Below, one piece after another: positions 1 to 64,000 of a stretch of 64,000 nt of DNA. The first letter of the stretch is position 1; the number at the start of each line of letters is the position of its first letter. Below the pieces are notes generated by a model, which worked only from the letters and a program-made list of their open reading frames with translations, was not told the DNA's origin and did no database searches. The position numbers and the translations under genes were made by a program. Origin of the DNA: Anaerococcus hydrogenalis DSM 7454 (GTDB lineage Bacteria > Bacillota > Clostridia > Tissierellales > Peptoniphilaceae). The DNA lies in assembly GCF_000173355.1 (NCBI RefSeq), contig NZ_ABXA01000002.1:1-64000 (forward strand), given 5' to 3'.

Positions 1-98
1 CTCCTTTACGTCCAAAATTTTCTGCCTGTTAAATTCTAATTTATCTAGTTCTATTATATTATATAGTTCCTCGCATGTATAGACTCTTACAGTAAATA
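1..98 (-). other. Open frame running off the left edge, unidentified
   Basis: Downstream of the VirD4-tail ORF a minus-strand frame stays open to the window edge and reads roughly VRVYTCEELYNIIELDKL. No start codon with a ribosome binding site is visible, so it may be the beginning of a small element gene or a remnant. It is too short to assign to a family. Confidence 0.2.
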
Positions 99-413
99 TT
101 ACAATCTTGTTATCACTGTATTACCATTTATCTTAGCTTTACCCTTTCGTGTAATATACTTTTCAATATCAAAAACATTTTTCTTATCACAATCTTCCAA
201 TAACTTATAATTCTTATGTTTTGTAATATCAAATTTATCAGATAAGAAAAGTCTCACTCCGCTTAGCTTATATATACACTTACCACCATCCATTAAAGTA
301 GAAACTACGTTTAATAACGTAGTTTCAAACTTAATATAAAAGTTAAAAAAAGCTATTAGCAAACTCCATACTAATCTTATTGGTAATAAAATTATTCTAA
401 TTATCCATCTCAT
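99..413 (-). CDS. Chimeric ORF: CD1845-like N-terminus joined to VirD4 C-terminal tail
   Basis: This 104-residue ORF is a fusion. Residues 1-40 are a hydrophobic basic segment (MRWIIRIILLPIRLVW) of the kind that opens small CD1845-type membrane proteins of clostridial conjugative elements. From about residue 41 it becomes the C-terminus of a VirD4/TraG coupling protein, with MDGGKCIYKLSGVR and DKFDITKHKNYKLLED. The same tail occurs in the longer VirD4 fragment at 49839-50655. The ATPase domain is absent, so it cannot work as a coupling protein. The join looks like a deletion or recombination scar at the edge of a conjugative element. It lies outside the integrase end of the main element in the same orientation, which suggests a second related element to the left. 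It may be translated but is probably non-functional. Confidence 0.6.
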   Translation of the reverse strand: MRWIIRIILLPIRLVWSLLIAFFNFYIKFETTLLNVVSTLMDGGKCIYKLSGVRLFLSDKFDITKHKNYKLLEDCDKKNVFDIEKYITRKGKAKINGNTVITRL

Positions 414-550
414 ACATACCCCTAAAAATTAAACTGGATTCATAACAAATCCCAGTTTAGTAATTAGCGTTGTTCTTTAATATAATTTTGATCCTGCTGG
501 AATATTATTATCCAACATTATTAAGGTTTAAGTTTTTACTTCTTCCGTCG

Positions 551-946
551 TTACTCGCAAATTGCAGATATAATCATACCTTCTGAGTCGACTCCCATCA
601 TCTTACGTGGAGGAAGATTACAAATCGCAAGTAGTGTCTTTCCAACTAAGCTCTCTGCGCTATAATATTCCTTAATACCAGATAAAATAACTCTTTCTTT
701 TTCAGAACCATCATCTAATGTAAATTTCAATAGTTTTTTTGACTTTGGAACTTCTTCGCAGTTCTTAACTTTTACAACTCTAAAATCAGATTTTGAGAAT
801 GTATCAAAATCAACCATATCTTCAAATAATGGCTCTACTTTTACTTTTGAAAAGTCAATTTTTTCTGTCGTAAGTTTGTCATAAGTTTCGTAAGTTTCTT
901 TTGATAAATCACTATTTTCTGTCTTTTCTAAGCCTATTGGCTTCAT
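551..946 (-). CDS. tRNA-binding domain protein, MetRS C-terminal/CsaA-like, C-terminally short
   Basis: Residues about 45-131 match the OB-fold tRNA-binding domain found at the C-terminus of methionyl-tRNA synthetase and in stand-alone CsaA/Trbp111-like proteins. Visible motifs are FRVVKVKNCEEVPKSKKLL, then VGKTLLAICNLPPRKMMGVDS and EGMIISA. Relatives continue about 20 residues past this point, to a segment ending near IPAGAKL, so the C-terminus appears truncated. Residues 1-44 are polar and not part of the fold, and the only Shine-Dalgarno-like stretch is about 12 nt upstream. The DNA encoding residues 18-30 carries TGTCGTAA-like repeats resembling those beside the integrase gene. It lies directly downstream of int, so it could be a host gene tail captured at the insertion site or a passenger of the element. 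The domain call is firm; the role is not. Confidence 0.75.
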   Translation of the reverse strand: MKPIGLEKTENSDLSKETYETYDKLTTEKIDFSKVKVEPLFEDMVDFDTFSKSDFRVVKVKNCEEVPKSKKLLKFTLDDGSEKERVILSGIKEYYSAESLVGKTLLAICNLPPRKMMGVDSEGMIISAICE

Positions 947-1019
947 TGTTGGGAAAATCCCCTCTACCTTAGATAATTGTCTAAATCTCTATAAAAGTCT
1001 ATTTTATGGTACTTCTCCA

Positions 1020-1099
1020 TTTACGACAATTTGCTAACTCTCTATAAGTGCCTATAGATTTCTAGCAAATTGTCGTAAATTTGTCGTAAGCTGTCGTAA
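1020..1099. repeat. Integrase arm-type repeats and inverted repeat at element end
   Basis: A perfect 17-bp inverted repeat, TTTACGACAATTTGCTA, has arms at 1020-1036 and 1063-1079. The octamer TGTCGTAA then recurs at 1071, 1082 and 1092, 10-11 bp apart and so on one DNA face, with an inverted copy at 1021. It sits immediately downstream of int, where Tn916-type integrases bind arm repeats near the element end. I infer that this is the arm-site cluster and that attL is close by; the core crossover cannot be placed without the empty site. Confidence 0.55.
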
Positions 1100-1102
1100 A
1101 TT

Positions 1103-2338
1103 CTAAAATATAAATTTCATTGCTTTTTCAAATTCTCCCATCTGTTCTATCTTAAAATCTTCTGTTGCATCTACATATATATCCATTGTTGTACTAATAT
1201 CAGAATGACCTAGAATAGACTGCATTGCTTTTGTATTTATATTTTGTTCATTAAGCCTTGTAGTAAAGGTGTGTCTGAAAATGTGATTGCTTAAATGTGG
1301 AACTAATAGAATATCATTAGAGCTCGATTTATTTTTATCCATTATACTTAAATTGCAATCTCTAACAATTCTTCTTAAAGCTTTATTAAGTGTTCCATTA
1401 TTGTGAACCTTTCCGAATCTGTTTAAAAATACAAAGTCTTTGAATCCATCGATTGAATCACAACATTCGATTCCAAAAGTCTTTTGTAACTCTCTTTCCA
1501 TAAGAAAAGCATCTTTTACTTTTTGAACCATAGGAATACTTCGCTTACCTGATGCTGTCTTCGGTGTATTAATAGCATATCTATTGTTTAATCCTTTACC
1601 TTTACTATAATATACCAAAGTCCTATTTACATTTATAAGACCATTATCAAAATCTAGATCGTCCCATTGCAATCCTGTAACTTCTCCAACTCTCATTCCT
1701 GTCCAAAGCATAACAATGAATATTGGATACCATTTTTTATATTCATCACTATTAGATAAATATTCTTCAAATAGCACCTGTTCTTCTATTGTCATGGCTT
1801 TTTTCTTCGGAGATTCATTTCGATAAGCTACTTTCAATTCTTTCAAAGCATTGTCAGATGGATTAAACCTTATATATTCGTCATCCACTGCTAATTCTAA
1901 TACCTGATGTAAGACAGTATGAACACAATCTATAGTAGAAATCATTAATCCTTGATCTTCCTTTAATCTGTTATAAAAACTTCTAACATCAGATCTTTTA
2001 ATATCAGATAGTTTAATACGACCAAAAGTCGGTTCTACAAATTGTTGATACATATAGATGTAATTTTTAAAGGTATTATCCTTTAAACCTCTTTTAACCT
2101 TTGTCCATAGCTTAAAAGTATCATTTACAGACAAGCTACTTCCTTCGTTGTTGATTCCATCTATAGTATTGCGTAAAATATCTAATTCCTTTTCTCTTAA
2201 TTCTTTTAGAGTTTTCGCATAGATAGATTTTCTACGACCTATTTTGTCTTGCCACTTAAATTCATAAGTGCCATTTGACCTTTGATATTCACCGTCTTTT
2301 AAAACAACCCCTTTACTATCTTTGCGTCTTTTTACCAT
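1103..2338 (-). CDS. int: Tyrosine integrase of a Tn916/Tn1549-type conjugative element
   Basis: This 411-residue protein catalyses integration and excision of the element by site-specific recombination. Residues 1-60 form the small N-terminal arm-binding domain of Tn916-like integrases. Residues 70-165 are the SAM-like core-binding domain (NTFKNYIYMYQQFVEPTFG). The catalytic domain follows, with Arg216 (TGMRVGEV), His352 and Arg355 (HIFRHTF), His378 (LGHSD) and the nucleophile Tyr388 (MDIYVDA). All five conserved residues are present and the length is close to Tn916 Int (about 405), so it should be active. The ATG follows an AAGGAG site. It is downstream of the xis gene, with arm-type repeats just past its stop, which is the usual int end of such elements. 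Confidence 0.95.
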   Translation of the reverse strand: MVKRRKDSKGVVLKDGEYQRSNGTYEFKWQDKIGRRKSIYAKTLKELREKELDILRNTIDGINNEGSSLSVNDTFKLWTKVKRGLKDNTFKNYIYMYQQFVEPTFGRIKLSDIKRSDVRSFYNRLKEDQGLMISTIDCVHTVLHQVLELAVDDEYIRFNPSDNALKELKVAYRNESPKKKAMTIEEQVLFEEYLSNSDEYKKWYPIFIVMLWTGMRVGEVTGLQWDDLDFDNGLINVNRTLVYYSKGKGLNNRYAINTPKTASGKRSIPMVQKVKDAFLMERELQKTFGIECCDSIDGFKDFVFLNRFGKVHNNGTLNKALRRIVRDCNLSIMDKNKSSSNDILLVPHLSNHIFRHTFTTRLNEQNINTKAMQSILGHSDISTTMDIYVDATEDFKIEQMGEFEKAMKFIF

Positions 2339-2415
2339 AAAAATTCTCCTTTTTTGATAAAAGACACGCTATAATTATTATACCGCATTAAGCGTGTTTT
2401 ATATATAGTTTTAGA

Positions 2416-2625
2416 TTAAATAGAGAACTGTCTATTTAAATATTCTTCCATTAATTTTTTCTTAATAAGACGCTTACTTCCATTAAATAATACAAAATCG
2501 CAATCATTTTCATCCGTTAATTGTCTAACTTTATCTTGACCAATATTAAAATATTCAGATGCTTCTTTTAATGTTAGAAATGCTTTCTCAGAAACACGAA
2601 CACCTTTTATATTTTCGTTAATCAT
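2416..2625 (-). CDS. xis: Excisionase, Tn916 Xis-like
   Basis: This 69-residue winged-helix DNA-binding protein bends the ends of the element and steers Int towards excision. The core LTLKEASEYFNIGQDKVRQL is the MerR/HTH_17-type helix-turn-helix, and FNGSKRLIKKKLMEEYL is the wing and C-terminal helix. Length and pattern match Tn916 Xis (67 residues). The frame extends 22 codons upstream, but the ATG at 2625 is preceded by TTTGGAGG at good spacing, so I place the start there. It lies 77 bp upstream of int and is probably co-transcribed with it. Confidence 0.88.
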   Translation of the reverse strand: MINENIKGVRVSEKAFLTLKEASEYFNIGQDKVRQLTDENDCDFVLFNGSKRLIKKKLMEEYLNRQFSI

Positions 2626-3060
2626 AAATCCTCCAAATAATATATTTAAAATATTTATTTTAATATTTTTAAAGTTTTTTGACATTGACAAGTGCCTTGG
2701 ATTAGCGACATAGGAATCTCACCTCCGCCTCTGTTCAGGATGAGCCGGCTTCAACCTTAGAAGTATCATTATCCTCATTTTCTTCATAGCGAATAGGGTA
2801 TCCCTCCCTATATTCAAACTCTTACTTATCGCTCCCTTTCTTCTTCCCTTGCTTTTAGTTTAGTAGTACTTGTTTTGCCGAATTATTCAGCAGAAAGATC
2901 TTGGCGGATAGGTTATTACGCTCCAAAAATGATTAATGTCTTGTCTTGGTCTATTCAATTGTTAAGGTTCAAATATCATTTAGATTTCTTTTAAAGTAGA
3001 AAGAGGACAAAACTCCCCTCACTTTATAAAGGAAAATTTGCCCTCTTTGGTAACCAGAAA
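2626..3060. other. Intergenic stretch without a convincing gene
   Basis: About 435 bp between the sigma-like gene and xis. Two minus-strand frames stay open for 28-45 codons; one ends SKVEAGSS near 2742 and another ends PAHPEQRRR. Neither has a start codon with a ribosome binding site. A GGCGGAGGTGAGAT site precedes an ATG near 2715 whose frame ends after about 20 codons. These may be remnants of a small regulatory gene. I see no tRNA, riboswitch or clear terminator. Confidence 0.3.
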
Positions 3061-3471
3061 TTATATTTCTTCTATAAATTTCTTTAGTTTTTCTAAAATC
3101 TTATCTCGCCTTTTTATTAAAGCAGGATGTGAGATATTTTTAGTCTTTGCTACTGCACGAAGTGTTTCATCATTGAAATATAATCTTTCTATGATTTCCC
3201 GTTCATCCTTATTTAACTTTGACATAGCATTTTTTAATGCTTCAATCATCATTTGTGTAGCTACAACTTTTTCTACATCAACGTTTTTATCTTCTAGATT
3301 ATATTCAAAATTCCCATCGTGATTTAGGGACGAAAAAAATAGCAAGTGGTTTTTCTTGTCCACCTGCTCTAAATATTTTTCGTGTTCTCTTTCTTGCCAG
3401 TAAACTTTGTATATCTGCTCACTTACTTTGATTTTTTGCCCACCGACATAAAGGTAATATTCTTTTGTCAT
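3061..3471 (-). CDS. Sigma-70-region-4-like transcription regulator of the element
   Basis: This 136-residue protein carries a C-terminal sigma region 4-like helix-turn-helix: LNKDEREIIERLYFNDETL, then RAVAKTKNISHPALIKRRDKIL. This is the class of short sigma-factor-like regulators found upstream of xis-int in Tn916- and CTn-type elements. Region 2 is missing, so it is unlikely to be a full sigma factor; a role in switching on excision or transfer genes is inferred from family and position. A conserved-looking N-terminus (YYLYVGGQKIKVSEQIYKVYW) may contact RNA polymerase. The start follows a GGATGGAGGAAAC site. A terminator upstream separates it from the MATE operon. Confidence 0.8.
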   Translation of the reverse strand: MTKEYYLYVGGQKIKVSEQIYKVYWQEREHEKYLEQVDKKNHLLFFSSLNHDGNFEYNLEDKNVDVEKVVATQMMIEALKNAMSKLNKDEREIIERLYFNDETLRAVAKTKNISHPALIKRRDKILEKLKKFIEEI

Positions 3472-3513
3472 TTATGTTTCCTCCATCCTTTTTTTGTCTT
3501 TATGTTTTCAGAC

Positions 3514-3554
3514 AAAAAAAGGAGGACTCCTGCTCTTGGGCATGGTTAGTCCTC
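3514..3554 (-). terminator. Intrinsic terminator upstream of the sigma-like gene
   Basis: Read leftward, GAGGACT pairs with AGTCCTC across a loop of about 19 nt and is followed directly by seven Ts. It would end transcripts of the MATE/ABC operon before the sigma-xis-int block. Confidence 0.6.
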
Positions 3555-3709
3555 TAAAATGAAAGAAACTCTTTCTGATAAGAATTATATTTAATTTTTT
3601 AACTGAGTTATCTAGCTTATAAACAGCGTAAATCAAAGAAAAAAGGTAAATTTACTTTAATTATATTTATTTGCATATTTCCCTCCATTCTTTTAAATAA
3701 ACCCACTTA

Positions 3710-5074
3710 TTATTCATTACTTGAATTTTTCAAACTAATTTTATCCATCCTATTTAATTCCCCAAACATCATTACTACACCAACTATTATCATAATTAAA
3801 TCTACAAGTGGTTCTGCAAACCATACTGCTTTAACTCCAAATATCATTGGTAAAATAATCATAGCAGGTACGAATAAAAATAACTGCCTTAGCATGACTA
3901 TTATGCCAGCTTTTTTAGCGTTTCCTATTGATTGGAAGAATGTTATAGTCATTACCATTACTCCATATAGGATAAAGATAGAATAAAATAGTCTAAAGTT
4001 CCCTATTCCCTGAGTTATAATACTTTCTTCTACTCCAAATAAAGAAAGTATATTCTTTGAAAATGCTAATGCTGGCACCCAAAATATTGATGCAAGAACT
4101 AATCCTCCGATAGAAAATACTTTCATAGCTTCTTTTACTCTGTCGTATTTTTTCGCTCCAAAATTTGTACCAACTACAGGTTGTAAACCTTGACTCATTC
4201 CCCAAAGTGGAATAAATGAAAAGGCATATATTCTAAGTGTTGCTGCCATCAAGATAGCATTTGTATCTCCACCATATTTAAAGGACATTTTATATAACAT
4301 TGTTTGTTGAATCATAAATAAAATTTGCATCATCATAGCAGATGAACCTACTCCAAACATTTCTTTTTTTATTTCCTGATCAGGTTTGATTTTATTTATT
4401 TTTACTGCTTTACTTTTATATTTGAAGTAATGGAGTGTTATTATTGCTTGAACTAATTGTGCTGTAATAGTTGCAAGTGCAGCCCCTTCTATTGCGTATT
4501 TTCCCATTAATTTCATTAGAATCGGATCAAGAATTATGTTTAAAAAAGCCCCTAGCCCCATAATGAGCATTGCTTTTTTCATTAATCCTTCTCCACGCAT
4601 AACCATGTTTGCTGATTGAGTAAAGTTTACAAATAAAGAACCAATAAAAATTACTCGTAAATATCTGATACCATATTCTTTAATTTCTCCACTTGCTCCA
4701 ACCATATCTAAAAAATGTGGCGCAAGTAAAATTCCGCCTATTGTAATAATTGATGAGAATAGAATAACCCAAAAGATTAAATTCCCCATAATTTTATCAA
4801 CTGTTTTTTTGTCGCCCTTTCCTATAGCTCTTGATAAAACCGATGCTGAACCTACACCAATAAGTGTAGATACACCACTATTGAAAAATGTAAGTGGCAT
4901 AGCTACACCACAAGCTGTCATTGCTGTTTGTCCTATAATATTTCCTGCAAAAATTCCATCCATTAGTGGATAAAGACCTATTACTATCATTCCTATTACA
5001 GCAGGGATAGATAATTGAAAAAGTAAATCTATAGGTCTTTTTGTTAATAATTGTTCTTTCATATCTTGTTTCAT
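3710..5074 (-). CDS. MATE family multidrug/Na+ antiporter
   Basis: This 454-residue protein has twelve predicted membrane segments in two MatE repeats (about residues 15-180 and 235-400). Such proteins expel cationic drugs or metabolites in exchange for Na+ or H+. The opening RPIDLLFQLSIPAVIGMIV and the GLYPLMDGIFAG helix are typical of the bacterial MepA/DinF branch. It is the last gene of the leftward operon that starts with the TetR repressor. The gap to the ECF ATPase is about 40 bp and the start follows AAGGAGGT, so it is probably co-expressed with the ABC and ECF transporters. The substrate cannot be read from the sequence; the operon could serve metallophore traffic as well as drug export. 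Confidence 0.9.
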   Translation of the reverse strand: MKQDMKEQLLTKRPIDLLFQLSIPAVIGMIVIGLYPLMDGIFAGNIIGQTAMTACGVAMPLTFFNSGVSTLIGVGSASVLSRAIGKGDKKTVDKIMGNLIFWVILFSSIITIGGILLAPHFLDMVGASGEIKEYGIRYLRVIFIGSLFVNFTQSANMVMRGEGLMKKAMLIMGLGAFLNIILDPILMKLMGKYAIEGAALATITAQLVQAIITLHYFKYKSKAVKINKIKPDQEIKKEMFGVGSSAMMMQILFMIQQTMLYKMSFKYGGDTNAILMAATLRIYAFSFIPLWGMSQGLQPVVGTNFGAKKYDRVKEAMKVFSIGGLVLASIFWVPALAFSKNILSLFGVEESIITQGIGNFRLFYSIFILYGVMVMTITFFQSIGNAKKAGIIVMLRQLFLFVPAMIILPMIFGVKAVWFAEPLVDLIMIIVGVVMMFGELNRMDKISLKNSSNE

Positions 5075-5116
5075 AAAATTACCTCCTTTTTTTCATCCAG
5101 ATTTTTTTAGCAAATT

Positions 5117-6581
5117 TTAAGTTTGATCGAAGAATTCCCTAATTTTTCCCATATTCTTTTCATCTTTAATACCATGCCATTTGACTTTTCCATTCTCCAT
5201 AAACATAAAATAATCACAACAACATTCTACTAATTCCGGATCATGTGTGATAATAAAAATAGTTTTTCCGTCCTCTTTAAGCCTTATCATTTCATTAGAA
5301 ACTTCTTTCATATTCTTAAAATCCAAACCACTTGTAGGTTCGTCCAAAATCAGTATTGTCCTATCAGAAGCGATAGCACTTGCAATTGCAACCCTTTGTT
5401 TTTGCCCTCCGGATAATGACATTGGATGGCAATCTATAAAATCCATTAAATTTAACTTTTTACATATTTCATCGATCTTTTCTTCTTTATTCTCATCGTT
5501 CTCTATACTCAAAAGAATTTCTTCTTTAACTGATTCGGTAAATAATTGATGATTAACATCCTGCATCACCATAAAACATTTTTTTAGCCTTTCTCTTGTA
5601 GCATAACTTTCTGTTTGTATATTTAAAGTTCCTTTTGCTTTTTCTTCAACTCCACATAAGCATTTTGAAAAAGTTGATTTTCCAGAACCATTATTTCCTA
5701 AAACAGCCACAATAGATTTTTGAGGTAATACAGCATCATTAATTTCAAAAAAAAGGCTCTTTTCCATAACTAAACATAAAATCCTTAATCTCTATTTGTT
5801 CCTTAGATTCTATATTTTTTATACGGCTACTGGTATCAATAGGGTGTATGCTCCTTAACCCCATATTATTTAAAATGCTGTTAGGTAATTTCTTGAACTC
5901 AACACAAGAAAATTCTTTGTTAATTTTTCCATCTTTCATATAAATAAATCTATCTGCAATATCAATTAAATATTGTAGTCTATGCTCTGCAATAACCACA
6001 GTTGACTTTTTTTCTTTCCATTTTTTTATGATATATTTTAACATTTTTATAGTTTGTATATCTAAATTAGAAGATGGCTCATCTAATACATAGATTTCAG
6101 GCTCCATAACAGCAGCAGAAGCACAAGCAATTTTTTGTTTTTCTCCTCCTGACATAGAAAACAAGCTCTTATCAAGCAAATCTTTTATATTTAATTCTTT
6201 TGTTACCTTGCCAATTCTTCTACAAATTTCTTCTCTTGAAATCCCAAAATTTTCACAGGCGAATGCAATTTCGCTTGTTGAATCTACATTGAAAAATTGA
6301 GTTCTTGGATTTTGAAATACTGATCCTACATATTGACTCAATTCATTAATAGAATTTTTAGAAATTTCATGTTCATTTACAATAACGCTACCAGTCAAAT
6401 TTCCGGAATAATACCCGGGAATTAACCCATTTATCAACCTACTTATTGTAGTTTTTCCGCAACCGGACTCACCACAAAATACAACTACTTCACCAGCATT
6501 GATATTTAAATTAATATTATAAATTCCAGCATTCTTATTCCCGCTATCATAAGTAAATGACACGTCTTTAAATTCAATCAA
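5117..6581 (-). CDS. ECF transporter double ATPase, split by a frameshift
   Basis: Two ABC ATPase domains energise the ECF transporter encoded just upstream. The first (5745-6581) starts at a TTG after AGGAGGGG and has Walker A GESGCGKTT, signature MSGGEKQK and Walker B YVLDEPSS. The second (5117-5767) has GNNGSGKST, LSGGQKQR and LILDEPTS. Together they form the fused roughly 490-residue ATPase usual in this family. Here the first frame stops at GKEPFF, while the second is entered only by removing one base from the A8 run at 5747-5754, which restores a continuous EPFFEINDA join. An internal ATG overlaps the first frame by 23 nt but has no good ribosome binding site. The cause may be an assembly indel, slippage on the A8 tract, or a real mutation. 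Confidence 0.85.
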
Positions 6582-6583
6582 TG

Positions 6584-7318
6584 CTATCCCCTCCTATATA
6601 AAAATAGTCCTGTAAAGGCAATTGAAAAGAGTAAAATGAGTAAATCATATATAGTAAACTTTACTTTTACTACAGTAGTTCTCTTTTTCAAAGCTCCCAA
6701 TCCTCTACTTATTGCTGCCGCCGACAATTCATCACCTATTTTTGCAATAGAAACGATTAAAGGTATTGTTACATATTCCAAGTATAAACTTGGATTTTTC
6801 CACGCCTTTTTATTTTTAAAACCAATTCCTCTCATTTTCATAGCAGTCTTAATAGAGTTGTGTTCTTCTTTCAAAGTTGGAATAAACCTGAATGCAACTG
6901 CTGTTGGAATAATAAATGCATTGGGAATTTTCCACTTTACCATGGCTGCTATAAACTCGCTCGTTTTTGTGGACATTACAACATAATATCCCAACATAAA
7001 AATTGGAAATAGTCTTAAAATCAAGGCATTCAACAATACTGAAATTGTATTTATGAGTGTAGGCAATGTGTACATATCTTTCGTAAAGTGTGCCATAATA
7101 GCCAAGGTAAATAGCCCTCCATAAATGAAAGATATCTTAAATTGTTTATTAGATAATAATAATGCTATTGCCACAATGGCGGATATAAGGCTAACTAAAA
7201 TATCCTTATATCCGACAGACATTATGGTTGTTATAAATATCATAAATAAAATTTTAGTACGAGGATCTAAGAAAAAGCCCTTTGGTTTATTCGGTTTATA
7301 TACCTCATACTCTTCCAT
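6584..7318 (-). CDS. ECF transporter transmembrane protein EcfT (CbiQ-like)
   Basis: This 244-residue membrane protein is the T component that couples the ATPases to the substrate-binding S component. Hydrophobic helices span about residues 22-125 and 215-240. The cytoplasmic coupling region shows MKMRGIGFKNKKAW and AAAISRGLGALKKR, the two Arg-Gly motifs by which EcfT grips the ATPases. Its ATG overlaps the stop of the S-component gene, and the ATPase gene starts 3 bp after its own stop, so the three are translationally linked. Confidence 0.88.
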   Translation of the reverse strand: MEEYEVYKPNKPKGFFLDPRTKILFMIFITTIMSVGYKDILVSLISAIVAIALLLSNKQFKISFIYGGLFTLAIMAHFTKDMYTLPTLINTISVLLNALILRLFPIFMLGYYVVMSTKTSEFIAAMVKWKIPNAFIIPTAVAFRFIPTLKEEHNSIKTAMKMRGIGFKNKKAWKNPSLYLEYVTIPLIVSIAKIGDELSAAAISRGLGALKKRTTVVKVKFTIYDLLILLFSIAFTGLFLYRRG

Positions 7319-7899
7319 TAAATGATACCCGCTCTCTCAAAGTGTTTCTTAAGCATTTTCCTCCCTAAATTTGCACCAATAACTGAGCCGATAAAAATAA
7401 TTCCAAATGCAGCAATCCCCATCCAAGAAGGCATATATTTTGCGAGTGCAAGTGCATATTGTTCTCCCATTTGTTGCTTAACACCTTCCATATAGGTATC
7501 TGCCATTACCCACATTGGCATTTGACAACCTATCATTCCGCAAGAAAATAGCCAAAATCCAATAACATTCTTTTTAAAACTCTTAAAACCACCTGATTTC
7601 ATAACCAGATCACTGATAATTCCAAATGGAATGTATCCCACTAATGCTAACCATGTATAGCCCATAAAATACCAAAACACACCGATAATAATTGACATAA
7701 TCGTAACCATGCCAAATTTTTCTACTTTAGTTAAAAACAACATAAAGGGAATTCCTGTGACTATAGGAATTAGAAGATAGATAGCTGGGTATAAAATAGG
7801 TATTGCATTCATCATCCCTATTACAAAAAACAGAACTAAATAAATAGCTGTATAAATTCCTACATTGATTAGATCTTTAGCTGACAATCCTTTTTTCAT
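7318..7899 (-). CDS. ECF transporter S component, Trep_Strep (MptD-like) family
   Basis: This 193-residue integral membrane protein, with about six hydrophobic segments, is the substrate-binding subunit of the ECF importer. The opening KDLINVGIYTAIYLVLFFVIGM and the later PMWVMADTYMEG region fit the Trep_Strep (TIGR02185) group of S components. The open frame extends upstream, but the ATG at 7899 follows AAGGAGG and gives the expected N-terminus, so I use it. In streptococcal iron-acquisition islands this family travels with YbtP/YbtQ-like ABC proteins, as it does here; the ligand is not known from the sequence. Confidence 0.8.
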   Translation of the reverse strand: MKKGLSAKDLINVGIYTAIYLVLFFVIGMMNAIPILYPAIYLLIPIVTGIPFMLFLTKVEKFGMVTIMSIIIGVFWYFMGYTWLALVGYIPFGIISDLVMKSGGFKSFKKNVIGFWLFSCGMIGCQMPMWVMADTYMEGVKQQMGEQYALALAKYMPSWMGIAAFGIIFIGSVIGANLGRKMLKKHFERAGII

Positions 7900-7979
7900 T
7901 TTTTTAATCCTCCTTAAATTAAAATAATATAAATCTACATGAGCTATATTTGAATAATTCTCATATAAATCATTTTCAC

Positions 7980-9714
7980 TTATGACAGTTTCCAATTGAC
8001 TGCCTTTTGTCGTGCCTCAACAAAATTTTTATAGATACCTTCTGCTTGAATTAGCTCTTCATGTGTGCCTTTTTGATTTATTTTTCCATTTGCTAAAACA
8101 AGTATTTGGTTTGCATTTTTTATTGTCTTTAGTCTGTGTGCTATCATTATTACTGTTTTATTTCTTGTGAGTTCCTCCATAGCAACCTGCAATTTATCCT
8201 CATTTTCAGGGTCTACATTTGCAGTAGCTTCATCGAAAATAATAATAGGTGCATTCTTTATCATTGCTCTTGCAATTGATATTCTTTGTCTTTCTCCACC
8301 AGATAGACTTGCACCTCCCTCTCCTATAACTGTTTCATATTGTTCAGGAAGCTTCATAATAAATTCATGACAACACGCTTTCTTTGCAGCTTCTATAACT
8401 TCCTCATGTGTAGCATCCGGCTTGGCAAACTTTATATTGTTCTCAATAGTGTCTTGAAATAAATAAACATTTTGAAAAACCATACTAATTTGTCTCATTA
8501 ATGACTCCAATGAATATTCTTTAATATTGTGTCTACCTATGCTGATTTCTCCTTTCTCTACATCCCAAAATCTCGCTATCAAATTGCAAAATGTAGTTTT
8601 TCCAGCTCCTGAAGGCCCAACTATAGCTGTCATTTGGTTTTGTGGTATCTTGACCGAAATATCATCGAGGATTTTTTTACCTGAATATGAAAACTCTACA
8701 TTATCAAAAGAAATATCGAAAGTAGTAGGCTTTATGTCTTTTCCATCAATATCCATCTGTGGAAATTCCTCTAACTTCCTTGTTTGCTCAATAGATCCAC
8801 TAACAACTCTGAGAGAGGTTGTTGCACTTCCTGCCAATTTTATTTGAGAAAAAGCAAGAAAAGAAATTATAATCGTCATAACTGTATTTAAGAATGAGAG
8901 TTCTCCATTGATATAAAAGAAAATACCTGCACCTATTATCAAAATGCTAAACAAATCCAAAAGAATATTTTGCGAAATCGTATAAGGTGTAAACAGTTTT
9001 TCACAATCAAGATTTATTTTTCTACTATTTTCAATAGCACCTCTGACTTTTTCATCTCCTTTCCCTGTTAAATTGAAAGATTTTATAACAGACATTCCTC
9101 CAATTTGCTCTAAAATGGCATCAACTAATTTAGCAGATGCTTTTTGTCTTTTAGGAAGAACACTCCTTGATTTGCTTTCCATTTTTGAGAGAACAAATAA
9201 GTACAATAGGCATCCAATTGCAACAATAAAACCTATTCTCCACTCAAATGCTAAAATCATTATTGTAAATATTATCGTGTTTATAAAACCTGATAATGTA
9301 TTTACCATAACCATTGCGGCGGTATTTTCTACATCTTCTAAAACAGTTGTAGAAATTCCAACCACTTCACCAATATTGTTTTCATTGAAAAATCCCATAG
9401 GAATTTTTTTTGAGCATTTCTCCTATTGCTACTCTTTTATTTGCCACCATGAAATAACTTGCATGGCATTGCTGTAATTGTGAAAAATAATTTGTAACAC
9501 TTCTTCCGATTATGCTAATAACAAGAAGTATTAATGCTATCCACGCAGGCATCATGCTCATGTCTTTTTGGGCAATTGCTTTCACTATAAAATAAATAGC
9601 ACTGATTTGAAGCATATGAAAAATCGCAAACAAAAAACTTACCCATATAGAGTGATATACATTTTTCTTTTCATCACCTGAGAAATCTAAAATCTTTTTT
9701 AAAGCACTTAACAT
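7980..9714 (-). CDS. ABC transporter, membrane plus ATPase domains (YbtQ/IrtB-like), frameshifted
   Basis: This is the second of two exporter-fold half-transporters that would pair as a heterodimer. Codons for the first membrane helices are in 9382-9714, which stops at LKKNSYGIFQ. The rest is in 7980-9398, with Walker A GPSGAGKTT, signature LSGGERQR, Walker B IIIFDEATA and the H-loop AHRL. Removing one base from the A8 run (T8 on the plus strand, 9404-9411) joins them as KKIPMGFFNENNIGEVVG, giving about 577 residues. Its ATG overlaps the stop of the partner gene. Exporter-fold pairs of this type next to an ECF S component resemble siderophore importers (YbtPQ, IrtAB), but drug export is also possible. 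The break may be an assembly error. Confidence 0.85.
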
Positions 9715-11453
9715 TTCATCTCACCATCCTTAGTTCCTATGTGAGCGTTCCACATATTTCGATATAATTCACAACCTTCCAATAATTCATCATGCTTACC
9801 GTATGAAACAAGTTCTCCATTCTCAATTAAGAATATTTGTTCTGCATCTGTTATAGTTGATAACCTATGAGCAATAATAATCACCGTTTTATCTTTTATA
9901 AGCTTTGATAAAGCTTGCTTTATAATCACTTCATTTTCAGGATCTATATATGAAGTAGCTTCATCAAGTATTACTATAGGTGCATTTTTGAGCATTGCTC
10001 TTGCAATTGATATTCTTTGTCTTTCTCCACCAGAAACATGGCTCCCACTACTTCCGACAACCGTATCGTAACCATGTTCCATTTTCATAATAAAATCATG
10101 ACAACCCGATTTCTTAGCAATGTCTTCTACTTCTTTATCACTGGCACTTGGATTACCCATTCGGATGTTTTCCCTAATACTTTCGTTGAACAAAAAATTA
10201 TCCTGAGAAACAAATGCAGTTGAACTATATAATTGCTTTAATGGAATTTCCTTAAGATTGTATCCACCAATATTTATATTTCCTTCCGTAATATCCCAAT
10301 ATCCAGCTATTAATTTTGCTAAAGTTGACTTGCCACTTCCACTTGGCCCAACAAAAGCCACTGTTGTCCCTTCTTTTATGTTTAGGGATATTCCATGAAG
10401 AATTTCTTTTTCTTCTTCATATCCAAACTTTACATTTTGTAAATCAATATTATATTGCTGGATAGTCACTTCTCCATCAGAATGCTTTTGTTCTTTTCCT
10501 TCTAAAATTGAGTTAATAGAATTAGCAATAGTTCCTATCTTAGCAAGACCATCAACAAAATTGATTGTTTCAAGTAAAGGTCCTGCAATACCTAAAGATA
10601 GAATAATAACAGATATAAATACTTCTGCACTCAAACTGCCACTAATGTAGAAATACCAACCAAATGGAAGCACTGTTATCATTGTAGTAGGAGATATATT
10701 TTTAGATAAAGATACAGGTAACTGGCAGCTCTTCATCCATTCATAAAAGTATCTTGCATTTGCAATGACTTTATCTTTGTACTTTGCGTACGATCTCTTG
10801 TCTTGATTAAATGTTTTTATCACTTCTATTCCATTGACATACTCAACAATTGCAGAATTCATTTCTCGATTTACCTTTACAGATCCTTCATATTGAACAG
10901 CATAATTTTTCATTACGAGTCCCATAAAAAGCATCCCCACAGGAATGGATACTAATGATAAAAGAGCCATTCTCCAATCAAGAAATAATAAGTAAATAAA
11001 TATACTCAAAGAGCCTAATAAATTTGAGGTCATTTCAGGTAAAAGGTGTGCCAGAGGCTTTTCCATACTTTCAACTTGATCAACCATAATTTGCTTAAAA
11101 TTTCCACTTGGAACAGAGATTATTTCCCCTAATGGCATCTTTGGGAGTTTTTCAAGCATTCTTAAACGAACATCTTTCAGTACATTAAAAGTTGCTTTAT
11201 GAGATACAGATAAAGCCATAGAGTATAAAAATGATTTTAAAATATAAGATAACAATCCTATTCCTAACCATAAGGAATAAATTTTAAAATCCTCATTTCC
11301 CTTTAACAATTCAACTAAAATACGACTTGCTGCAATATATGGAACAATCCCTGCAATAACACCGATACTCGCTATAAATACAGATGTTTTTAACTTTGAA
11401 TGTTCCTTTTTTGCAAGTTCCCACAATATAGTAGCAGGACTTTTTTGTTTCAT
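9708..11453 (-). CDS. ABC transporter, membrane plus ATPase domains (YbtP/IrtA-like)
   Basis: This intact 581-residue half-transporter has six membrane helices in about residues 15-310 and an ATPase domain with Walker A GPSGSGKST, Q-loop FVSQDN, signature VSGGERQR, Walker B IVILDEATS and H-loop IIAHRL. The frame reaches an upstream TTG, but the ATG at 11453 is preceded by TTGGAGGTG at proper spacing. It is the first structural gene after the TetR repressor and is followed without a gap by its partner. A near-perfect copy of the TetR operator lies 33 bp upstream of the start. It probably forms a heterodimer with the next gene. Confidence 0.9.
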   Translation of the reverse strand: MKQKSPATILWELAKKEHSKLKTSVFIASIGVIAGIVPYIAASRILVELLKGNEDFKIYSLWLGIGLLSYILKSFLYSMALSVSHKATFNVLKDVRLRMLEKLPKMPLGEIISVPSGNFKQIMVDQVESMEKPLAHLLPEMTSNLLGSLSIFIYLLFLDWRMALLSLVSIPVGMLFMGLVMKNYAVQYEGSVKVNREMNSAIVEYVNGIEVIKTFNQDKRSYAKYKDKVIANARYFYEWMKSCQLPVSLSKNISPTTMITVLPFGWYFYISGSLSAEVFISVIILSLGIAGPLLETINFVDGLAKIGTIANSINSILEGKEQKHSDGEVTIQQYNIDLQNVKFGYEEEKEILHGISLNIKEGTTVAFVGPSGSGKSTLAKLIAGYWDITEGNINIGGYNLKEIPLKQLYSSTAFVSQDNFLFNESIRENIRMGNPSASDKEVEDIAKKSGCHDFIMKMEHGYDTVVGSSGSHVSGGERQRISIARAMLKNAPIVILDEATSYIDPENEVIIKQALSKLIKDKTVIIIAHRLSTITDAEQIFLIENGELVSYGKHDELLEGCELYRNMWNAHIGTKDGEMKC

Positions 11454-11485
11454 AATCAACACCTCCAAATAAAATAACTTAATTA

Positions 11486-11500
11486 GCTAACTTAGTTATC
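11486..11500. promoter_or_regulatory. Second TetR-type operator, upstream of the ABC genes
   Basis: GCTAACTTAGTTATC differs in one base from the 15-bp palindrome in front of the tetR-like gene. It lies in the 94-bp gap between the repressor and the first ABC gene. A copy here suggests separate repression of the transporter operon by the same protein. Confidence 0.6.
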
Positions 11501-11505
11501 TTTTC

Positions 11506-11548
11506 TTTAAAAAATATAAGGGCGTTTAATACCCTTTCCCTTATATTT
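11506..11548 (-). terminator. Terminator or attenuator after the TetR gene
   Basis: Read leftward, AAATATAAGGG pairs perfectly with CCCTTATATTT over 11 bp, followed by more Ts. The stem starts at the repressor's stop codon. It would separate repressor and transporter transcripts, consistent with a second operator-controlled start just downstream. Confidence 0.6.
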
Positions 11549-12170
11549 AAAAACCTCGCAATTTCTCCCATCCATCATAAAAAAACTTCGAAACTATTCT
11601 TGTGTTTAACTTTACCTCTTCTTCTGTTTGAGAATGTATTATAATTTCACACAACGCATTGATATAAGCGTGGTTTAACAAATGCATTGCATCTTTAGAG
11701 ACTTCTGGTTTTATATTCTTTTTATTTGAAACCATATGAAACGCTTTATGTCTATTTATATCTTCCTTTTCCACAAGAAGCTCTATAAAATTATCATATT
11801 TCGTACCATATGATTTATATATTAAAAGATTAAATAAATCTTTTTTGCTAAACATATATAATGCAGATTCAATTGACCCTTCAATGTTAATTTTTGATAA
11901 ATCTTCTCCACAATTTTTTTCTATGTTTTGAAAAGATTCCTCTTCAAACTTGCTATAAAAACCCAAAAGTTCGTTTGCCAATGGATCAACTAAACTGATA
12001 AATAAATCTTCTTTATCATTAAAATGCCTGTAAAAAGCACCCGTTGTAACCCCAGCATCTTTGCAAATTTTTCTTAAATTAGCTCGTTCATACCCATCAT
12101 TTAAAAAATTAACTTTACCACTATCCATAATCTTTTTATGTGTTAAATCGTAACCAGTAATTTCTGTCAT
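11547..12170 (-). CDS. TetR/AcrR family repressor
   Basis: This 207-residue repressor has an N-terminal TetR helix-turn-helix at about residues 15-60 (RKICKDAGVTTGAFYRHFND). The ligand-binding C-terminal region is helical and not matched to a named subfamily. It is the first gene of the leftward transporter operon. A perfect palindromic operator sits just downstream of the -10 box of its own consensus promoter, and a second copy precedes the ABC genes, so it very likely represses itself and the transporters until an inducer binds. The start follows AAAGGAAGTGGGAT. Confidence 0.92.
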   Translation of the reverse strand: MTEITGYDLTHKKIMDSGKVNFLNDGYERANLRKICKDAGVTTGAFYRHFNDKEDLFISLVDPLANELLGFYSKFEEESFQNIEKNCGEDLSKINIEGSIESALYMFSKKDLFNLLIYKSYGTKYDNFIELLVEKEDINRHKAFHMVSNKKNIKPEVSKDAMHLLNHAYINALCEIIIHSQTEEEVKLNTRIVSKFFYDGWEKLRGF

Positions 12171-12218
12171 ATCCCACTTCCTTTACTAACGGCTAAATTT
12201 ATAAGTTTGCGACATATA

Positions 12219-12233
12219 GATAACTTAGTTATC
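12219..12233. promoter_or_regulatory. TetR operator, 15-bp palindrome
   Basis: GATAACTTAGTTATC is a perfect palindrome around one central base. It abuts the -10 box of the tetR promoter on its downstream side, covering the predicted transcription start. A one-mismatch copy at 11486-11500 supports its being a real binding site. Confidence 0.75.
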
Positions 12234-12262
12234 ATTATATACTCTTATCTTATTTTTGTCAA
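12234..12262 (-). promoter_or_regulatory. Consensus sigma-A promoter for the TetR-ABC-ECF-MATE operon
   Basis: Reading leftward, a perfect TTGACA (12257-12262) and a perfect TATAAT (12234-12239) are separated by exactly 17 bp. The start point falls in the adjacent operator. A promoter this strong would need tight repression. Confidence 0.85.
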
Positions 12263-12351
12263 TACGAACAGTAGAAAATCATACTTAATTATGATATAAT
12301 TACTAATAATTAAATACAGGCTTAACGCTTATAACTTTAATAGCAAGCACA

Positions 12352-12371
12352 GTAAGTGTACGGACACTTAC
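12352..12371. other. Short perfect hairpin, oriT candidate for the MobC/relaxase pair
   Basis: GTAAGTGT and ACACTTAC form an 8-bp stem with an ACGG loop about 110 bp upstream of mobC. Relaxase genes of this type usually have oriT just upstream, so this is the best candidate. No known nick consensus could be matched by eye. Confidence 0.35.
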
Positions 12372-12381
12372 GAAAAAATTA

Positions 12382-12417
12382 ATGGAGCAGACCTTTACGG
12401 AATGCTCCATTTTTTTA
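12382..12417 (+). terminator. Intrinsic terminator upstream of mobC
   Basis: ATGGAGCA pairs with TGCTCCAT across a 13-nt loop and is followed by seven Ts. It lies between the oriT-like hairpin and mobC, so it may end an upstream rightward transcript or attenuate mobilization gene expression. Confidence 0.65.
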
Positions 12418-12478
12418 ATTTTTACCTTGTTAGGGAGAACCCTAAGACCCCTAAATATATTTTATAAAGGAGAATAAA

Positions 12479-12835
12479 ATGACAAATAGATTTAGAAATG
12501 AAAGAATAGAAATAAAACTAACTAAAGAAGAAAAAGAAGTTTTTGAAAAGAAAATGAAACTTGCTAATTGCAAAACTATGTCCCACTTTCTTAGAAAATG
12601 TGTATTAGAAAAAGAAATTTATGTTGTAGATTTAGAACCATTTAGAAACTTACAATGGCTACTTTCAAATGCAACAAATAATATAAACCAGATTGCAAAA
12701 GCTACTTATACAACTGGTGTTATTTACAAAAATGAAATCGAGTCAATGAATAAACAGATAGAAAAATTATCAAAAGAAATATTGCAGATCCATTCCCTAC
12801 TTCTTAACAAATCAAAAGAAAGTTCTGGTGATTAA
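12479..12835 (+). CDS. mobC: MobC-like relaxosome accessory protein
   Basis: This 118-residue DNA-binding accessory protein helps the relaxase open oriT. The N-terminus RIEIKLTKEEKEVFEKKMKL with MSHFLRKCVLE resembles the ribbon-helix-helix part of MobC, and LQWLLSNATNNINQIAK is the conserved MobC core (NNxNQIA). The C-terminus is coiled coil. It starts after AAAGGAG and its stop abuts the relaxase gene, so the two form one rightward operon, opposite to almost everything else in the window. Confidence 0.85.
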   Translation: MTNRFRNERIEIKLTKEEKEVFEKKMKLANCKTMSHFLRKCVLEKEIYVVDLEPFRNLQWLLSNATNNINQIAKATYTTGVIYKNEIESMNKQIEKLSKEILQIHSLLLNKSKESSGD

Positions 12836-12836
12836 T

Positions 12837-14168
12837 ATGGCAATTACAAAAATACATCCTATAAAATCAACTCTAAATTTGGCAATAGATTACATTACTA
12901 AAAGCGAAAAAACTGATGAAAAAGTCTTAGTATCATCATTCAAATGCTATCCATCTACTGCCCATATTCAATTTATGAAAACACGAGAAGACAATGATAC
13001 TAAAGGTACAGTTTTGGCTAGGCATTTAATTCAATCTTTTCTACCAGGAGAGGTTGATCCTATAAAAGCTCACGAAATTGGAATGGAATTATGTAAGAAA
13101 ATTTTAAAAGAAGATTATGAATTTGTTCTTGCAACTCATGTAGATAAAGGGCATATCCACAACCATATAATCTTTAATAATGTTAATTACAAGACTGGTA
13201 AATGCTACCAATCTAACAAAAAAACTTACCATAAAATTAGGTATCAAAGTGATGAATTATGTAAAGAAAATAAGCTCTCAGTCATTGATGAATATTATGA
13301 AGCTTACAAGAGAAAATATAAAACTGCTGGTAAATCTTGGTACGAATATGACCAAAACAAGAAAGGAAATTCTTGGAAATCTAAACTGCAATTTGATATA
13401 GATAGAATGATTAATAAGTCTAAATCTTGGGAAGAATTTTTGGAAAATATGAAATCTCTTGATTATGAAATTAAGTTTGGTAAACATATTGCTTTTCGCC
13501 ATAAAGATAAGCAAAGATTTACAAGATCGAAGACCGTCGGTGAAGATTATACTGAAGAAAAAATCAAAGAAAGAATAGATTTAGCAATTAAAAATAAAGC
13601 TAATCCTATTAAAAAGCGTGTAGGAAATGTCATTGATATATCTACTAATGAAAAAGCTCAATCCTCTAAAAGCTATGAAGTTTGGGCAAGAAAACACAAT
13701 ATCAAAACAATGGCTGATTCAATAATTAAACTTAGAGAACAAGGAATTAATTCAATCACTCAACTAGATGATCTAATCAAAAAATCTGCTGATGATAGAC
13801 AAGACTTGTTGGATAAAATAAAGAAAATTGAAGCTGAAATGAAGAGTTTATCTCAAGATATGGAAAATATAAATACTATAAATAAGTATCGTGAAATCTA
13901 TAAATACCATAAGAAAAATCCTGAAGACAAGCAATTTGCAGAAGAATATTATAGTGAACTTTCTGTCTATAAAATAGCCGCTAAAGAAATCTTAAAAAAC
14001 TATAATAAACTCCCTAATACAAAAGAAATACTATCAAAGCTCGATAAATTGCAAGAAAAAAAGAACACCCTTATGCAAGAGTATTCTTTGAATAAAGAAC
14101 AATTTTATGACCTTGTTCAGTATAGTAAAAACTATGAAAATTATTATGGGAAGGAAGTGGAGAGATAA
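12837..14168 (+). CDS. Relaxase, MOBP-like, Tn1549/CTn type
   Basis: This DNA strand transferase of about 443 residues nicks oriT and pilots the single strand into the recipient. The N-terminal domain carries the metal-binding three-His motif in THVDKGHIHNHIIFNN (about residues 104-119) and the upstream LARHLIQSFLPGEVDP segment common in these relaxases. The region after residue 260 is helical and charged. The ORF can begin at a GTG at 12828, but the ATG at 12837, one base after the mobC stop, is better placed behind GGTGATT. This is the relaxase expected for the conjugation core at 24-47 kb; a different relaxase is encoded at 54.6-56.3 kb. Confidence 0.88.
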   Translation: MAITKIHPIKSTLNLAIDYITKSEKTDEKVLVSSFKCYPSTAHIQFMKTREDNDTKGTVLARHLIQSFLPGEVDPIKAHEIGMELCKKILKEDYEFVLATHVDKGHIHNHIIFNNVNYKTGKCYQSNKKTYHKIRYQSDELCKENKLSVIDEYYEAYKRKYKTAGKSWYEYDQNKKGNSWKSKLQFDIDRMINKSKSWEEFLENMKSLDYEIKFGKHIAFRHKDKQRFTRSKTVGEDYTEEKIKERIDLAIKNKANPIKKRVGNVIDISTNEKAQSSKSYEVWARKHNIKTMADSIIKLREQGINSITQLDDLIKKSADDRQDLLDKIKKIEAEMKSLSQDMENINTINKYREIYKYHKKNPEDKQFAEEYYSELSVYKIAAKEILKNYNKLPNTKEILSKLDKLQEKKNTLMQEYSLNKEQFYDLVQYSKNYENYYGKEVER

Positions 14169-14252
14169 AAAGCTATAAAAGAGTAAACGATAACTCTGTG
14201 TAATTGCATTAAAGGGTATTATAATATTTATTGTTAAGTATAAGAATTTAAG

Positions 14253-14307
14253 AGTCAAGTCCATAATATTGTGTAAATTAAACTAGTACAATATTATGGA
14301 CTTGACT
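14253..14307. terminator. 20-bp perfect inverted repeat, bidirectional terminator or IS256-end remnant
   Basis: AGTCAAGTCCATAATATTGT (14253-14272) is repeated in perfect inverse at 14288-14307 with a 15-nt loop and T-rich flanks. It lies between the convergent relaxase and VanZ-like genes and should terminate both. The arm plus GTAAA resembles the terminal inverted repeats of IS256-family elements as I recall them, so a collapsed IS end is possible. Confidence 0.6.
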
Positions 14308-14314
14308 AAATTTT

Positions 14315-14836
14315 TTAAATACCATTATATTTTAAAAAAACAATTAATACTAAACTTATAAAAATAGCACTAATAAAAGCTATCCAAAAAATAAATTTAT
14401 CTACTTTAAACTTAGATTTAAATTTTTTTAAAGCTAAATTATATATTCCCACGCCCAATACACCACCTAATGTATTATTAATTATATCAGTTATATCAAA
14501 TACTCCAATTGACAATGCGTACTGTAAAAACTCTATAGCTAAACTAAAGAAAAATACAAAAAGAATACTTTTTAAATTGTTTTTACGAAATAAAATAGAT
14601 CTAATCATAATTCCCAAAGGTAAAAAAATGAGTATATTTGATACCATCTCATCAAAAATAACTTTAATATTAACTGTATTGTCATAATAAAATGGTAGTA
14701 AATTTATTTGTCGCTCAATCAATAAATTATTGATTGAAAATGTCATTTTAAATACTACAATAAAGATTAACCAAATTATATAGTATACAGTTAGCACTTT
14801 CATCCCAACTGAAATATATTGATTTTTCAATTTCAT
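14315..14836 (-). CDS. VanZ-like membrane protein
   Basis: This 173-residue protein has four or five membrane helices and the VanZ-like signature: LLPFYYDNTVNIKVIFDEM, then NILIFLPLGIMIR and LAIEFLQYALSIGVFDITDI. VanZ-like proteins protect against some glycopeptides by an unknown route and are widespread. It is the last gene of the leftward two-component/ABC region, which has VanR/VanS-like regulators, so a role in antimicrobial peptide or cell-wall antibiotic tolerance is plausible but inferred. The start follows AAGGGGAATT. Confidence 0.82.
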   Translation of the reverse strand: MKLKNQYISVGMKVLTVYYIIWLIFIVVFKMTFSINNLLIERQINLLPFYYDNTVNIKVIFDEMVSNILIFLPLGIMIRSILFRKNNLKSILFVFFFSLAIEFLQYALSIGVFDITDIINNTLGGVLGVGIYNLALKKFKSKFKVDKFIFWIAFISAIFISLVLIVFLKYNGI

Positions 14837-14863
14837 AATTAATTCCCCTTCAATCTATTAAAG

Positions 14864-15235
14864 TCACTTAAATTCCTTATTATACATTAACTTATATCTA
14901 TTACAGTTTTCAATTAAATCATCGTGACTCCCATCACCTACTATTTTTCCATTATCCATCACAATAATTCTATCAGAATTCATCGCACATCTTATCCTAT
15001 GGGTGATATATATAATAATCTTATCATTCAAATTATTTAAAATATTATCAAATCTAGTGGAATGACTTTGAATTATATTAATTATTGTTTGTCCTAATTT
15101 AAGAACTAAAAACGGAAAAACACCACTTACAATTGACAATATTATAGTAATCGCAAAAGAATTTTTAACTACTTCATAAATCATCTTGAATGCTATTTTT
15201 ATACATTCAAGATGATTTATTTTATCCTTACCCAT
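14864..15235 (-). pseudogene. ABC exporter remnant with a large internal deletion
   Basis: This 123-residue ORF joins the first membrane segment of an ABC exporter (about residues 1-55, FKMIYEVVKNSFAITIILSIV) directly to the end of an ATPase domain. The second part keeps the H-loop region YITHRIRCAMNSDRIIVMDNGKI and the usual C-terminal helix. Walker A, signature and Walker B are gone, so it cannot transport. The original gene was probably about 550-600 residues and of the same general type as the exporter at 59752-61565. It suggests that a peptide exporter once belonged to this locus. Confidence 0.8.
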
Positions 15236-15265
15236 ATATTTATCCTCTACTTCCCATTAAAATAT

Positions 15266-16495
15266 TTATTGCTCTATTTTGTTATATGATTTTATACTTA
15301 GCAATAAATAGAGAGCAATATTAATTAAAGCCATTATTACTAGAAACTTTGGAATCCATAAAATTTTACCTGGCAACTTAACAAATTCAAATTTTTGATA
15401 CTGTTCAATTAAGCTATTTTCTGCAGTACCTAATCCCAAAGACGGCAAAAAATAAAATATTGATTTAAACAATTTTTTTCCATACAATAATGCTGGAATA
15501 AAAAATAAAGCACTCGATATGGCTGATGAAACCATAGAAACTTTTGAATTTATAGCGACAAATATTGACATCATTGAACTTGCAATAGTAAATAATATAC
15601 TTAACAAAAATACACTTAATATAACTTTACCTATAGTTAAATTAGATATTGACAGTTGATTAAATAGTAACATTTGAAAAGATGAGTCTAAACCACTAGT
15701 GTAAATATATTTAATAGCGCCATAATAAATAGATATATTTAATATCAAATAAAGCGATATAATACTTGCTAAGGCAAGTATCTTGCTGCAAATATATTTA
15801 TTTCTTCCATTTCTAGTTGTTCTAAAAATTGAATCTAGGTAATTTTCTTTATCTTCAACAATGCATTGTGATGAAATCAATATACATATTAATGATAATA
15901 TTGTTACAAATATATTTACGAAAAATAGTGTATCTTCACTAAAATACCCTGCATAATAATATGGTTTATTAACCTCTTCATATTTTTTTAGAGCAAATTC
16001 TGTTATCTTGTCGTTGTTATATTTCTGTTCTATGTCTTTTTTCAACGCATCATTACAACTTTGATAAAAATTTAAATCTTTTTCTGTATCAAGTTCGTTT
16101 ACATCAAGTAAACTTCCAGATGTTGTAATTGTATATGGGTATGTTATTACTCTTAATATAGGATCAAATTTCGATATATTTTTTTTAGCATCCTCTGATA
16201 AGTTTTCTCTACTGTTTACATTTTCATTATTTAATATTTCTTTATAAGATTTTACTACTTTAGTTATTTTTTCTTCTGTCAAATAACCTATAGAATCTTT
16301 ACTATCCTCATTAAAGTGTTCTATAGCCTCTTTACCAAAATAAGTAATTGTATCTCCAGAACTTATATCATCATATTGTATACTTACATAAGTAATAAAT
16401 GATATCAAAAAAGTAAAAACTAAACCCATGCCTAAAAAGACTCTTACCGATTTTTTAAATAAAAATCTTTTAAGTTCCTGTATATATATATTCAT
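15266..16495 (-). CDS. ABC-2 type permease with large extracellular loop (second copy)
   Basis: This 409-residue membrane protein has one N-terminal helix (residues 18-40), a long extracellular segment of about 150 residues, then six hydrophobic segments. It is paralogous to the permease upstream at 16783-18063: both open with a YLNE/YIQE-type helix, share the KEAIE motif early in the loop and have an RTTRNGRNK / KTTKYGRRK motif before the second membrane block. The two probably form a heterodimer served by the ATPase at 18065-18952. Such transporters with nearby kinase and regulator commonly give immunity to lantibiotic- or bacitracin-like peptides. The ribosome binding site is distant. Confidence 0.78.
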   Translation of the reverse strand: MNIYIQELKRFLFKKSVRVFLGMGLVFTFLISFITYVSIQYDDISSGDTITYFGKEAIEHFNEDSKDSIGYLTEEKITKVVKSYKEILNNENVNSRENLSEDAKKNISKFDPILRVITYPYTITTSGSLLDVNELDTEKDLNFYQSCNDALKKDIEQKYNNDKITEFALKKYEEVNKPYYYAGYFSEDTLFFVNIFVTILSLICILISSQCIVEDKENYLDSIFRTTRNGRNKYICSKILALASIISLYLILNISIYYGAIKYIYTSGLDSSFQMLLFNQLSISNLTIGKVILSVFLLSILFTIASSMMSIFVAINSKVSMVSSAISSALFFIPALLYGKKLFKSIFYFLPSLGLGTAENSLIEQYQKFEFVKLPGKILWIPKFLVIMALINIALYLLLSIKSYNKIEQ

Positions 16496-16563
16496 AATCT
16501 ATAAACTATACCTCCCTTACAGCTTTGACAAAGAAAACTAGTCTTATTATTTATAATTATTAT

Positions 16564-16611
16564 AGAAGCCCACAAAATATAGACTAAAATTTCTATATAG
16601 TGTGAGCCTCT
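16564..16611 (-). terminator. Hairpin after the 66-residue peptide gene
   Basis: Read leftward, AGAGGCTCACA pairs with TGTGGGCTTCT (two G-T pairs) just after the stop of the small ORF and before the next permease gene. It could terminate or partly attenuate the transcript, as often seen after peptide genes. Confidence 0.45.
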
Positions 16612-16622
16612 ATGATTCATCA

Positions 16623-16823
16623 TTAATATGATGCTCTAAGAGTTTTTAAAGCGCGAACTCTGTTACCAGTTCTATATTCTCCTTTACCGCCAGTATCACT
16701 ATCATAATAGTAAAAATTATATTTTGTTTTAAATGTTTTGCCTAATCTCCCTGGATATTCTTCCTTACATAACTCTTTGTACTTATTTTCTAACTTTTCT
16801 TTTTCTAGGGTTATTAAGTCCAT
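16623..16823 (-). CDS. Small 66-residue peptide gene within the ABC operon
   Basis: A short gene whose ATG at 16823 is preceded by TTGGAGGTAATT, a strong ribosome binding site, inside the 3' end of the upstream permease gene (41-nt overlap in another frame). The N-terminal half is helical and charged (LEKEKLENKYKELCKEEYPG). The C-terminal half is Tyr- and Gly-rich and basic (YNFYYYDSDTGGKGEY, ending LKTLRASY). I do not recognise it. It is followed by a hairpin and lies between two paralogous permeases regulated by a VanRS-like pair. That position would suit a peptide that the transporter handles, an intact or relic precursor, or simply a small accessory protein. No modification enzyme lies next to it. 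Confidence 0.6.
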   Translation of the reverse strand: MDLITLEKEKLENKYKELCKEEYPGRLGKTFKTKYNFYYYDSDTGGKGEYRTGNRVRALKTLRASY

Positions 16824-18063
16824 AATTACCTCCAATTTTTGAATACATCATTACTACTAAACTTGGTAAAATAATAATATATATTACAGCTGATATCATT
16901 ATAAGACTTGATGAACTCATCCAATTTCCAAAAACATTTACAAAATTAAAATCAGCTATTTGATTTTGTAATGAATTGAGTAGTCCTATTCCTGAAGATG
17001 GAAAAATATAGTTTATAGCACTAATCATACCAATAGGAGAAATTATTGTTGGAAATACTGCTAATAAAATTGATTTCATTATGGATTCAACTTTTCTTTT
17101 ACTTAATACAGAAATAATTAGTGTAGCAAGAATGGTTGAAATCAATATGATACTATTACAAATAAGCATATATTTATTAAACTGTCCAAAGTTCCAATTA
17201 TGCAAACTTAAAGCACTAAACATCATCTGAACAGAAGTCTTTTTATACTCTGTTCCAAAAGCATAGTCTAATATAGAGCCTTGTATGAAGTTTCCTAAGA
17301 GCAAAGTTAATACCGAAATCGTAAGTGTTGCTAGGATTTTATAGATGGCAAACTTTCTTCTCCCATATTTAGTTGTTTTAAATATATAATCTAAATCATT
17401 CTCACTATCTGACGAGAATATTGGAGCTGCTACTATAACCATTAAAATTATTATTATCGTATTATAAAATCCTCTATAATCATTTGCATCTGTACTATAA
17501 TATCCATAATATTCATATGGAGTTTTTATTTTACCCAGTGCTTTTTCAGATTTTTCTATAATTTGATTCTGAGCTTTATTAGGATATTCATTTTCAATTA
17601 CTTTATTTAGATAACCAAATACTTTATTGTAAAAATATTTGCTATCATTGATATCCATGCTTAAAACTGGAGGAAGGTTATTACTTTGAGAATCAGTGAA
17701 TACTTCATTTACTTTCTTACTTATATGTTCTATAGGCATAAGCTCCTTTGTATTAATTTCAGGTTTTAATTCAGACCTATCAGTAACATTATATTTTCTT
17801 AGTATTTCTCTATATTTTTTTGTGCCATTATAAATTAAATCTTCTGTTATCTTTCCTGAATAAGGCTCTTTAGCTTTTTTAATATATTCTATTGCTTCTT
17901 TTCCTTTTAAATTTTTTACTTGATCTCCTTCTCCATAGGTAATTTTTGTAAAATTAATTGGAGCTATGGAAAGCAATATAGCAAGTAGTAATGAAAACAA
18001 TATTATAATTTGATTTGTTTTTATTGATAAAATTCTTCTTATTTCATTTAAATAAATTCTCAT
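16783..18063 (-). CDS. ABC-2 type permease with large extracellular loop (first copy)
   Basis: This 426-residue paralogue of the permease at 15266-16495 has an N-terminal helix near residues 18-36, an extracellular segment up to about residue 200 (GKEAIEYIKKAKEPYSG), then six membrane segments. KTTKYGRRKFAIYKIL marks the cytoplasmic coupling region. It follows the ATPase gene with a 1-bp gap and an AAGGTGAAC site. Its last 13 codons overlap the small peptide gene. It is probably one half of a membrane heterodimer; a LanEG- or BceB-like role in peptide resistance is inferred from the gene neighbourhood. Confidence 0.8.
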   Translation of the reverse strand: MRIYLNEIRRILSIKTNQIIILFSLLLAILLSIAPINFTKITYGEGDQVKNLKGKEAIEYIKKAKEPYSGKITEDLIYNGTKKYREILRKYNVTDRSELKPEINTKELMPIEHISKKVNEVFTDSQSNNLPPVLSMDINDSKYFYNKVFGYLNKVIENEYPNKAQNQIIEKSEKALGKIKTPYEYYGYYSTDANDYRGFYNTIIIILMVIVAAPIFSSDSENDLDYIFKTTKYGRRKFAIYKILATLTISVLTLLLGNFIQGSILDYAFGTEYKKTSVQMMFSALSLHNWNFGQFNKYMLICNSIILISTILATLIISVLSKRKVESIMKSILLAVFPTIISPIGMISAINYIFPSSGIGLLNSLQNQIADFNFVNVFGNWMSSSSLIMISAVIYIIILPSLVVMMYSKIGGNYGLNNPRKRKVRK

Positions 18064-18064
18064 A

Positions 18065-18952
18065 TTAGTTCACCTTAAAGCTTCTATCCTCTGGGAATAC
18101 CCACAAATAAAAATCTTCCAAGTGAGCTTTTACTAATTTAGAATTATTCAATATATTCTCTTCATTTGATATATATCTAATGAGTACGTTTCCATCATCT
18201 TGTTGTTTTACATTAACAACATTCAATTGTGTTTCTTTTTCTGCATATTCTCTATTTGATATAGATGCTTCGTATACCTTATTCTTAATTTTAGATATCA
18301 GTTCATCAGTTGTTCCAGAATATACAAATTTACCATCTTTCATAATTAAATTTGATGTTGATATATATTCAATATCAGAGACTATATGAGTCGAAAGCAA
18401 AACTATTTTATTTTTTGATATTTCCGTGATAAAATTTCTTAATTTTATTCTCTCACCAGGATCAAGTCCTGCTGTTGGTTCATCTAAAATTAATATTTTA
18501 GGATCATTTAAAATAGCTTGACATATTCCTACTCTCCTTCTCATTCCTCCTGAAAGCTTTACTACTTTTTTGTACTTGACATCAGATAAGTTTAATACTT
18601 CTAGGAGTTTATCAATCATTTCTTCTGTTTTGCTCTTGTCTATACCTTTTAAAGCAGCTACATATTGTAAAAATGAATTTACAGTAAACTCTGGAGCACA
18701 AATAAATTCTTGAGGTAAAAACCCTAACAAATTCCTATATTCTTCTCCTAATTTGTTGATTCTTTCCCCATTATATAAAATTTCTCCTTTACTTGGTTTG
18801 CTAATTCCAGTAATCATCTTTATTAATGTAGTTTTCCCAGCACCATTTGCACCTAAGAGTCCCCAAACACCTGGACATAACGTAGCTGATGCATTATCAA
18901 CCGCTAATTTATCTTTAAATTTCTTACTTACGTTTTTAATCTCTAATTCCAC
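18065..18952 (-). CDS. ABC transporter ATPase (ABC-2/lantibiotic immunity type)
   Basis: This 295-residue ATPase has Walker A GANGAGKTT (about residues 34-42), Q-loop LPQEF, signature LSGGMRRRVG, Walker B ILILDEPTAGLDPGE and an H-loop with STHIV. The GMRRR signature and the C-terminal extension of about 80 residues are typical of ATPases that drive ABC-2 permeases. The start is a GTG behind AAGGGAGGTAG. It heads a leftward operon with the two permeases, the small peptide, the exporter remnant and the VanZ-like gene, set apart from the two-component genes by a strong terminator. Confidence 0.9.
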   Translation of the reverse strand: MELEIKNVSKKFKDKLAVDNASATLCPGVWGLLGANGAGKTTLIKMITGISKPSKGEILYNGERINKLGEEYRNLLGFLPQEFICAPEFTVNSFLQYVAALKGIDKSKTEEMIDKLLEVLNLSDVKYKKVVKLSGGMRRRVGICQAILNDPKILILDEPTAGLDPGERIKLRNFITEISKNKIVLLSTHIVSDIEYISTSNLIMKDGKFVYSGTTDELISKIKNKVYEASISNREYAEKETQLNVVNVKQQDDGNVLIRYISNEENILNNSKLVKAHLEDFYLWVFPEDRSFKVN

Positions 18953-19126
18953 TAAACTACCTCCCTTATCTTTTATGCTTCCTTATTAAAAAGTAAAAAA
19001 TACATCTTCATGTTAGTGATAAAAATTTTACTCCTCTATGATTTTATTTTAATTGATACAATAAAAAAGTGTTTTAATATTCTATTGATTAATTCTTAAG
19101 ATTTCATTAATTTTTAAAAAATAAAA

Positions 19127-19164
19127 ACACCTTAATTATGTAGTTTTATACATAATTAAGGTGT
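19127..19164 (-). terminator. Strong intrinsic terminator after the histidine kinase gene
   Basis: ACACCTTAATTATGTA is repeated in perfect inverse with a 6-nt loop (16-bp stem) and followed on the minus strand by five Ts and an AT-rich tail. It separates the regulator/kinase transcript from the ABC operon, which therefore needs its own promoter between 18953 and 19126. Confidence 0.8.
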
Positions 19165-19169
19165 AATCC

Positions 19170-20216
19170 TCATTTATTTTTTAATCTTACAATGACAATA
19201 ACTTCATTATTAAAACTTTCTACCTCTATCTTACCCTCATGTAATTCAATAATTTCTTTTGCGATAGGTAAACCTAAGCCACATCCCACTTTTTTTGAAT
19301 TTCTTGCTAGATTTAATCTAGTAAATTTGTTAAACATATTTCTTATCTGCGCTTCTTCTAGTGTATCGGCCTTGTTAATAATTTTTAATATTACACACTT
19401 ATACGTTTGATATATTTTAACTTTTATCTCTGTATTTGCATAAGAATATAAGATTGCATTTTTTAAAATATTCTCTAAGGCTCTTTTCATTTTATTTGGA
19501 TCGACATTTACAACTATTGAGCCTTCACTTGAGATATTTATCTTATGATTATTCTCTTTCATCATAGGATAAAGCTCATCTTTTAATTGTATTAAAAAAT
19601 ATTCTAAATCAATTTTTTCTTTATGAATACTAAATTCACCATTATTTAATCTAGCAATTTCAAAAAATTGGTTTATAAGATCTTCTAATCCTAATGCTGT
19701 TTCTAATAATTGTCTAATATATTTCTCTCTTTGCTTATTAGGCAAGTCTTTCATTTCATCGAGCATTGATAAATATCCAATGATAGATGTCAAAGGAGTT
19801 CTTAGGTCATGTGCTAAGTAGGTGATTAAATCATTATCTTCATTTTCTCTTTTTTTAAGCGTATATTCTATCTCTTTTTGTTTAAATTTTAATCTATTTA
19901 TGGAATCTTCTAAAGTTTTATAATGAGTCGGGAAACTAACAATATTCTCATCCAAATCGTCTATTTTTTTGCATAAGTCAATATAATCTTTCTCTAATTT
20001 TGAAAATTCTTTTATTATAATAATTAATATCCCCAATAATAAAATAACAAAAAAAATCAGATCCAATCTATTAACAAAAAATTCGTGTATTTCATTATTA
20101 AATCTAAAAATATTGCTATCTATTGCAAGCATACAACTTAAAACTATAAGTAAAAATATAGCAATTTCTTTTATCAGCTTTTTCAGAATACTTTCAAAGT
20201 ATTTATCTTTATCCAA
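19170..20216 (-). CDS. Sensor histidine kinase, VanS-like
   Basis: This 348-residue kinase has two N-terminal membrane helices (about 15-32 and 50-66) with a very short external loop, then a coiled linker. The HisKA box LAHDLRTPLTSIIGYL follows, and the HATPase domain has N-box ENILKNAILYS and G-box GCGLGLPIAKEI. The short loop suggests intramembrane or ABC-assisted sensing, as in BceS-type systems, while the H-box wording is close to VanS. It overlaps the response regulator gene by 8 bp. It probably controls the neighbouring ABC operon in response to a cell-envelope-active peptide; this is inferred. Confidence 0.9.
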   Translation of the reverse strand: MDKDKYFESILKKLIKEIAIFLLIVLSCMLAIDSNIFRFNNEIHEFFVNRLDLIFFVILLLGILIIIIKEFSKLEKDYIDLCKKIDDLDENIVSFPTHYKTLEDSINRLKFKQKEIEYTLKKRENEDNDLITYLAHDLRTPLTSIIGYLSMLDEMKDLPNKQREKYIRQLLETALGLEDLINQFFEIARLNNGEFSIHKEKIDLEYFLIQLKDELYPMMKENNHKINISSEGSIVVNVDPNKMKRALENILKNAILYSYANTEIKVKIYQTYKCVILKIINKADTLEEAQIRNMFNKFTRLNLARNSKKVGCGLGLPIAKEIIELHEGKIEVESFNNEVIVIVRLKNK

Positions 20217-20892
20217 TCTTATAACCTACCCCCCAAACAGTTGTTATTATATTATTTTGCATTCCTAACTTTTCCCTAATATGTCTAATATGAACTGAAA
20301 TAGTATTGTTTTTTATATAATATTCATCCGGATATATTTTATAGAATAAATCTTCGGATCCTAGTACTTCAGATTTTTTCTCTAGTAATGATTTTAAAAT
20401 AATAAATTCAATAGGAGTTAAATCAATTTCCTGTCCATCAACTAAAACTTCTCTTGATTTGATATTTAAATCCACATTTTGATAAGTTAAAATATTTCCT
20501 GTACCTTCTTTAGTTTTTAAATTATAATTATTGTATCTTCTTAATTGAGCCTTTACTCTAGCAACTAACTCTCCAGGTAAAAATGGTTTAGTTACATAAT
20601 CATCCGCTCCAAAGGTTAAGCCCTTAATTTTACTTGACTCATCATCTTTTGATGTAAGCATAATAATTGGATAATTAAAAGACTCTCTAATCTTTTTGCA
20701 TAAATAATATCCATCTTTATCAGGTAACATAATATCTAAAATCGCTAAATCAAATTCTTCTTCCTTAATATATCTAATTGCTTCCTCTGAACATGTTGCC
20801 TTTTTTATAATATAATTTTCATTTTCTAGATATATCTCTATTAAATCTAAAATACTTTCATCATCTTCTACTACTAATACTGAGTAATTCAT
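20209..20892 (-). CDS. OmpR/VanR-type response regulator
   Basis: This 227-residue regulator has a receiver domain with the acidic pair VEDDES, the phosphorylation site in LAILDIMLPDKDG (Asp near residue 53), MLTSKDD and the Lys of YVTKPF. A C-terminal winged helix follows (SVHIRHIREKLG, VWGVGYKIG). It is the first gene of the two-component operon and starts behind a TGGAGG site. The paired kinase follows with an 8-bp overlap. The most likely target is the ABC/VanZ operon just downstream. Confidence 0.93.
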   Translation of the reverse strand: MNYSVLVVEDDESILDLIEIYLENENYIIKKATCSEEAIRYIKEEEFDLAILDIMLPDKDGYYLCKKIRESFNYPIIMLTSKDDESSKIKGLTFGADDYVTKPFLPGELVARVKAQLRRYNNYNLKTKEGTGNILTYQNVDLNIKSREVLVDGQEIDLTPIEFIILKSLLEKKSEVLGSEDLFYKIYPDEYYIKNNTISVHIRHIREKLGMQNNIITTVWGVGYKIG

Positions 20893-21229
20893 AACTAAAT
20901 TTCCTCCATTTTAAATCTATCACTTTTGTCAAAACAACTTTAAAAAAATAAAGAAATTTTTTAAGTAAAAGAATCAAGAAGAACAATACAACATCCTTTT
21001 AATGAATTAAATCTATCTTTCTAAATTTCTTAAATCTATAATTTTTGATTTAATATACATTTCTTTCGTTGTTTATAAATGTCTACTTATAAATAAGTAT
21101 ACCATTATTCTTTATCTCATTTCAATATCTATATCTACTATATTGATAATAGATTGTCTTTGCTGTCATCACATATACTATATCTTTTAAAAAGTTTTCG
21201 TCTGTTCTAGCCTTCTAATCGTCTTTTCT

Positions 21230-21570
21230 TTTTCAGACTTCAAATCCAAAACATTTTAGCTTGGTTGGTTTAATAACTTTGAATTTTGTTACATTTATTT
21301 TAATCCTAACTTCTTTTCTATACATTTGGTTACTAAAACCATTACTCTGTTTGCCACTACACTGTTTGCTACTGTTAGTATACTGTAATCTACATATCTA
21401 ACCAACCTTAATATCATATTCATGTTCATCAAGTCAGGTCGTTCCTCTCTTCCACATATCTCCATGTGAAATTTCAGGATTGCTATGGAATTCGTCGACA
21501 AATACGCTGTTTAGGGACTTTCACCCCAGTATTGGAACTTGCCCCATCATACAATACAGTAAGCAGACAA
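21230..21570 (-). pseudogene. Group II intron remnant with degraded reverse transcriptase fragment
   Basis: The minus strand encodes LRLVRYVDYSILTVANSVVANRVM, then KCIEKKLGLK and, after a one-base shift, INVTKFKVIKPTKLKCFGFEV. This is the palm region of group II intron reverse transcriptases, with the catalytic YADD box decayed to YVDY. Just upstream is GGTGAAAGTCCCTAAACAG, which resembles the conserved group II intron 5' region. Ribozyme start and RT fragment are almost contiguous, so most of the intron has been deleted. It is not functional. Confidence 0.7.
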
Positions 21571-21591
21571 AAACCTGCCCCCTATAATCTT

Positions 21592-21752
21592 TTACCTTTC
21601 TATGCTTTTATCATTTTTCTTCTTTTCATCCACTTTCATATCCCCTTTAGTCTTAAATTTCTTTAATTTCTCTATTGTTGATATTTTTGCTTTAGTATGC
21701 TCTTTAGCTTTTAATAATTTGGCAGAGTATACTTTTAGACTTGTGTATTCCT
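21592..21752 (-). pseudogene. C-terminal fragment of an SSB-like element protein
   Basis: A minus-strand frame of about 53 codons reads SLKVYSAKLLKAKEHTKAK and ends KNDKSIER. It parallels the end of the intact protein at 24030-24686 (VRILSSKLLKAKEQVKSQ, ending SKGTER). There is no start codon; the OB-fold is missing. It is a leftover of a second copy of the element's SSB-like gene, joined to a broken toxin gene. Confidence 0.65.
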
Positions 21753-21754
21753 TA

Positions 21755-21826
21755 TTATCTTTTCCTATGCTTTTTAGCTTGCTTTAGGTCTTTTTTAAAT
21801 TTACTTGTAAACTTATCTTATACTTC
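21755..21826 (-). pseudogene. Truncated YafQ/RelE-type toxin, N-terminus only
   Basis: Directly after the antitoxin, a TTG-started frame MKYKI followed, after a small shift, by FTSKFKKDLKQAKKHRK matches the opening of YafQ/RelE toxins. It stops after about 23 codons where the sequence changes to the SSB-like tail. The catalytic part is gone, so the adjacent antitoxin has no partner here. Confidence 0.65.
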
Positions 21827-22090
21827 AAGGGCTTTCCTCAAGTCATCCATATTGTCATAGGATTTCACATTCGTATCTTTAGCTATCATTCTTCCTTCTT
21901 CAATCGCTTTTATAGTTTCATCACTTGGAACATTAAGTTTTAAATCAAAAGGAATGCCACTTTCTCTAATACTCGCCCTTAAAAACATGTTAATTGCAGT
22001 AGTCATATTTAAGCCTAAACTGGAGTAGATCTTTTCGGCAGCTTCTTTTATTTCTTTATCTGTTCGTATATTCAAATTTGTTGTAGCCAT
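21818..22090 (-). CDS. RelB/DinJ family antitoxin, orphan
   Basis: This 90-residue antitoxin has an N-terminal ribbon-helix-helix (LNIRTDKEIKEAAEKIYSSL) and the RelB/DinJ hallmark GLNMTTAINMFLRASIRESGIPFDL. The C-terminal tail, which would wrap the toxin, is intact (MDDLRKALEV). It starts after AAGGAGATGGGG. DinJ-type proteins repress their own operon and neutralise a YafQ/RelE endoribonuclease. Only about 23 codons of that toxin remain downstream, so the protein can at most repress or block a toxin encoded elsewhere. Confidence 0.9.
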   Translation of the reverse strand: MATTNLNIRTDKEIKEAAEKIYSSLGLNMTTAINMFLRASIRESGIPFDLKLNVPSDETIKAIEEGRMIAKDTNVKSYDNMDDLRKALEV

Positions 22091-22170
22091 TTCCCCATCT
22101 CCTTTGACCTTATTATATGACTAAATTCGTGCGTAGTCGATACACTGTCATTATATTTGATGCATTAATT

Positions 22171-22395
22171 TTACTGTTGATATTCTCCATTATCATACTC
22201 AAGTAAATCACCTGGTTGACAATCAAGCTCCTTACAGATGCTCGCTAAAGTGTTAAACCTTATGCCTTTGGCTTTTCCTGTTTTTAATATTGATAAATTT
22301 GCTTCGGTTATTCCTATCCTTGCTGCAAGCTCTTTCGATGTCATATTTTTCTTTTTTAATGCTTGATCTAGATTTATAATTATTTGATCTTTCAT
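22171..22395 (-). CDS. Xre/Cro family regulator, YozG-like
   Basis: This small helix-turn-helix regulator of about 74 residues has the HTH_26 pattern: LDQALKKKNMTSKELAARIG, ITEANLSILKTGKAKG, then CKELDCQPGDLLEY. Its ATG lies just after the stop of the DUF2975 gene. Xre/DUF2975 pairs are common in Firmicutes, and the regulator probably acts on the operon promoter; the paired 22-bp repeats upstream of the lipoprotein gene are good candidate sites. Confidence 0.88.
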   Translation of the reverse strand: MKDQIIINLDQALKKKNMTSKELAARIGITEANLSILKTGKAKGIRFNTLASICKELDCQPGDLLEYDNGEYQQ

Positions 22396-22397
22396 TT

Positions 22398-22919
22398 TCA
22401 AATTATACTTTCCGAATCTTCTTTTAAGGATTTTCCTGTATCAAATATAATCATTGATGAAAATGCTATAACCATAAAAATTATATTTGTTAAATAGTCC
22501 TTAATAGTTAAATTAAAAACACCGCTAACATTGTCAACTTTAAAATAATTGAAAACTAGTTTAGAAATAATTTGGCATATTGTCAAAATTAAAATAGCTA
22601 TTAAAATGTTTTTCGAATATTTTGAGTTTAAGTCAGAAAAATATTCTTTCTTTTCTAAATTCACTAAAATCTTCTCGAATTTATCCAATGAGAAACCAAC
22701 CACAACGAATATCATAAGAGCACTCCAGCATGAATAAATAATAAAAGGAAGTGAAACCTCTTGTAGATTAAATTGTTGAGACTCTACTACTTTTATTACA
22801 TCATCTTTGAAAATTAGAGTTAATACACTTCCAAGCAAGGTAAAACCTGCTGCCAAATATGAAATACACCTTAAAATCTTAGATAATATAATCGCTATTT
22901 TAAAAATAAAACTCTTCAT
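22398..22919 (-). CDS. DUF2975 family membrane protein
   Basis: This 173-residue protein has four membrane helices (about 12-35, 55-75, 107-127 and 142-160). A conserved cytoplasmic stretch between helices 2 and 3 reads LEKKEYFSDLNSKYSKN. This organisation and the following Xre gene identify the DUF2975 family, whose function is not known; a role in sensing or modulating the regulator is often supposed. It starts after GAGGAG and lies 22 bp downstream of the lipoprotein gene, probably in one operon. Confidence 0.85.
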   Translation of the reverse strand: MKSFIFKIAIILSKILRCISYLAAGFTLLGSVLTLIFKDDVIKVVESQQFNLQEVSLPFIIYSCWSALMIFVVVGFSLDKFEKILVNLEKKEYFSDLNSKYSKNILIAILILTICQIISKLVFNYFKVDNVSGVFNLTIKDYLTNIIFMVIAFSSMIIFDTGKSLKEDSESII

Positions 22920-22941
22920 AACTTCTCCTCAACACTTTCGT

Positions 22942-23412
22942 TTATCTATTATCATCTACATCTTTCCATTCTTGTACTTTATCTTTCAGATCATTTAAAT
23001 CTTCTTTAGAAAGTTCCAAGGTTAATGAAGATGGAATCATGGGCATTCCCTCCATTGTAATATATGGATAATTTTCATAAATATAAAAATCTATCTTTGT
23101 AGCTTTTTTATCCTCTCTCTTGCTGGTTAATATGAAATGGTAAGACTCTATTGCATCATCTGGTATTTCTTTAAAATAATTGTCGAAGTTTTTATCATTA
23201 ATATTTGCTACGCTCATTCCTGTTAAATTGCCAAAGTAGTCTAAAACTTCTTGTTCTTCTGTTTCAACAATTTTTTTATTGTTAGAATCAAATATTTCAA
23301 TCTTTTCTTCTTTTTTACTACTTGTTTGTTCTCTTGTAGTATTTGGACTACAAGAAGTTAAAACTATAGAAAAAACAAGAAAAATAGCCATTATTAAAAA
23401 TCTTTTTCTCAT
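22942..23412 (-). CDS. Putative lipoprotein
   Basis: This 156-residue protein has a signal peptide and lipobox (SIVLTSC, Cys near residue 21), so it is predicted to be lipid-anchored outside the membrane. The rest is polar and of unknown fold; a DUF4825-like identity cannot be claimed by eye. The ATG at 23412 sits behind GAGGAGGATTATC and is preferred over the upstream start. It is the first gene of the lipoprotein-DUF2975-Xre operon and is preceded by two 22-bp repeats that look like operators. Confidence 0.75.
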   Translation of the reverse strand: MRKRFLIMAIFLVFSIVLTSCSPNTTREQTSSKKEEKIEIFDSNNKKIVETEEQEVLDYFGNLTGMSVANINDKNFDNYFKEIPDDAIESYHFILTSKREDKKATKIDFYIYENYPYITMEGMPMIPSSLTLELSKEDLNDLKDKVQEWKDVDDNR

Positions 23413-23430
23413 GATAATCCTCCTCATCGA

Positions 23431-23482
23431 ATTATTGTAAAACGATAATTATCTTTGATTATTATTGTAAAACAATAATTAT
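23431..23482. promoter_or_regulatory. Paired 22-bp operator-like repeats
   Basis: ATTATTGTAAAACGATAATT (23431) and ATTATTGTAAAACAATAATT (23461), each continuing AT, are near-identical and 30 bp apart, about three helical turns. Each contains the palindrome TTATTGT-AAA-ACAATAA or a one-base variant. They lie just upstream of the lipoprotein operon and are likely binding sites for its Xre regulator or another repressor. Confidence 0.65.
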
Positions 23483-23508
23483 AGTTTGTCAATATCATTC
23501 GTAATGAC

Positions 23509-23673
23509 TTAAAACTTATCAAAGTCTTCTTGCGTAGCTACTTCTTTGTATTTATATTCACCGTTATTATTTTCTGTAAACATATCATTTACAAGTCCAA
23601 TTGTTAGTAAGGATAAATCAAAAACAGAAAGACAAAGTTCCACTGCCCTTAGTAAAAACAAGGGTGTAGTCAT
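23509..23673 (-). other. Short unidentified ORF, probably the tail of a decayed gene
   Basis: A 54-codon frame reads MTTPLFLLRAVELCLSVFDL and ends KEVATQEDFDKF. There is no ribosome binding site, and the frame is open further upstream, so it looks like the C-terminus of a lost gene. Further right, near 23845-23910, another open stretch ends TEKNIGYDGDL, again without a start. I cannot assign either. The rest of 23674-24006 is AT-rich with nothing clear. Confidence 0.3.
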
Positions 23674-24006
23674 TGGTCTTTCTGTTGGTCTTAATTTTTT
23701 TAGGAACTACTTCCGACTTTATGTTTAGCCCCCATAATTCAATTATTTGAGGCAGAATTTTAAGACTCATTTAGAACTTTGTTAGAATCCGATTTTTCCG
23801 TAAAAACATTAGTTCTAAAAGTTCTGGAATAAGAGCGATTTATAAGTCTCCGTCATATCCAATATTTTTCTCAGTTAAGACTGTTTCAATTTTACTGAGT
23901 GCAATCCTACTTTTATAATCTGTTATCTTATTATCTATACATCAATACTACAATCTACACATATAGCACCATTATACAATCTATTTACATATGACAAAAA
24001 AATAAA

Positions 24007-24024
24007 GGCAGTCCGAAGACTGCC
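24007..24024 (-). terminator. Intrinsic terminator with UUCG loop
   Basis: On the minus strand GGCAGTC-TTCG-GACTGCC is followed by TTTATTTTTTT, a classic terminator right after the stop of the SSB-like gene. It marks the downstream end of the conjugation operon. Confidence 0.9.
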
Positions 24025-24029
24025 GATAT

Positions 24030-24686
24030 TTATCTCTCTGTACCTTTGCTATGGTCTTTCTTGTTTGATTTAGATTTCTCATCTGTCTTAAAGCTTTTTA
24101 TTTGCCCTAATATGGACTTTTTATCCTTGTCTTGACTCTTTACTTGTTCTTTTGCTTTTAAGAGCTTAGAAGACAAAATACGAACATTTTTATGTTCCTT
24201 TCCGTTGTTATCAATGCTTGTTTTTACTTGTCCGAAGATTTTAACAAAATCTCCTTGTTTTAGGTTCTCTAAATCTTTTGTCTTATCTCCATAGGCTGAA
24301 CAATTGGTATAAATTTTATTCCCATCGTCATCTTTTGAAACAATTGAAAAGTTGCTTACCTTGAACTTTTCTCCATTAGCATTTTCTCTTTCAAGATTTT
24401 CTACTTTGCCAGCTATATTACCAACGAGATTTATGAGATTGTCTTTTTCTTCAAGTTCATTGGTATTTTCAACAATCTTACCTTGTTCTTTCATATCATC
24501 AATCATATAGTCAAAGTCATCATTTAATAGACCTGTTGTGTCTTTGATCATAAATAAAACATAGACTTCTTCAAGTGCCTTTTCATCATTAACACCCTTT
24601 TCTATGCTAACAAGTGCTTTTATAAAGTCCTTGTAGTTATCATTCATCATTTCTTCTAAGTTTTCTCTAATATCTTTGTATTCCAT
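24030..24686 (-). CDS. Single-stranded DNA-binding-like protein of the conjugation operon
   Basis: This 218-residue protein has an N-terminal acidic helical region (1-95) and an OB-fold SSB-like segment (about 95-175) with NFSIVSKDDDGNKIYTNCSA and GDFVKIFGQVKTS. The same signature, tNCSvYG...GDlihvFGy, appears in the smaller SSB at 46823-47134. The C-terminal tail is lysine-rich and ends GTER, much like the tail of the giant helicase upstream (SEKGQER). It probably coats the transferred strand or helps its conversion. It is the last gene of the leftward transfer operon and is followed by a strong terminator. Confidence 0.75.
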   Translation of the reverse strand: MEYKDIRENLEEMMNDNYKDFIKALVSIEKGVNDEKALEEVYVLFMIKDTTGLLNDDFDYMIDDMKEQGKIVENTNELEEKDNLINLVGNIAGKVENLERENANGEKFKVSNFSIVSKDDDGNKIYTNCSAYGDKTKDLENLKQGDFVKIFGQVKTSIDNNGKEHKNVRILSSKLLKAKEQVKSQDKDKKSILGQIKSFKTDEKSKSNKKDHSKGTER

Positions 24687-24729
24687 AATTTCCTCCTTGT
24701 ACTAAATAAGGAGAGCCTTTCGCCCTCCT

Positions 24730-27700
24730 CTATCTTTCTTGTCCTTTTTCACTTTTTTCTTGATTTTTATCTTTTTCTTCTTCTGATTTGAATTTGGATA
24801 TTTGTCCCAATATTGATGGTTTCTCTTCCCTTGCGTGAAGATTATCCTCTACATCATAAGTTGATTCAAAGTAATCACTATCTTTAAAATCATTGTCATA
24901 CCTATCTGGTATTCCATCATTATCAAGATCTTTTGCTAGTGGATCATAGAAGTTTCCATCATCATCTATTTCTAGTCCTAGAGCTTGTTTCAAATCTTCT
25001 TCATCTACTGATACCAGATCATCAAAACTTGACATCTTTATGGCTTCGGTCATATCTTTAATAGCTTGTGAATTAGATATATCTTCTTCTACAAAAGATT
25101 CTGCTCTAATAGCAACATTATCTACATACTGAGTCCATGTTTTTTCTTCCAAATTTACCTCATATTGGATAGAATGCTTACCATCTGGTGTTTCTGTATA
25201 GGCAAGTCCTATATGACTTAAATCAGGGTATAGTTTGTCAAAGTCTTCATAACTATTAGTTTCTGAAAACTCGTAGTTAGAATAATCGACTATCGCCCTC
25301 TTTAAATTTTCTAATAATGGTGATTGGTTTTCTAATTCTTCGACTTCTCCCATATCTAAAAGTTTATTAATCTCAGCTAGTCTTAGTATCTTATCCCTTA
25401 ACTCATCTGCTTTTTCAAATGGTTTTGTCAATTCTACTTTGGCATTTTCTAAAGATTCTTTATAGTTTTCAAGATTTTGATTTAACCTTTCAAGTCTTAC
25501 AGGCATTTTTTCAATGGCATTATCAAGCCTTGTTATATTACCATCAATAGAGTTTGAAAACTCTCCGAAGTATTCTGCTTTTCCTAGAAGTTTAAAGGTG
25601 TGAGTGTTAGTCATAAAGTTATATGAAACTTGTAAGTCTAAATTTCTATATTTACCAATGACCTTGCTATCATTTATCTTTACTTTTTTTATTTCTTCTA
25701 ATAATTTCTCTCCAGCTTCTTTCTTATCTAAAATTTTATCTGTACCAAGACTGATTGATGTGAATTTGCTATCTCCTTCTCCTAATTTCTCAATATTTGC
25801 AATATCTTCTTTAACTGCTTTTATTTCCATTTCAGTTTTTAAAATACTTTGGGGATAAATTTTATTTACCTTATCTTCAAGCTTGTATTTATTAGACTTG
25901 TAGTTTGCTTCAAGCATTTTTAGTTTTGTAACTTCGTTATCTAAATCCATTTTTTCTTTAATCAGAGGATTACCAGTAGCTAAAGCCTTAATTTCTGAAT
26001 AAGATAGACTTGCTTCATCAACATCTTCTGCTACACGCACAGGCGTCTTGCTTGTCATAATTTGAGATATGAATTTTTGCTTATTCTCTATTGTCTGCCA
26101 TAAATAAGAATCAAAGGTATTTTCTGTTACATATCTAAAGATATTTACCTTATCATTTTCATTACCCTGACGAACAATTCTACCACTTCTTTGCTCTAGG
26201 TCAGACGGTCTCCATGGGACGTCTAAATCGTGTAAGGCTATTAATTTGTTCTGTACATTTGTACCTGCTCCCATTTTTTGAGTAGAGCCTAATAATACTC
26301 TTACTTCTCCTCTTCTTACCTTAGAGAACAATTCATCTTTTTGTTTGTCTGTATCTGCTTCGTGGATAAAGGCTATTTCTTCTTTTGGTATTCCCATATT
26401 CACTAGCTTATTTCTAATATCATCATAGATATTAAATTCTCCATCTCCTTTTGGTGTGGACATATCTGAAAATACTAATTGGGTCGATGAATTTTCTTTT
26501 GTCTTATCCCAGATCGAAAAGATATTTTTAACGCATACATTTACCTTTGAATTAGGATCATCGGGAAGTAGTGGATTTATTAATCTTTGGTCAAGGGCAA
26601 GTTTTTTACCATCATTTGTAATCTTTAACATATTATCTTCTGTTGGCTCTACTTGGTTATTTCTAACTGCGTCAGCTCTTTCTGAAATAGCTTCTAATAT
26701 TTCTTTTTGTTCCTCAGTAGGTTTCGTTTTAATAACTTCAAAATTTGCTTCTGGTACTGGCAAATTTAACATATCTGAAGTCTTTATATCTGCTACTTCT
26801 TTAAACATGCTCATCAATTCTGGTAAGTTATAAAACTTTGAAAATCTTGTCTTTTGCCTATATCCTGTGCCTTCTGGAGATAATTCAAAAGTGTTTTCTG
26901 TTTCTCCAAAGGTAGAAGCCCAGGCATCAAAATGTTCTAATCCTCTTGCCTTTAAATCATCATATTGAAGATATCTTTGCATGGTATAAAGCTCTGTCAT
27001 TGAATTTGATATTGGTGTACCAGTAGCAAATACAACTCCCTTTCCATCTGTCATTTCATCCATATACCTACATTTCATATACATATCTGAAGACTTAAAG
27101 GCTTCACTTTGACCGATACCTGCAACATTTCTCATCTTGGTATGCAAGAATAAGTTTTTGTAATTATGAGCTTCATCTATAAATAACTTATCTACTCCTA
27201 GTTCTTCAAAGGTTATTACATCATCTTTTTAAAGTCATCATTTAGCTTTTCAAGTCTTACCAAGAGTTTCTTCTTTGTCTTTTCCAGTTGTTTTACTGTG
27301 AAATTTTCTCCTCTATTTCTTTTGTTCTCATCAATAAAGGAAACTATATCATCTATTTGGTCTTGTATATGCCTTACCTGGTATTCCTTGGACATTGGTA
27401 TTTTTTCAAATTGAGAGTGTCCTATGATGACTGCATCATATTCTCCTGTTGCAATCCTACCAATAAATCTTTTTCTATTTTTAGGTTGAAAGTCTTTTTT
27501 ATCGGCCACCATAATATTTGCTGACGGATATAATTGCATAAACTCCCTACCAATTTGAGTGGTTAGATGGTTAGGAACTACAAATAATGATTTACTTGCA
27601 AGTCCTAACTTTTTAGATTCCATAGCAGAAGCTACCATTTCAAAAGTTTTTCCTGCTCCTACTACATGGGCAAGTAGTGTATTTCCACCATAAAGAGTCC

Positions 27701-30700
27701 TTGCTATGGCATTTTTCTGATGTTCTCGTAGTCTGATTTCAGTATTCATTCCATCAAAAGTTAAGTTAGAGCCATCAAATTCTCTATTTCTAATTGAGTT
27801 AAATTTTTCATTATAAATCTTTTCTAGCCTATATCTTCTATCAGGATCTTCAAATATCCAATTCTTAAATTCTTCTTTAATCAGTTCTTGCTTTTGACTT
27901 GCAAGCATAGTTTCTTTTTTGTTTAATACAGAAGTCTTAGAACCATCATCATTTATTACTTGGTCAAATACCTTTGTATCTTTTAGATTAAGAGCATTTT
28001 CAATTAGCTTGTAGGCATTTACTCTACTTGTACCATAAGTCATGTTAGCAAGGTCATTAGTCGAGTCAACACTTTTACCCTCAATATTCCATTCACTTGA
28101 GTGTGGCGAGAACCTAACATTTATATTCCACCTATCATAACCTGGTGTTTTTAAAAGGTTAAAAGTAAAGTCTTCTATATCTTTTTGAGGTATCCAGGTT
28201 GCTCCTAGCCTTACATTTATATCAGAAGCCGTAAGTTCTTCAGGCATAACTTCTTGTAATTTTTCTCTTTGATATTTGAGTTTGCCCAACTCGTTTAATA
28301 ATGTGTCTTTCTTTTCAGAAGCTGCTAAATCTATTACATTTTCAATTTCTCCGATATATGAATTGAGGTAGCCAATTTTTTCTCTAATATTGCCACTTAA
28401 ATACTCGTCAGCCGATACATATGAAAAATGAAATGGATCGTCATTGTCAAAGTTTTCAAAGGGCATTCTGTTATTTATTAGGTCTGTGTCCTTAATGTCT
28501 AAAAAAATCTCGCCCTCAAGCTCACCGATTAAAGTATCCCTATCTTTACTTGTGATAGATTCCATATATTCAAAATCTACATATCCCTTTTGTGAAACTG
28601 ATAAGACTAAGGCTTCAAGAGAAGTATCTACATGGTCTACTACCTTTGCCTTTGTTATTGTTCTTTTTGAAAATATATCACTCTTAGCTTTGAAATTATC
28701 CTCATCATCAAGTATTTCTATTGATGATACCAAAGGAAAGTTTGAGTCTTCCTTTAAGGCTCTAGTATTTGATAAGGAGTTAATAAAGCCATGTTTTTTT
28801 GAAAAGTTATCATAGACTTCATTTAACTTTGCTTGCGACTCCTTTATTTCCTCGTCTGAAAAATCATCCTTTTGCTTTTCTATTACATCTTTCAAAGCAT
28901 TCATTACATCAAGATAATCTTTTATCTTTTCTTTGTTTTTATCTGATATATTTTGCTTTATTAAGACTGAGTTTTCTCTTAGGTAGACCTCTTCATCAAT
29001 AATGGTGTAAGAAAAATTCTTAACATCATCTGTTGCTGGAAGACTTAATTCTTCATCTTCCAATAGCTCAACCTCTTCATATTTTGAATTTGAAGATATT
29101 TCCTTACTTGCAAGATCCATTAAATCTTTTAAATTTTCATCTTCTCTTTCATCGCAAGTAATAGTATTTCCAAATCTTCCAGATACTTCTTTCATATCTC
29201 CTAATACCATCTGAGGATTATCTACAAAGTATTTATTATAAGTCAAACCCTTTTTATCAGTTGCTAGGTGTATCCAATCGTCATCTCTTTCAATAACTGA
29301 ATCTCTCTTTTTTAAGAAAATAATATCCGAAGTAACTTCTGTACCAGCAAGTCCTTTAAATGTTGTATTAGGAAGCCTCATAGCTCCTAAAAACTCACAT
29401 CTTGCATTAATATATTTTCTAACAGATTCATCTTTTTTATCCATAGTTCCAGATGAGGTTATAAAGGCAATAATTCCTACATTCCTAACCTTATCTATTG
29501 ACTTTGCAAAAAAATAATCGTGAATCAGAAAGTTATTTCTGTTATATTCACGATCGTTAACTTTAAAATCTCCAAAGGGAACATTTCCTATAACTAAATC
29601 GAAAAAGTTATTTGAGAAGTTTGTTTCTTCAAAGCCTTTAATTTGAATATTAGCTTCAGGATAAAGCTCTCTTGCTATTCTTCCGCTTAGACTATCTTTT
29701 TCTACTCCATAAATTTTAGACGCTTTCATTTCACTTGGCATATTACCAATGAAATTACCGACTCCTGCAGATGGTTCAAGGATATTCCCAGTCTTAAATC
29801 CCATATCTGTTATGGTATTATATATTCCATCCATTACCTCTCTAGGTGTATAAAACGATGTTAGAGTAGACTCTTTAGCATTCAAATACTCTTCATTTGT
29901 TAGATTTTCCTTTAAAATATTCCTTGCTTCAAGCCATTGACCTCCCTTTTCTTCATCAAAGACATCAGCAAGACCTCCCCAACCTAGATAGTCAGCAAGA
30001 TAGGCTTGTTCATACTCTCTTGGACTCCTATTTTCATTTTCAAGTCTTTTTAGCATTTTAATAGCTTTTATATTTTTATCTAACTTTTCTGATGGTGTTA
30101 GGTATTCCGAGTAGATATGATTTTTCAAGTCATAATTTCTAGCAAAACTTAACTTTTCCTTATTAGGTTCATATCCTAAATTTTTTAAATCTTCTTTACC
30201 CCTCAATAAGTTTTCGGCTGCTTCCCTAGGCACATTGTATTTATCCATCATTTGATCAATTTCAGGATTGTAGTTATCAATAAAGCTTTCTTGCTCTACT
30301 TGTCTTTCAATTTGTTTTTCATGCTCAGATAATTTGTATATCTCATAATTTCCACTATCTAAAAGATCATCAATCTTTCTACTTTCTTCAAATGTTTCAC
30401 CCTTATATAAGGGAAATTCTTCTCCATTAACTTCTACTTTAGTTCCTGTTTCAATTAAGTTAATTCCATCAAAGGTATTCTCATCTTCTAAAATAAATTC
30501 TTTTCCAACTTTTACTGCTAGTTTTTCTCGTGTTTGACTTAGATTTTCAAAGATTTCTTCAAGGTATGAATCGTTTCTATATGGAATTACTTCCGAACCC
30601 CTAATCATACCTCCCATATATTCCATATTATCTCTGATAGTGACGGTTTTAAGTCCTCCACTTAGTTCATCAAAATCTGTAATGGTGAAGTCCTTATCTT

Positions 30701-32372
30701 TATATCTAACCTGATCACCTATCTTAAATTTAGGTTCTATCTTTTCCTTAACTTCTTCTTGTGAAGCTTTTTCCTCACTTAGTGCAACTTGTTCTTCTAA
30801 ATATGAAAATTCACGCTCATTTACTTCTTCACCATCACCAAGGTCAATCCTATAGTGTTCGACAACTTCGCCATCTATATAGTGGTCAAAATAGAATTTG
30901 AAATATCCGATATAATCATCTGTCATTTCTCCAAATTCATTTTCTCCATGAGTTTGATTATGGTCTTTTACATCTATATCCTTTTGTCTTAGGATATTTA
31001 TTAAGTCTTTAGTTACTATCTGCCCACTATAATCGGGAACTAATTCGTGGTTTTCATTAAATTCTACAATCCAGTAGTCTTTTCTATTTTCAGTGTTTTT
31101 GCCATCAAAAAAAGAAGCTTCATCAGCTTCCTTTTCTTGGCTTATTTCATTTTCTAAGCTTCCACGTATTCCTTGATTGCCATTTTCTTCACTGTTGCCA
31201 TCAAGTTGTTCATCTGTCCTTGGTATTCTTCTGGATTCTCTCTTTTCATCTTCTCTGTCAATCCTTGTGCTTTCATCATCTTGATTTTCTCTCTCTTGAT
31301 AAAGTCTACTGCCTGATTCTGAATTTCCTTCAGATGGTTCAAAAGTGTTTTCTCCTCGTACATTTTCTGAAGTTTCTTCCAGTTCTCCATGTCCTCGCTT
31401 CCCACTAGATAAGACAGTCTTAGAACTGCGTATGTTGGATTCGGAAATTTCTCCATAAATTCCAGATCCTTCTCCATCATGTCCAAGGTTTTCTCTTCGA
31501 TCTTCATCGCTATTTCCTCTGTCGCTTCCATCTGTGAAAACTCGTCCATCTCTAATTCTTGACCTATCATCTCGTCTATATAAATCATTTTGACCTCCTC
31601 TATCTTCATTTATATTTTCTTTATCTCTATTATAGTCGGCAGCGGCCCTTTCTGTCAGCAGCCTAGCTCGATCCATTTCCTTAGATTTTTCTATTGTTCT
31701 ATCTATAATATTTTCGCTAACCCTTGATATTACAAGACCTATCTGCTCTAAAGAAATTGTATTAATCCTAGAAAAATTATTTTTTAAATTTTCCATATCC
31801 ATAGGATAGGCTGTATTAAACCTATTAGCTACCGAATAGGATATTGAGTCTCTCATAAACTTTTCAAAACTCAGTCTATCCTCTATATCTATTCTCAAAT
31901 CAGCAAGAGCCAAGTTAATATATTCATCTCCATAAATTCGACTTAAAGAAAATATATTTTCATTGAGTGAATCACTAGCTTCAAATGAAAAATCACTTAT
32001 TATTTCTTTTAAAGCCTCGTTATGGTTTTCGTGATCAAACTGCCATAAGCTAACTTCATTAATATTCCTATCCATTGATGTGGTCTGACTAACATCAAAA
32101 ATATATGAAATTCTTTGATTTACATCACTTCCAACTAAAATTGGAATACCCTTTTGACCTCTCATAACAACTCTGCCAAAATATTTCTTCCACATATCAA
32201 AAGTCGCACAAGCTCTAGCTTCAGGTTCTTTGTTGTATATACTTAGTTGGCTAGAAAAATCATATTTCTGATTATTGCCTATAACTTTTAAGAGTTTTAA
32301 ATATTCTTTTTCATCTTGCAAAACTTCATACTTTATTGCTTCTTGTATATTCTTAAAATCATTTACTTGCAT
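24730..32372 (-). CDS. Giant DNA methylase/SNF2-type helicase (LtrC-like), one frameshift
   Basis: This protein of about 2,540 residues is typical of Tn1549/CTn elements. In order it has an ArdC/LtrC-like N-terminus ([20 protein letters not shown]), a charged low-complexity region (about 250-420), an N6-adenine methyltransferase-like domain ([16 protein letters not shown] and IGNVPFGDF), helicase motif I (AHVVGAGKT), a DEAH box ([10 protein letters not shown]) and motifs V-VI ([20 protein letters not shown]). It probably modifies and remodels DNA of the incoming or outgoing element, perhaps against restriction. The frame breaks at 27226-27230: one A is missing from a short run after DDFKK. 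The frames are 27216-32372 and 24730 to about 27235, with the DEAH box at the start of the second. An assembly indel is likely. Confidence 0.85.
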
Positions 32373-33324
32373 TTCCTACCTCCATTCTATGAATTTCTTT
32401 TATAATAGCCATTAAAATATCAACCACAATAGAATTGCCGGCCTGCTTATATAGTTTGCTTGAAGTGCAATTTTTTCTTTTTGGATGTACTTCTTCTAGT
32501 TTGTCAATATCAATATCATCAAAACCCATAAGTCTTAAACATTCTCTTTCTGTTAAATACCTATACTGACCATTTCCAATATCTATTATTCCAGAATTAG
32601 GTACTCTCATCTGTTTTGTAGAAATAGTATAAGAAAAATCTTTAATCACTTTTAGTCGCCCTCTAAAACTGTTATCTATACCTTTATTTAAAAATTTCAG
32701 CATATAAGGTTGGGTCATTGTATAAAGTTCACTTACATTCTTTTCTAAAATTTCACTTAGTGGGCTTGTTTCTTTCCTCTCCAATTTATTAAAAGAAAAG
32801 TTATTTGCTCCAAGACATGAAACAACAAATATCCTATCCCTTTTTTGAGGTATCCCAAAGTCCATTGCATTTAAGATTTCATACTTGCTTTCGTATCCAA
32901 GGTTTTCTAGTTCTTTTAGATAAATAAAAAAGGAGTCCCTCATATTTCTATCAAGGACTCCCTTTACATTTTCCCAAATTATCCATTTAGGTTTTTCTTT
33001 CATTTCTTTAATTATTCTAATTGTTTCAAATAGTAGGCTTGATCTAGTTCCTGAATTCTTTACTCCTCCTTGCTTTTTTCCTATTCTTGAAAAGTCTTGG
33101 CAAGGACTTCCATGCATAATTAAGTCTATCTTCTCATTAGGTATTTTATATCCTACTACTGATTTTGGCTTATAGTTTTCTCCATAAAGTGCGTTATATG
33201 ATTTAACACAAGCCTTATCTATTTCTACATAATCAACTACTTCATAAGGTATCTTCAAATTAATAAAAGCCTTTCTAATAGCACCTATGCCACCGAAAAG
33301 CTCTAATATTTTTACCTTATTCAT
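32359..33324 (-). CDS. DNA (cytosine-5) methyltransferase
   Basis: This 321-residue C5 methyltransferase has motif [15 protein letters not shown], the catalytic Cys in [11 protein letters not shown] (motif IV), ENVKG (motif VI) and QAGNSIVV (motif X). A target-recognition stretch of ordinary length lies between motifs VIII and IX. It overlaps both neighbours (topoisomerase stop and helicase start), so it belongs to the transfer operon. No restriction endonuclease gene is adjacent, so it most likely protects the element from host restriction. The recognition sequence cannot be read from the protein. Confidence 0.93.
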
Positions 33325-35038
33325 TTAGATTATTCTTGTACCTATCTACAAGATCCCTTATACTATCTTCGATTTCTCGTAAAAAGTCTTCTTTATCAAC
33401 CTCACCTGAGCTTATCTTCGCAAGTTTCATTTCCCATTCAGATGTTGTTTCTGCTGATTTAAACTTATCCTCTACAATTGATACAAGCCTATTACCTTTT
33501 TCTGTTACAAGTAGATTTTTCTTATCTCTTCTTATAAGATCCTTATGGATAAGATTTTCTATAATTCCAGCTCTTGTAGCTGGCGTTCCTAAACCTTTCC
33601 TTTCTACTTCTATGTCTTTCTCCAAAGACTCTACTCCTGCATTCTCCATAGCCTTTAAAAGTGTATCTTCATTATAATGACTTGGAGCTTTGGTAAATTT
33701 CTCCGATATATTTTTAGAACTTAGCTTAATTTTATCTCCAGTCTTTACATCTGGTAATTCATTTTCTTGTCTTTCCTTCCCATAAGGCTTTAAATACTTG
33801 GCATAACCTTCATCGATTATAGTCTTGCCACTTGCATTAAAGTTAAATTTATCATATTCATATCTAATTTTTCTACTAGATTCCTTTAAGTTATCCGAAC
33901 ATGAAGCAAGTAATTTATTCTTAATTAGATTATAGATTTTGCTTTCTTTATCAGATAAACCTTTGGCTTTTCCAATACCTGATATAGTAGGAATAATTGC
34001 ATAGTGGTCTGTAACCTTAGATGAATTAAAAATAGACTTAAAGTTTGATTCATTTATCTTAAAATCTTCTTCAAGTCCTTCTAATAATTCTTTCATAGTA
34101 TTAACCATGTCATCGGTTAAATATCTACTATCTGTTCTTGGATATGTGATTAACTTCTTTTCATATAAACCTTGTGCTAAGTTTAAAGTTTCGTTCGCTG
34201 AATATCCAAAATATTTATTCGCTTCTCTTTGTAAGGTAGTGAGATCATAAGGCTTATCTGGTTTTGTGCTTACTTCTTTATTTTCTACCTCTGTAATAAC
34301 TATTTCATCTTCTAGCAAGTTTAATAGTTGTTCTGCAACTTCAATTTTATCAATTCTATCTGATACAAGTTTCAATCCTTCATAAGATAAGTCAACTGTA
34401 TAATATTTTTGCTTCTTAAACAGGTTTATTTCACTATCCCTTTTAGCTATTAAATATAGAGTTGGTGTTTGTACTCTACCGACTGAATATGTTTCCTTGT
34501 AAATGCAAGAATAAAGCCTACTTAAATTCATTCCTACCAGCCAATCCGCAATTGCTCTTGCACTTGCCGATCTATATAAGTCTTCAAAGTTTTCTCCGTC
34601 TTTAAGATTTCTAAAGCCATCTTCAATAGCTTTGTTTTCCATTGAAGATATCCAAAGTCTTTGAATTTTCTTCTTACATTTAGCTTGATTATATACAAGC
34701 CTAAAAATAAGTTCTCCCTCTCTTCCAGCATCACAAGCATTTATTACTGTGTCGATGTTCTTATCGTTTAAAAGCTTCTTTAAAACTCCATATTGCTTTT
34801 TAGTGCTTTTAGATACTTCATAAATATAGTCCTCTGGAATTATAGGAAGGTTTTCTATTGTCCATTTCTTCCATTTTTCGTCTATCTTATCGGGACTTGC
34901 CATTTGAATTAAATGACCTACACACCAAGAAACAATGTATCCATTCCCCTCATAATATCCGTTTTTTCTTGTTCTTGCTCCAATTATTTTTGCAATTGTA
35001 ACTGCTACACTTGGCTTTTCTGCTATTACTAACTTCAT
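33317..35038 (-). CDS. topB: Type IA DNA topoisomerase III (TopB)
   Basis: This 573-residue enzyme relaxes and decatenates DNA through single-strand passage. The Toprim domain is at the N-terminus (KLVIAEKPSVAVTIAKIIG, with the acidic DAGREGELI). YSVGRVQTPTL is the conserved core motif, and the catalytic Tyr is in LITYPRTDSRYL. It lacks the long zinc-finger tail of chromosomal TopA, as is usual for element-borne TopB. The ATG at 35038 follows TATGGAGGT; the four upstream codons are not needed. It forms part of the leftward transfer operon with the methyltransferase and helicase. Confidence 0.93.
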   Translation of the reverse strand: MKLVIAEKPSVAVTIAKIIGARTRKNGYYEGNGYIVSWCVGHLIQMASPDKIDEKWKKWTIENLPIIPEDYIYEVSKSTKKQYGVLKKLLNDKNIDTVINACDAGREGELIFRLVYNQAKCKKKIQRLWISSMENKAIEDGFRNLKDGENFEDLYRSASARAIADWLVGMNLSRLYSCIYKETYSVGRVQTPTLYLIAKRDSEINLFKKQKYYTVDLSYEGLKLVSDRIDKIEVAEQLLNLLEDEIVITEVENKEVSTKPDKPYDLTTLQREANKYFGYSANETLNLAQGLYEKKLITYPRTDSRYLTDDMVNTMKELLEGLEEDFKINESNFKSIFNSSKVTDHYAIIPTISGIGKAKGLSDKESKIYNLIKNKLLASCSDNLKESSRKIRYEYDKFNFNASGKTIIDEGYAKYLKPYGKERQENELPDVKTGDKIKLSSKNISEKFTKAPSHYNEDTLLKAMENAGVESLEKDIEVERKGLGTPATRAGIIENLIHKDLIRRDKKNLLVTEKGNRLVSIVEDKFKSAETTSEWEMKLAKISSGEVDKEDFLREIEDSIRDLVDRYKNNLNE

Positions 35039-35054
35039 TAATACCTCCATAAAT

Positions 35055-35085
35055 AAAAAAAGAGCGAAAGATTTCTCTCTCGCTC
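35055..35085 (-). terminator. Hairpin with T-run upstream of topB
   Basis: GAGCGA pairs with TCGCTC and is followed on the minus strand by seven Ts, in the gap between the AlbA_2 gene and topB. Since topB must be transcribed with the operon, this may be an attenuator. Confidence 0.6.
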
Positions 35086-35144
35086 AAAATATTTCTCCCG
35101 AATATCGTATTATTTTCGGGATAATTCTATTTTCTTTTTTAACT

Positions 35145-36575
35145 TTATTTGTTTACTTTCCAATATCCATCTTTAGCACTACCTATATACTCGATTGTTT
35201 TTTCATCTGTGAGAATTTTTAAATCTCTTTCTATCGTGCTTACAGACACCAATAATATATGAGACAATTCAATTGTTGTTATATTTGAATTTTCTTTCAT
35301 AAGTTTCACTATCTTATTTCGTCTATCTTTTGGTTTTAACTTTTTACCGTCATTTTGACCTTCATTTTCACCCTCATTTTGCCCCTCACTTTGACCGTCA
35401 TTTTGAGTGGCATTTTGGGCGTCATAATTTAAATTCTTTAAAATTGTAGTAAATGAAGATTCTGTTGACTTAAACTCTGGTTTTAATTCTTCTTTATAAT
35501 TTTCTTCAGCCTCATAAGCTTCTATGATTTTTCTAAGTCCAGATCCTCTCCTTTCCATTAAATCCATGCTAGCAAATACATCCGCTATAATTGGGTTTCT
35601 TCTTGTGGAAGATACATCTAGCGGATTTATATCTTGAATAAATGTACCATCATACATTCCTCCAGGAGAGTATATTTCCAGTCTGTCATCATAGATATCT
35701 ACATGGACTTCACTGCCAATTACCGAATAATCTCTGTGGATTAGTGCGTTTACTAGAGCTTCTTGGACTGCCCTTTCAGGATATTCTGGATATTCTATTC
35801 TATAAACTGGACCTTTTTTCCACATCTTTTTTGAATTTCTTTTTACAAAGTCTAAAGAAGCTTTTAGCAGATAAATAATGTTGCCTTCAAATTCTATATC
35901 ATCCAAGGCATCCATTCTCCCATTGGCTTTAGTAAGCCCATTCCATCTAGTACAGAATACTCTTGACTGATAAACTTGATAGTTATCTGCAAATAAATCT
36001 CCTGCTATGGTTAGATTTCCCTCATCATTTACAAGTCCAAAAGATTTCAAATCTTTTTCTTCAAAATTTTTTCCCGTTCTTTCTTTGTACTCGGTTTTAA
36101 ATTCCTTAAAGCTTACATCTTCTAGTTTTTTCTTTGATTGAAGTGAATCATAACTTATATGTTCTCCCTTTAAAGACAAATTAAAAAGATCAATTCGACT
36201 TGCAGAGACACTTTGATTTCCTATTCTTTTGTAGGCTGTTCTCGTTCCACCATCTACTACAAAGTATGGAGTATTTTTTCCAGCAAATATACTTAAAATC
36301 AATATAACTTTTCCATCAATTTCCTTGATTTCCATATCAAATTCTGGATTCGGATCCATTTTAGTTTTTATGATTTCAGAAATATTTTCAGAAACTTCTT
36401 GATAGTCACTAAGTCCAAGAATTGTATTATCTTCTTTAACTCCAAATATTAACTTCCCACCTCTACCATTAGCAAAGGCTGACACAGATTTTAACCAAGA
36501 CTTTGGTTTGTTCCTTTCTAATTTTTCTTTTTTGTCATATAGATTTGTTTCTCCTAGATAGTCTTTTAAGTTCAA
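35145..36575 (-). CDS. AlbA_2-domain ATP-binding transcription regulator-like protein
   Basis: This protein of about 476 residues has an N-terminal AlbA_2 (Schlafen-like) domain (SVSAFANGRGGKLIFGVKED), a GHKL-type ATPase segment (QEALVNALIHRDY, ERRGSGLRKI) and a C-terminal winged helix (NITTIELSHILLVSVSTIER). Between them is a Gln/Asn/Gly-rich repeat, GQSEGQNEGENEGQNDG. No ATG is usable: GAGGAGGG is followed at the right distance by a TTG at 36575, which I take as the start. The family is widespread in mobile elements and its function is poorly known; nucleic-acid binding and regulation are the usual guess. Confidence 0.82.
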   Translation of the reverse strand: MNLKDYLGETNLYDKKEKLERNKPKSWLKSVSAFANGRGGKLIFGVKEDNTILGLSDYQEVSENISEIIKTKMDPNPEFDMEIKEIDGKVILILSIFAGKNTPYFVVDGGTRTAYKRIGNQSVSASRIDLFNLSLKGEHISYDSLQSKKKLEDVSFKEFKTEYKERTGKNFEEKDLKSFGLVNDEGNLTIAGDLFADNYQVYQSRVFCTRWNGLTKANGRMDALDDIEFEGNIIYLLKASLDFVKRNSKKMWKKGPVYRIEYPEYPERAVQEALVNALIHRDYSVIGSEVHVDIYDDRLEIYSPGGMYDGTFIQDINPLDVSSTRRNPIIADVFASMDLMERRGSGLRKIIEAYEAEENYKEELKPEFKSTESSFTTILKNLNYDAQNATQNDGQSEGQNEGENEGQNDGKKLKPKDRRNKIVKLMKENSNITTIELSHILLVSVSTIERDLKILTDEKTIEYIGSAKDGYWKVNK

Positions 36576-36655
36576 AGTATCCCTCCTCTCTGGCAAATAT
36601 TATACTTAATTATACCATATTTTTGTATTGTTTATTCGATAATAGGACTTGAGAT

Positions 36656-37513
36656 TTATAATAGTTCATCATCTTCATCTAAAGATTCTTCGTGAGTTTC
36701 ATCATCGTCATCATCTTCTGACTCACTAATATAATCCTCATCATCTTCTTCAAAGTCTTCCAACATTTTATCTTCCTTAGCTTTGACTACCTTAAAATAA
36801 TATCCTGCTCCTACAACTCCTCCAATTACAAGTGCAACAATTAGAAATGAACCTATCCCACTTTTCTTTTCTTCTTTTACTGGAACAGTCTTAGGTTCTT
36901 CTTTTTTTACTTCTTCTTTCTTAGGTTCTTCAACCTTTATAGTATTTTTATCTTCTGATTCAATCATATTAAGTAAGTCTTGCTCTCCTACTTCTGTCAA
37001 TAGCCTTACATTATCTTGATTTGATGAGTGATCCACTATTAAGTGCATAGTTTTTCCACTTTTGGTTTGAAATGTTAAAAATTGTCTTACATCTACTGGA
37101 TTTTCTTTATCTTTTTCTGTATCTCCACTTGGTGTAATATCTTTTCCATTCCTATCTACATTTTCAATTACTGAACCTCTTGCCTTATTTTCCCCAGTTG
37201 CTAGACTATTTACTGCCTTTGTATTACCCCCTTTTACAAGTGGGGTTTTCTTTGGAGGATTATTTGAAGGCTTATTTGGTTCACTTGTATTTCCTGGTAT
37301 TCTTGGAACATCTTGATAAGGAATTTCTTCTTTTGATGGTGTAAAAACATCATCTTTTAACATTTTTTCAAATTCTTCTTTTTGTGGTTCATAGATTGAT
37401 TCGTTTTGACTTTCTATTTGCCCTTCATTTGTCATAGCAAATGTAGTTGCTGGTACTGTAAATGTAAAAAGGAGTAACGCTATGGCTACTCCTCGTTTAA
37501 TACTCTTATTCAT
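36656..37513 (-). CDS. DUF4366 membrane-anchored surface protein
   Basis: This 285-residue exported protein has a signal peptide (residues 1-26, ending ATTFAM), a proline-rich linker, and a DUF4366 core (VDVRQFLTFQTKSGKTMHLIVDHS, VRLLTEVGEQDLLNMIES). A membrane helix (about 225-245, GSFLIVALVIGGVVGAGYYF) and a strongly acidic cytoplasmic tail (DEDYISESEDDDDD) follow. It is a standard component of the transfer operon of clostridial conjugative elements, next to the NlpC/P60 and surface-protein genes, and is presumed to join the mating apparatus at the membrane. Confidence 0.88.
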   Translation of the reverse strand: MNKSIKRGVAIALLLFTFTVPATTFAMTNEGQIESQNESIYEPQKEEFEKMLKDDVFTPSKEEIPYQDVPRIPGNTSEPNKPSNNPPKKTPLVKGGNTKAVNSLATGENKARGSVIENVDRNGKDITPSGDTEKDKENPVDVRQFLTFQTKSGKTMHLIVDHSSNQDNVRLLTEVGEQDLLNMIESEDKNTIKVEEPKKEEVKKEEPKTVPVKEEKKSGIGSFLIVALVIGGVVGAGYYFKVVKAKEDKMLEDFEEDDEDYISESEDDDDDETHEESLDEDDELL

Positions 37514-37527
37514 TTTTCTATCCTTTC

Positions 37528-39882
37528 TTATTTTACATTTTTAAATACATAGACTGCTTTTCTTGCATTATCCCATTCTATTGTTTGGTTTTTGCCATCT
37601 TTAATATCTCCATGACTTGCTCCAAAAGCTTTAGCAATATTTGAAATTGAAGCATGAATTCTTCCATTTATAATCACTGGCTTAACATCTGAATTGTAGA
37701 CTTTTCCATCTGAATCTTTCATAACACCAGTATCAATATTTAGTCTTAATGTCTTTTTAGCTAGGATATTATTCTCTTTATTTGAGAAAATAGCTTCACG
37801 AGTAGAGTTGTCATACTCAACATTAAAACCTAGAGTATAAGCAATATATCTTACTGGAATCATAGTTCTTCCTTGATCCACATAAGTTTTTACATCCATA
37901 TAGACTGTTGTCTTACCATCTTTGTTGATAATGTTATAGAAGTTTTTGTCTACTTGAAAAACTGCAAATTCTTTTTCATCTTTAACTTGTTTTTTGTCAT
38001 GTTGTTTCTCTTGCTCTTTCATCCTATTAAGATCAAATTGATTTAGGATATTCTTGTCATCAGCTTTCAAAAGTTCATCCCACTTCTTATCTTGAGATTT
38101 CTTATCTTCTTTCTTCTCTTTGTTTTCTTTTTGGAGTTTTAGAAGTTCATCTAATTTCTTAGATAAGTCTTGGTTTAGATTTTTGTCTTTTTCATCTTTA
38201 GCTTGTTTCTCAAGTTCTTCTTTAGCTTTTTTATTTGATTCCTCAATTAATTTCTTTGCTTCTTCAATTTTCTTATCTAATTCTTCTTTTAGCTTTTTAA
38301 TTTCTTCTTCAGAAGCTTTTTGTTTTTCTTCTAGTTCTTTAATCTTCTCTTCTAATTCTTTTTTCGTATTTTCAGAAGATTCTTTTAAGCTATCAATAGC
38401 CTTTTGAAGCTCTTCAATTTTCTTAAAGCATTCTGACTTAGAACTTTCTGTTTCTTTCTTTTTATTCTCTAATTCTTTTATCTTATTATCTTTTTCATCA
38501 AGAGCTTTTTCTAAGTCCTTAATTTTATTATCTTTATCCTCAATTTCTTTAGTCTTCTTTGCAAGTTCCTCTTCTAAAGACTCGAGATTTTCTTGCATTT
38601 CTTTGATTTTATTTTCGTTTTTGTCGGTCTTTTCTTTCTCAGCTTCTAACTCCCATTTTGTAGATGAATAATCTTCTTTTAGTTTTGCATTTTCATATTG
38701 TAATCTTTTTAGTTCATCTTTAAGCTGAGTAATTTCTGCTATTAGTTCATCATTATTATTAGAATTTTTAAGATCCTCAATTTCTTTATTTAATTGAGCA
38801 ATCTTATTGTCTTTATCTCTAATCTCTTCTTCTAGCTTAGCTTTTTCTTGTTTTAGTTTCTCTCCATTATCTTTGCAAGATTCTAACTTTTCCTTTAATT
38901 CATCTATCTTTGATTGGTCTTCTTGTTTCTTATCATTTAAGTCTTTGATCTGATTTTCTAAATCCTTAATGTTTTTAGTTAAATCATCAATCTTATTGTC
39001 CTTTTCATCAATATCTTGTCCTGTTAAATCTGTTTGAGTATCAATGGAATATTTATTTGGATTGTAAATAGTCATCTTTCCTTGATACATATCATTGTTA
39101 TAATCAAATTCAAGTTCTACACTATCTACATTCTTATCAAAGACAAACTCTCCATTTTCAAACATTAATCCATTAGGAATAGATTTGAATCCTTGATTTC
39201 CGTTGAAACCAAAATGATTTTCGTAAAATGGATTTTGTTTTGGTCTATACTCAACTTCTTGATTATGGAATACTCCCTTACTGTTAATATTTGGATTGCC
39301 TAAAACTTTTATAGTGTGCAATTTATTTCTTGAAAAAGCATACTGTTCAATTGTCTTCACAGACTTCGGTATAGTTATTTCTTGGAGGTTATTTCTTTCA
39401 AAAGCATTATGTTCAATATTTACCAAAGTATCAGGTAAAGTCACTTCTCTAAGTCCACAATTGAAAAATGCTAAACCACCAAGATAAGTTAGACTATTTG
39501 ATAGTTTTACCTCGTCTATACTTGCATCGTAAAAGGCAGCATAACCTAAATGCTTAACAGAATCAGGAATAATTACTTTATCCCAATGTTTGCCACGTCC
39601 AAATTCTCTTTTATATCTAAGTTCATCGTTTGAATGACTTAAAGAATAATTTCCATTTATAGATTTCGTTCCTTCAGGAAATACTAGAATATTTGTCTTC
39701 TCTTTCTTTTCTAAGCCTTTATCACTAAAGGCAATTATATTTCCCTCAGAGGAATACATAAAATCATCTTCCGTCCAAGTAACATCAGACTTTGCAAATG
39801 CACTTGTATGCACAGTTGATGTTAAAACTAATAAAAGAGCCATAAAAAAGGCTCTTAGTCTGTTCGTATTAAATTTCTTCAT
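37528..39882 (-). CDS. Surface protein: leucine-rich repeats, coiled coil, copper-amine-oxidase-like stalk domain
   Basis: This 784-residue secreted protein starts with a signal peptide (1-29). Residues 70-215 are BspA-type leucine-rich repeats (LTYLGGLAFFNCGLREVTLP). About 285-610 is a long heptad coiled coil rich in Lys and Glu. Residues 660-784 are a copper amine oxidase N-terminal-like domain (GRTMIPVRYIAYTLGFNVEYD, INGRIHASISNIAKAFG). The architecture suits a rod holding an adhesive tip, so cell-cell contact during mating is the likely role. No LPXTG motif is present; the C-terminal domain may bind the wall non-covalently. It overlaps the DUF4315 gene at its start. Confidence 0.85.
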   Translation of the reverse strand: MKKFNTNRLRAFFMALLLVLTSTVHTSAFAKSDVTWTEDDFMYSSEGNIIAFSDKGLEKKEKTNILVFPEGTKSINGNYSLSHSNDELRYKREFGRGKHWDKVIIPDSVKHLGYAAFYDASIDEVKLSNSLTYLGGLAFFNCGLREVTLPDTLVNIEHNAFERNNLQEITIPKSVKTIEQYAFSRNKLHTIKVLGNPNINSKGVFHNQEVEYRPKQNPFYENHFGFNGNQGFKSIPNGLMFENGEFVFDKNVDSVELEFDYNNDMYQGKMTIYNPNKYSIDTQTDLTGQDIDEKDNKIDDLTKNIKDLENQIKDLNDKKQEDQSKIDELKEKLESCKDNGEKLKQEKAKLEEEIRDKDNKIAQLNKEIEDLKNSNNNDELIAEITQLKDELKRLQYENAKLKEDYSSTKWELEAEKEKTDKNENKIKEMQENLESLEEELAKKTKEIEDKDNKIKDLEKALDEKDNKIKELENKKKETESSKSECFKKIEELQKAIDSLKESSENTKKELEEKIKELEEKQKASEEEIKKLKEELDKKIEEAKKLIEESNKKAKEELEKQAKDEKDKNLNQDLSKKLDELLKLQKENKEKKEDKKSQDKKWDELLKADDKNILNQFDLNRMKEQEKQHDKKQVKDEKEFAVFQVDKNFYNIINKDGKTTVYMDVKTYVDQGRTMIPVRYIAYTLGFNVEYDNSTREAIFSNKENNILAKKTLRLNIDTGVMKDSDGKVYNSDVKPVIINGRIHASISNIAKAFGASHGDIKDGKNQTIEWDNARKAVYVFKNVK

Positions 39883-40106
39883 TATGAATGTTCTCCTTTT
39901 CTTTTAATTTTTCTTCTCTTTTTCTATCATTGATTTTCTCCATTAATTCTTCCAAGCTAATATTGTTCCTCCTAAGAGTTACAATTATTTCTTCATTTTC
40001 AACTTGTATTTCTTCATCGCAAATTTCCTTGTATTTTGCATTTAAATCTTTTAATTTCTCTTCTATTTTTTCTTTTATTTCTAATACTTATAAGTTTTCT
40101 ATTCAC
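39869..40106 (-). CDS. DUF4315 small coiled-coil protein, apparently frameshifted
   Basis: A minus-strand frame reads EIKEKIEEKLKDLNAKYKEI, then EEIIVTLRRNNISLEELMEK, the DUF4315 pattern usual between the NlpC/P60 and surface-protein genes of these elements. That frame has a stop and no start at its 5' end. A GTG at 40106 behind GGGAG opens the other frame (MNRKLISIRN), and one base removed near 40085 would join them into about 78 residues. It overlaps the next gene by 14 nt. The function of DUF4315 is unknown. Confidence 0.65.
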
Positions 40107-40120
40107 ATAATGTCTCCCTT

Positions 40121-42697
40121 CTATCTTGGTCTTCCAAAACCATAAAAGTGTGATTTCCAATATTTTGAATTTATTGATGTGTATTGAATTGGATCTCCTG
40201 CGTGAATCATCATTCCGTTACCTGCATATATTCCTACGTGAGATATTGGTGTTCCACTGTTATATGTTGAGTGGAAAAATATAATATCTCCAGGTTGAGC
40301 TTCACTTGGACTTACTGGATTACAATAGTCTTTGTATATTCTCCATGCAGTTGTTCTTGGCATTCTCTTTACACCAGACTTTGTAAATGACCAACATACA
40401 AAACCTGAACAGTCAAAGTTAGATGGTCCACTTGCTCCAAACACATATCTTTTGCCTATATGTTTTTCTGCTTCATTAAATAAGGCTTTGGCAGTGGCTG
40501 AATCAAAAGCAAGACCAGGATTTCCAAAGTTTGGATTATCTACTATTTCTCCTAAGTCCCCATTACCTGATCCAAAAACATCTCCCATATTTCCCTTAGC
40601 TTCAAGAAGAGCTTCATAATGAACTACATTGTCTGGATAATCTTTAAATATTTCCCTAACAACTTCATCCATTTCTCTTTTCTTTAAAGTTACAATTAAC
40701 TTTTTATATTCGTACTCTTCTTTTTCATAGCTAGTATAAGGATTACCACGACTATCATATCTAGTTCTTGCTACTGTTCTTGTTCTAATTTCAATTTCTT
40801 CCTTGAAATCAAGCTTATACATCTTATCGAAAAGTTCTTTTAAAATTCCTTTTACTTCAGATGCTGATTTTACTTCTCCGCATCTTGAAGTTACATAGGA
40901 TAAAAGTTCATGGGTATTATGACCAATTTCTCCTTCTTTATTTATGATATATTCGTCATATCCAGGATGACTTGTTTTTACACTTTCGATTTGTGATTGT
41001 AGGTCATATTCCATTGATGAAAATTCTTGATTAACTTCACTTAGAACTGTATCTTGTGATAGGTATGTTGTTGTCATTACTGAGTTAACAGAGTTGCTTA
41101 ATCCACTCATACCAACACTTCCACCACCAATCATGATTGATAGCATAAGACCTAGCCCTATTACTAGAAATAGAACCATCTTACTTTTTCTTACTATTAG
41201 CTCTTTAGAAGCCTTACCTAAACTTAAAATAGCTTTTTTAACTCTATCTACGAGTCTTGTTTCGTGCTTTTTAGCTATCATGCTCTTCATTTGCTTTCTC
41301 TGGTAAAACTTCTTAAATCTATTTTTCTTAATATAGGCATCTGACTTTTTTAAATCCTCCAAGCCACTTTTAAACTCCAACTTGCTTTTTCTCTTTCTTA
41401 TTTTCTTATCAAGTTTAGATAGCTTTTTTAAGGACTTTTTCTTTTTTTCTAGCTTATATTTCCTTATTCCATGCTGGAGTTTAGAGCTTACATTAGCGAC
41501 TTTTTCTCCAGTTTCTACACCAGTATTGTCAGATCCTGAACTTAAATAATCTCTCACTAATTCTGAAGACTTAGCTCCAGATAATAAAACCCCAGAAGAT
41601 AGACTTCCTTTAGTTTTATTCTTTAAGATATTATCCTTTAGCTTACTTTTAGACTTTTCAAGCTCTCCAATCTTTTTATCTGAGATAAAATCTTTAACAT
41701 CTTGTGCTTTCTTAGAATCTTTCGGTGTAGCTTTCTTAGATTCATTTTTTAAGTCATCAATTTTCTTTCGAGTGAATTTATCACTTTCATAATTTTTTCT
41801 CTTATAGTAAGTCTTCTTTTTATTAACTTTCTTTTGTTCTGAAGGTTTAAGGCTTGTTTCTTTTTCATCTTTTATAAATTCAAGATTATTGTCTTTAAAC
41901 TCAGGATTATCAAAAGTTTTATCTGTATCAACTTCACTTAGCTTACTCTCTTTATCTATTTCTTTAGAAATTTTTCCCTTATCTCTAAACTTCTTTTCTT
42001 GATAAAGCTTCTGCTTTTGCTTTTTATCGATATTAGCATTACTCTCGTTCTTACTTACTTCATCTTTAACAAGCTTATCTTTTCTATATATTCTCTTGCT
42101 TTTCTTTGCTTCGATAGGTTTATCTTCACTTGTCTGGATTCTCTTAGACTCTTTCTCGTTAATTTTGTTTTGGAATTTATCCTTACTATGGATAAGTTTA
42201 TCTTCGTAATTTTTGAGAACTTGTCTTTTACTTGATGCCTTCTTATTACTCATTGGTTGAGCCTTAGCTGAAATATCATCTGTTGTTAATTTATTAGAAT
42301 TAATATTTCTATTGTTTCCACTATCAAAATTTACTTTTTTAAAGTCTACATCTAAGTCTTCATCAAGTTTAAAGCTTTCATCTGTCCTTATTTCAAGATT
42401 AGCTTGTTTTGTTTCTCCAGCCTTATTATTATCTAAAACTTCTTTTCTGATTCTTTCCTTGTTTTTAGACTTCTGAAAATCTTTTAATTTATCTTGTTTT
42501 TGATCTTTAGATAATACATTCTCATGAATAAGTTTAGATTCTTTTTCTGAAATTTTATCTCCGAACCTATCCTTAGTCTTAATTATCTTATTGGTATAAT
42601 CATCTGAATGAACAAGTTTACTTTCAAGATTCTTTTCAGGAGCGTCCCTATTTCGTATAATTTTCTTTTGAAAATCTTTTTTTAGTTTTTTATCCAT
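40121..42697 (-). CDS. CD1108-type mating protein with C-terminal NlpC/P60 peptidase
   Basis: This 858-residue protein has a long, highly charged cytoplasmic N-terminus (about 1-500, with repeated KLIHSKDKF / SKLIHENVL motifs) and one membrane helix (about 510-535). An extracellular segment and an NlpC/P60 domain (about 735-858) follow. The peptidase residues are visible: Cys in FDCSGFVCW, His in SHVGIYAGNGMMIHAG and a polar third residue. It should cut peptidoglycan stem peptides to open the wall for the mating channel, as VirB1/CwlT-like proteins do. The ribosome binding site is TAGGTGTGAT. The low-complexity repeats at the N-terminus may be a scaffold. Confidence 0.88.
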   Translation of the reverse strand: MDKKLKKDFQKKIIRNRDAPEKNLESKLVHSDDYTNKIIKTKDRFGDKISEKESKLIHENVLSKDQKQDKLKDFQKSKNKERIRKEVLDNNKAGETKQANLEIRTDESFKLDEDLDVDFKKVNFDSGNNRNINSNKLTTDDISAKAQPMSNKKASSKRQVLKNYEDKLIHSKDKFQNKINEKESKRIQTSEDKPIEAKKSKRIYRKDKLVKDEVSKNESNANIDKKQKQKLYQEKKFRDKGKISKEIDKESKLSEVDTDKTFDNPEFKDNNLEFIKDEKETSLKPSEQKKVNKKKTYYKRKNYESDKFTRKKIDDLKNESKKATPKDSKKAQDVKDFISDKKIGELEKSKSKLKDNILKNKTKGSLSSGVLLSGAKSSELVRDYLSSGSDNTGVETGEKVANVSSKLQHGIRKYKLEKKKKSLKKLSKLDKKIRKRKSKLEFKSGLEDLKKSDAYIKKNRFKKFYQRKQMKSMIAKKHETRLVDRVKKAILSLGKASKELIVRKSKMVLFLVIGLGLMLSIMIGGGSVGMSGLSNSVNSVMTTTYLSQDTVLSEVNQEFSSMEYDLQSQIESVKTSHPGYDEYIINKEGEIGHNTHELLSYVTSRCGEVKSASEVKGILKELFDKMYKLDFKEEIEIRTRTVARTRYDSRGNPYTSYEKEEYEYKKLIVTLKKREMDEVVREIFKDYPDNVVHYEALLEAKGNMGDVFGSGNGDLGEIVDNPNFGNPGLAFDSATAKALFNEAEKHIGKRYVFGASGPSNFDCSGFVCWSFTKSGVKRMPRTTAWRIYKDYCNPVSPSEAQPGDIIFFHSTYNSGTPISHVGIYAGNGMMIHAGDPIQYTSINSKYWKSHFYGFGRPR

Positions 42698-42704
42698 ATC
42701 ACAC

Positions 42705-45129
42705 CTACTTAGCTTCTTCTGGTTTTGTTGTCATTAGCTTATATAACATGGTGTCTTTAGGGAATTTATCTATAAATGGAACAATAGTATTTCCGAAGAA
42801 TAATAGTCCCTCACCTGCATTTGAATTAGTAATATAGTTTAACTGATAAGGCGATATTTTTAATTTCTTAGCAAGTATATCTCTATCTCCAGATGCTTGA
42901 TTTAACATTAGAACAAAGTCTGTATTGTCAAAGATATTTTCAATTTCCTGACTTGTTAAAAGGTCTTTTACGTTTTGAGTTATACCTGTTGGAATACCAC
43001 CCCATTTTCTAAATCTTTTCCAGATTTCTACTGAATATGAAGCAGTTTGTGGGTCTTTTAATAAAAGGTGGAACTCATCTATATAGTATCTTGTAGACTT
43101 GCTTCCTCTATTAAGGGAAACCTTGTTCCAAACCTGGTCTTGAATTACAAGCATACCTATTTTTTTAAGTTGTGTTCCTAGCTCTTTTATATCAAAACAG
43201 AGCAGTTGCCTATTTAGATCAACATTTGACCTATTATTAAATACATTAAGACTTCCCTTGACATAAATTTCCATTTCTGTTGCGAGTTTCCTACCAACTC
43301 TCTCTTCTTGAGATAGGAGCATGTCGTATAAATCTCCTAATATAGGCATATTTTCTGGCTTTGGGGTCTTCAAAATATTTTTGATATATCTTTGGTAAAC
43401 ACCTATCTATAACAGATTTTTCTGCAGCAGTAAGACCAGATCCTCCTACTACAAGTTCAAGCATAGACATTATGAAGTTTGCCTTATCCTTTAAAGGCGC
43501 GTCCCCATCTCCATAGTTCATATTAATATCTAGTGGATTTAGGTAGTCCTTTGACTTTGCTGAAACTTTAATAACTTCTCCATTAAATTGATTTACAAGA
43601 TTTGAATATTCGCCCTCAGGATCACAAATAATTACATCATCATCTGTGACAAGAATTGCATTTGCCATCTCTCTCTTTGCCGAGAAAGATTTACCAGAAC
43701 CTGGTGTTCCTAATATTAGTCCGTTAGGGTTCTTGAGTTTCTTCCTATCTGCCATAATCAAGTTTTGGCTAAGGGCATTTAATCCATAGTACAAAGAATT
43801 TGCCGAATCAATAAATAGCTCTTCTGTTGTAAAAGGCATAAATACTGCCGTTGATGATGAAGTTAAAAATCTTTTTATCTCGACTTGGTTAACTCCTAGA
43901 GGTAAGACAGAAACAAGTCCTTGTTCTTGTTGATGAGATAATCTTTTTACCTGACAATTATGTCTGTTAGCAATTGATGATATTTGAGCAATTGTATTTT
44001 CTAATTTTTGATTAGTTCTAGCAAAATTCATCATTACTATGGTAACTACAAAGAGCCTTTCATCTCTATTTTGTAAGTCAGATAACATGGACTTAACATC
44101 AGCCCCAAAAGTATTTATATCTGAAGGAATAATATCCATATCATAGCCTGCACGAACTGCTTTCTTTTGTTCTTCTATTTTCATTCTGTCTAGGTCTGTG
44201 TTCTTTCTCTTAATAAGTTTTATAGCTTCTGCTTGTTCAACTACATCTATATGAAAAGCTACATAAATATTGTCATCAATGTCTAAAAACTCAGATAACA
44301 TTCTGTCTGATAACTCACTTGCAAGTATTTGAAAATGACTTACTGCTCCAATGTATTTCCCAAATTTAAAATTATTTGCTGGTGCAAAATTAAAGATATT
44401 GGGAGTTATATGTGATTTTGTAGACTCTTTCTTCTTCAAATCTTTATATGAAAAACCAAAGTTCTTGTCTGGATTTAACATATCGTGAACAAGTCTTAGC
44501 CTTTCTTCGCCATCAAGGCTTTCTGCTCTTACTCCCATAGATTTAAAGTTAGATAAAATATCTACTTCAAGTCTATTTAACTTTGCTCTTGCTTGCTCTA
44601 GGTTATCTGCTTCTGTGGTAAAAGTTATATACTTCATCTTTTTAAGTCCGTTATTGCCCTTTGCAAGTTGAAGCTTTAACATTTCCCTAAACTCTTTTCT
44701 TACATCGTCATAGAAGTCTCCCTTATCAGCAATTTTAATTGCATCTTGTAGGTCTTTATTTCTTCCTAATTGATTTACATATGAAAGTTCGATGTGTACA
44801 CTTGGATCAAAAGAATTTAAAAAGTTGGCAAATTGGTTAAAGATTAAATCTCTATCTTCTTCCAATGCCAACTGGTAATTTATATCTTGAAATGAAATTG
44901 TCTTTGAATAATTTTTTTCATCTAACTGGCAAATGCCCTCTGGTAACATTCTTATATATGGAATTGTATCCTCAACAGTAAATCTCTTCTTCTCTTTATT
45001 TAAAAGTACACTTAGAAGACTATTTGTTGGATCTTTCTTTGTTTTTAGCCTTCTTACTTCCTTTCGGTCTTTTTTTAATTGTTTTTCCCTTAGATTTAAG
45101 TCGCTGATTTGCTTTTTTCTTTGCTTCAA
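42705..45129 (-). CDS. virB4: VirB4-family transfer ATPase, one frameshift
   Basis: This ATPase of about 800 residues powers the mating channel. It starts at a TTG (45129) behind AGGAGG, inside the 3' end of the prgI gene. Walker A is LGTPGSGKSFSAKRE and Walker B is VIICDPEGEYSNL. Later motifs are YYIDEFHLLL and GIPTGITQNVKDLL. The first frame (43291-45129) ends after KYFEDPKARKYAY and the second (42705-43373) continues PKPENMPILGDLYDMLLSQEE. Removing one base from the GGGG or TTT run at 43360-43366 fuses them perfectly, so an assembly indel is the simplest explanation. If real, the motor would lack its C-terminal lobe and transfer should fail. Confidence 0.88.
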
Positions 45130-45430
45130 GGTATGCCTCCTTTCTTATTCTCTTAGTTGGTTGATAAAACTTATGAAGATAGAAAAATCTAAAATACTTT
45201 TCAAAAGTTAAGGTGTCTTTTTCATATAAGGTTATAAAAAAGATTGGCAGGGTTACTATTAGCATTACAATGATTGAAACATCATTAGGTAGATATTTCT
45301 TCATAAATAAATAGATTGGTATGCCAATTAATCCTGCCACAGAAAAACCTATAAGTTGTCTTTTAGTTAAGTTAAAGGCAACCTTTGTTTTAATCTTGTC
45401 CAAATCTTTTGGTATTGGTACATACGCCAT
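45020..45430 (-). CDS. PrgI/VirB3-like conjugation membrane protein
   Basis: This 136-residue PrgI-family protein begins MAYVPIPKDLDKIKTKVAFN, and LTKRQLIGFSVAGLIGIPIY leads into two membrane helices (about 27-45 and 52-70). The tail is basic. It is the VirB3-like partner of VirB4 in Gram-positive type IV secretion. It starts after AGAGGGAG. The last 36 codons overlap the start of virB4 in another frame, an unusually long overlap that implies translational coupling. Confidence 0.9.
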   Translation of the reverse strand: MAYVPIPKDLDKIKTKVAFNLTKRQLIGFSVAGLIGIPIYLFMKKYLPNDVSIIVMLIVTLPIFFITLYEKDTLTFEKYFRFFYLHKFYQPTKRIRKEAYLEAKKKANQRLKSKGKTIKKRPKGSKKAKNKERSNK

Positions 45431-45431
45431 T

Positions 45432-45722
45432 TTAATCTCCCTCTACTTCTTCTTTAGAAAGTTCAAGTATATGGTCATAATTAGATGTTGTTTCTTCTTC
45501 TAGGTAGCTAATTCTTTCTTCTAATTCTTCTTGTTTTTCTTCATTTCTGTCATTGTATTCTCCTTGATACATAACAAATTCATTGTGACATCTTCCGAGT
45601 CTGTTTATTCTTTTCTTTAAGTTTCTAATCTCTTCATTTCTTTTCTTCTCTTTTACGATTTCATAAGTTCCTCCCAATAAAATTCCAAGTCCTAATAAAG
45701 CACAATTTTTCTTTTTTAACAT
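45432..45722 (-). CDS. Small membrane-anchored coiled-coil protein of the transfer operon
   Basis: This 96-residue protein has a short N-terminal hydrophobic segment (CALLGLGILLGGTY) followed by a coiled coil rich in Glu and Arg. I do not recognise the family. The ATG follows ACTAGGAGG, and the gene is packed between the TrbL-like and prgI genes (9-bp and 1-bp gaps), so it is probably a minor part of the secretion apparatus or its assembly. Confidence 0.7.
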   Translation of the reverse strand: MLKKKNCALLGLGILLGGTYEIVKEKKRNEEIRNLKKRINRLGRCHNEFVMYQGEYNDRNEEKQEELEERISYLEEETTSNYDHILELSKEEVEGD

Positions 45723-45731
45723 TTATTCCTC

Positions 45732-46595
45732 CTAGTGCGTATTCATAATACTTTTTGCAACTGTTCCACTCTTAAACATCATAAGTCCAAGTAGTAGAGC
45801 ATATCCTAATATACTAAACAAGCTTGCGTGAATATCTGTAATCTGTACCGTTCTTATTAAAACGGTGTAGATACCTAAACATATCATCAAAAACAAACCT
45901 TGTAGTCCCAAGGCAAAAAGTCCCTTGATATAATTTGTTCCAATCTGACCCCATTCTTTATTTCCCATAGTCGCAAATGGTATGGATGATACTGATGAGT
46001 AGACATATATTTCAAACATACGCCCATATACTATTAAGGTAATAGTTAAAGATATACATTGAATGGCAATCCTCACTAGGCTTGTTTCAACTAATATCAT
46101 TAAAAGCTCACCTATTTCTTTTTCTTTTAATGTATCAACCATTGCAACTATCTGATCTCCTGAAACAGTGGCAGAAGTAGTGATTACCCCTGCCGCTTTG
46201 TTTACAAGATTTTGTGCCACATCAAAGACTTCCATTGAAAATTCAAAGGCATGGCTTGCAAGGTAGACTGCTATAAACATCTTTATAATGTATTTGAAAA
46301 ACTCAAAAGTATCTGTATCGTGCATATTATTCTTTTGCATAACCATATTTATGAGTTCAATACATAAAACTGCTGTTATTATAAGACCAGCTATTGGAAC
46401 AATAACATTATCATTAATGTTTTTTATGAAGTTATATACTTCTCCATTCCAACCCATTGGTGTTTTACCAACATCAGTTGCAATAACTCCTACCTTGTCA
46501 TTTATATCTAAGAACATGGACTCAAGATTTGCTTTGATACCTCCGAGTAGCATATCCTTAAAAAATTCAGTTAGCTTGTCAAAGATACCAAACAT
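45732..46595 (-). CDS. TrbL/VirB6-like channel protein (CD1112 type)
   Basis: This 287-residue polytopic membrane protein has about six helices, with GEVYNFIKNINDNVIVPIAG near the start and FKYIIKMFIAVYLASHAFEF in the middle. These are features of the VirB6/TrbL-like proteins next to Maff2 in Tn1549/CTn elements. VirB6-like proteins form the inner-membrane channel for the DNA strand. It begins behind TAGGAG, 10 bp after the Maff2 gene. Confidence 0.88.
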   Translation of the reverse strand: MFGIFDKLTEFFKDMLLGGIKANLESMFLDINDKVGVIATDVGKTPMGWNGEVYNFIKNINDNVIVPIAGLIITAVLCIELINMVMQKNNMHDTDTFEFFKYIIKMFIAVYLASHAFEFSMEVFDVAQNLVNKAAGVITTSATVSGDQIVAMVDTLKEKEIGELLMILVETSLVRIAIQCISLTITLIVYGRMFEIYVYSSVSSIPFATMGNKEWGQIGTNYIKGLFALGLQGLFLMICLGIYTVLIRTVQITDIHASLFSILGYALLLGLMMFKSGTVAKSIMNTH

Positions 46596-46605
46596 AGACT
46601 TTCTC

Positions 46606-46821
46606 CTAATTTAAAGCATTTGCAAGTAGTGGAATTAATTTAATACCGATTAGTACAATTCCCCCACCAGCCATAAGCTGCTTAATACCTTGAGATTTAG
46701 CACCAGGGTTATCATTACCATAACCTTCCATTAAGTTAATAACTCCCCATGCTCCTAAACCTGCACCAATTGCAGTTACAAGTGTCTTTAAAACTCCAAC
46801 TCCAGCTGTAAAAAATTCCAT
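46606..46821 (-). CDS. Maff2 family small membrane protein
   Basis: This 71-residue protein has two membrane helices and the Maff2 hallmark GVLKTLVTAIGAGLGAWGVI, then NLMEGYGNDNPGAKSQGIKQ. It resembles a VirB2-like pilin or channel component in size and topology, and its position before the VirB6-like gene agrees; that role is inferred. It starts behind GAGGAGG, 1 bp after the SSB gene. Confidence 0.92.
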   Translation of the reverse strand: MEFFTAGVGVLKTLVTAIGAGLGAWGVINLMEGYGNDNPGAKSQGIKQLMAGGGIVLIGIKLIPLLANALN

Positions 46822-46822
46822 A

Positions 46823-47134
46823 TTATTCCTCCTCGTTTTCTTTCTTATTTTCTATTTTGTTTAGTGATTTAACTATAAAATTTTTGTAGACCTTATCTCC
46901 TTTTTTATTTTCTTTGAAATATCCAAAGACATGGATTAGATCTCCTTTTTCAAATTCTTTTACAATTTCTACCTTTTGTCCATATACTGAGCAATTTGTA
47001 TATTCTTTGCCCTTTCCATATTTTTTAACAAGAGCAAAATTTGCTACTTGAACACTTTCTCCATCTTTTTCAAATTCTGAAAATTCAGCTTCCTTAACTA
47101 AATTTGCATTAATATTTATCATTTCTCTATCCAT
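46823..47134 (-). CDS. ssb: Single-stranded DNA-binding protein (element SSB)
   Basis: This 103-residue OB-fold protein has VKEAEFSEFEKDGESVQVAN, then KEYTNCSVYGQKVEIVKEFE and GDLIHVFGYFKENKKG. It lacks the acidic DDIPF tail of chromosomal SSB. It is the first gene of the transfer operon after a leader region with two hairpins and a tiny ORF. It probably protects the transferred strand. The OB region is related to that of the larger protein at 24030-24686. Confidence 0.85.
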   Translation of the reverse strand: MDREMININANLVKEAEFSEFEKDGESVQVANFALVKKYGKGKEYTNCSVYGQKVEIVKEFEKGDLIHVFGYFKENKKGDKVYKNFIVKSLNKIENKKENEEE

Positions 47135-47167
47135 TAATTTCTTCTCCTTAATCCATAAATTTCAATT

Positions 47168-47308
47168 AAAAAAGCGACTGAACTTATATTTCAATCGCTA
47201 AATGTCTTATATATTAAATTGTTTTAAGTGGGGCTTCTTATCCTTACCATTTTGACCTCCTAATTTTGAGCATAAAAAAAAGACGACAGAATTATTACTT
47301 TCTATCGC
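47168..47308 (-). promoter_or_regulatory. Leader region with two hairpins and an 8-codon ORF upstream of ssb
   Basis: In transcription order: hairpin CGATAGAA...TTCTGTCG with eight Ts (47272-47308); an AGGAGG site and an 8-codon ORF reading MVRIRSPT (47224-47250); and hairpin AGCGATTGAA...TTCAGTCGCT with six Ts (about 47165-47195). The ssb start follows. A leader peptide between two terminators is the layout of a translation-controlled attenuator, here placed at the head of the transfer operon. The two stems are partly alike and could form alternative pairings. Confidence 0.5.
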
Positions 47309-47357
47309 ATAACATCTATCTGTATTAATTTTTTTCATTCAAAAAAATAGTTTCTGT

Positions 47358-47975
47358 TTACTTGTGATAGTCTTCTATTTTATCCTCATATTTTTTTATA
47401 AGTTCTCGTGAATAAACTTTTTTGTTTTTTGAATCTCTGACTTCTTTCCAAAGAATTGCAGCTACTTGTATTTTATTAGAGTAGTTACAACTAATTTCGT
47501 CTGCACAAAAATCCTTTAAAAATTGATTCCATTGACAAACCGAATTATCATACTTAGCATAATCTGATTTTCCATAATAAACTTTGAGCATATCTTGAAT
47601 TGTAAAACTCAAATCATTTTCTCTTTTTACTTTTCTCCAAGCAGTAGCCATATCAGCAGTAAATTTAAATGGCGAAACATCGGTTAAAATTGAGAAATAC
47701 TCTCTGAAATGTGTGTTAAAGGAGAACCCGCATTCAAGTAATGGAGTATCTAAGGTAATAGTTTCTACTTGTTTCTTTTCATTTTTTATTGATGACTTTT
47801 TAATCAAATCACCCTTAAAGTACTGTTCAATAATATAATTGAGTTCCTGTTTTGTACCTCTGTATTCTAATCCTAATGACTTGCATATCTGTGAAAGTTC
47901 TTCACGATACCAATAGTATTTATTAAACTCATCAAACAATGTGATTTTATCAAACTTAGGTCTTCTTTCTATCAT
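47358..47975 (-). CDS. SAP-domain protein, DUF6434-like
   Basis: This 205-residue protein has an N-terminal SAP-like DNA-binding motif (LSQICKSLGLEYRGTKQELN) and a C-terminal region (about 75-205) with FREYFSILTDVSPFKFTADM and QWNQFLKDFCAD. This is the DUF6434-type arrangement seen in cytoplasmic proteins of Firmicutes. The function is unknown; DNA binding is inferred from the SAP motif. It is cargo between the transfer operon and the damaged virD4 copies, with its own good ribosome binding site. Confidence 0.7.
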   Translation of the reverse strand: MIERRPKFDKITLFDEFNKYYWYREELSQICKSLGLEYRGTKQELNYIIEQYFKGDLIKKSSIKNEKKQVETITLDTPLLECGFSFNTHFREYFSILTDVSPFKFTADMATAWRKVKRENDLSFTIQDMLKVYYGKSDYAKYDNSVCQWNQFLKDFCADEISCNYSNKIQVAAILWKEVRDSKNKKVYSRELIKKYEDKIEDYHK

Positions 47976-48042
47976 TGTTTTATCCTTTCGAAAAGATCTA
48001 AATATATGAATAGGCTACTCCAATTTATCTATTTCATTATTT

Positions 48043-48465
48043 TCATAACACTTGAACATGACTTGCTTCTTCACAATTAAGTGCTTCCTTCAAATCTTTA
48101 AAATACAGTTTTTGTTGGTTTCTTAAATATAGTCCTACAAAAGGTTTAAATATAAATTTTTTAGAAATAATATTTTCTGTAAAATCTAATGTTGTTTTAT
48201 CTCCATTCGAATAAAATTTTCCTATCCAAGTTCCTTTTATATTTGCGTTTTCAATTTCAAAAGACCAGCATTGATGTTTCGGACATTCTATAACTTTAAA
48301 ATTTGTTTCTATCCCATCTTTTGTAATCTCTACAAAATTCTTATCATCAATAATTTTGATATCTTTGATATCACTTCTCCAACCAAAATCACGAAGGTCA
48401 GTAACTTTATCCCATACTTTTTCTATTGGGCAATTTAATGTAACTTTGATATTTGCAACTGCCAT
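48043..48465 (-). CDS. SRPBCC (START-like) family protein
   Basis: This 140-residue protein begins ANIKVTLNCPIEKVWDKVTD and has WSFEIENANIKGTWIGKFYS, TLDFTENI and a C-terminal helix after KPFVGLYLRNQQK: the helix-grip fold of the polyketide cyclase/SRPBCC superfamily. These bind hydrophobic ligands, but the ligand cannot be deduced. It starts after CTTAGGAGG, beside the ClbS-like gene; the two may act together or simply travel as one cargo insert. Confidence 0.8.
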   Translation of the reverse strand: MAVANIKVTLNCPIEKVWDKVTDLRDFGWRSDIKDIKIIDDKNFVEITKDGIETNFKVIECPKHQCWSFEIENANIKGTWIGKFYSNGDKTTLDFTENIISKKFIFKPFVGLYLRNQQKLYFKDLKEALNCEEASHVQVL

Positions 48466-48502
48466 AAAATCCTCCTAAGTAAACTTATTTATACTTTTCT
48501 AT

Positions 48503-49021
48503 CTATAGAACTAATTTCTTCCATTTCCTAATCTTAGTCCTAAATGTTCCAAATGGCGCTACTGTATTTACATGAATAAATTTATATACTTCCCAAGTAG
48601 CAGTTTTGGTTGCTTCATCTGCCCATTTTCTCATATGTGGTTTAAATAATTCTTCATCTGTTAATTCATCTATCATAAGATAAATTTTTTTTACATTTTC
48701 TGTTAGTTGTTCTTTTAGTTCATATAGAGATTTATGGGCATAGTTCTCTGTAAACCATTGATATAATTCTCCAAGTTGATTCCACTTGAATTTATCTGAT
48801 GGTGTTTTAACATCTATACCTTTTTTCTCATCTTCTTCCCATTTTAATACTAAAGTCGTCCAGCCTACTTGATAGGCAAGATTTTCTGCTGGTGTCCTAT
48901 CAAATTCTTCTAGTCTTTTATCTTTTAGTTCTTCTGGTATATTGTCAAACTCTGAAATATATTTTTCAAAAGTTTTCTTTATCTCATTCTTTAATTCTTC
49001 CTTACTTTCATAAGACCTCAT
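48503..49021 (-). CDS. ClbS/DfsB family four-helix bundle protein
   Basis: This 172-residue protein has the DinB-like four-helix layout of the ClbS/DfsB family: ELKNEIKKTFEKYISEFDNI, RTPAENLAYQVGWTTLVLKW, KWNQLGELYQWFTENYAHKS and WEVYKFIHVNTVAPFGTFRT. In E. coli ClbS inactivates the genotoxin colibactin; most homologues have no tested role. It may be a self-protection or detoxification enzyme acquired as cargo. It starts after TGGAGGTAGG and precedes the SRPBCC gene. Confidence 0.82.
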   Translation of the reverse strand: MRSYESKEELKNEIKKTFEKYISEFDNIPEELKDKRLEEFDRTPAENLAYQVGWTTLVLKWEEDEKKGIDVKTPSDKFKWNQLGELYQWFTENYAHKSLYELKEQLTENVKKIYLMIDELTDEELFKPHMRKWADEATKTATWEVYKFIHVNTVAPFGTFRTKIRKWKKLVL

Positions 49022-49086
49022 ATGCCTACCTCCATGGTTTATATATAGATATTATACCAAAAATATTTTTATCCTTACGTTAATTC

Positions 49087-49512
49087 ATAATCTTGTAATC
49101 AAACTGTTCCTATTTATTTTTATTTTATCTCTGTTTTTCAAAAACTCTTCCACATCAAATAAATTCTTCTTATCATAATCTTCCAATAACTTATAATTCT
49201 TATGTTTTGTAATATCGAATTTATAAGACAAGAAAGGTCTTACTCCTCTTAGTTGGCATAGCATTTATCACCATCCATACAGTTATTTCATCTTGACACA
49301 TAAGTTTATTACCTGTCTTTTAGGTAATTTAGTCCAAAAGATTTTTGATTTGATCTTGTTTCTGATTTGTTATTTAGGTCTATGATTTCTTTTCCTTCTA
49401 GAAATAGTGTGGAGTCACAGTTACAACTATTGTATCTCATAATCTTTATAGATTGCTTTTAATTGAGATTGTGCTTGCAGTATTATGCTTACTGATATTT
49501 ATCTTGAGAGTT
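49087..49512 (-). pseudogene. Degenerate second copy of the VirD4 C-terminus
   Basis: The DNA follows the intact-frame VirD4 fragment at 49870-50320 almost base for base, but with stops and several deletions. For example, the region encoding MDGGKCIYQL is shortened, and the end near 49505 diverges abruptly. The two copies are separated by the 91-residue gene at 49545-49820. It is a dead tandem duplicate. Nothing else is visible in 49022-49544. Confidence 0.8.
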
Positions 49513-49544
49513 TTTAATGTCTATCGCCTATTAATACCTTATTT

Positions 49545-49820
49545 CTAGTCTTCTAAAATCGATACTTCAAGGTCTATCGCTTTAAATGTAACAGTTATTC
49601 CTACTTCGTCCTTTACCGTTTTTTCAAATAGCTCAGCTATATCATATGGGGACATATCATATATATCTTCATACCATTCATTACTTTCATCGTACATTGT
49701 CTCACATATTGCTTCAATATAATTTTTTTCATCCCTTGTGAGTTCTGTATCACTTTCTAGAATAAACTGCTCACCATTTATATTTAATATAATTAAAGAT
49801 GATTTTCTATTTTCACACAT
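49545..49820 (-). CDS. Small acidic protein of the conjugative element, unidentified
   Basis: This 91-residue, strongly acidic protein has the pattern LIILNINGEQFILESDTELT followed by NYIEAICETMYDESNEWYED and ends KAIDLEVSILED. It resembles a DUF6061-type element protein in size and setting, but I cannot confirm the family. The ATG follows ATGGAGAAAGC. It lies 18 bp downstream of the VirD4 fragment. Confidence 0.6.
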   Translation of the reverse strand: MCENRKSSLIILNINGEQFILESDTELTRDEKNYIEAICETMYDESNEWYEDIYDMSPYDIAELFEKTVKDEVGITVTFKAIDLEVSILED

Positions 49821-49838
49821 TTTGCTTTCTCCATAAAC

Positions 49839-50655
49839 TCAAATGTTTAACCTATTTATCTTATAACTTGATTTTAACTTTACCTTATCTCTATTTGTTA
49901 GATACTCTTCTACATCAAACAAGTTTTTCTTATCATAATCTTCCAACAACTTGTAATTCTTATGCTTTGTAATATCGAATTTATCAGATAAGAAAGGTCT
50001 TACTCCTCTTAGCTGGTATATACACTTACCACCATCCATTACAGTTATTTCATCTTGGCTCATAAGTTCCTTGCCAGTCTTTTGATAATTTAGTCCAAAA
50101 GATTTTTGGTTAGATCTTGTTTCTGATGTGTTATATAAGTCTATGGTTTCTTTTCCTAAGGTTTCTGATAACTCTTTTACTGTTGTTTTTTCTTTTCCTC
50201 CTAAGAAAAGTGTTGAGTCACAGTTACCAACTATTGTATCTGCATGGTCTTTATAGATTGCTTTTAATTGAGATTGTGCTTGCAGTATTATGCTTGCTGA
50301 TATTTCTCTTGAACGAATTGTTGCAATCAATTTTTCAAATTTAGGAATCAAGCCTATATTCGCAAACTCATCAAGTAGACATCTAACATGAACTGGAAGT
50401 CTTCCACCATACACATCATCTGCCTTATCACAAAGTAGATTAAATAATTGGGAATACATTATTGAGACTACAAAGTTAAAAGTATCGTCAGTATCTGATA
50501 TTATTACGAATAAAGCAGTTTTCCTATCTCCAATTTTATCGAGTTCTAATTCATCTTCACTCATTAGCTCTCTAAGCTCTCTTATATCAAAAGGTGCAAG
50601 TCTTGCTCCACAAGATATTAGAATTGACTTGGCAGTTTTTCCTGTAACAACTTGT
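49839..50655 (-). pseudogene. VirD4/TraG coupling protein, N-terminally truncated
   Basis: About 272 residues of a coupling protein remain. The frame opens near 50655 (GKTAKSILISCGARLAPFDI), includes the second half of the ATPase (VRCLLDEFANIGLIPKFEKL, the Walker B glutamate; STLFLGGKEKTTVKELSETL) and ends with the tail KHKNYKLLEDYDKKN. The first roughly 330 residues, with Walker A and the membrane helices, are missing. A TGA lies a few codons upstream and the TnpW gene ends 10 bp away, so a second module has replaced the 5' end. An internal ATG at 50564 exists, but a product from it would be inactive. Transfer would need a coupling protein supplied elsewhere. Confidence 0.85.
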
Positions 50656-50665
50656 CAAGGACTTT

Positions 50666-50851
50666 CTAATCATTTTTGTCGACTTTTTGATGTTTTTCTC
50701 TCTCCATTTCTCTAAGCATTATGCGTTTTAATTTGTCTTGCATTGTTTCCGTTGCATTTTCATTAAAGTGAACAACAACCTCATAGGTTGCTTTACCAAT
50801 TTTCTTTATAGTTTTTGTTCCTGTATTCTGTTTATTTTTATTTTCGTGCAT
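50666..50851 (-). CDS. TnpW-like transposon-encoded small protein
   Basis: This protein of about 61 residues has the TnpW hallmark KKIGKATYEVVVHFNENATETMQDKLKRIM. TnpW-type proteins are found in Tn4451/Tn5397-like and CTn elements; their function is unknown. The ATG at 50851 is behind ACAGGAGG and is preferred to the upstream start. It is placed between the replisome organizer gene and the truncated virD4. Confidence 0.8.
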   Translation of the reverse strand: MHENKNKQNTGTKTIKKIGKATYEVVVHFNENATETMQDKLKRIMLREMEREKHQKVDKND

Positions 50852-50879
50852 ATATTTTCCTCCTGTTTGTTGCAATAAT

Positions 50880-50917
50880 AAAAGGCGATTAGATTTTTAA
50901 TTTTCTAATCGCCTTTT
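50880..50917 (-). terminator. 13-bp perfect hairpin upstream of the TnpW gene
   Basis: AAAAGGCGATTAG pairs with CTAATCGCCTTTT over 13 bp with a 12-nt loop. It lies between the replisome organizer gene and tnpW and probably terminates the former. A 34-codon frame without a proper start (ending NMTLKRRLEN) runs into it. Confidence 0.75.
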
Positions 50918-51009
50918 AAGTGTCATATTTACATTTTTATTATCTCTGGCATACTTTGATACCTTTTTAGACTTAAAGTCTTTAATAATGCCTTTCCACC
51001 TCTTTTTAT

Positions 51010-51723
51010 CTATAAAGATTCTCCTACGTCATAGTTCATTTTTTTATTTAAACCTTTCTGTCTTAGTTTGTCTTTATCTTCTTCATACCAATTAAGGATT
51101 GTTACATAATGGTCTTGATAGTTTTTTCCTGAACTTTTGATATATCTTGATAGCTTTTCAATCATTGTATCTGTATGACTTTGAAGCTTATCCTTTAGCT
51201 TATGGTATTCTTCTTCAGTTAATCGAACATTTTGATATTTTCCGTAAAAAGAAACTGGGGCTGATTGGTTTTCTTTTTCTCCTCTCCCCTTATCTATACT
51301 AACCTTATCTAATCTACCCTTACCTATACTATGCGGACAAATGGTTGACACTTGGTTGTCATTTGGTATACCAAGATTTTCAAGTTTGATATATGCTCCA
51401 TTTTCTGTTTGTGTTAAGCTTTGTTTTTCTGTAATATACATCGTTTCTTTTCGCCTGTCATTCCTGATGTAGTTATTTATCTTCCAATGAGTAATTACAA
51501 TAATTCCCCTTTCAAAGACAATTACAAAGCCTTTTGTTATTAAGATTTTTAGGTCATCTTCATTTGCTCCTATGATTTTTATTATCTTCTTTGGATTGTC
51601 CACAAAACCATCATCATCTGCCCTCATTGATAGATGAAAATACAGACATTGACTACTTAGTGGCATATCCAAAAATAAGTCGCTATCTACTATCTTTAGT
51701 GAAAACATTCTTTTATCTGCCAT
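51010..51723 (-). CDS. Replisome organizer-like protein (RepA/DnaD-associated)
   Basis: This 237-residue protein has the N-terminal domain common to phage and element replisome organizers: MFSLKIVDSDLFLDMPLSSQ, CLYFHLSMRADDDGFVDNPK and an HTH-like stretch ending ITHWKINNYIRNDRRK. The C-terminal third is helical (LTEEEYHKLKDKLQSHTDTM, then SSGKNYQDHYVTILNW), as in proteins that recruit the host helicase. It probably starts replication of the mobilizable module. It begins behind TAGGAGAGC. A second protein of similar type is at 53054-53533. Confidence 0.8.
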   Translation of the reverse strand: MADKRMFSLKIVDSDLFLDMPLSSQCLYFHLSMRADDDGFVDNPKKIIKIIGANEDDLKILITKGFVIVFERGIIVITHWKINNYIRNDRRKETMYITEKQSLTQTENGAYIKLENLGIPNDNQVSTICPHSIGKGRLDKVSIDKGRGEKENQSAPVSFYGKYQNVRLTEEEYHKLKDKLQSHTDTMIEKLSRYIKSSGKNYQDHYVTILNWYEEDKDKLRQKGLNKKMNYDVGESL

Positions 51724-51752
51724 GCTCTCCTACCTTTCTTCAAATAAAAAAA

Positions 51753-51777
51753 GACGATAGTTTTTACTTCTATCGCC
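51753..51777 (-). terminator. Hairpin upstream of the replisome organizer gene
   Basis: GGCGATAG pairs with CTATCGTC (one G-T pair), followed by a T-run on the minus strand. It is one of several similar GCGAT-type hairpins placed in front of genes in this module. Confidence 0.55.
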
Positions 51778-51830
51778 CTTTGTAAGTGTATATAGCTATT
51801 TATTTAATAACTATTTGCCATTTTCATATT

Positions 51831-52904
51831 TTATTTTTCTGAATCTAATTCTTTTATAGACTCTTCTATTTCTTCAATAGATGGTAAGCTGCTTTTATAT
51901 TCCTGCTCGAGTAGTTTGCTAATTTCATACTTACTTATTCCTATTGGCTGTGAGATATTTTCAAGCGAATATTCAGCGACTACATTATCTTTATCTCTGC
52001 AAATTAGTATTCCTATGGTTTGATTATCACTATTTGATTTCATATTCTTATTTACAGCTGTTACATAAAAATTGAGTTGACCTGCAAATTCCGGCTTAAA
52101 TTTTTCTGTCTTTAATTCTACTACAACATAGGAGTGTAGTTTAACATGATAGAAAAGTAAGTCCATATAAAAATCACTTTCTCCAACCTTGATATGGACT
52201 TGCCTACCCATGTAAGAAAATCCTGTCCCAAGTTCCAAAAGAAAAGAAGTTATTTGATTTACTAATGCTTCTTCCAACTCTCTTTCATCATATTTATCTC
52301 TTATTGTTAGAAAATCAAAGTTGTATGGATCTTTTATTGTTTGCTTAGCTAATTCAGATTGGACAGCCGGTAATCTATTATCAAAATTAGTAACTGCATT
52401 CCCAACCCTTTTATATAAATCTCCATCAATCTGATGTTCCAAAACCGTCCTGCTCCATCCATTTTCAATAGTCTTATCTATATAAAACAAAGCCTCTTTG
52501 ACATCTTTACACTTATACATAATCCTTTGATTATGTCCCCAAGGAATACTTTTTATTCTTCTTTCAACATCCGATAATTGGGTTACAGCTTGTAACCCAA
52601 TTAGGTAATCATTATAAAAGATATACCAATATCTTATGTGTTTTAAGTTTACGGCTGAAAATCCTCTCATATCTGGAAATTCTTTTCTTAAATCACTACT
52701 CAATAATTTTAGAAAACTATCACCCCAAGAATATTGCTTTTGTTTTTCAACAATTTCTTTTCCCAAGTTCCAATACAAATCAAGCAACTCATAATTAACT
52801 TTTACTGCTGCTTTTAATTGACTGCGTCTAACTTTTTCCTTTAAATCTAAAAGTAATTTTTTATATTCACTATCTCCTATAATAGCTAAATCTTTTTTAT
52901 CCAT
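51831..52904 (-). CDS. DUF1016/PDDEXK nuclease family protein (YhcG-like)
   Basis: This 357-residue protein has an N-terminal DUF1016 domain (YELLDLYWNLGKEIVEKQKQ, DMRGFSAVNLKHIRYWYIFY). The C-terminal PDDEXK nuclease domain has GESDFYMDLLFYHVKLHSYV and VVELKTEKFKPEFAGQLNFY, so the acidic and Glu-x-Lys catalytic residues are present. The family is spread through mobile elements and restriction islands; the specific role is not known, and defence or recombination is possible. The ATG at 52904 behind TGGAGTG is preferred. It sits between two replication genes as likely cargo. Confidence 0.88.
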   Translation of the reverse strand: MDKKDLAIIGDSEYKKLLLDLKEKVRRSQLKAAVKVNYELLDLYWNLGKEIVEKQKQYSWGDSFLKLLSSDLRKEFPDMRGFSAVNLKHIRYWYIFYNDYLIGLQAVTQLSDVERRIKSIPWGHNQRIMYKCKDVKEALFYIDKTIENGWSRTVLEHQIDGDLYKRVGNAVTNFDNRLPAVQSELAKQTIKDPYNFDFLTIRDKYDERELEEALVNQITSFLLELGTGFSYMGRQVHIKVGESDFYMDLLFYHVKLHSYVVVELKTEKFKPEFAGQLNFYVTAVNKNMKSNSDNQTIGILICRDKDNVVAEYSLENISQPIGISKYEISKLLEQEYKSSLPSIEEIEESIKELDSEK

Positions 52905-53053
52905 TCTAATCACTCCAATCTGATTTTTTATTTTATTCTATTTCTAACGCCAATGGTGGGAGTTTTAATCTTTTTATCATAATCAGCCTATGGTAAACAA
53001 GCTCATTTTATCATTACACATTTAGTTTAATTAATGTGATTATACCAAAAATG

Positions 53054-53533
53054 TTAAATCTTTTCTATCTCTCCCTCTATCTCTTTCTCTATCTCTATAT
53101 CTTTCTCTATCTCTATCTCTTGTCGGACATGGGTTGGACTCATTAAGGACAATGTCCTCTGTTTATTTTGTCTGTATCTTCTTTTTTTCTCTGCCCAGGC
53201 TGTTTCTGATCCTATTAAGTTTGGTATTTCAGTTAAATAGTATTCATCATTTTCTGTTACAACTTCTAGTAAGCCTTGATTGATTAAATAATTAACTGTG
53301 ACCATTACATCATCGTCTGTTTCATCTATGGTTAGTGCTAACTCTTTTATAAAATCACTTTCTACTCCGTCATAATAGAGTTTGCCCTCATCTTTTAGGC
53401 TTAGTAGTAGAAGTTTTAGGTAGATTATCGTGTAGGTATCTCCTCCCGATATTCTCCTTAGTCTTTTTATCCTTTTGTCTGTGAAAAATTCTTCTTTCAA
53501 TTTTATCCAATAATATCTTTTGTTTGTTGCCAT
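53054..53533 (-). CDS. Phage-type replisome organizer N-terminal domain protein
   Basis: This 159-residue protein begins KRYYWIKLKEEFFTDKRIKR and continues SGGDTYTIIYLKLLLLSLKD, the typical replisome organizer N-terminus, followed by ETAWAEKKRRYRQNKQ. The last 22 residues are an EIEKDIEIEKE-type repeat encoded by a TCTCTA hexanucleotide tract, so the usual C-terminal helicase-loader domain is missing. Three to four 23-bp repeats lie directly upstream and are likely its binding sites. It is probably the initiator, or a truncated initiator, of the MobL module. Confidence 0.82.
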   Translation of the reverse strand: MATNKRYYWIKLKEEFFTDKRIKRLRRISGGDTYTIIYLKLLLLSLKDEGKLYYDGVESDFIKELALTIDETDDDVMVTVNYLINQGLLEVVTENDEYYLTEIPNLIGSETAWAEKKRRYRQNKQRTLSLMSPTHVRQEIEIEKDIEIEKEIEGEIEKI

Positions 53534-53543
53534 ATCTGCTCCT

Positions 53544-53619
53544 TTCTTGATTTTCGATAATCGAAATTCTTGATTTCCGATTTTCGGAATTCTGGACTTC
53601 TGCTTTTCGGAAGTCTTGT
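53544..53619. repeat. 23-bp iteron-like repeats, candidate replication origin
   Basis: Imperfect copies begin at 53544, 53567, 53590 and (partial) 53613, exactly 23 bp apart. Each opens TTCTTGA or a variant. The first two then carry a palindrome, TTTCGATAATCGAAA or TTCCGATTTTCGGAA, and the third carries GCTTTTCGGAA. They end about 10 bp from the replisome organizer start. Regular spacing with embedded palindromes suggests initiator binding, for origin function or autoregulation. Confidence 0.65.
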
Positions 53620-53658
53620 TATTATGGTTATTTAAGGGTGTAACTTTTCGTTACTCCC

Positions 53659-54186
53659 TTAGATTTCTCTGGTCATATCTTTTTTGTTTGGTTTTACTTT
53701 TTCTTTTACTTTTCTTTTGACTTTTTCTTTTGTCTTATCCTTGTTCTTGGATAGATTTTTATATTTCTTTATTTGTTTTAGGATACTTTCTTTTTCTCTT
53801 TTATTTTCTTTGGCTATGACTTGTTTAAAGGCATATTCCATTACTTTTATGTCTTTTGCTTGGAAAAATACTTCATAGTTTTGGTTTTCTTTGTTTTTCA
53901 TTACTGAAAACTTTACTCCAATTTTGTTTAGTTCTTTTTTTAAGTCTTTTAGGTCGCTTTGATCTATGCTTATGTTTTCTAGTTGTCCTTTCTTGTAGAG
54001 GTCTTTTATTTTTATTTCATCGCCCATAAAACTTTTGAGGTTTCCGTTTGCTTTTTCTAAAGTATCATTCATCTTTTTTCTTATTTCTTTGTCTAAGTTG
54101 ATTAATTCTTTTGCTGCCTTTATTGTGTATGATATTATGGTTTGTGCTGCTTGACCTGCTTCTTTGCTTATTTCTTCGTTTATCAT
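53659..54186 (-). CDS. PcfB family (DUF3801) mobilization protein
   Basis: This 175-residue protein has the PcfB pattern: SKEAGQAAQTIISYTIKAAK at the start, GDEIKIKDLYKKGQLENISI in the middle, then LKKELNKIGVKFSVMKNKEN and YEVFFQAKDIKVMEYAFKQV. The tail is lysine-rich. In pCF10 PcfB-type proteins accompany the coupling and relaxase genes. It is placed upstream of a small gene and MobL, which fits a relaxosome or coupling role. It starts behind AAAGGAG. Confidence 0.85.
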   Translation of the reverse strand: MINEEISKEAGQAAQTIISYTIKAAKELINLDKEIRKKMNDTLEKANGNLKSFMGDEIKIKDLYKKGQLENISIDQSDLKDLKKELNKIGVKFSVMKNKENQNYEVFFQAKDIKVMEYAFKQVIAKENKREKESILKQIKKYKNLSKNKDKTKEKVKRKVKEKVKPNKKDMTREI

Positions 54187-54369
54187 GTTTTATCTCCTTT
54201 GTTTGAATTAAAAAAATGGAAGTATAGGCTTTAATTTTTCTATACTTCCCTTTAATTGTTTTTATTTGGTTGTTGGCGGTGGTGGAATGCCTTATTTTGA
54301 TGTTTATATAGCTTTCTTAGGTCTTTATACCTTTTATACTTTTAAATAGCTTAAAATATCTTTCCACCT

Positions 54370-54543
54370 TTAATAGTTTATGTGTGTTCTTTGGTCTGAT
54401 AGATAGTTTTTCATGTTAGAATATATAATCTGTATTTCTTCATTGTTCATTGCTTTTATTTCTTCTGTGCTTCTATATGTTTTGTATGTTCCATCTTGAT
54501 CTGCTTTTATGAGTTCATCTATTAGCTCTTGCCTTTTATTCAT
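54370..54543 (-). CDS. Small 57-residue protein between MobL and PcfB genes
   Basis: A short gene beginning MNKRQELIDELIKADQDGTY and ending QRTHINY, with a strong CTAGGAGG site at good spacing. It looks soluble and helical. I do not recognise it, but the clean start and the position inside the mobilization operon make it likely to be real. The remainder of 54187-54616 holds a hairpin (about 54215-54253) and a short startless frame ending HRQQPNKNN. Confidence 0.6.
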   Translation of the reverse strand: MNKRQELIDELIKADQDGTYKTYRSTEEIKAMNNEEIQIIYSNMKNYLSDQRTHINY

Positions 54544-54616
54544 CTCTATTACCTCCTAGATCTGCCTTTATTTTCTTGGTCATATTATAGCTTGGATAAG
54601 ATATTTTTACCAGGTC

Positions 54617-56257
54617 TTATCTTTCTTGATTCATTTTCTTGTTTTTCATACTTTCTCTGTATTCATTATCTTTATTAACTTGGTCTTGGAATTTTTTAAT
54701 CTGTGCTATTACACTTGGTTTTTCACCTTGTTTTATTAGCTTATCTATTTCTATGGATAAGTCTATACCTAATTCTTTGTTTACAAAATCTACTGAATAT
54801 TTTATATGATTAATTTCCTGGTATTCATCTTTTATCTTGTCTTTCTCTTTATTTATTTCTTCAAGATTTGCCATTAAAAGATTTTTTTCTTCATTCCATT
54901 TTTTAGGACTTAGTTTTTCCTTATCTGATAGGAGTTTTTTTAATTTCCCGCTTACTACTTTATATTGGTCTATGTCTTTCTTATGTTTGTTATAGAATGT
55001 GTCTTTTGTGAATATATTTTTCTTTTGATATTCTTCATAAACTTCTTTTTTGGATTTGTAGATTTCATAGTATAAAATTTTCTTTTCTACATCTTCCATT
55101 TCTTTATGGATTGTCTTTGCTTTTTTATTTAGTTTGTAGCTATTAGACTTTAAAGATTCTATTTTTGTTTGTAACTGACCTATGGTTTCTATGTCATTTT
55201 TTCTTAAATAACTATATGCACTTGTTAGCTTTTTGAAGTCATATTTTTCTTTATTAGTTTTTGCATATTCTCTTAGATATTTACTTTTTTCTTTTTGAAT
55301 TTCTGAATAAGTTAATAGATAATTTGTTAGATTGAAAAGTTTAGGGTTGTCTATTACCTTATCTCTTTCTATATCCTTAAATTTTTCATAAGCAGTAGAT
55401 AGATTATCTAATAAATTTCCTATCCAACCCTTTAATGTTTTTATCTCTTCTTTTATTGTTTTTACAAGGTTATTATATTTTCTTATTTCTCTATTATAGT
55501 TTCCTTTGTCAGTTTCTATTCCCTTTCTTTCCATTGCACTTGCTGCTGATCCTAAATGGATTGTCGGTAGATAATCTGAATTTTGTCTTTTAAAACTCCT
55601 ATGGTCTACTCTTTTTTCTATCTTGTTTTTTGCTAGATATTCATTGCAAAGGTCTGAAAAATTTTCTCTCCATTTTTCTACATTGCCCTTATCATTCCAG
55701 GTTGTTAGTTCTACTTTTCTTGTCTTTGGTTTTCCATTTTTGTTTAAAATCTTTTCTCCTTTTTCATCTAGGATATATTCTTTTTTTGACTTTGCTAAGA
55801 ACTCTCCTTTTTCGTTTATGGGTCGCATTATGGTCATTATATGACAATGGATATTTCCATTTTTGTCTTGACTCTCATCATGGATTGCATAATCTACTAT
55901 CATTCCTTGTGATGTTAGATTTTCTTTTATAAATCTTTCAACTAGGTTTTTATTTTCACTTAAAGTTAATTCTTTTGGTAGTCCTATTATGAATTGTCTT
56001 GCTAGTTGTGCATTAGAATTTTTTTCTGCCATTTCTACTTTATTCCATAAGGTCGACCTATCATTAAATTCTTTTGGTATATGATCAGGCAATATTATAT
56101 TTTTTACTAATACTTTTTCTTTTCTTGTATAGTCATGGGTTACTCCGTCCCATTCATTTTTTATTTTTTCTCCACTTATATATGCTGCACTTGCTACTGC
56201 ACTTTTGCCTTTTCCTCTTGATATTATGTTTACTGAAAAATGAAAACTGTCTACCAT
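54617..56257 (-). CDS. mobL: MobA/MobL (MOBQ) family relaxase
   Basis: This 546-residue relaxase has the MobA/MobL opening FHFSVNIISRGKGKSAVASA followed by AAYISGEKI. The N-terminal Tyr in that region is the usual nucleophile. The metal-binding motif NGNIHCHIMTIMRP is near residue 150, with LARQFIIGLPKEL before it. The C-terminal half (about 260-546) is coiled coil and may serve as a scaffold or primase-like region. The ATG at 56257 behind AGGAAGTGAT is preferred. A candidate oriT with an RSF1010-like nic sequence lies 270 bp upstream. This is a second, unrelated relaxase in the window. Confidence 0.92.
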   Translation of the reverse strand: MVDSFHFSVNIISRGKGKSAVASAAYISGEKIKNEWDGVTHDYTRKEKVLVKNIILPDHIPKEFNDRSTLWNKVEMAEKNSNAQLARQFIIGLPKELTLSENKNLVERFIKENLTSQGMIVDYAIHDESQDKNGNIHCHIMTIMRPINEKGEFLAKSKKEYILDEKGEKILNKNGKPKTRKVELTTWNDKGNVEKWRENFSDLCNEYLAKNKIEKRVDHRSFKRQNSDYLPTIHLGSAASAMERKGIETDKGNYNREIRKYNNLVKTIKEEIKTLKGWIGNLLDNLSTAYEKFKDIERDKVIDNPKLFNLTNYLLTYSEIQKEKSKYLREYAKTNKEKYDFKKLTSAYSYLRKNDIETIGQLQTKIESLKSNSYKLNKKAKTIHKEMEDVEKKILYYEIYKSKKEVYEEYQKKNIFTKDTFYNKHKKDIDQYKVVSGKLKKLLSDKEKLSPKKWNEEKNLLMANLEEINKEKDKIKDEYQEINHIKYSVDFVNKELGIDLSIEIDKLIKQGEKPSVIAQIKKFQDQVNKDNEYRESMKNKKMNQER

Positions 56258-56359
56258 TTTTATCACTTCCTTTCTTTTTTTTGTTGTTTTAGGTGGAGGC
56301 TTAATAGATTTTTATATCCACTTTGTGAATGAGCATTTTGAAATGATAGAATAGAAAAA

Positions 56360-56402
56360 GCCGACTACTGAATTAATTTTTGTTGTTTCAGTATGTCGGC
56401 TT
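56360..56402. terminator. Hairpin between oriT and mobL
   Basis: AAGCCGACTACTGAA is closely repeated in inverse as TTCAGTATGTCGGCTT with a loop of about 15 nt. It could be a terminator or attenuator for mobL, or a secondary structure of the oriT region. Confidence 0.55.
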
Positions 56403-56526
56403 AATTGTTACTTTCATTTCAAATTTTAAAAATCAAGGGCGAGCGTTAGCGAGTTTATTTACCCTTGACTTTTAAAAAGCGAATGGTTGTTGCTCCCTGC
56501 AAGGGTTTGGCTCCGCAGGACGCAAG

Positions 56527-56570
56527 CACCCTTTAGGGTGTATAATTGCGCCCTTAGAAAATCTAAGGGA
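56527..56570. other. oriT: Predicted oriT of MOBQ type
   Basis: The palindrome CACCCTTTAGGGTG (56527-56540) is followed by TATAATTGCGCCCTTA, which resembles the RSF1010/MOBQ nic region (inverted repeat, then AAGTGCG/CCCT). By that model nicking would fall between 56550 and 56551. A second inverted repeat, CCCTTAGA-AAA-TCTAAGGG, follows at 56551-56570. The GC-rich 56470-56530 stretch (GGCTCCGCAGGACGCAAGC) stands out from its AT-rich surroundings. The relaxase gene is transcribed away from it. Confidence 0.65.
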
Positions 56571-56591
56571 GATTTGATTATTTTATTTTTC

Positions 56592-56882
56592 TTAATTTTC
56601 TCTCATTATTTTTAGTGTTTCTTTAAATTCTTTTGTTTTTGTTGCTTCTTCTAGTAGAATTTTTATTTCTTCATCTGTTAGCTCTTCTGCATTTTCTATA
56701 AGACTTTCTAAGATTGCTCCTCTTGTTATGAGCCTATGAGTTCTTTCTTTTCTTTTTTTTACTATGTCTTGTTTTAATATCTTCTTTTCTTGATTTTTTA
56801 GTTGCCTTAATCTTTCTTCTGTATCATCAATTTTATCTTTTATTTCTTTTGACTCTTGACTTATTTGTTCTAGTTTTTTCAT
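56592..56882 (-). CDS. DUF3847 family mobilization accessory protein
   Basis: This 96-residue protein is helical (LEQISQESKEIKDKIDDTEE) with the DUF3847 core ERTHRLITRGAILESLIENA, then ELTDEEIKILLEEA. DUF3847 genes usually accompany MobA/MobL relaxases near oriT and may act like MobC in the relaxosome; this is inferred. It starts behind GAAAGGAG and is transcribed towards the oriT. Confidence 0.85.
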   Translation of the reverse strand: MKKLEQISQESKEIKDKIDDTEERLRQLKNQEKKILKQDIVKKRKERTHRLITRGAILESLIENAEELTDEEIKILLEEATKTKEFKETLKIMREN

Positions 56883-57003
56883 ACTAATCTCCTTTCTTGT
56901 ATTAAAAAAAGACGATGAAGATATACTCTCCCCGTCTTTAGGTTGTTCTCTACTTAAATATTAAATTTAAAATATTTATATCCTCCTTTTGTATTTTTAG
57001 CAA

Positions 57004-57050
57004 TAAAAGTGGCAAAGAATTTTTTTCTTTTCTTAGCCACTTTTATCAAT
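57004..57050 (-). terminator. Terminator downstream of the protease operon
   Basis: AAAAGTGGC is repeated in inverse as GCCACTTTT, with further pairing of AAGAA/TTCTT and an A/T-rich loop. It lies just past the stop of the 145-residue gene and ends the operon of the peptide locus from the right. Confidence 0.75.
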
Positions 57051-57061
57051 AATTAATATTT

Positions 57062-57499
57062 TTAATTAACACTTATGTTAATTATATTTTTAATTTTTTC
57101 GGTAAGGTCATTTTCTGTAATGTATGTTCTAAATACTTTGCCATTTTCATAACATTCTATATAAGTATTGTCACTTTCTGCATAAATCAACAACTTAGTT
57201 TTACCATCACTTACAATTTCAATAAATTTCATTGGTTCTATCTTTAACCAATCATCTTTATCTAACTCTTTAATATCATTTGCAATTAAAAGATCAGACA
57301 GTTCTTTTTTTATTTCTTTTGTAAACTTGACATTTTTATATGCATCTCCATCACTAAAGTCTATTTCATAATAATTTTCTGGTAAAATTTCTCTTATTTT
57401 TTCATAGCTTTTGTCATTATTAAAGTATAAAAATATAATAATAACAGCAATAAAAGATATTATAGATATGAGTAAAACATTCTTTTTATTTATAACCAT
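57062..57499 (-). CDS. Membrane-anchored hypothetical protein in the protease operon
   Basis: This 145-residue protein has one N-terminal membrane helix (residues 8-26, LLISIISFIAVIIIFLYF) and an extracellular domain with YYEIDFSDGDAYKNVKFTKE and MKFIEIVSDGKTKLLIYAES. I do not recognise the fold; a small beta-rich domain is likely. Its ATG overlaps the stop of the caspase-like protease gene, so the two are co-translated. A role as inhibitor, anchor or immunity partner of the protease is possible but only inferred. Confidence 0.75.
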   Translation of the reverse strand: MVINKKNVLLISIISFIAVIIIFLYFNNDKSYEKIREILPENYYEIDFSDGDAYKNVKFTKEIKKELSDLLIANDIKELDKDDWLKIEPMKFIEIVSDGKTKLLIYAESDNTYIECYENGKVFRTYITENDLTEKIKNIINISVN

Positions 57500-58895
57500 T
57501 ATAGTTTCTATTTCCTCTGAATCTTATTGGACAATATTCTGGTACTGCATCCGCCGCTTTCAAAGCTGCATTTCTAACCGAAATATTCTTATCAAGTTTT
57601 TTCCAAAGTTGTACTGAAAAATCATAAGAAAGCTTTTGACCAACACTTTCATACCAACCTAAAAATGCCTTGTTTGAAGTTGTTCCATCATATATACCAA
57701 AGGCATTCGCCCAATCACTATTTTTTCCAGTATTACATGCATCTAAATAAATAAACTTATAATTTCCAGATGGAACATTATTTCTATGAAACTGTCTATC
57801 TTTATTATCTTTATCCTTTTTTGAAGATATAACATCAGTACTTCCATGAGAACAAGAGTAGAAAGCTTTCACACCGCTTTTCAAAATATTTGGTACTTCT
57901 GTTCGAAAATTTTGAGAGTTTTTTGATTTAATTGGAGTATATCCCAATTTTGATAATCCTTTTTTAGCAGCATTTATACTTTCTATTGTATATGTTAATT
58001 CTGGAGCACCAATTATGCCACCAAGTTCTTTATAAATATCTCCGCCTATACAATCACCAGTTTTAGCATCTATATAAATCTCTCCAATTGAGTTTTTAAA
58101 CACATATGCAACTTTTATTTGACCCACATCTACATTCATACCTGTATATTTTTCAAACATCGCATTAGTTTTTACTGTTTTAATTCTATCAAAATTTAAA
58201 TCACTTTCTATTCCAATTTTTTCAAATACTTTTATTGCAATACTCTTCGCATCATTATAATCAATAAAGTTATCCTTTAATCCAATATCTGATATGTCTC
58301 CAGATCTATGAAAAAGAATCAATTCATTATTCTTTTTATCTATTATTACGTTTATATAATTAAACGTATCTTCAACATTGTCGTCTACATAATTAAATTT
58401 GAATAATACTGTTGAATCATCAACATCATATTCATTTGTAAGTTCATATTTTTCATTTTTAATTAAATTATTTTTCACATAATCTAAAGTTTCCATAGTT
58501 GAAGTAAAATTTATTTTTTTATTGTTTTGAATTCTCTCTAAACTATCATTTGCATTTTCTGACAATCTATCTATATAATTTATTAGATTATCTTCAACAA
58601 CTGCATATGATGTATTATTAAACTTTACTATGTCTCCCTTAACATCACTCGGTATATCTACATTTGATGTATTATTAAAATTTATATTGCTTTCTTTAAT
58701 ATTACTTAGTGTATTAACATCATTAGTGTCAGTATAAAATTCAGAGCTTTCAAAATTTGCTCCTAAATTTTCTAGAATAGTTACATAATCTAAATCATCC
58801 TTTGATTGAGCATATGCTGATGAAGCAAATACATTTGTTGCCATTGCTGTTAACAGCATTACCATGGCTATTAATAGAGTAAATCTTCTCTTCAT
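57486..58895 (-). CDS. Secreted protein with PepSY-like region and caspase-fold (clan CD) protease motifs
   Basis: This 469-residue protein has a signal peptide (1-25, ending NVFASS). Residues 30-220 are of unknown fold. About 200-270 is PepSY-like (AKSIAIKVFEKIGIESDL, then VFKNSIGEIYIDAKTGDCIG). The C-terminal domain (about 300-469) shows the clan CD pattern: a hydrophobic strand ending in His-Gly (AFYSCSHGS) and a second one ending in Asp-Ala-Cys (KFIYLDACNTG). These would be the catalytic His and Cys of a caspase/gingipain-type peptidase. The ATG at 58895 behind GAGGAGG is preferred. It is encoded next to a radical SAM peptide locus and could process an exported peptide; this is inference. 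The protease call itself rests on two motifs. Confidence 0.7.
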   Translation of the reverse strand: MKRRFTLLIAMVMLLTAMATNVFASSAYAQSKDDLDYVTILENLGANFESSEFYTDTNDVNTLSNIKESNINFNNTSNVDIPSDVKGDIVKFNNTSYAVVEDNLINYIDRLSENANDSLERIQNNKKINFTSTMETLDYVKNNLIKNEKYELTNEYDVDDSTVLFKFNYVDDNVEDTFNYINVIIDKKNNELILFHRSGDISDIGLKDNFIDYNDAKSIAIKVFEKIGIESDLNFDRIKTVKTNAMFEKYTGMNVDVGQIKVAYVFKNSIGEIYIDAKTGDCIGGDIYKELGGIIGAPELTYTIESINAAKKGLSKLGYTPIKSKNSQNFRTEVPNILKSGVKAFYSCSHGSTDVISSKKDKDNKDRQFHRNNVPSGNYKFIYLDACNTGKNSDWANAFGIYDGTTSNKAFLGWYESVGQKLSYDFSVQLWKKLDKNISVRNAALKAADAVPEYCPIRFRGNRNYNGYK

Positions 58896-58954
58896 TTCTA
58901 TCCTCCTCATATAATTTTGTCCTTCCTCAATATATTTGACATTAAAATCAAATA

Positions 58955-59048
58955 TTATCTATTTTTCCAACTGTTGTTTCTAGCTATATTATAAAATATA
59001 GCATCTAAACTAATCGCCATTACTATATCTCATAGGATTTAAATCCAT
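58955..59048 (-). other. Tiny ORFs with a strong ribosome binding site upstream of the protease
   Basis: AGGAGGTGAAATA precedes an ATG at 59048 encoding MDLNPMRYSNGD (12 codons, stop at 59010). A second ATG at 59020 in another frame encodes MAISLDAIFYNIARNNSWKN and ends one residue later at 58955. Removing one base near 59013 would join them into a 30-residue peptide. With so many one-base indels nearby, a small peptide gene is plausible. The function is unknown. Confidence 0.4.
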
Positions 59049-59063
59049 TATTTCACCTCCTAT

Positions 59064-59463
59064 CTATCTTACATATGAGTTTATCTTTACCTTTCCTGAT
59101 AATGTTTTATTTGATTCATTATCAATCGTAACAACATATCTACTTCCTCTATTAGCCTTAACATTTAATATTGAGTCTGAAGAAAAAAAATTTGTTATAT
59201 ATAATTTTTCCATCTTCTTCAATAATTACCTGATATTTAATTTCACCTGAGCAAGACATATCTTTTAATCTAACTGTAAAACCATCATGAACTGGACCTG
59301 TCCAGGTATCCATGTTAAATTCATAGTCTATCTTATCAAATCTACTTAATCTTATATTCTCATCAACATTTGCTGCTCTAAGACCTGTCCTCGATACTTC
59401 TCCTAATCCTAACTTTTGATACTCTTCGTCACTTATTATTTGAACCCTATCTCCTAATAAAGT
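59064..59463 (-). pseudogene. C-terminal part of a secreted-type protein, frameshifted
   Basis: The first frame reads VQIISDEEYQKLGLGEVSRT, NMDTWTGPVHDGFTVRLKDM and VIIEEDGKIIYNKFF, then is shifted by one base in an A8 run (59183-59190). It continues SILNVKANRGSRYVVTIDNE and ends NSYVR. The composition suggests an extracellular beta-sandwich. There is no start codon: a stop precedes it at about 59464, so the N-terminus and signal peptide are missing or lie in another frame. Confidence 0.55.
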
Positions 59464-59479
59464 TTAATTAATACTATAT

Positions 59480-59703
59480 CTATTGTTTCGTTTGACATTT
59501 TGAGCATCTGTATCTACCTGTACCATCCAAGTCAAATATTTGGTATATACAAACGACCAAAGCATTTGCTATATCGTTAGCAGTTTTAAGGCTCGGAATT
59601 GTTTTCCCAGTTTCTATTTTATTTATACTAGTTCTTGATATTCCCACTTTTTTCCAAATCTATGTTGCGATTAACCTAAAGGTTTACGGTATTTCTCAAT
59701 ATA
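59480..59703 (-). pseudogene. Degenerate Xre-type regulator
   Basis: Fragments in two frames spell EKYRKPLGLSQ and then VGISRTSINKIETGKTIPSL, KTANDIANALVVCIYQIFDL, a Cro/CI-type helix-turn-helix followed by the usual tail. The frames are offset at a GGAAAAAAG run, and further mutations and a missing start indicate a pseudogene. It may once have regulated the peptide locus. Confidence 0.6.
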
Positions 59704-59751
59704 AGTAGGTAACCTATTATCATAACCACAAAATCACTTAAGCATATTTTT

Positions 59752-61565
59752 TTAACACTTTACTCCACCTTTAATATCAGCATTATCCGATACCACATCA
59801 TTCTGTAATTTGTAGAGGTTATAATATAACCCCTTATTTTTAATTAACTCATTATGGTTACCAATCTCAATAATATGACCATTATCTATAGTTATAATAA
59901 AATCAGCACTTTCAACTATTTTATTAAATCTATGTACAATTACAATTTTAATTTTTCTTTTGAATCTTCTGCAATTGTATTAAATATAGCATTTTCCGAA
60001 ACCAAATCAATTGATGCATTCGGTTCATCAAAAATATATAAATCTCTATCACTTACCAATGTTCTACCAAGTGCAATTTTTTGCCACTGACCAATTGATA
60101 ATTGCAATCCTTCATTAAATTGATATCCAAGCTGTTGATTTTTCTTCAATATCAAATCATCGAGTTGTACTTTTCCCATTACTTCATCAATATCATCTTT
60201 TTTATAATTAGCATCAATTTTACCATATCTAATATTGTCACTAATACTTGTTTCAAACTTTATATAATCTTGAAATAGCACTCCAACTTTATTTCTATAT
60301 GAATCTAAATTTATATTTCTCCTATCAATGTCATTAATTAATATTTCACCTTCATAATCATTATATATACCCATGATTATTTTCATTAAAGTTGATTTCC
60401 CTGAGCCGTTATTACCCATAATTATATAAGTTTTCCCCGACTCTATTTCTAAGTTAATATTTTTTAATACATACTCATTCTGATTTTGATATTGATATGA
60501 AACCCCTTTAAATTTTATTGTATTAATTTCGCCTATAACAATCCCATCCTTATTAATATCTTCTTCTTCAATATTAAAAAATTCTTTGATTTGTTCAATC
60601 ATTGCAGAATTTTTGTACAAAAATGAAAGTTGCGAGAACATTGATAAAACGCTGCCTTTTAGGCTATCAATTGAGTTATTATATAATACAAAAAAACCAA
60701 TTGAGATAATATGATTAAAAGCTTGGATAATTATAAATACTGTAATCATAAAATCTACTAATAATTCAAATAAAGATATTATCCCATATGTTATTGCTCT
60801 TTTGTTATGTAATTTAATAAATTCTATATTACATATATTCTTGATATTTTTATATTTTCTTATAAAAAAGTTAAATAAATTAAACATCTTAATTTCTTTA
60901 AAATGTTCGGCATTAGTTAATATGTGGGATATGTACGAACACTTTCTTAATTTTTCTGTATTTTGTTTTTCTACCTCATACTCTAATAAATTATATTTTT
61001 TCTCAAATAAATATCTTACTATGGGTAGAACAATTACTATGAAAAATATTGCAATATTATATTTTAGAATAATTATCATATAAGAGATTGTACTAATTAC
61101 AGATGAAACTAAAGAAAACAATGTCTTTACACTTCCTAAAATCCCAGCATTAGCATCATACTGTGTCCTGTTAATAAGATCATATGTTTTACTTCTTTCA
61201 AAATCTTTACAGTCCAGTAAAGAAACTTTAGTTAATATATTTTCTTGAAAATAAGCATCAAATTGCAACTCATAATTTTCTATCTTAAGTTGTGTGAAGA
61301 TTTGAAATATCGTTGATAATAATTCGAAACATGATAAAAATACCATCCATATAATGACAGTTCGAAAATCTCCAGTTCTATACTGTATGCAATCAATTAC
61401 CTTTTGTATTATTAATAGTAGAATAATTGGAGTCACTCCACTCAATATTGAATCTATACACAAACATATAAAATATCTTTTACTGTAACAATATACCCTT
61501 TTTAATGACCAAAGAATATTTAAAAACAATCCTTTTGTAGTTACATCCTTTTTCTTCATTATCAT
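59752..61565 (-). CDS. ABC exporter of the peptide locus, frameshifted near its end
   Basis: This ABC half-transporter of about 604 residues has six membrane helices in about residues 25-310 and an ATPase domain with Walker A GNNGSGKST, signature LSIGQWQK and Walker B LYIFDEPNAS. It has no N-terminal C39 peptidase domain, so it would export a peptide without cutting its leader. The frame stops at KEKLKL, but adding one base to the A5 run at 59952-59956 gives IKIVIVHRFNKIVESADFII and a normal C-terminus ending at 59752, restoring the H-loop His. It starts a few bases after the radical SAM gene. The signature LSIGQ is atypical but known in bacteriocin exporters. Confidence 0.85.
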
Positions 61566-61574
61566 ATATCTTTA

Positions 61575-63036
61575 TCATCTAAACTCGATTTCTGACATTG
61601 CTTTTTTTAATCTTTCAGGATCTCTTTCAAATACTGTAAAATAATTAACGAACATATCTTTTACGATTCGTCTCGATGTATCGCACATTCCATCAGTTTC
61701 ATACCTATTTGAATCGTCTGTAGTTATTGAACTCTCATAACAAACGCCACACATCATCCTTGCCCAGCAATTATTGCATTTTTTTACGATAATTTTTCGC
61801 ATATTCATCAATATAAATTTTGTAGATCCTATCATAATCATATCCATCAAAACAATTCCCTAACGGAGGAATATTTCCAACTTTTTCACATGGTCTAAAA
61901 TCTCCTTGTGTCGTCACGTATAATCGTCTTTGTCCTGGCAAACAGTTTCCATGTAAAAACGACCTATCTATTATATCATCTGATTTTATTCTATCGGCAA
62001 CCCTTACAAGTTCTTTATTGATCAATCCGAAATATTCAGACGAAACACCATTGGTTTCAAAATCTTCAACTGCAATACCTTCAAGCGGACTAATTTCTAA
62101 ATTCTTATTCTCTTCCACTACATTATTTTTGTCATAATCAAATACCATATCACCTACATCTACATACGAATAATTTATGTTTATTTCTTTTGGTACTCCT
62201 AGTTCAGTCCTAAAATAATCACTTATTTTATTTAACTTCTCCTTTGTATACGGTGGTGTAATAACGCAATTTATCATCAATGTCCTTCTATTATCAGGAT
62301 TATAAAAGTTTTTTAAGAGTTTACAGAAATTTTTGGTCGCAACTTCATATGAACCTGTTCCACTAATATTACATCTATATTTATCATGGAATTTTTGGGG
62401 TCCATCTAAACTACAAACAATCTCTAAATCTTCCAACTGACTAAAATAGCTTATCATATCATCTGTAATGAGAGTTAAATTAGTCGTAAATCCGAAACTC
62501 TTTTTCACTTTAGGATAATTATCTTTAAAATATTCAATGGTTTTTTTCATAAGCTCAAACTCAACTAACGGCTCTCCTCCATAATATGTAAGGGCAAATT
62601 CATCCCCATCATACTCCTTCATTAAATAGTCAATGCTTTTCTTTGCTATATCAAAGTTCATTGTCTTATTAGAAAATCCTCTATGATCTGGATGATGATC
62701 ATTGTATATGCAATATCCACATCTTAAATTACAAGCTTCAGTCAGTTCAAGTACTATCTGTTCACACTTTCCTTTTACTGAATCTTCGAATTCTTCTCGT
62801 GTAGGAATTACAAAATCCCAAGAACTATTCTCATTAAATAGATTTTCTTGTCTTACAAACTCTCCAAAAACTTTATTATTTGAACACTCGTTTTTTAAAC
62901 TTGTTTCGCCAGACAAGATTCTATCAATAATTTCTACTTCTGAGTCATCACATAAAACAACCTTACCTGTCGCAGTGTCATAATAATATTTATTATCTTT
63001 TGTTTGAAATATCATGCCATATTTTTGAACATTCAT
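61575..63036 (-). CDS. Radical SAM/SPASM peptide maturase, one frameshift
   Basis: This enzyme of about 486 residues is predicted to modify the adjacent Cys-rich peptide. The N-terminal 90 residues resemble the precursor-binding region of peptide maturases. The radical SAM cluster motif is CNLRCGYC (about residues 106-113), followed by TYYGGEPLVEF. A SPASM domain with CEKVGNIPPLGNC leads to CNNCWARMMCGVCY and a last Cys in DGMC. The frame stops at AKNYRKKMQ. Removing one base from the A7 run (61779-61785) joins RKKCNNCW, so the second half of the SPASM domain is in 61575-61850. If the break is real, the auxiliary Fe-S cluster is lost. The start follows TAGGAGG. It is perhaps related to CcpM-type maturases. 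Confidence 0.9.
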
Positions 63037-63069
63037 CCCTTAATCCTCCTATCGTTATCATGTTATTAC

Positions 63070-63109
63070 GGCGGAGGATAGTTTCTGTAAACTACAGCCA
63101 TCCCCCGCC
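63070..63109 (-). terminator. Hairpin between precursor peptide and maturase genes
   Basis: GGCGGGGGA and TAGTTT pair with AAACTA and TCCTCCGCC, with an ACAG apex and one mismatch. It sits between the peptide and radical SAM genes without a long T-run, so it more likely attenuates or stabilises the peptide transcript, giving more precursor than enzyme. Confidence 0.6.
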
Positions 63110-63140
63110 AGTATTAAGCTATTTTAGAATAATTAAACTG

Positions 63141-63320
63141 TTAAGCATCTTTTGCCTTTTTAAAATTAGCATTGTTATTCTCTGTATTTCCTTTTATACA
63201 GCTACAGTTGCAATTCCAAAATGGTTGCCATGGACCTCTTGTACTTTTCCAACCACTGTCGCATACACATCCTGCTCTTCTAAGTACAGGTGTTCCTGTT
63301 GAATCATTAATAATCTTCAT
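63141..63320 (-). CDS. Cys-rich RiPP precursor peptide candidate
   Basis: A 59-codon gene with a strong AAAGGAGG site. The leader reads MKIINDSTGTPVLRRAG. The core has Cys18 and Cys20 (GCVCDSGW), a Trp/Pro-rich link (STRGPWQPFW) and Cys37, Cys39, Cys41 (NCNCSC), then a polar tail ending KKAKDA. Two alternate-Cys clusters around an aromatic link, next to a radical SAM/SPASM enzyme and an ABC exporter, indicate a thioether-type peptide (sactipeptide or ranthipeptide). It is reminiscent of the clostridial Cys-rich bacteriocin-like precursors, but I cannot match a named family. The Cys count is odd (five). Confidence 0.82.
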   Translation of the reverse strand: MKIINDSTGTPVLRRAGCVCDSGWKSTRGPWQPFWNCNCSCIKGNTENNNANFKKAKDA

Positions 63321-63473
63321 TGTTTTTTCCTCCTTTGTTGAGTTAATTTATATTCCCAATAATCAGTTATATTTACAATATTCGCTTGCTACTATGCTCA
63401 ATATATGCATATAGGATCCCTAATTGGCACTGCAACAAGCTACATACCACTTTATAGCTGATTATTTAGAAAC

Positions 63474-64000
63474 TTAGTTTTGACAACATTTGCTAAATGT
63501 TGAATAAACAAATGGAATCGTTATTATTACAATAATCGAATACATCACTATTATCATAGGTATCTGCATAACTACTTTCCCTAAAACTTGATACAATAAA
63601 GGTATCTTAATACAGTTATATACATTTATTAACTGATCTGGTGTTATGTTGAAAAAGCCATCAAAAGGTAATACTCTACCAATAAATGGAGATACCACAA
63701 ATAATATCATAGGAACGCATAAGCTTATAAGTGGTGAATGTGTTTTAGCTGATACAAGCATTGTCAACACACTTGAAAGCAAACTCCCTACATAACCCGC
63801 AAGCATAATAACAAAATATCTTTCTAAAAATGTATAGTTGTACATGCAATAACTATATTCAATTTGAATTGGTGAATTAGCTCCACTGACACCCATAAAT
63901 GCAAAGGATATAATTGAAAGAATAAGCATTGCTCCCCAATAAATAATTGTCGCCATAAACAATCCTGTTAGTATCTTAGTCTTAGTCCCTCTGCTTCTAC
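63474..64000 (-). CDS. ABC-2 type permease, partial at the window end
   Basis: A membrane protein whose frame is open to the right edge (RSRGTKTKILTGLFMATIIY at the edge side), with about six hydrophobic segments and a C-terminus ending FSKCCQN. The basic motif before the first visible helix parallels the RTTRNGRNK / KTTKYGRRK motifs of the permeases at 15-18 kb, so it belongs to the same family with a large extracellular loop. It is the gene before the precursor peptide and probably part of an immunity or export transporter for it. Its ATPase is expected further right. Confidence 0.7.
   Translation of the reverse strand, partial: RSRGTKTKILTGLFMATIIYWGAMLILSIISFAFMGVSGANSPIQIEYSYCMYNYTFLERYFVIMLAGYVGSLLSSVLTMLVSAKTHSPLISLCVPMILFVVSPFIGRVLPFDGFFNITPDQLINVYNCIKIPLLYQVLGKVVMQIPMIIVMYSIIVIITIPFVYSTFSKCCQN

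Follow-up and report, generated by a model that had tools for sequence, protein, structure and literature searches.

A probable divergent RumC-type sactipeptide locus with a fifth core cysteine, within a predicted mobilizable element of Anaerococcus hydrogenalis

The 64,000-nucleotide stretch of Anaerococcus hydrogenalis DSM 7454 DNA analysed here (the window; contig NZ_ABXA01000002.1, positions 1 to 64,000) contains a locus that, judging from profile scores, gene order and alignment to a known peptide, probably encodes a divergent RumC-type sactipeptide, for which we propose a double hairpin whose second hairpin would have three rungs instead of two. What the locus adds is a RumC-like variant with a fifth Cys; the kind itself is already known.

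The precursor, its maturase and the neighbouring genes

The precursor ORF (Table 1) has a strong ribosome binding site at its start (AAAGGAGGAAAAAACA-ATG) and encodes a 59-residue peptide with five Cys in two clusters, as the earlier note had described. That note could match the core pattern to no named class, an assessment that the family searches do not bear out: the precursor matches CA_C0660 best (NF035954; 32.2 bits, E 8.5e-8, cut-off 60), followed by Apre_1838 (TIGR04067; 19.2 bits, curated cut-off 45) and RumC (NF035950; 11.1 bits, curated cut-off 40), all of them below threshold. Three families in all match at E up to 1, and the CLI_3235, SCIFF and Clo7bot precursor models, which the note had named for this check, give no match. 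CA_C0660 is reportedly mentioned a single time in the one paper listed for it (PMC4845359). When the precursors of six relatives were scanned singly, four exceeded the Apre_1838 cut-off (G006, 126.2 bits; G008, 104.5; G100, 67.2; G035, 63.8), the closest relative, G020, scored 18.5, under the cut-off, and G043 had no match; G006 and G008 are same-genus relatives of the window locus. The precursor's own scores, none of which reaches its curated cut-off, point to a distant kinship with three sactipeptide families, namely CA_C0660, Apre_1838 and RumC (ruminococcin C). Given the sub-threshold matches and the same-genus relatives above the Apre_1838 cut-off, we regard the locus as a divergent branch of RumC-like sactipeptides and not as a new class. 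A search of solved structures with the precursor returned no credible match.

The Cys spacing is kept among homologues, not random: CxC...CxCxC is found in 14 of 15 distinct precursors, including that of the window. Distinct peptides only were counted. Those precursors that were collected by pattern had to have a CxC pair followed by a later C-x(1-3)-C, so the conservation of CxC is partly built in and that of CxCxC is not. With respect to the 18-row maturase clade described below, two rows (G089a and G089b) have no matching ORF nearby and two others (G100a and G100b) share one. All five Cys and Asn50 are invariant in an alignment of nine precursors, three of which are near-identical.

The maturase is spread over two overlapping ORFs, with the frame switch located in the SPASM region, near 61.78 kb. 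Its designation as a radical SAM/SPASM enzyme in the earlier note stands, in that Pfam Radical_SAM scores above its cut-off and the SPASM-type Cys are present, but the split had been missed. The CxxxCxxC motif (C102/C106/C109) is followed by C365 and C383 in the first piece and by C25/C28/C34/C37/C56 in the second; Pfam SPASM reaches 13.8 bits on the first piece (cut-off 21.5). RumMC (NF035951) is the top family among the 67 that match, with 349.9 bits for the first piece and 47.6 for the second, under the curated cut-off of 720; the intact G020 maturase scores 380.8 bits. PapB (113.5 bits), the SCIFF maturase (99.9) and the anaerobic sulfatase maturase (74.9) follow, and identity with either of the latter two was rejected because these scores are far under that of RumMC. 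Together with the Cys spacing kept in kin, the RumMC score supports well the assignment of the region to a radical SAM thioether-RiPP locus.

Relatives of the maturase were collected by a profile search of genome contigs (the best 80 of 376 confirmed); an earlier search of these contigs with the window protein itself gave no match. In the maturase tree, the window enzyme falls within an 18-row clade of RumMC-like enzymes (support 100/99) and is the sister of the G020 maturase from the same genus (100/100), apart from the Apre_1837 clade. RumMC1 and RumMC2 are absent from this tree; sought in 58 genomes of the genus to which L056 belongs, they gave no hit at E <= 1e-80. Among solved structures, the predicted model of the intact G020 maturase, with a three-strand, helix-rich domain at the N terminus, the end at which RumMC maturases have an RRE domain, is closest to 5why/5wgg (E 2.4e-17), entries on thioether formation in sactipeptides. 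Sulfatase-maturase entries appear from rank 5 on (4k36, E 5.5e-13), so the fold by itself is not decisive.

Table 1. Features of the cluster and of the elements that carry it (contig coordinates).
Feature	Coordinates	Strand	Remarks
Outer cluster, exporter remnant	14864..15235	-	N- and C-terminal pieces fused by deletion
Outer cluster, two permeases kept	15266-16495, 16783-18063	-	names from pAPRE01 annotation
Outer-cluster remnant	16623..16835	-	first 49 codons of Apre_1837-type maturase deletion-fused to last codons of Apre_1838-type precursor
Outer cluster, ABC ATPase kept	18065-18952	-	name from pAPRE01 annotation
Outer cluster, histidine kinase kept	19170-20216	-	name from pAPRE01 annotation
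Outer cluster, response regulator kept	20209-20892	-	name from pAPRE01 annotation
ORF in 3' part of interrupted virD4, host conjugative element	49839..50564	-	
Inserted mobilizable element (~18.4 kb) carrying the cluster	50645..64000 in window; 50645-68996 on contig		
Relaxase of mobilizable element	54617..56266	-	matching pAPRE01 region includes annotated MobQ relaxase
ABC exporter C-terminus, other frame	59752..59952	-	continues early-stopped ORF 59940-61565
ABC exporter without C39 domain, first frame	59940..61565	-	ABC_tran above cut-off; ABC_membrane 26.7 bits (cut-off 28)
Maturase C-terminal SPASM-type Cys cluster, second frame	61575..61850	-	CNNCWARMMCGVC...C; RumMC positions 431-504
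Radical SAM maturase, first frame	61771..63036	-	CNLRCGYC, YYGGEPL, first SPASM-type Cys; RumMC-like
RNA hairpin, no U-run	63070..63109 (about; counted by hand)	-	folding of the 104-nt gap between precursor and maturase
Precursor peptide	63141..63320	-	59 aa; Cys 18/20/37/39/41; predicted leader 1-15, core 16-59
Permease-like protein, C-terminal part in window	63474..64000 (gene to 64679 on contig)	-	
Serine recombinase of inserted element	67299-68900 on contig		

The folding of the 104-nt gap confirms the reported hairpin (-30.7 kcal/mol, z -4.2, none of 200 shuffles equally good). It was rejected as a Rho-independent terminator, having no U-run and being absent from the two terminator-like sites predicted. 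The corresponding gap of G020 also folds (z -3.0; 3 of 200 shuffles equally good), but its stem differs and is A+U-rich.

The ABC exporter had likewise been recognized correctly as free of a C39 peptidase, none being found among its domain matches, but here, too, the frame split had gone unnoticed. The upstream protein previously taken for an ABC-2 permease has no Pfam family above cut-off; it is named a permease from its 22-27% resemblance to permease ORFs of related clusters. Beyond the window, at 64660-66900 on the contig, there follow an ABC ATPase, a 262-aa protein with no Pfam or NCBIfam match and an ECF sigma factor, and then the serine recombinase. A secreted 474-aa protein (57486-58910) was rejected as a leader peptidase, since just one of 11 carriers of RumMC-like enzymes, the A. 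hydrogenalis genome itself, has a homologue; homologues occur in 14 of 130 genomes of the family, its own included, and the protein matches nothing in the set of solved structures at E up to 1.

The frame splits raise the question of whether the locus is dead, i.e., whether maturase and exporter are true pseudogenes and nothing is made, which would be compatible with a RumC-type kind. The permease, ATPase and sigma factor genes alone might then still act, as in the decayed cluster of the outer element (see below). The splits affect two of three biosynthetic genes, and kin have decayed as well, with maturase/precursor sequence lost in the outer cluster of the contig and in G035:C1. Five of the 20 contigs of this genome examined are shorter than 1 kb, as in short-read assemblies, and A/T runs of at least 5 are common here (10.9 per kb), so that a split beside one says little for sequence error. 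However, A/T runs of 7 or more are rarer (1.2 per kb), and it is at two of these, 7 and 8 long, that the maturase and a small gene at 59.18 kb are split. A large gene at 27.2 kb is also split but intact in relatives, two of 35 chromosomal genes tested against G006 switch frame near runs of 6 and 7, and the precursor, its ribosome binding site, the hairpin and the upstream genes are intact. Splits at long A/T runs and split genes elsewhere in the genome lean to assembly error, and we consider a dead locus a serious possibility but not the favoured one. Programmed frameshifting was set aside, several unrelated genes being split.

Predicted thioether ladder and maturation

The 44-residue core of the precursor aligns without gaps to mature RumC1 (44 residues; letters confirmed by 6t33_A), with all four RumC Cys (pairs C3, C5 and C22, C26) in register and the extra fifth Cys between the last two. 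This alignment, the best among 61 offsets, has 12 of 44 identities and keeps the RumC1 acceptor K42; the other three of the four acceptors are replaced (N16 to W, A12 to T, R34 to N). Once the Cys positions are taken as given, the likeness to RumC1 is only a little beyond what chance would give (P 0.013 for identity, 0.053 for BLOSUM62).

In RumC, the thioether bonds have been worked out and trypsin cuts the leader after Lys19 (PMC6779426). A Cys step of -2 in its CxC hairpin goes with an acceptor step of +4, and the same rule on CxCxC gives the middle rung; according to that work, a swapped pairing in the first hairpin could not be fully ruled out (PMC6779426), so the rule depends on the favoured model. 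By the RumC register, the first hairpin would be formed by C20-T27 and C18-W31, and the second by C41-N49, C39-F53 and C37-K57, the C39 rung being without counterpart in RumC. In all but one of the 15 precursors the tail after the last Cys is 16 residues or longer (exactly +16 in three); the exception, G191, shares the Cys pattern, but its 15 residues would not suffice for the outer rung. We tentatively extend the three-rung second hairpin (Cys -2, acceptor +4) to CxC...CxCxC precursors at large, including Apre_1838, which might then carry five or six C-alpha thioethers. Known sactipeptides generally have one to four, according to a 2021 review (PMC8326336).

The maturase also matches PapB and the SCIFF maturase, and the bond type is not fixed by CxC motifs alone, so a ranthipeptide-like product with beta- or gamma-thioethers in place of alpha-thioethers has to be considered. 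The nearest solved fold, 5why, which we take to be that of CteB, a SCIFF maturase, points the same way. We find such a product improbable, since the RumMC score is about three times higher and the Cys register follows RumC; alpha-bonds are established for RumMC, and RumMC-type maturases act on Cys (PMC8188230).

Three Trp residues lie in the link between the two Cys clusters. CxC and CxCxC are known as metal-ligand motifs as well. A role of the five Cys in metal binding or in disulfides, with the radical SAM enzyme modifying the Trp/Pro-rich link in another way, is nonetheless highly improbable, given that the Cys but not the link are conserved in the 15 precursors and that Cys is the target of RumMC-type maturases (PMC8188230).

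For the RumC-type reading, we propose that the RumMC-like enzyme abstracts C-alpha hydrogens of the acceptors, and that the five Cys sulfurs would be joined to downstream C-alpha atoms, producing two hairpins. The exporter may then send out the modified precursor with the leader still attached, and an external trypsin-like protease could, as for RumC, cut after R15 to release the 44-residue peptide, presumably antibacterial. Arg15 lies at -3 from the first Cys, the position of the trypsin site of RumC, and Arg is found likewise in L047 and G191; G020 has neither Arg nor Lys there, so the trypsin idea fails for the window and G020 as a pair. The ABC ATPase and permease might confer self-protection, and control could fall to the ECF sigma factor.

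A cluster nested in two mobile elements

On the contig, matches to the pAPRE01 virD4 region cover 70097-68997 and 50644-49125, on either side of the inserted element. A serine recombinase, its own relaxase and precise insertion in a target gene, the features of a serine-recombinase IME, are all present, and by these sequence matches the cluster appears to be the cargo of such a mobilizable element, for which the virD4 gene of a pAPRE01-like conjugative element served as the insertion site. The outer element bears a second cluster of similar kind at 14.3-20.9 kb, which has lost the maturase, the precursor and most of the exporter. In a distant blastn search of 57-64 kb against plasmids, two short matches and nothing more were found. 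Phage records yielded five partial matches, all in unannotated records.

The nesting of a mobilizable element, whose cluster still has an intact precursor, within a conjugative element, whose own cluster has been stripped of biosynthetic genes, offers a case for studying the separate spread and decay of bacteriocin clusters and of their presumed self-protection genes. RumC is an experimentally worked-out double-hairpin sactipeptide (PMC6779426), listed with streptosactin among the exceptions to the single hairpin in the 2021 review (PMC8326336); gnavucin D is most likely another double hairpin (PMC13239113). A sister group in Anaerococcus as well as other Bacillota, in which an extra Cys is conserved, would allow a direct test of the ladder rule for RumMC-type enzymes, and the gapless RumC1 alignment names residues worth checking.

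Comparison with known systems

The Apre_1838 cluster of pAPRE01 (Anaerococcus prevotii DSM 20548, Apre_1834-1840) shares with the window locus the genus, a RumMC-like maturase, a short CxC...CxCxC precursor, an ABC ATPase and permeases, a large ABC exporter and a pAPRE01-like conjugative backbone. By contrast, the window maturase is 31-33% identical, the precursor precedes the maturase instead of following it and has five Cys, the additional one of a CxxC being absent, an ECF sigma factor takes the place of the two-component system, and the locus is on an inserted element, not on the backbone. The G020 locus (same genus; L035 9944-16610) is closer, with a maturase 44-47% identical and a 59-aa CVC...CNCGC precursor placed first. 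It differs in its chromosomal location, judged by eye from neighbouring EF-G/EF-Tu-like and transposase-like ORFs, in having no Arg at -3 from the first Cys and in the position of the ATPase, two permease-like ORFs and exporter 3' of the maturase.

RumC of Ruminococcus gnavus (NF035950/NF035951) has the same 44-residue core length, a CxC motif and two further Cys 4 positions apart, all in register, a basic residue at the leader cut (in the window peptide, at the predicted site) and a RumMC-like maturase, whereas the window peptide has a fifth Cys in the second hairpin, shares 12 of 44 core residues and scores under the family cut-offs. As for the carrier, Tn6104-type serine IMEs are likewise serine-recombinase elements inside a VirD4 coupling-protein gene (traG) with bacteriocin-type cargo (PMC5704250); the cargo of Tn6104, from Clostridioides difficile, is a lantibiotic cluster, whereas that of the window element would be a RumC-like sactipeptide cluster.

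Family assignment and layout of the cluster

Judged from its sequence, the cluster at the window's right end is a real, divergent RumC-type locus (RumC, ruminococcin C), with a clear chemical prediction and a nested mobile context. The 59-aa precursor scores 32.2 bits against the NCBIfam profile CA_C0660 (E 8.5e-8; cut-off 60), 19.2 bits against Apre_1838 (cut-off 45) and 11.1 bits against RumC (E 0.28; cut-off 40), and nothing beyond these three was found in NCBIfam at E up to 1. The two maturase pieces reach 349.9 and 47.6 bits against RumMC, the RumC maturase (cut-off 720); the score of the first piece compares with 229.1 bits for the runner-up family, CcpM, and with 74.9 bits for the sulfatase maturase model, which favours reading the enzyme, as the earlier note had supposed, as a peptide maturase rather than an anaerobic sulfatase-maturing enzyme. 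Because every curated cut-off is missed, the locus can be claimed for no family by that family's own rule; at the level of the profiles, kinship with RumC-type families is clear.

In an IQ-TREE phylogeny of 24 maturases, with the window represented by its first piece only and RumMC1/2 left out, the 18 RumMC-like rows form one clade (100/99) against six other peptide maturases. Within this clade, whose deep branching order is unresolved, the maturases of the window and of G020, the same-genus genome with the closest locus, are sisters (100/100) on a long stem, and the Apre_1837 group forms its own clade (100/99) apart from them. The structures nearest to the model of the G020 maturase (mean pLDDT 75.5) are 5why/5wgg, entries titled for thioether formation in sactipeptides; sulfatase-maturase entries appear from rank 5. 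RumMC-like enzymes occur in 6 of 31 genomes of the genus (E <= 1e-60). A search with the window protein (E <= 1e-45) placed them in 11 of 130 family genomes and in 2 of a sample of 398 from the phylum; each count includes the A. hydrogenalis genome itself.

Features of the cluster and of the elements around it (contig coordinates)
Feature	Position	Strand	Context
VanZ-family gene	14315-14836		name from pAPRE01 annotation
Outer-element copy of Apre_1838 cluster	14313-20892 (14.3-20.9 kb)		decayed
virD4, second match	50644-49125		92.3% to pAPRE01
ABC exporter	61565-59752	minus	after maturase
Radical SAM maturase	63036-61575	minus	after hairpin
Hairpin	gap 63037-63140	minus	precursor to maturase; z -4.2
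Cys-rich peptide, 59 aa	63141-63320	minus	after permease-like gene
Permease-like gene	63474-64679	minus	first in transcription order
ABC ATPase	64660-65547		beyond window, upstream of permease-like gene
ECF sigma factor	66313-66900		beyond window, upstream of cluster
Serine recombinase	67299-68900		one end of inserted element
virD4, first match	70097-68997		95.6% to pAPRE01

The strong ribosome-binding site described ahead of the precursor is present, and the hairpin after it is confirmed. The 3' arm of this hairpin (UCCUCC) is complementary to the ribosome-binding site of the maturase (GGAGGA), and an alternative fold with this arm could mask that site. Also encoded upstream, beyond the window, is a protein of 262 aa that matches no Pfam or NCBIfam model. 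The ATPase shares 43.7% identity with its counterpart in the cluster on pAPRE01, a conjugative-element relative from A. prevotii DSM 20548; the permease-like protein shares 22-27% with permease ORFs in related clusters and has no Pfam match over the cut-off. The pAPRE01 peptide is annotated as an Apre_1838 family putative sactipeptide bacteriocin, and a 2011 paper describes its cluster as thuricin CD-like (PMC3132745).

The precursor and its predicted thioether ladder

Cys spacing is not random among the 15 distinct precursors compared, the window's included: CxC...CxCxC recurs in 14, and the exception, L046, has CxxxC in place of CxCxC, a second cluster resembling that of RumC. The Trp/Pro link singled out in the earlier note is not common to the 15. 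Exactly the five Cys of the window peptide are found in four precursors (window, G020, L047 of Lachnospiraceae and G191); an additional Cys three residues before the second cluster is present in eight of the 14 and in L046, and the first cluster is CxCxC in two of the 14. Lys2 and Asn50, like the five Cys, show no variation in an alignment of nine precursors. Among the papers listed in literature searches on precursor families and on RumC-type sactipeptides in Anaerococcus, no study of this peptide branch was seen. In genome G089, loci L043 and L044 (the latter in Clostridiaceae bacterium M8S5) have RumMC-like maturases and no CxC-type precursor among the ORFs listed; a 55-aa ORF with CGDCGW adjoins the L043 maturase.

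Residues 16-59 of the window peptide and mature RumC1 (6t33_A) are both 44 residues long and align without gaps, with 12 identities, Cys matched 4/4 and K42 of RumC1 kept. This register is the best among 61 offsets; with Cys fixed, 8 non-Cys identities are observed against 3.4 expected (P 0.013), and BLOSUM62 scoring gives P 0.053, so the register is suggestive and not proof. The RumC1 bonds, in full-length numbering, are given as Cys22-Asn35, Cys24-Ala31, Cys41-Lys61 and Cys45-Arg53; the same source does not fully rule out an exchange of partners in the first hairpin (PMC6779426). In the favoured RumC1 model, a Cys step of -2 in the CxC hairpin goes with an acceptor step of +4, and the second hairpin steps -4/+8. 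The extra Cys of the window peptide would fill this -4/+8 gap, pairing with F53. The tail after the last Cys is at least 16 residues long, so that the outer rung fits, in 14 of the 15 precursors, and stops precisely at the outer-rung position (+16) in three; the G191 tail is below this length and counts against a strict ladder rule.

As reported earlier, the exporter has no C39 domain, and none was found in the G020 exporter; inspection by eye revealed no protease-like ORF among those assigned to the window cluster. Arg15 lies three residues ahead of the first Cys, the same distance as Lys19 of RumC, after which trypsin is described as cutting the leader (PMC6779426). L047 and G191 have Arg at this distance, and L046 and L232 have it one residue nearer. 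The other ten of the 15 have it at neither place; activation by an external trypsin-like protease is therefore conceivable for the window peptide and not general in the group. Proteins with HxxEH motifs (HLLEH, HLFEH; L041 5240-5869, L144 8876-9901) are encoded next to maturases of the RumMC-like type or within an adjacent cluster. We take this motif to be like that of M16 peptidases, and these proteins are possible candidate leader peptidases with no counterpart in the window cluster.

Frame splits and decayed relatives

As assembled, the maturase gene changes frame within its SPASM region, near 61.78 kb, and the exporter gene does so near 59.95 kb; a further large gene, intact in relatives, is split at 27.2 kb. 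Maturases of the same-genus genomes G005, G006, G014 and G020 are stop-free, and the G008 match had one TAG in one search and none in another. In a control comparing 208 kb of the A. hydrogenalis genome with 800 kb of G006 (A. prevotii DSM 20548), 2 of 35 tested genes had frame switches, both near A/T runs (6 and 7). The maturase split sits at a run of 7; the runs of 4-5 bases at the exporter and 27.2-kb splits prove little because runs of at least 5 occur 10.9 times per kb. On this small sample the evidence leans towards sequence error, with true decay as the alternative, and the locus may or may not function in A. hydrogenalis DSM 7454. Two overlapping ORFs at 59064-59313, beside a run of eight A, resemble a single short gene that a frameshift has divided.

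The surrounding pAPRE01-like outer element carries a decayed Apre_1838 cluster, adjoined as in pAPRE01 by the VanZ-family gene, that matches the G005 cluster in three pieces (96.7-99.9% identity). One deletion (~1.6 kb) joins the first 49 maturase codons to the precursor end, and another (~1.4 kb), at a 17-base repeat, takes out most of the exporter; the genes for the ATPase, the two permeases and the two-component system are still present. In G035:C1 (L146 5919-7183), 364 aa of the maturase are left and the precursor is largely gone, with the exporter intact; the left breakpoint differs from that in the window and the right one lies within 8 bases. Two of the six copies seen of this close cluster type, that of the window and G035:C1, have lost the peptide and kept transport and control genes, which may provide self-protection; maturase and precursor are present in the other four (G005, G006, G014, G112).

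A RumC-like cluster with a CRCYC...CGCAC precursor (L041, L142, L230, L231) lies beside ORFs labelled by eye as phage-type amidase, holin and tail-like, and also occurs on two IMG/VR contigs; with these labels, it is a predicted prophage-borne sactipeptide cluster.

The mobile element carrying the cluster

The two contig matches to the pAPRE01 virD4 region overlap by 5 bases in pAPRE01 and are ~18.35 kb apart, and the RiPP cluster lies between them. The inserted element has a relaxase, and the matching pAPRE01 stretch includes an annotated MobQ relaxase. The split virD4 encloses recombinase, relaxase and cluster; the cluster is thus carried by an integrative mobilizable element that sits in this gene. 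A region of pAPRE01 (50746-56275, with L241 covering 56000-68000) is 84% identical to this element on the relaxase side and is followed by a recombinase gene; it lies outside virD4 and has no RumC-like cluster in the annotated part examined. Tn6104 of C. difficile is described as sitting in traG and carrying a lantibiotic cluster (PMC5704250); virD4/traG is accordingly a known type of insertion site, common to Tn6104 and the window element.
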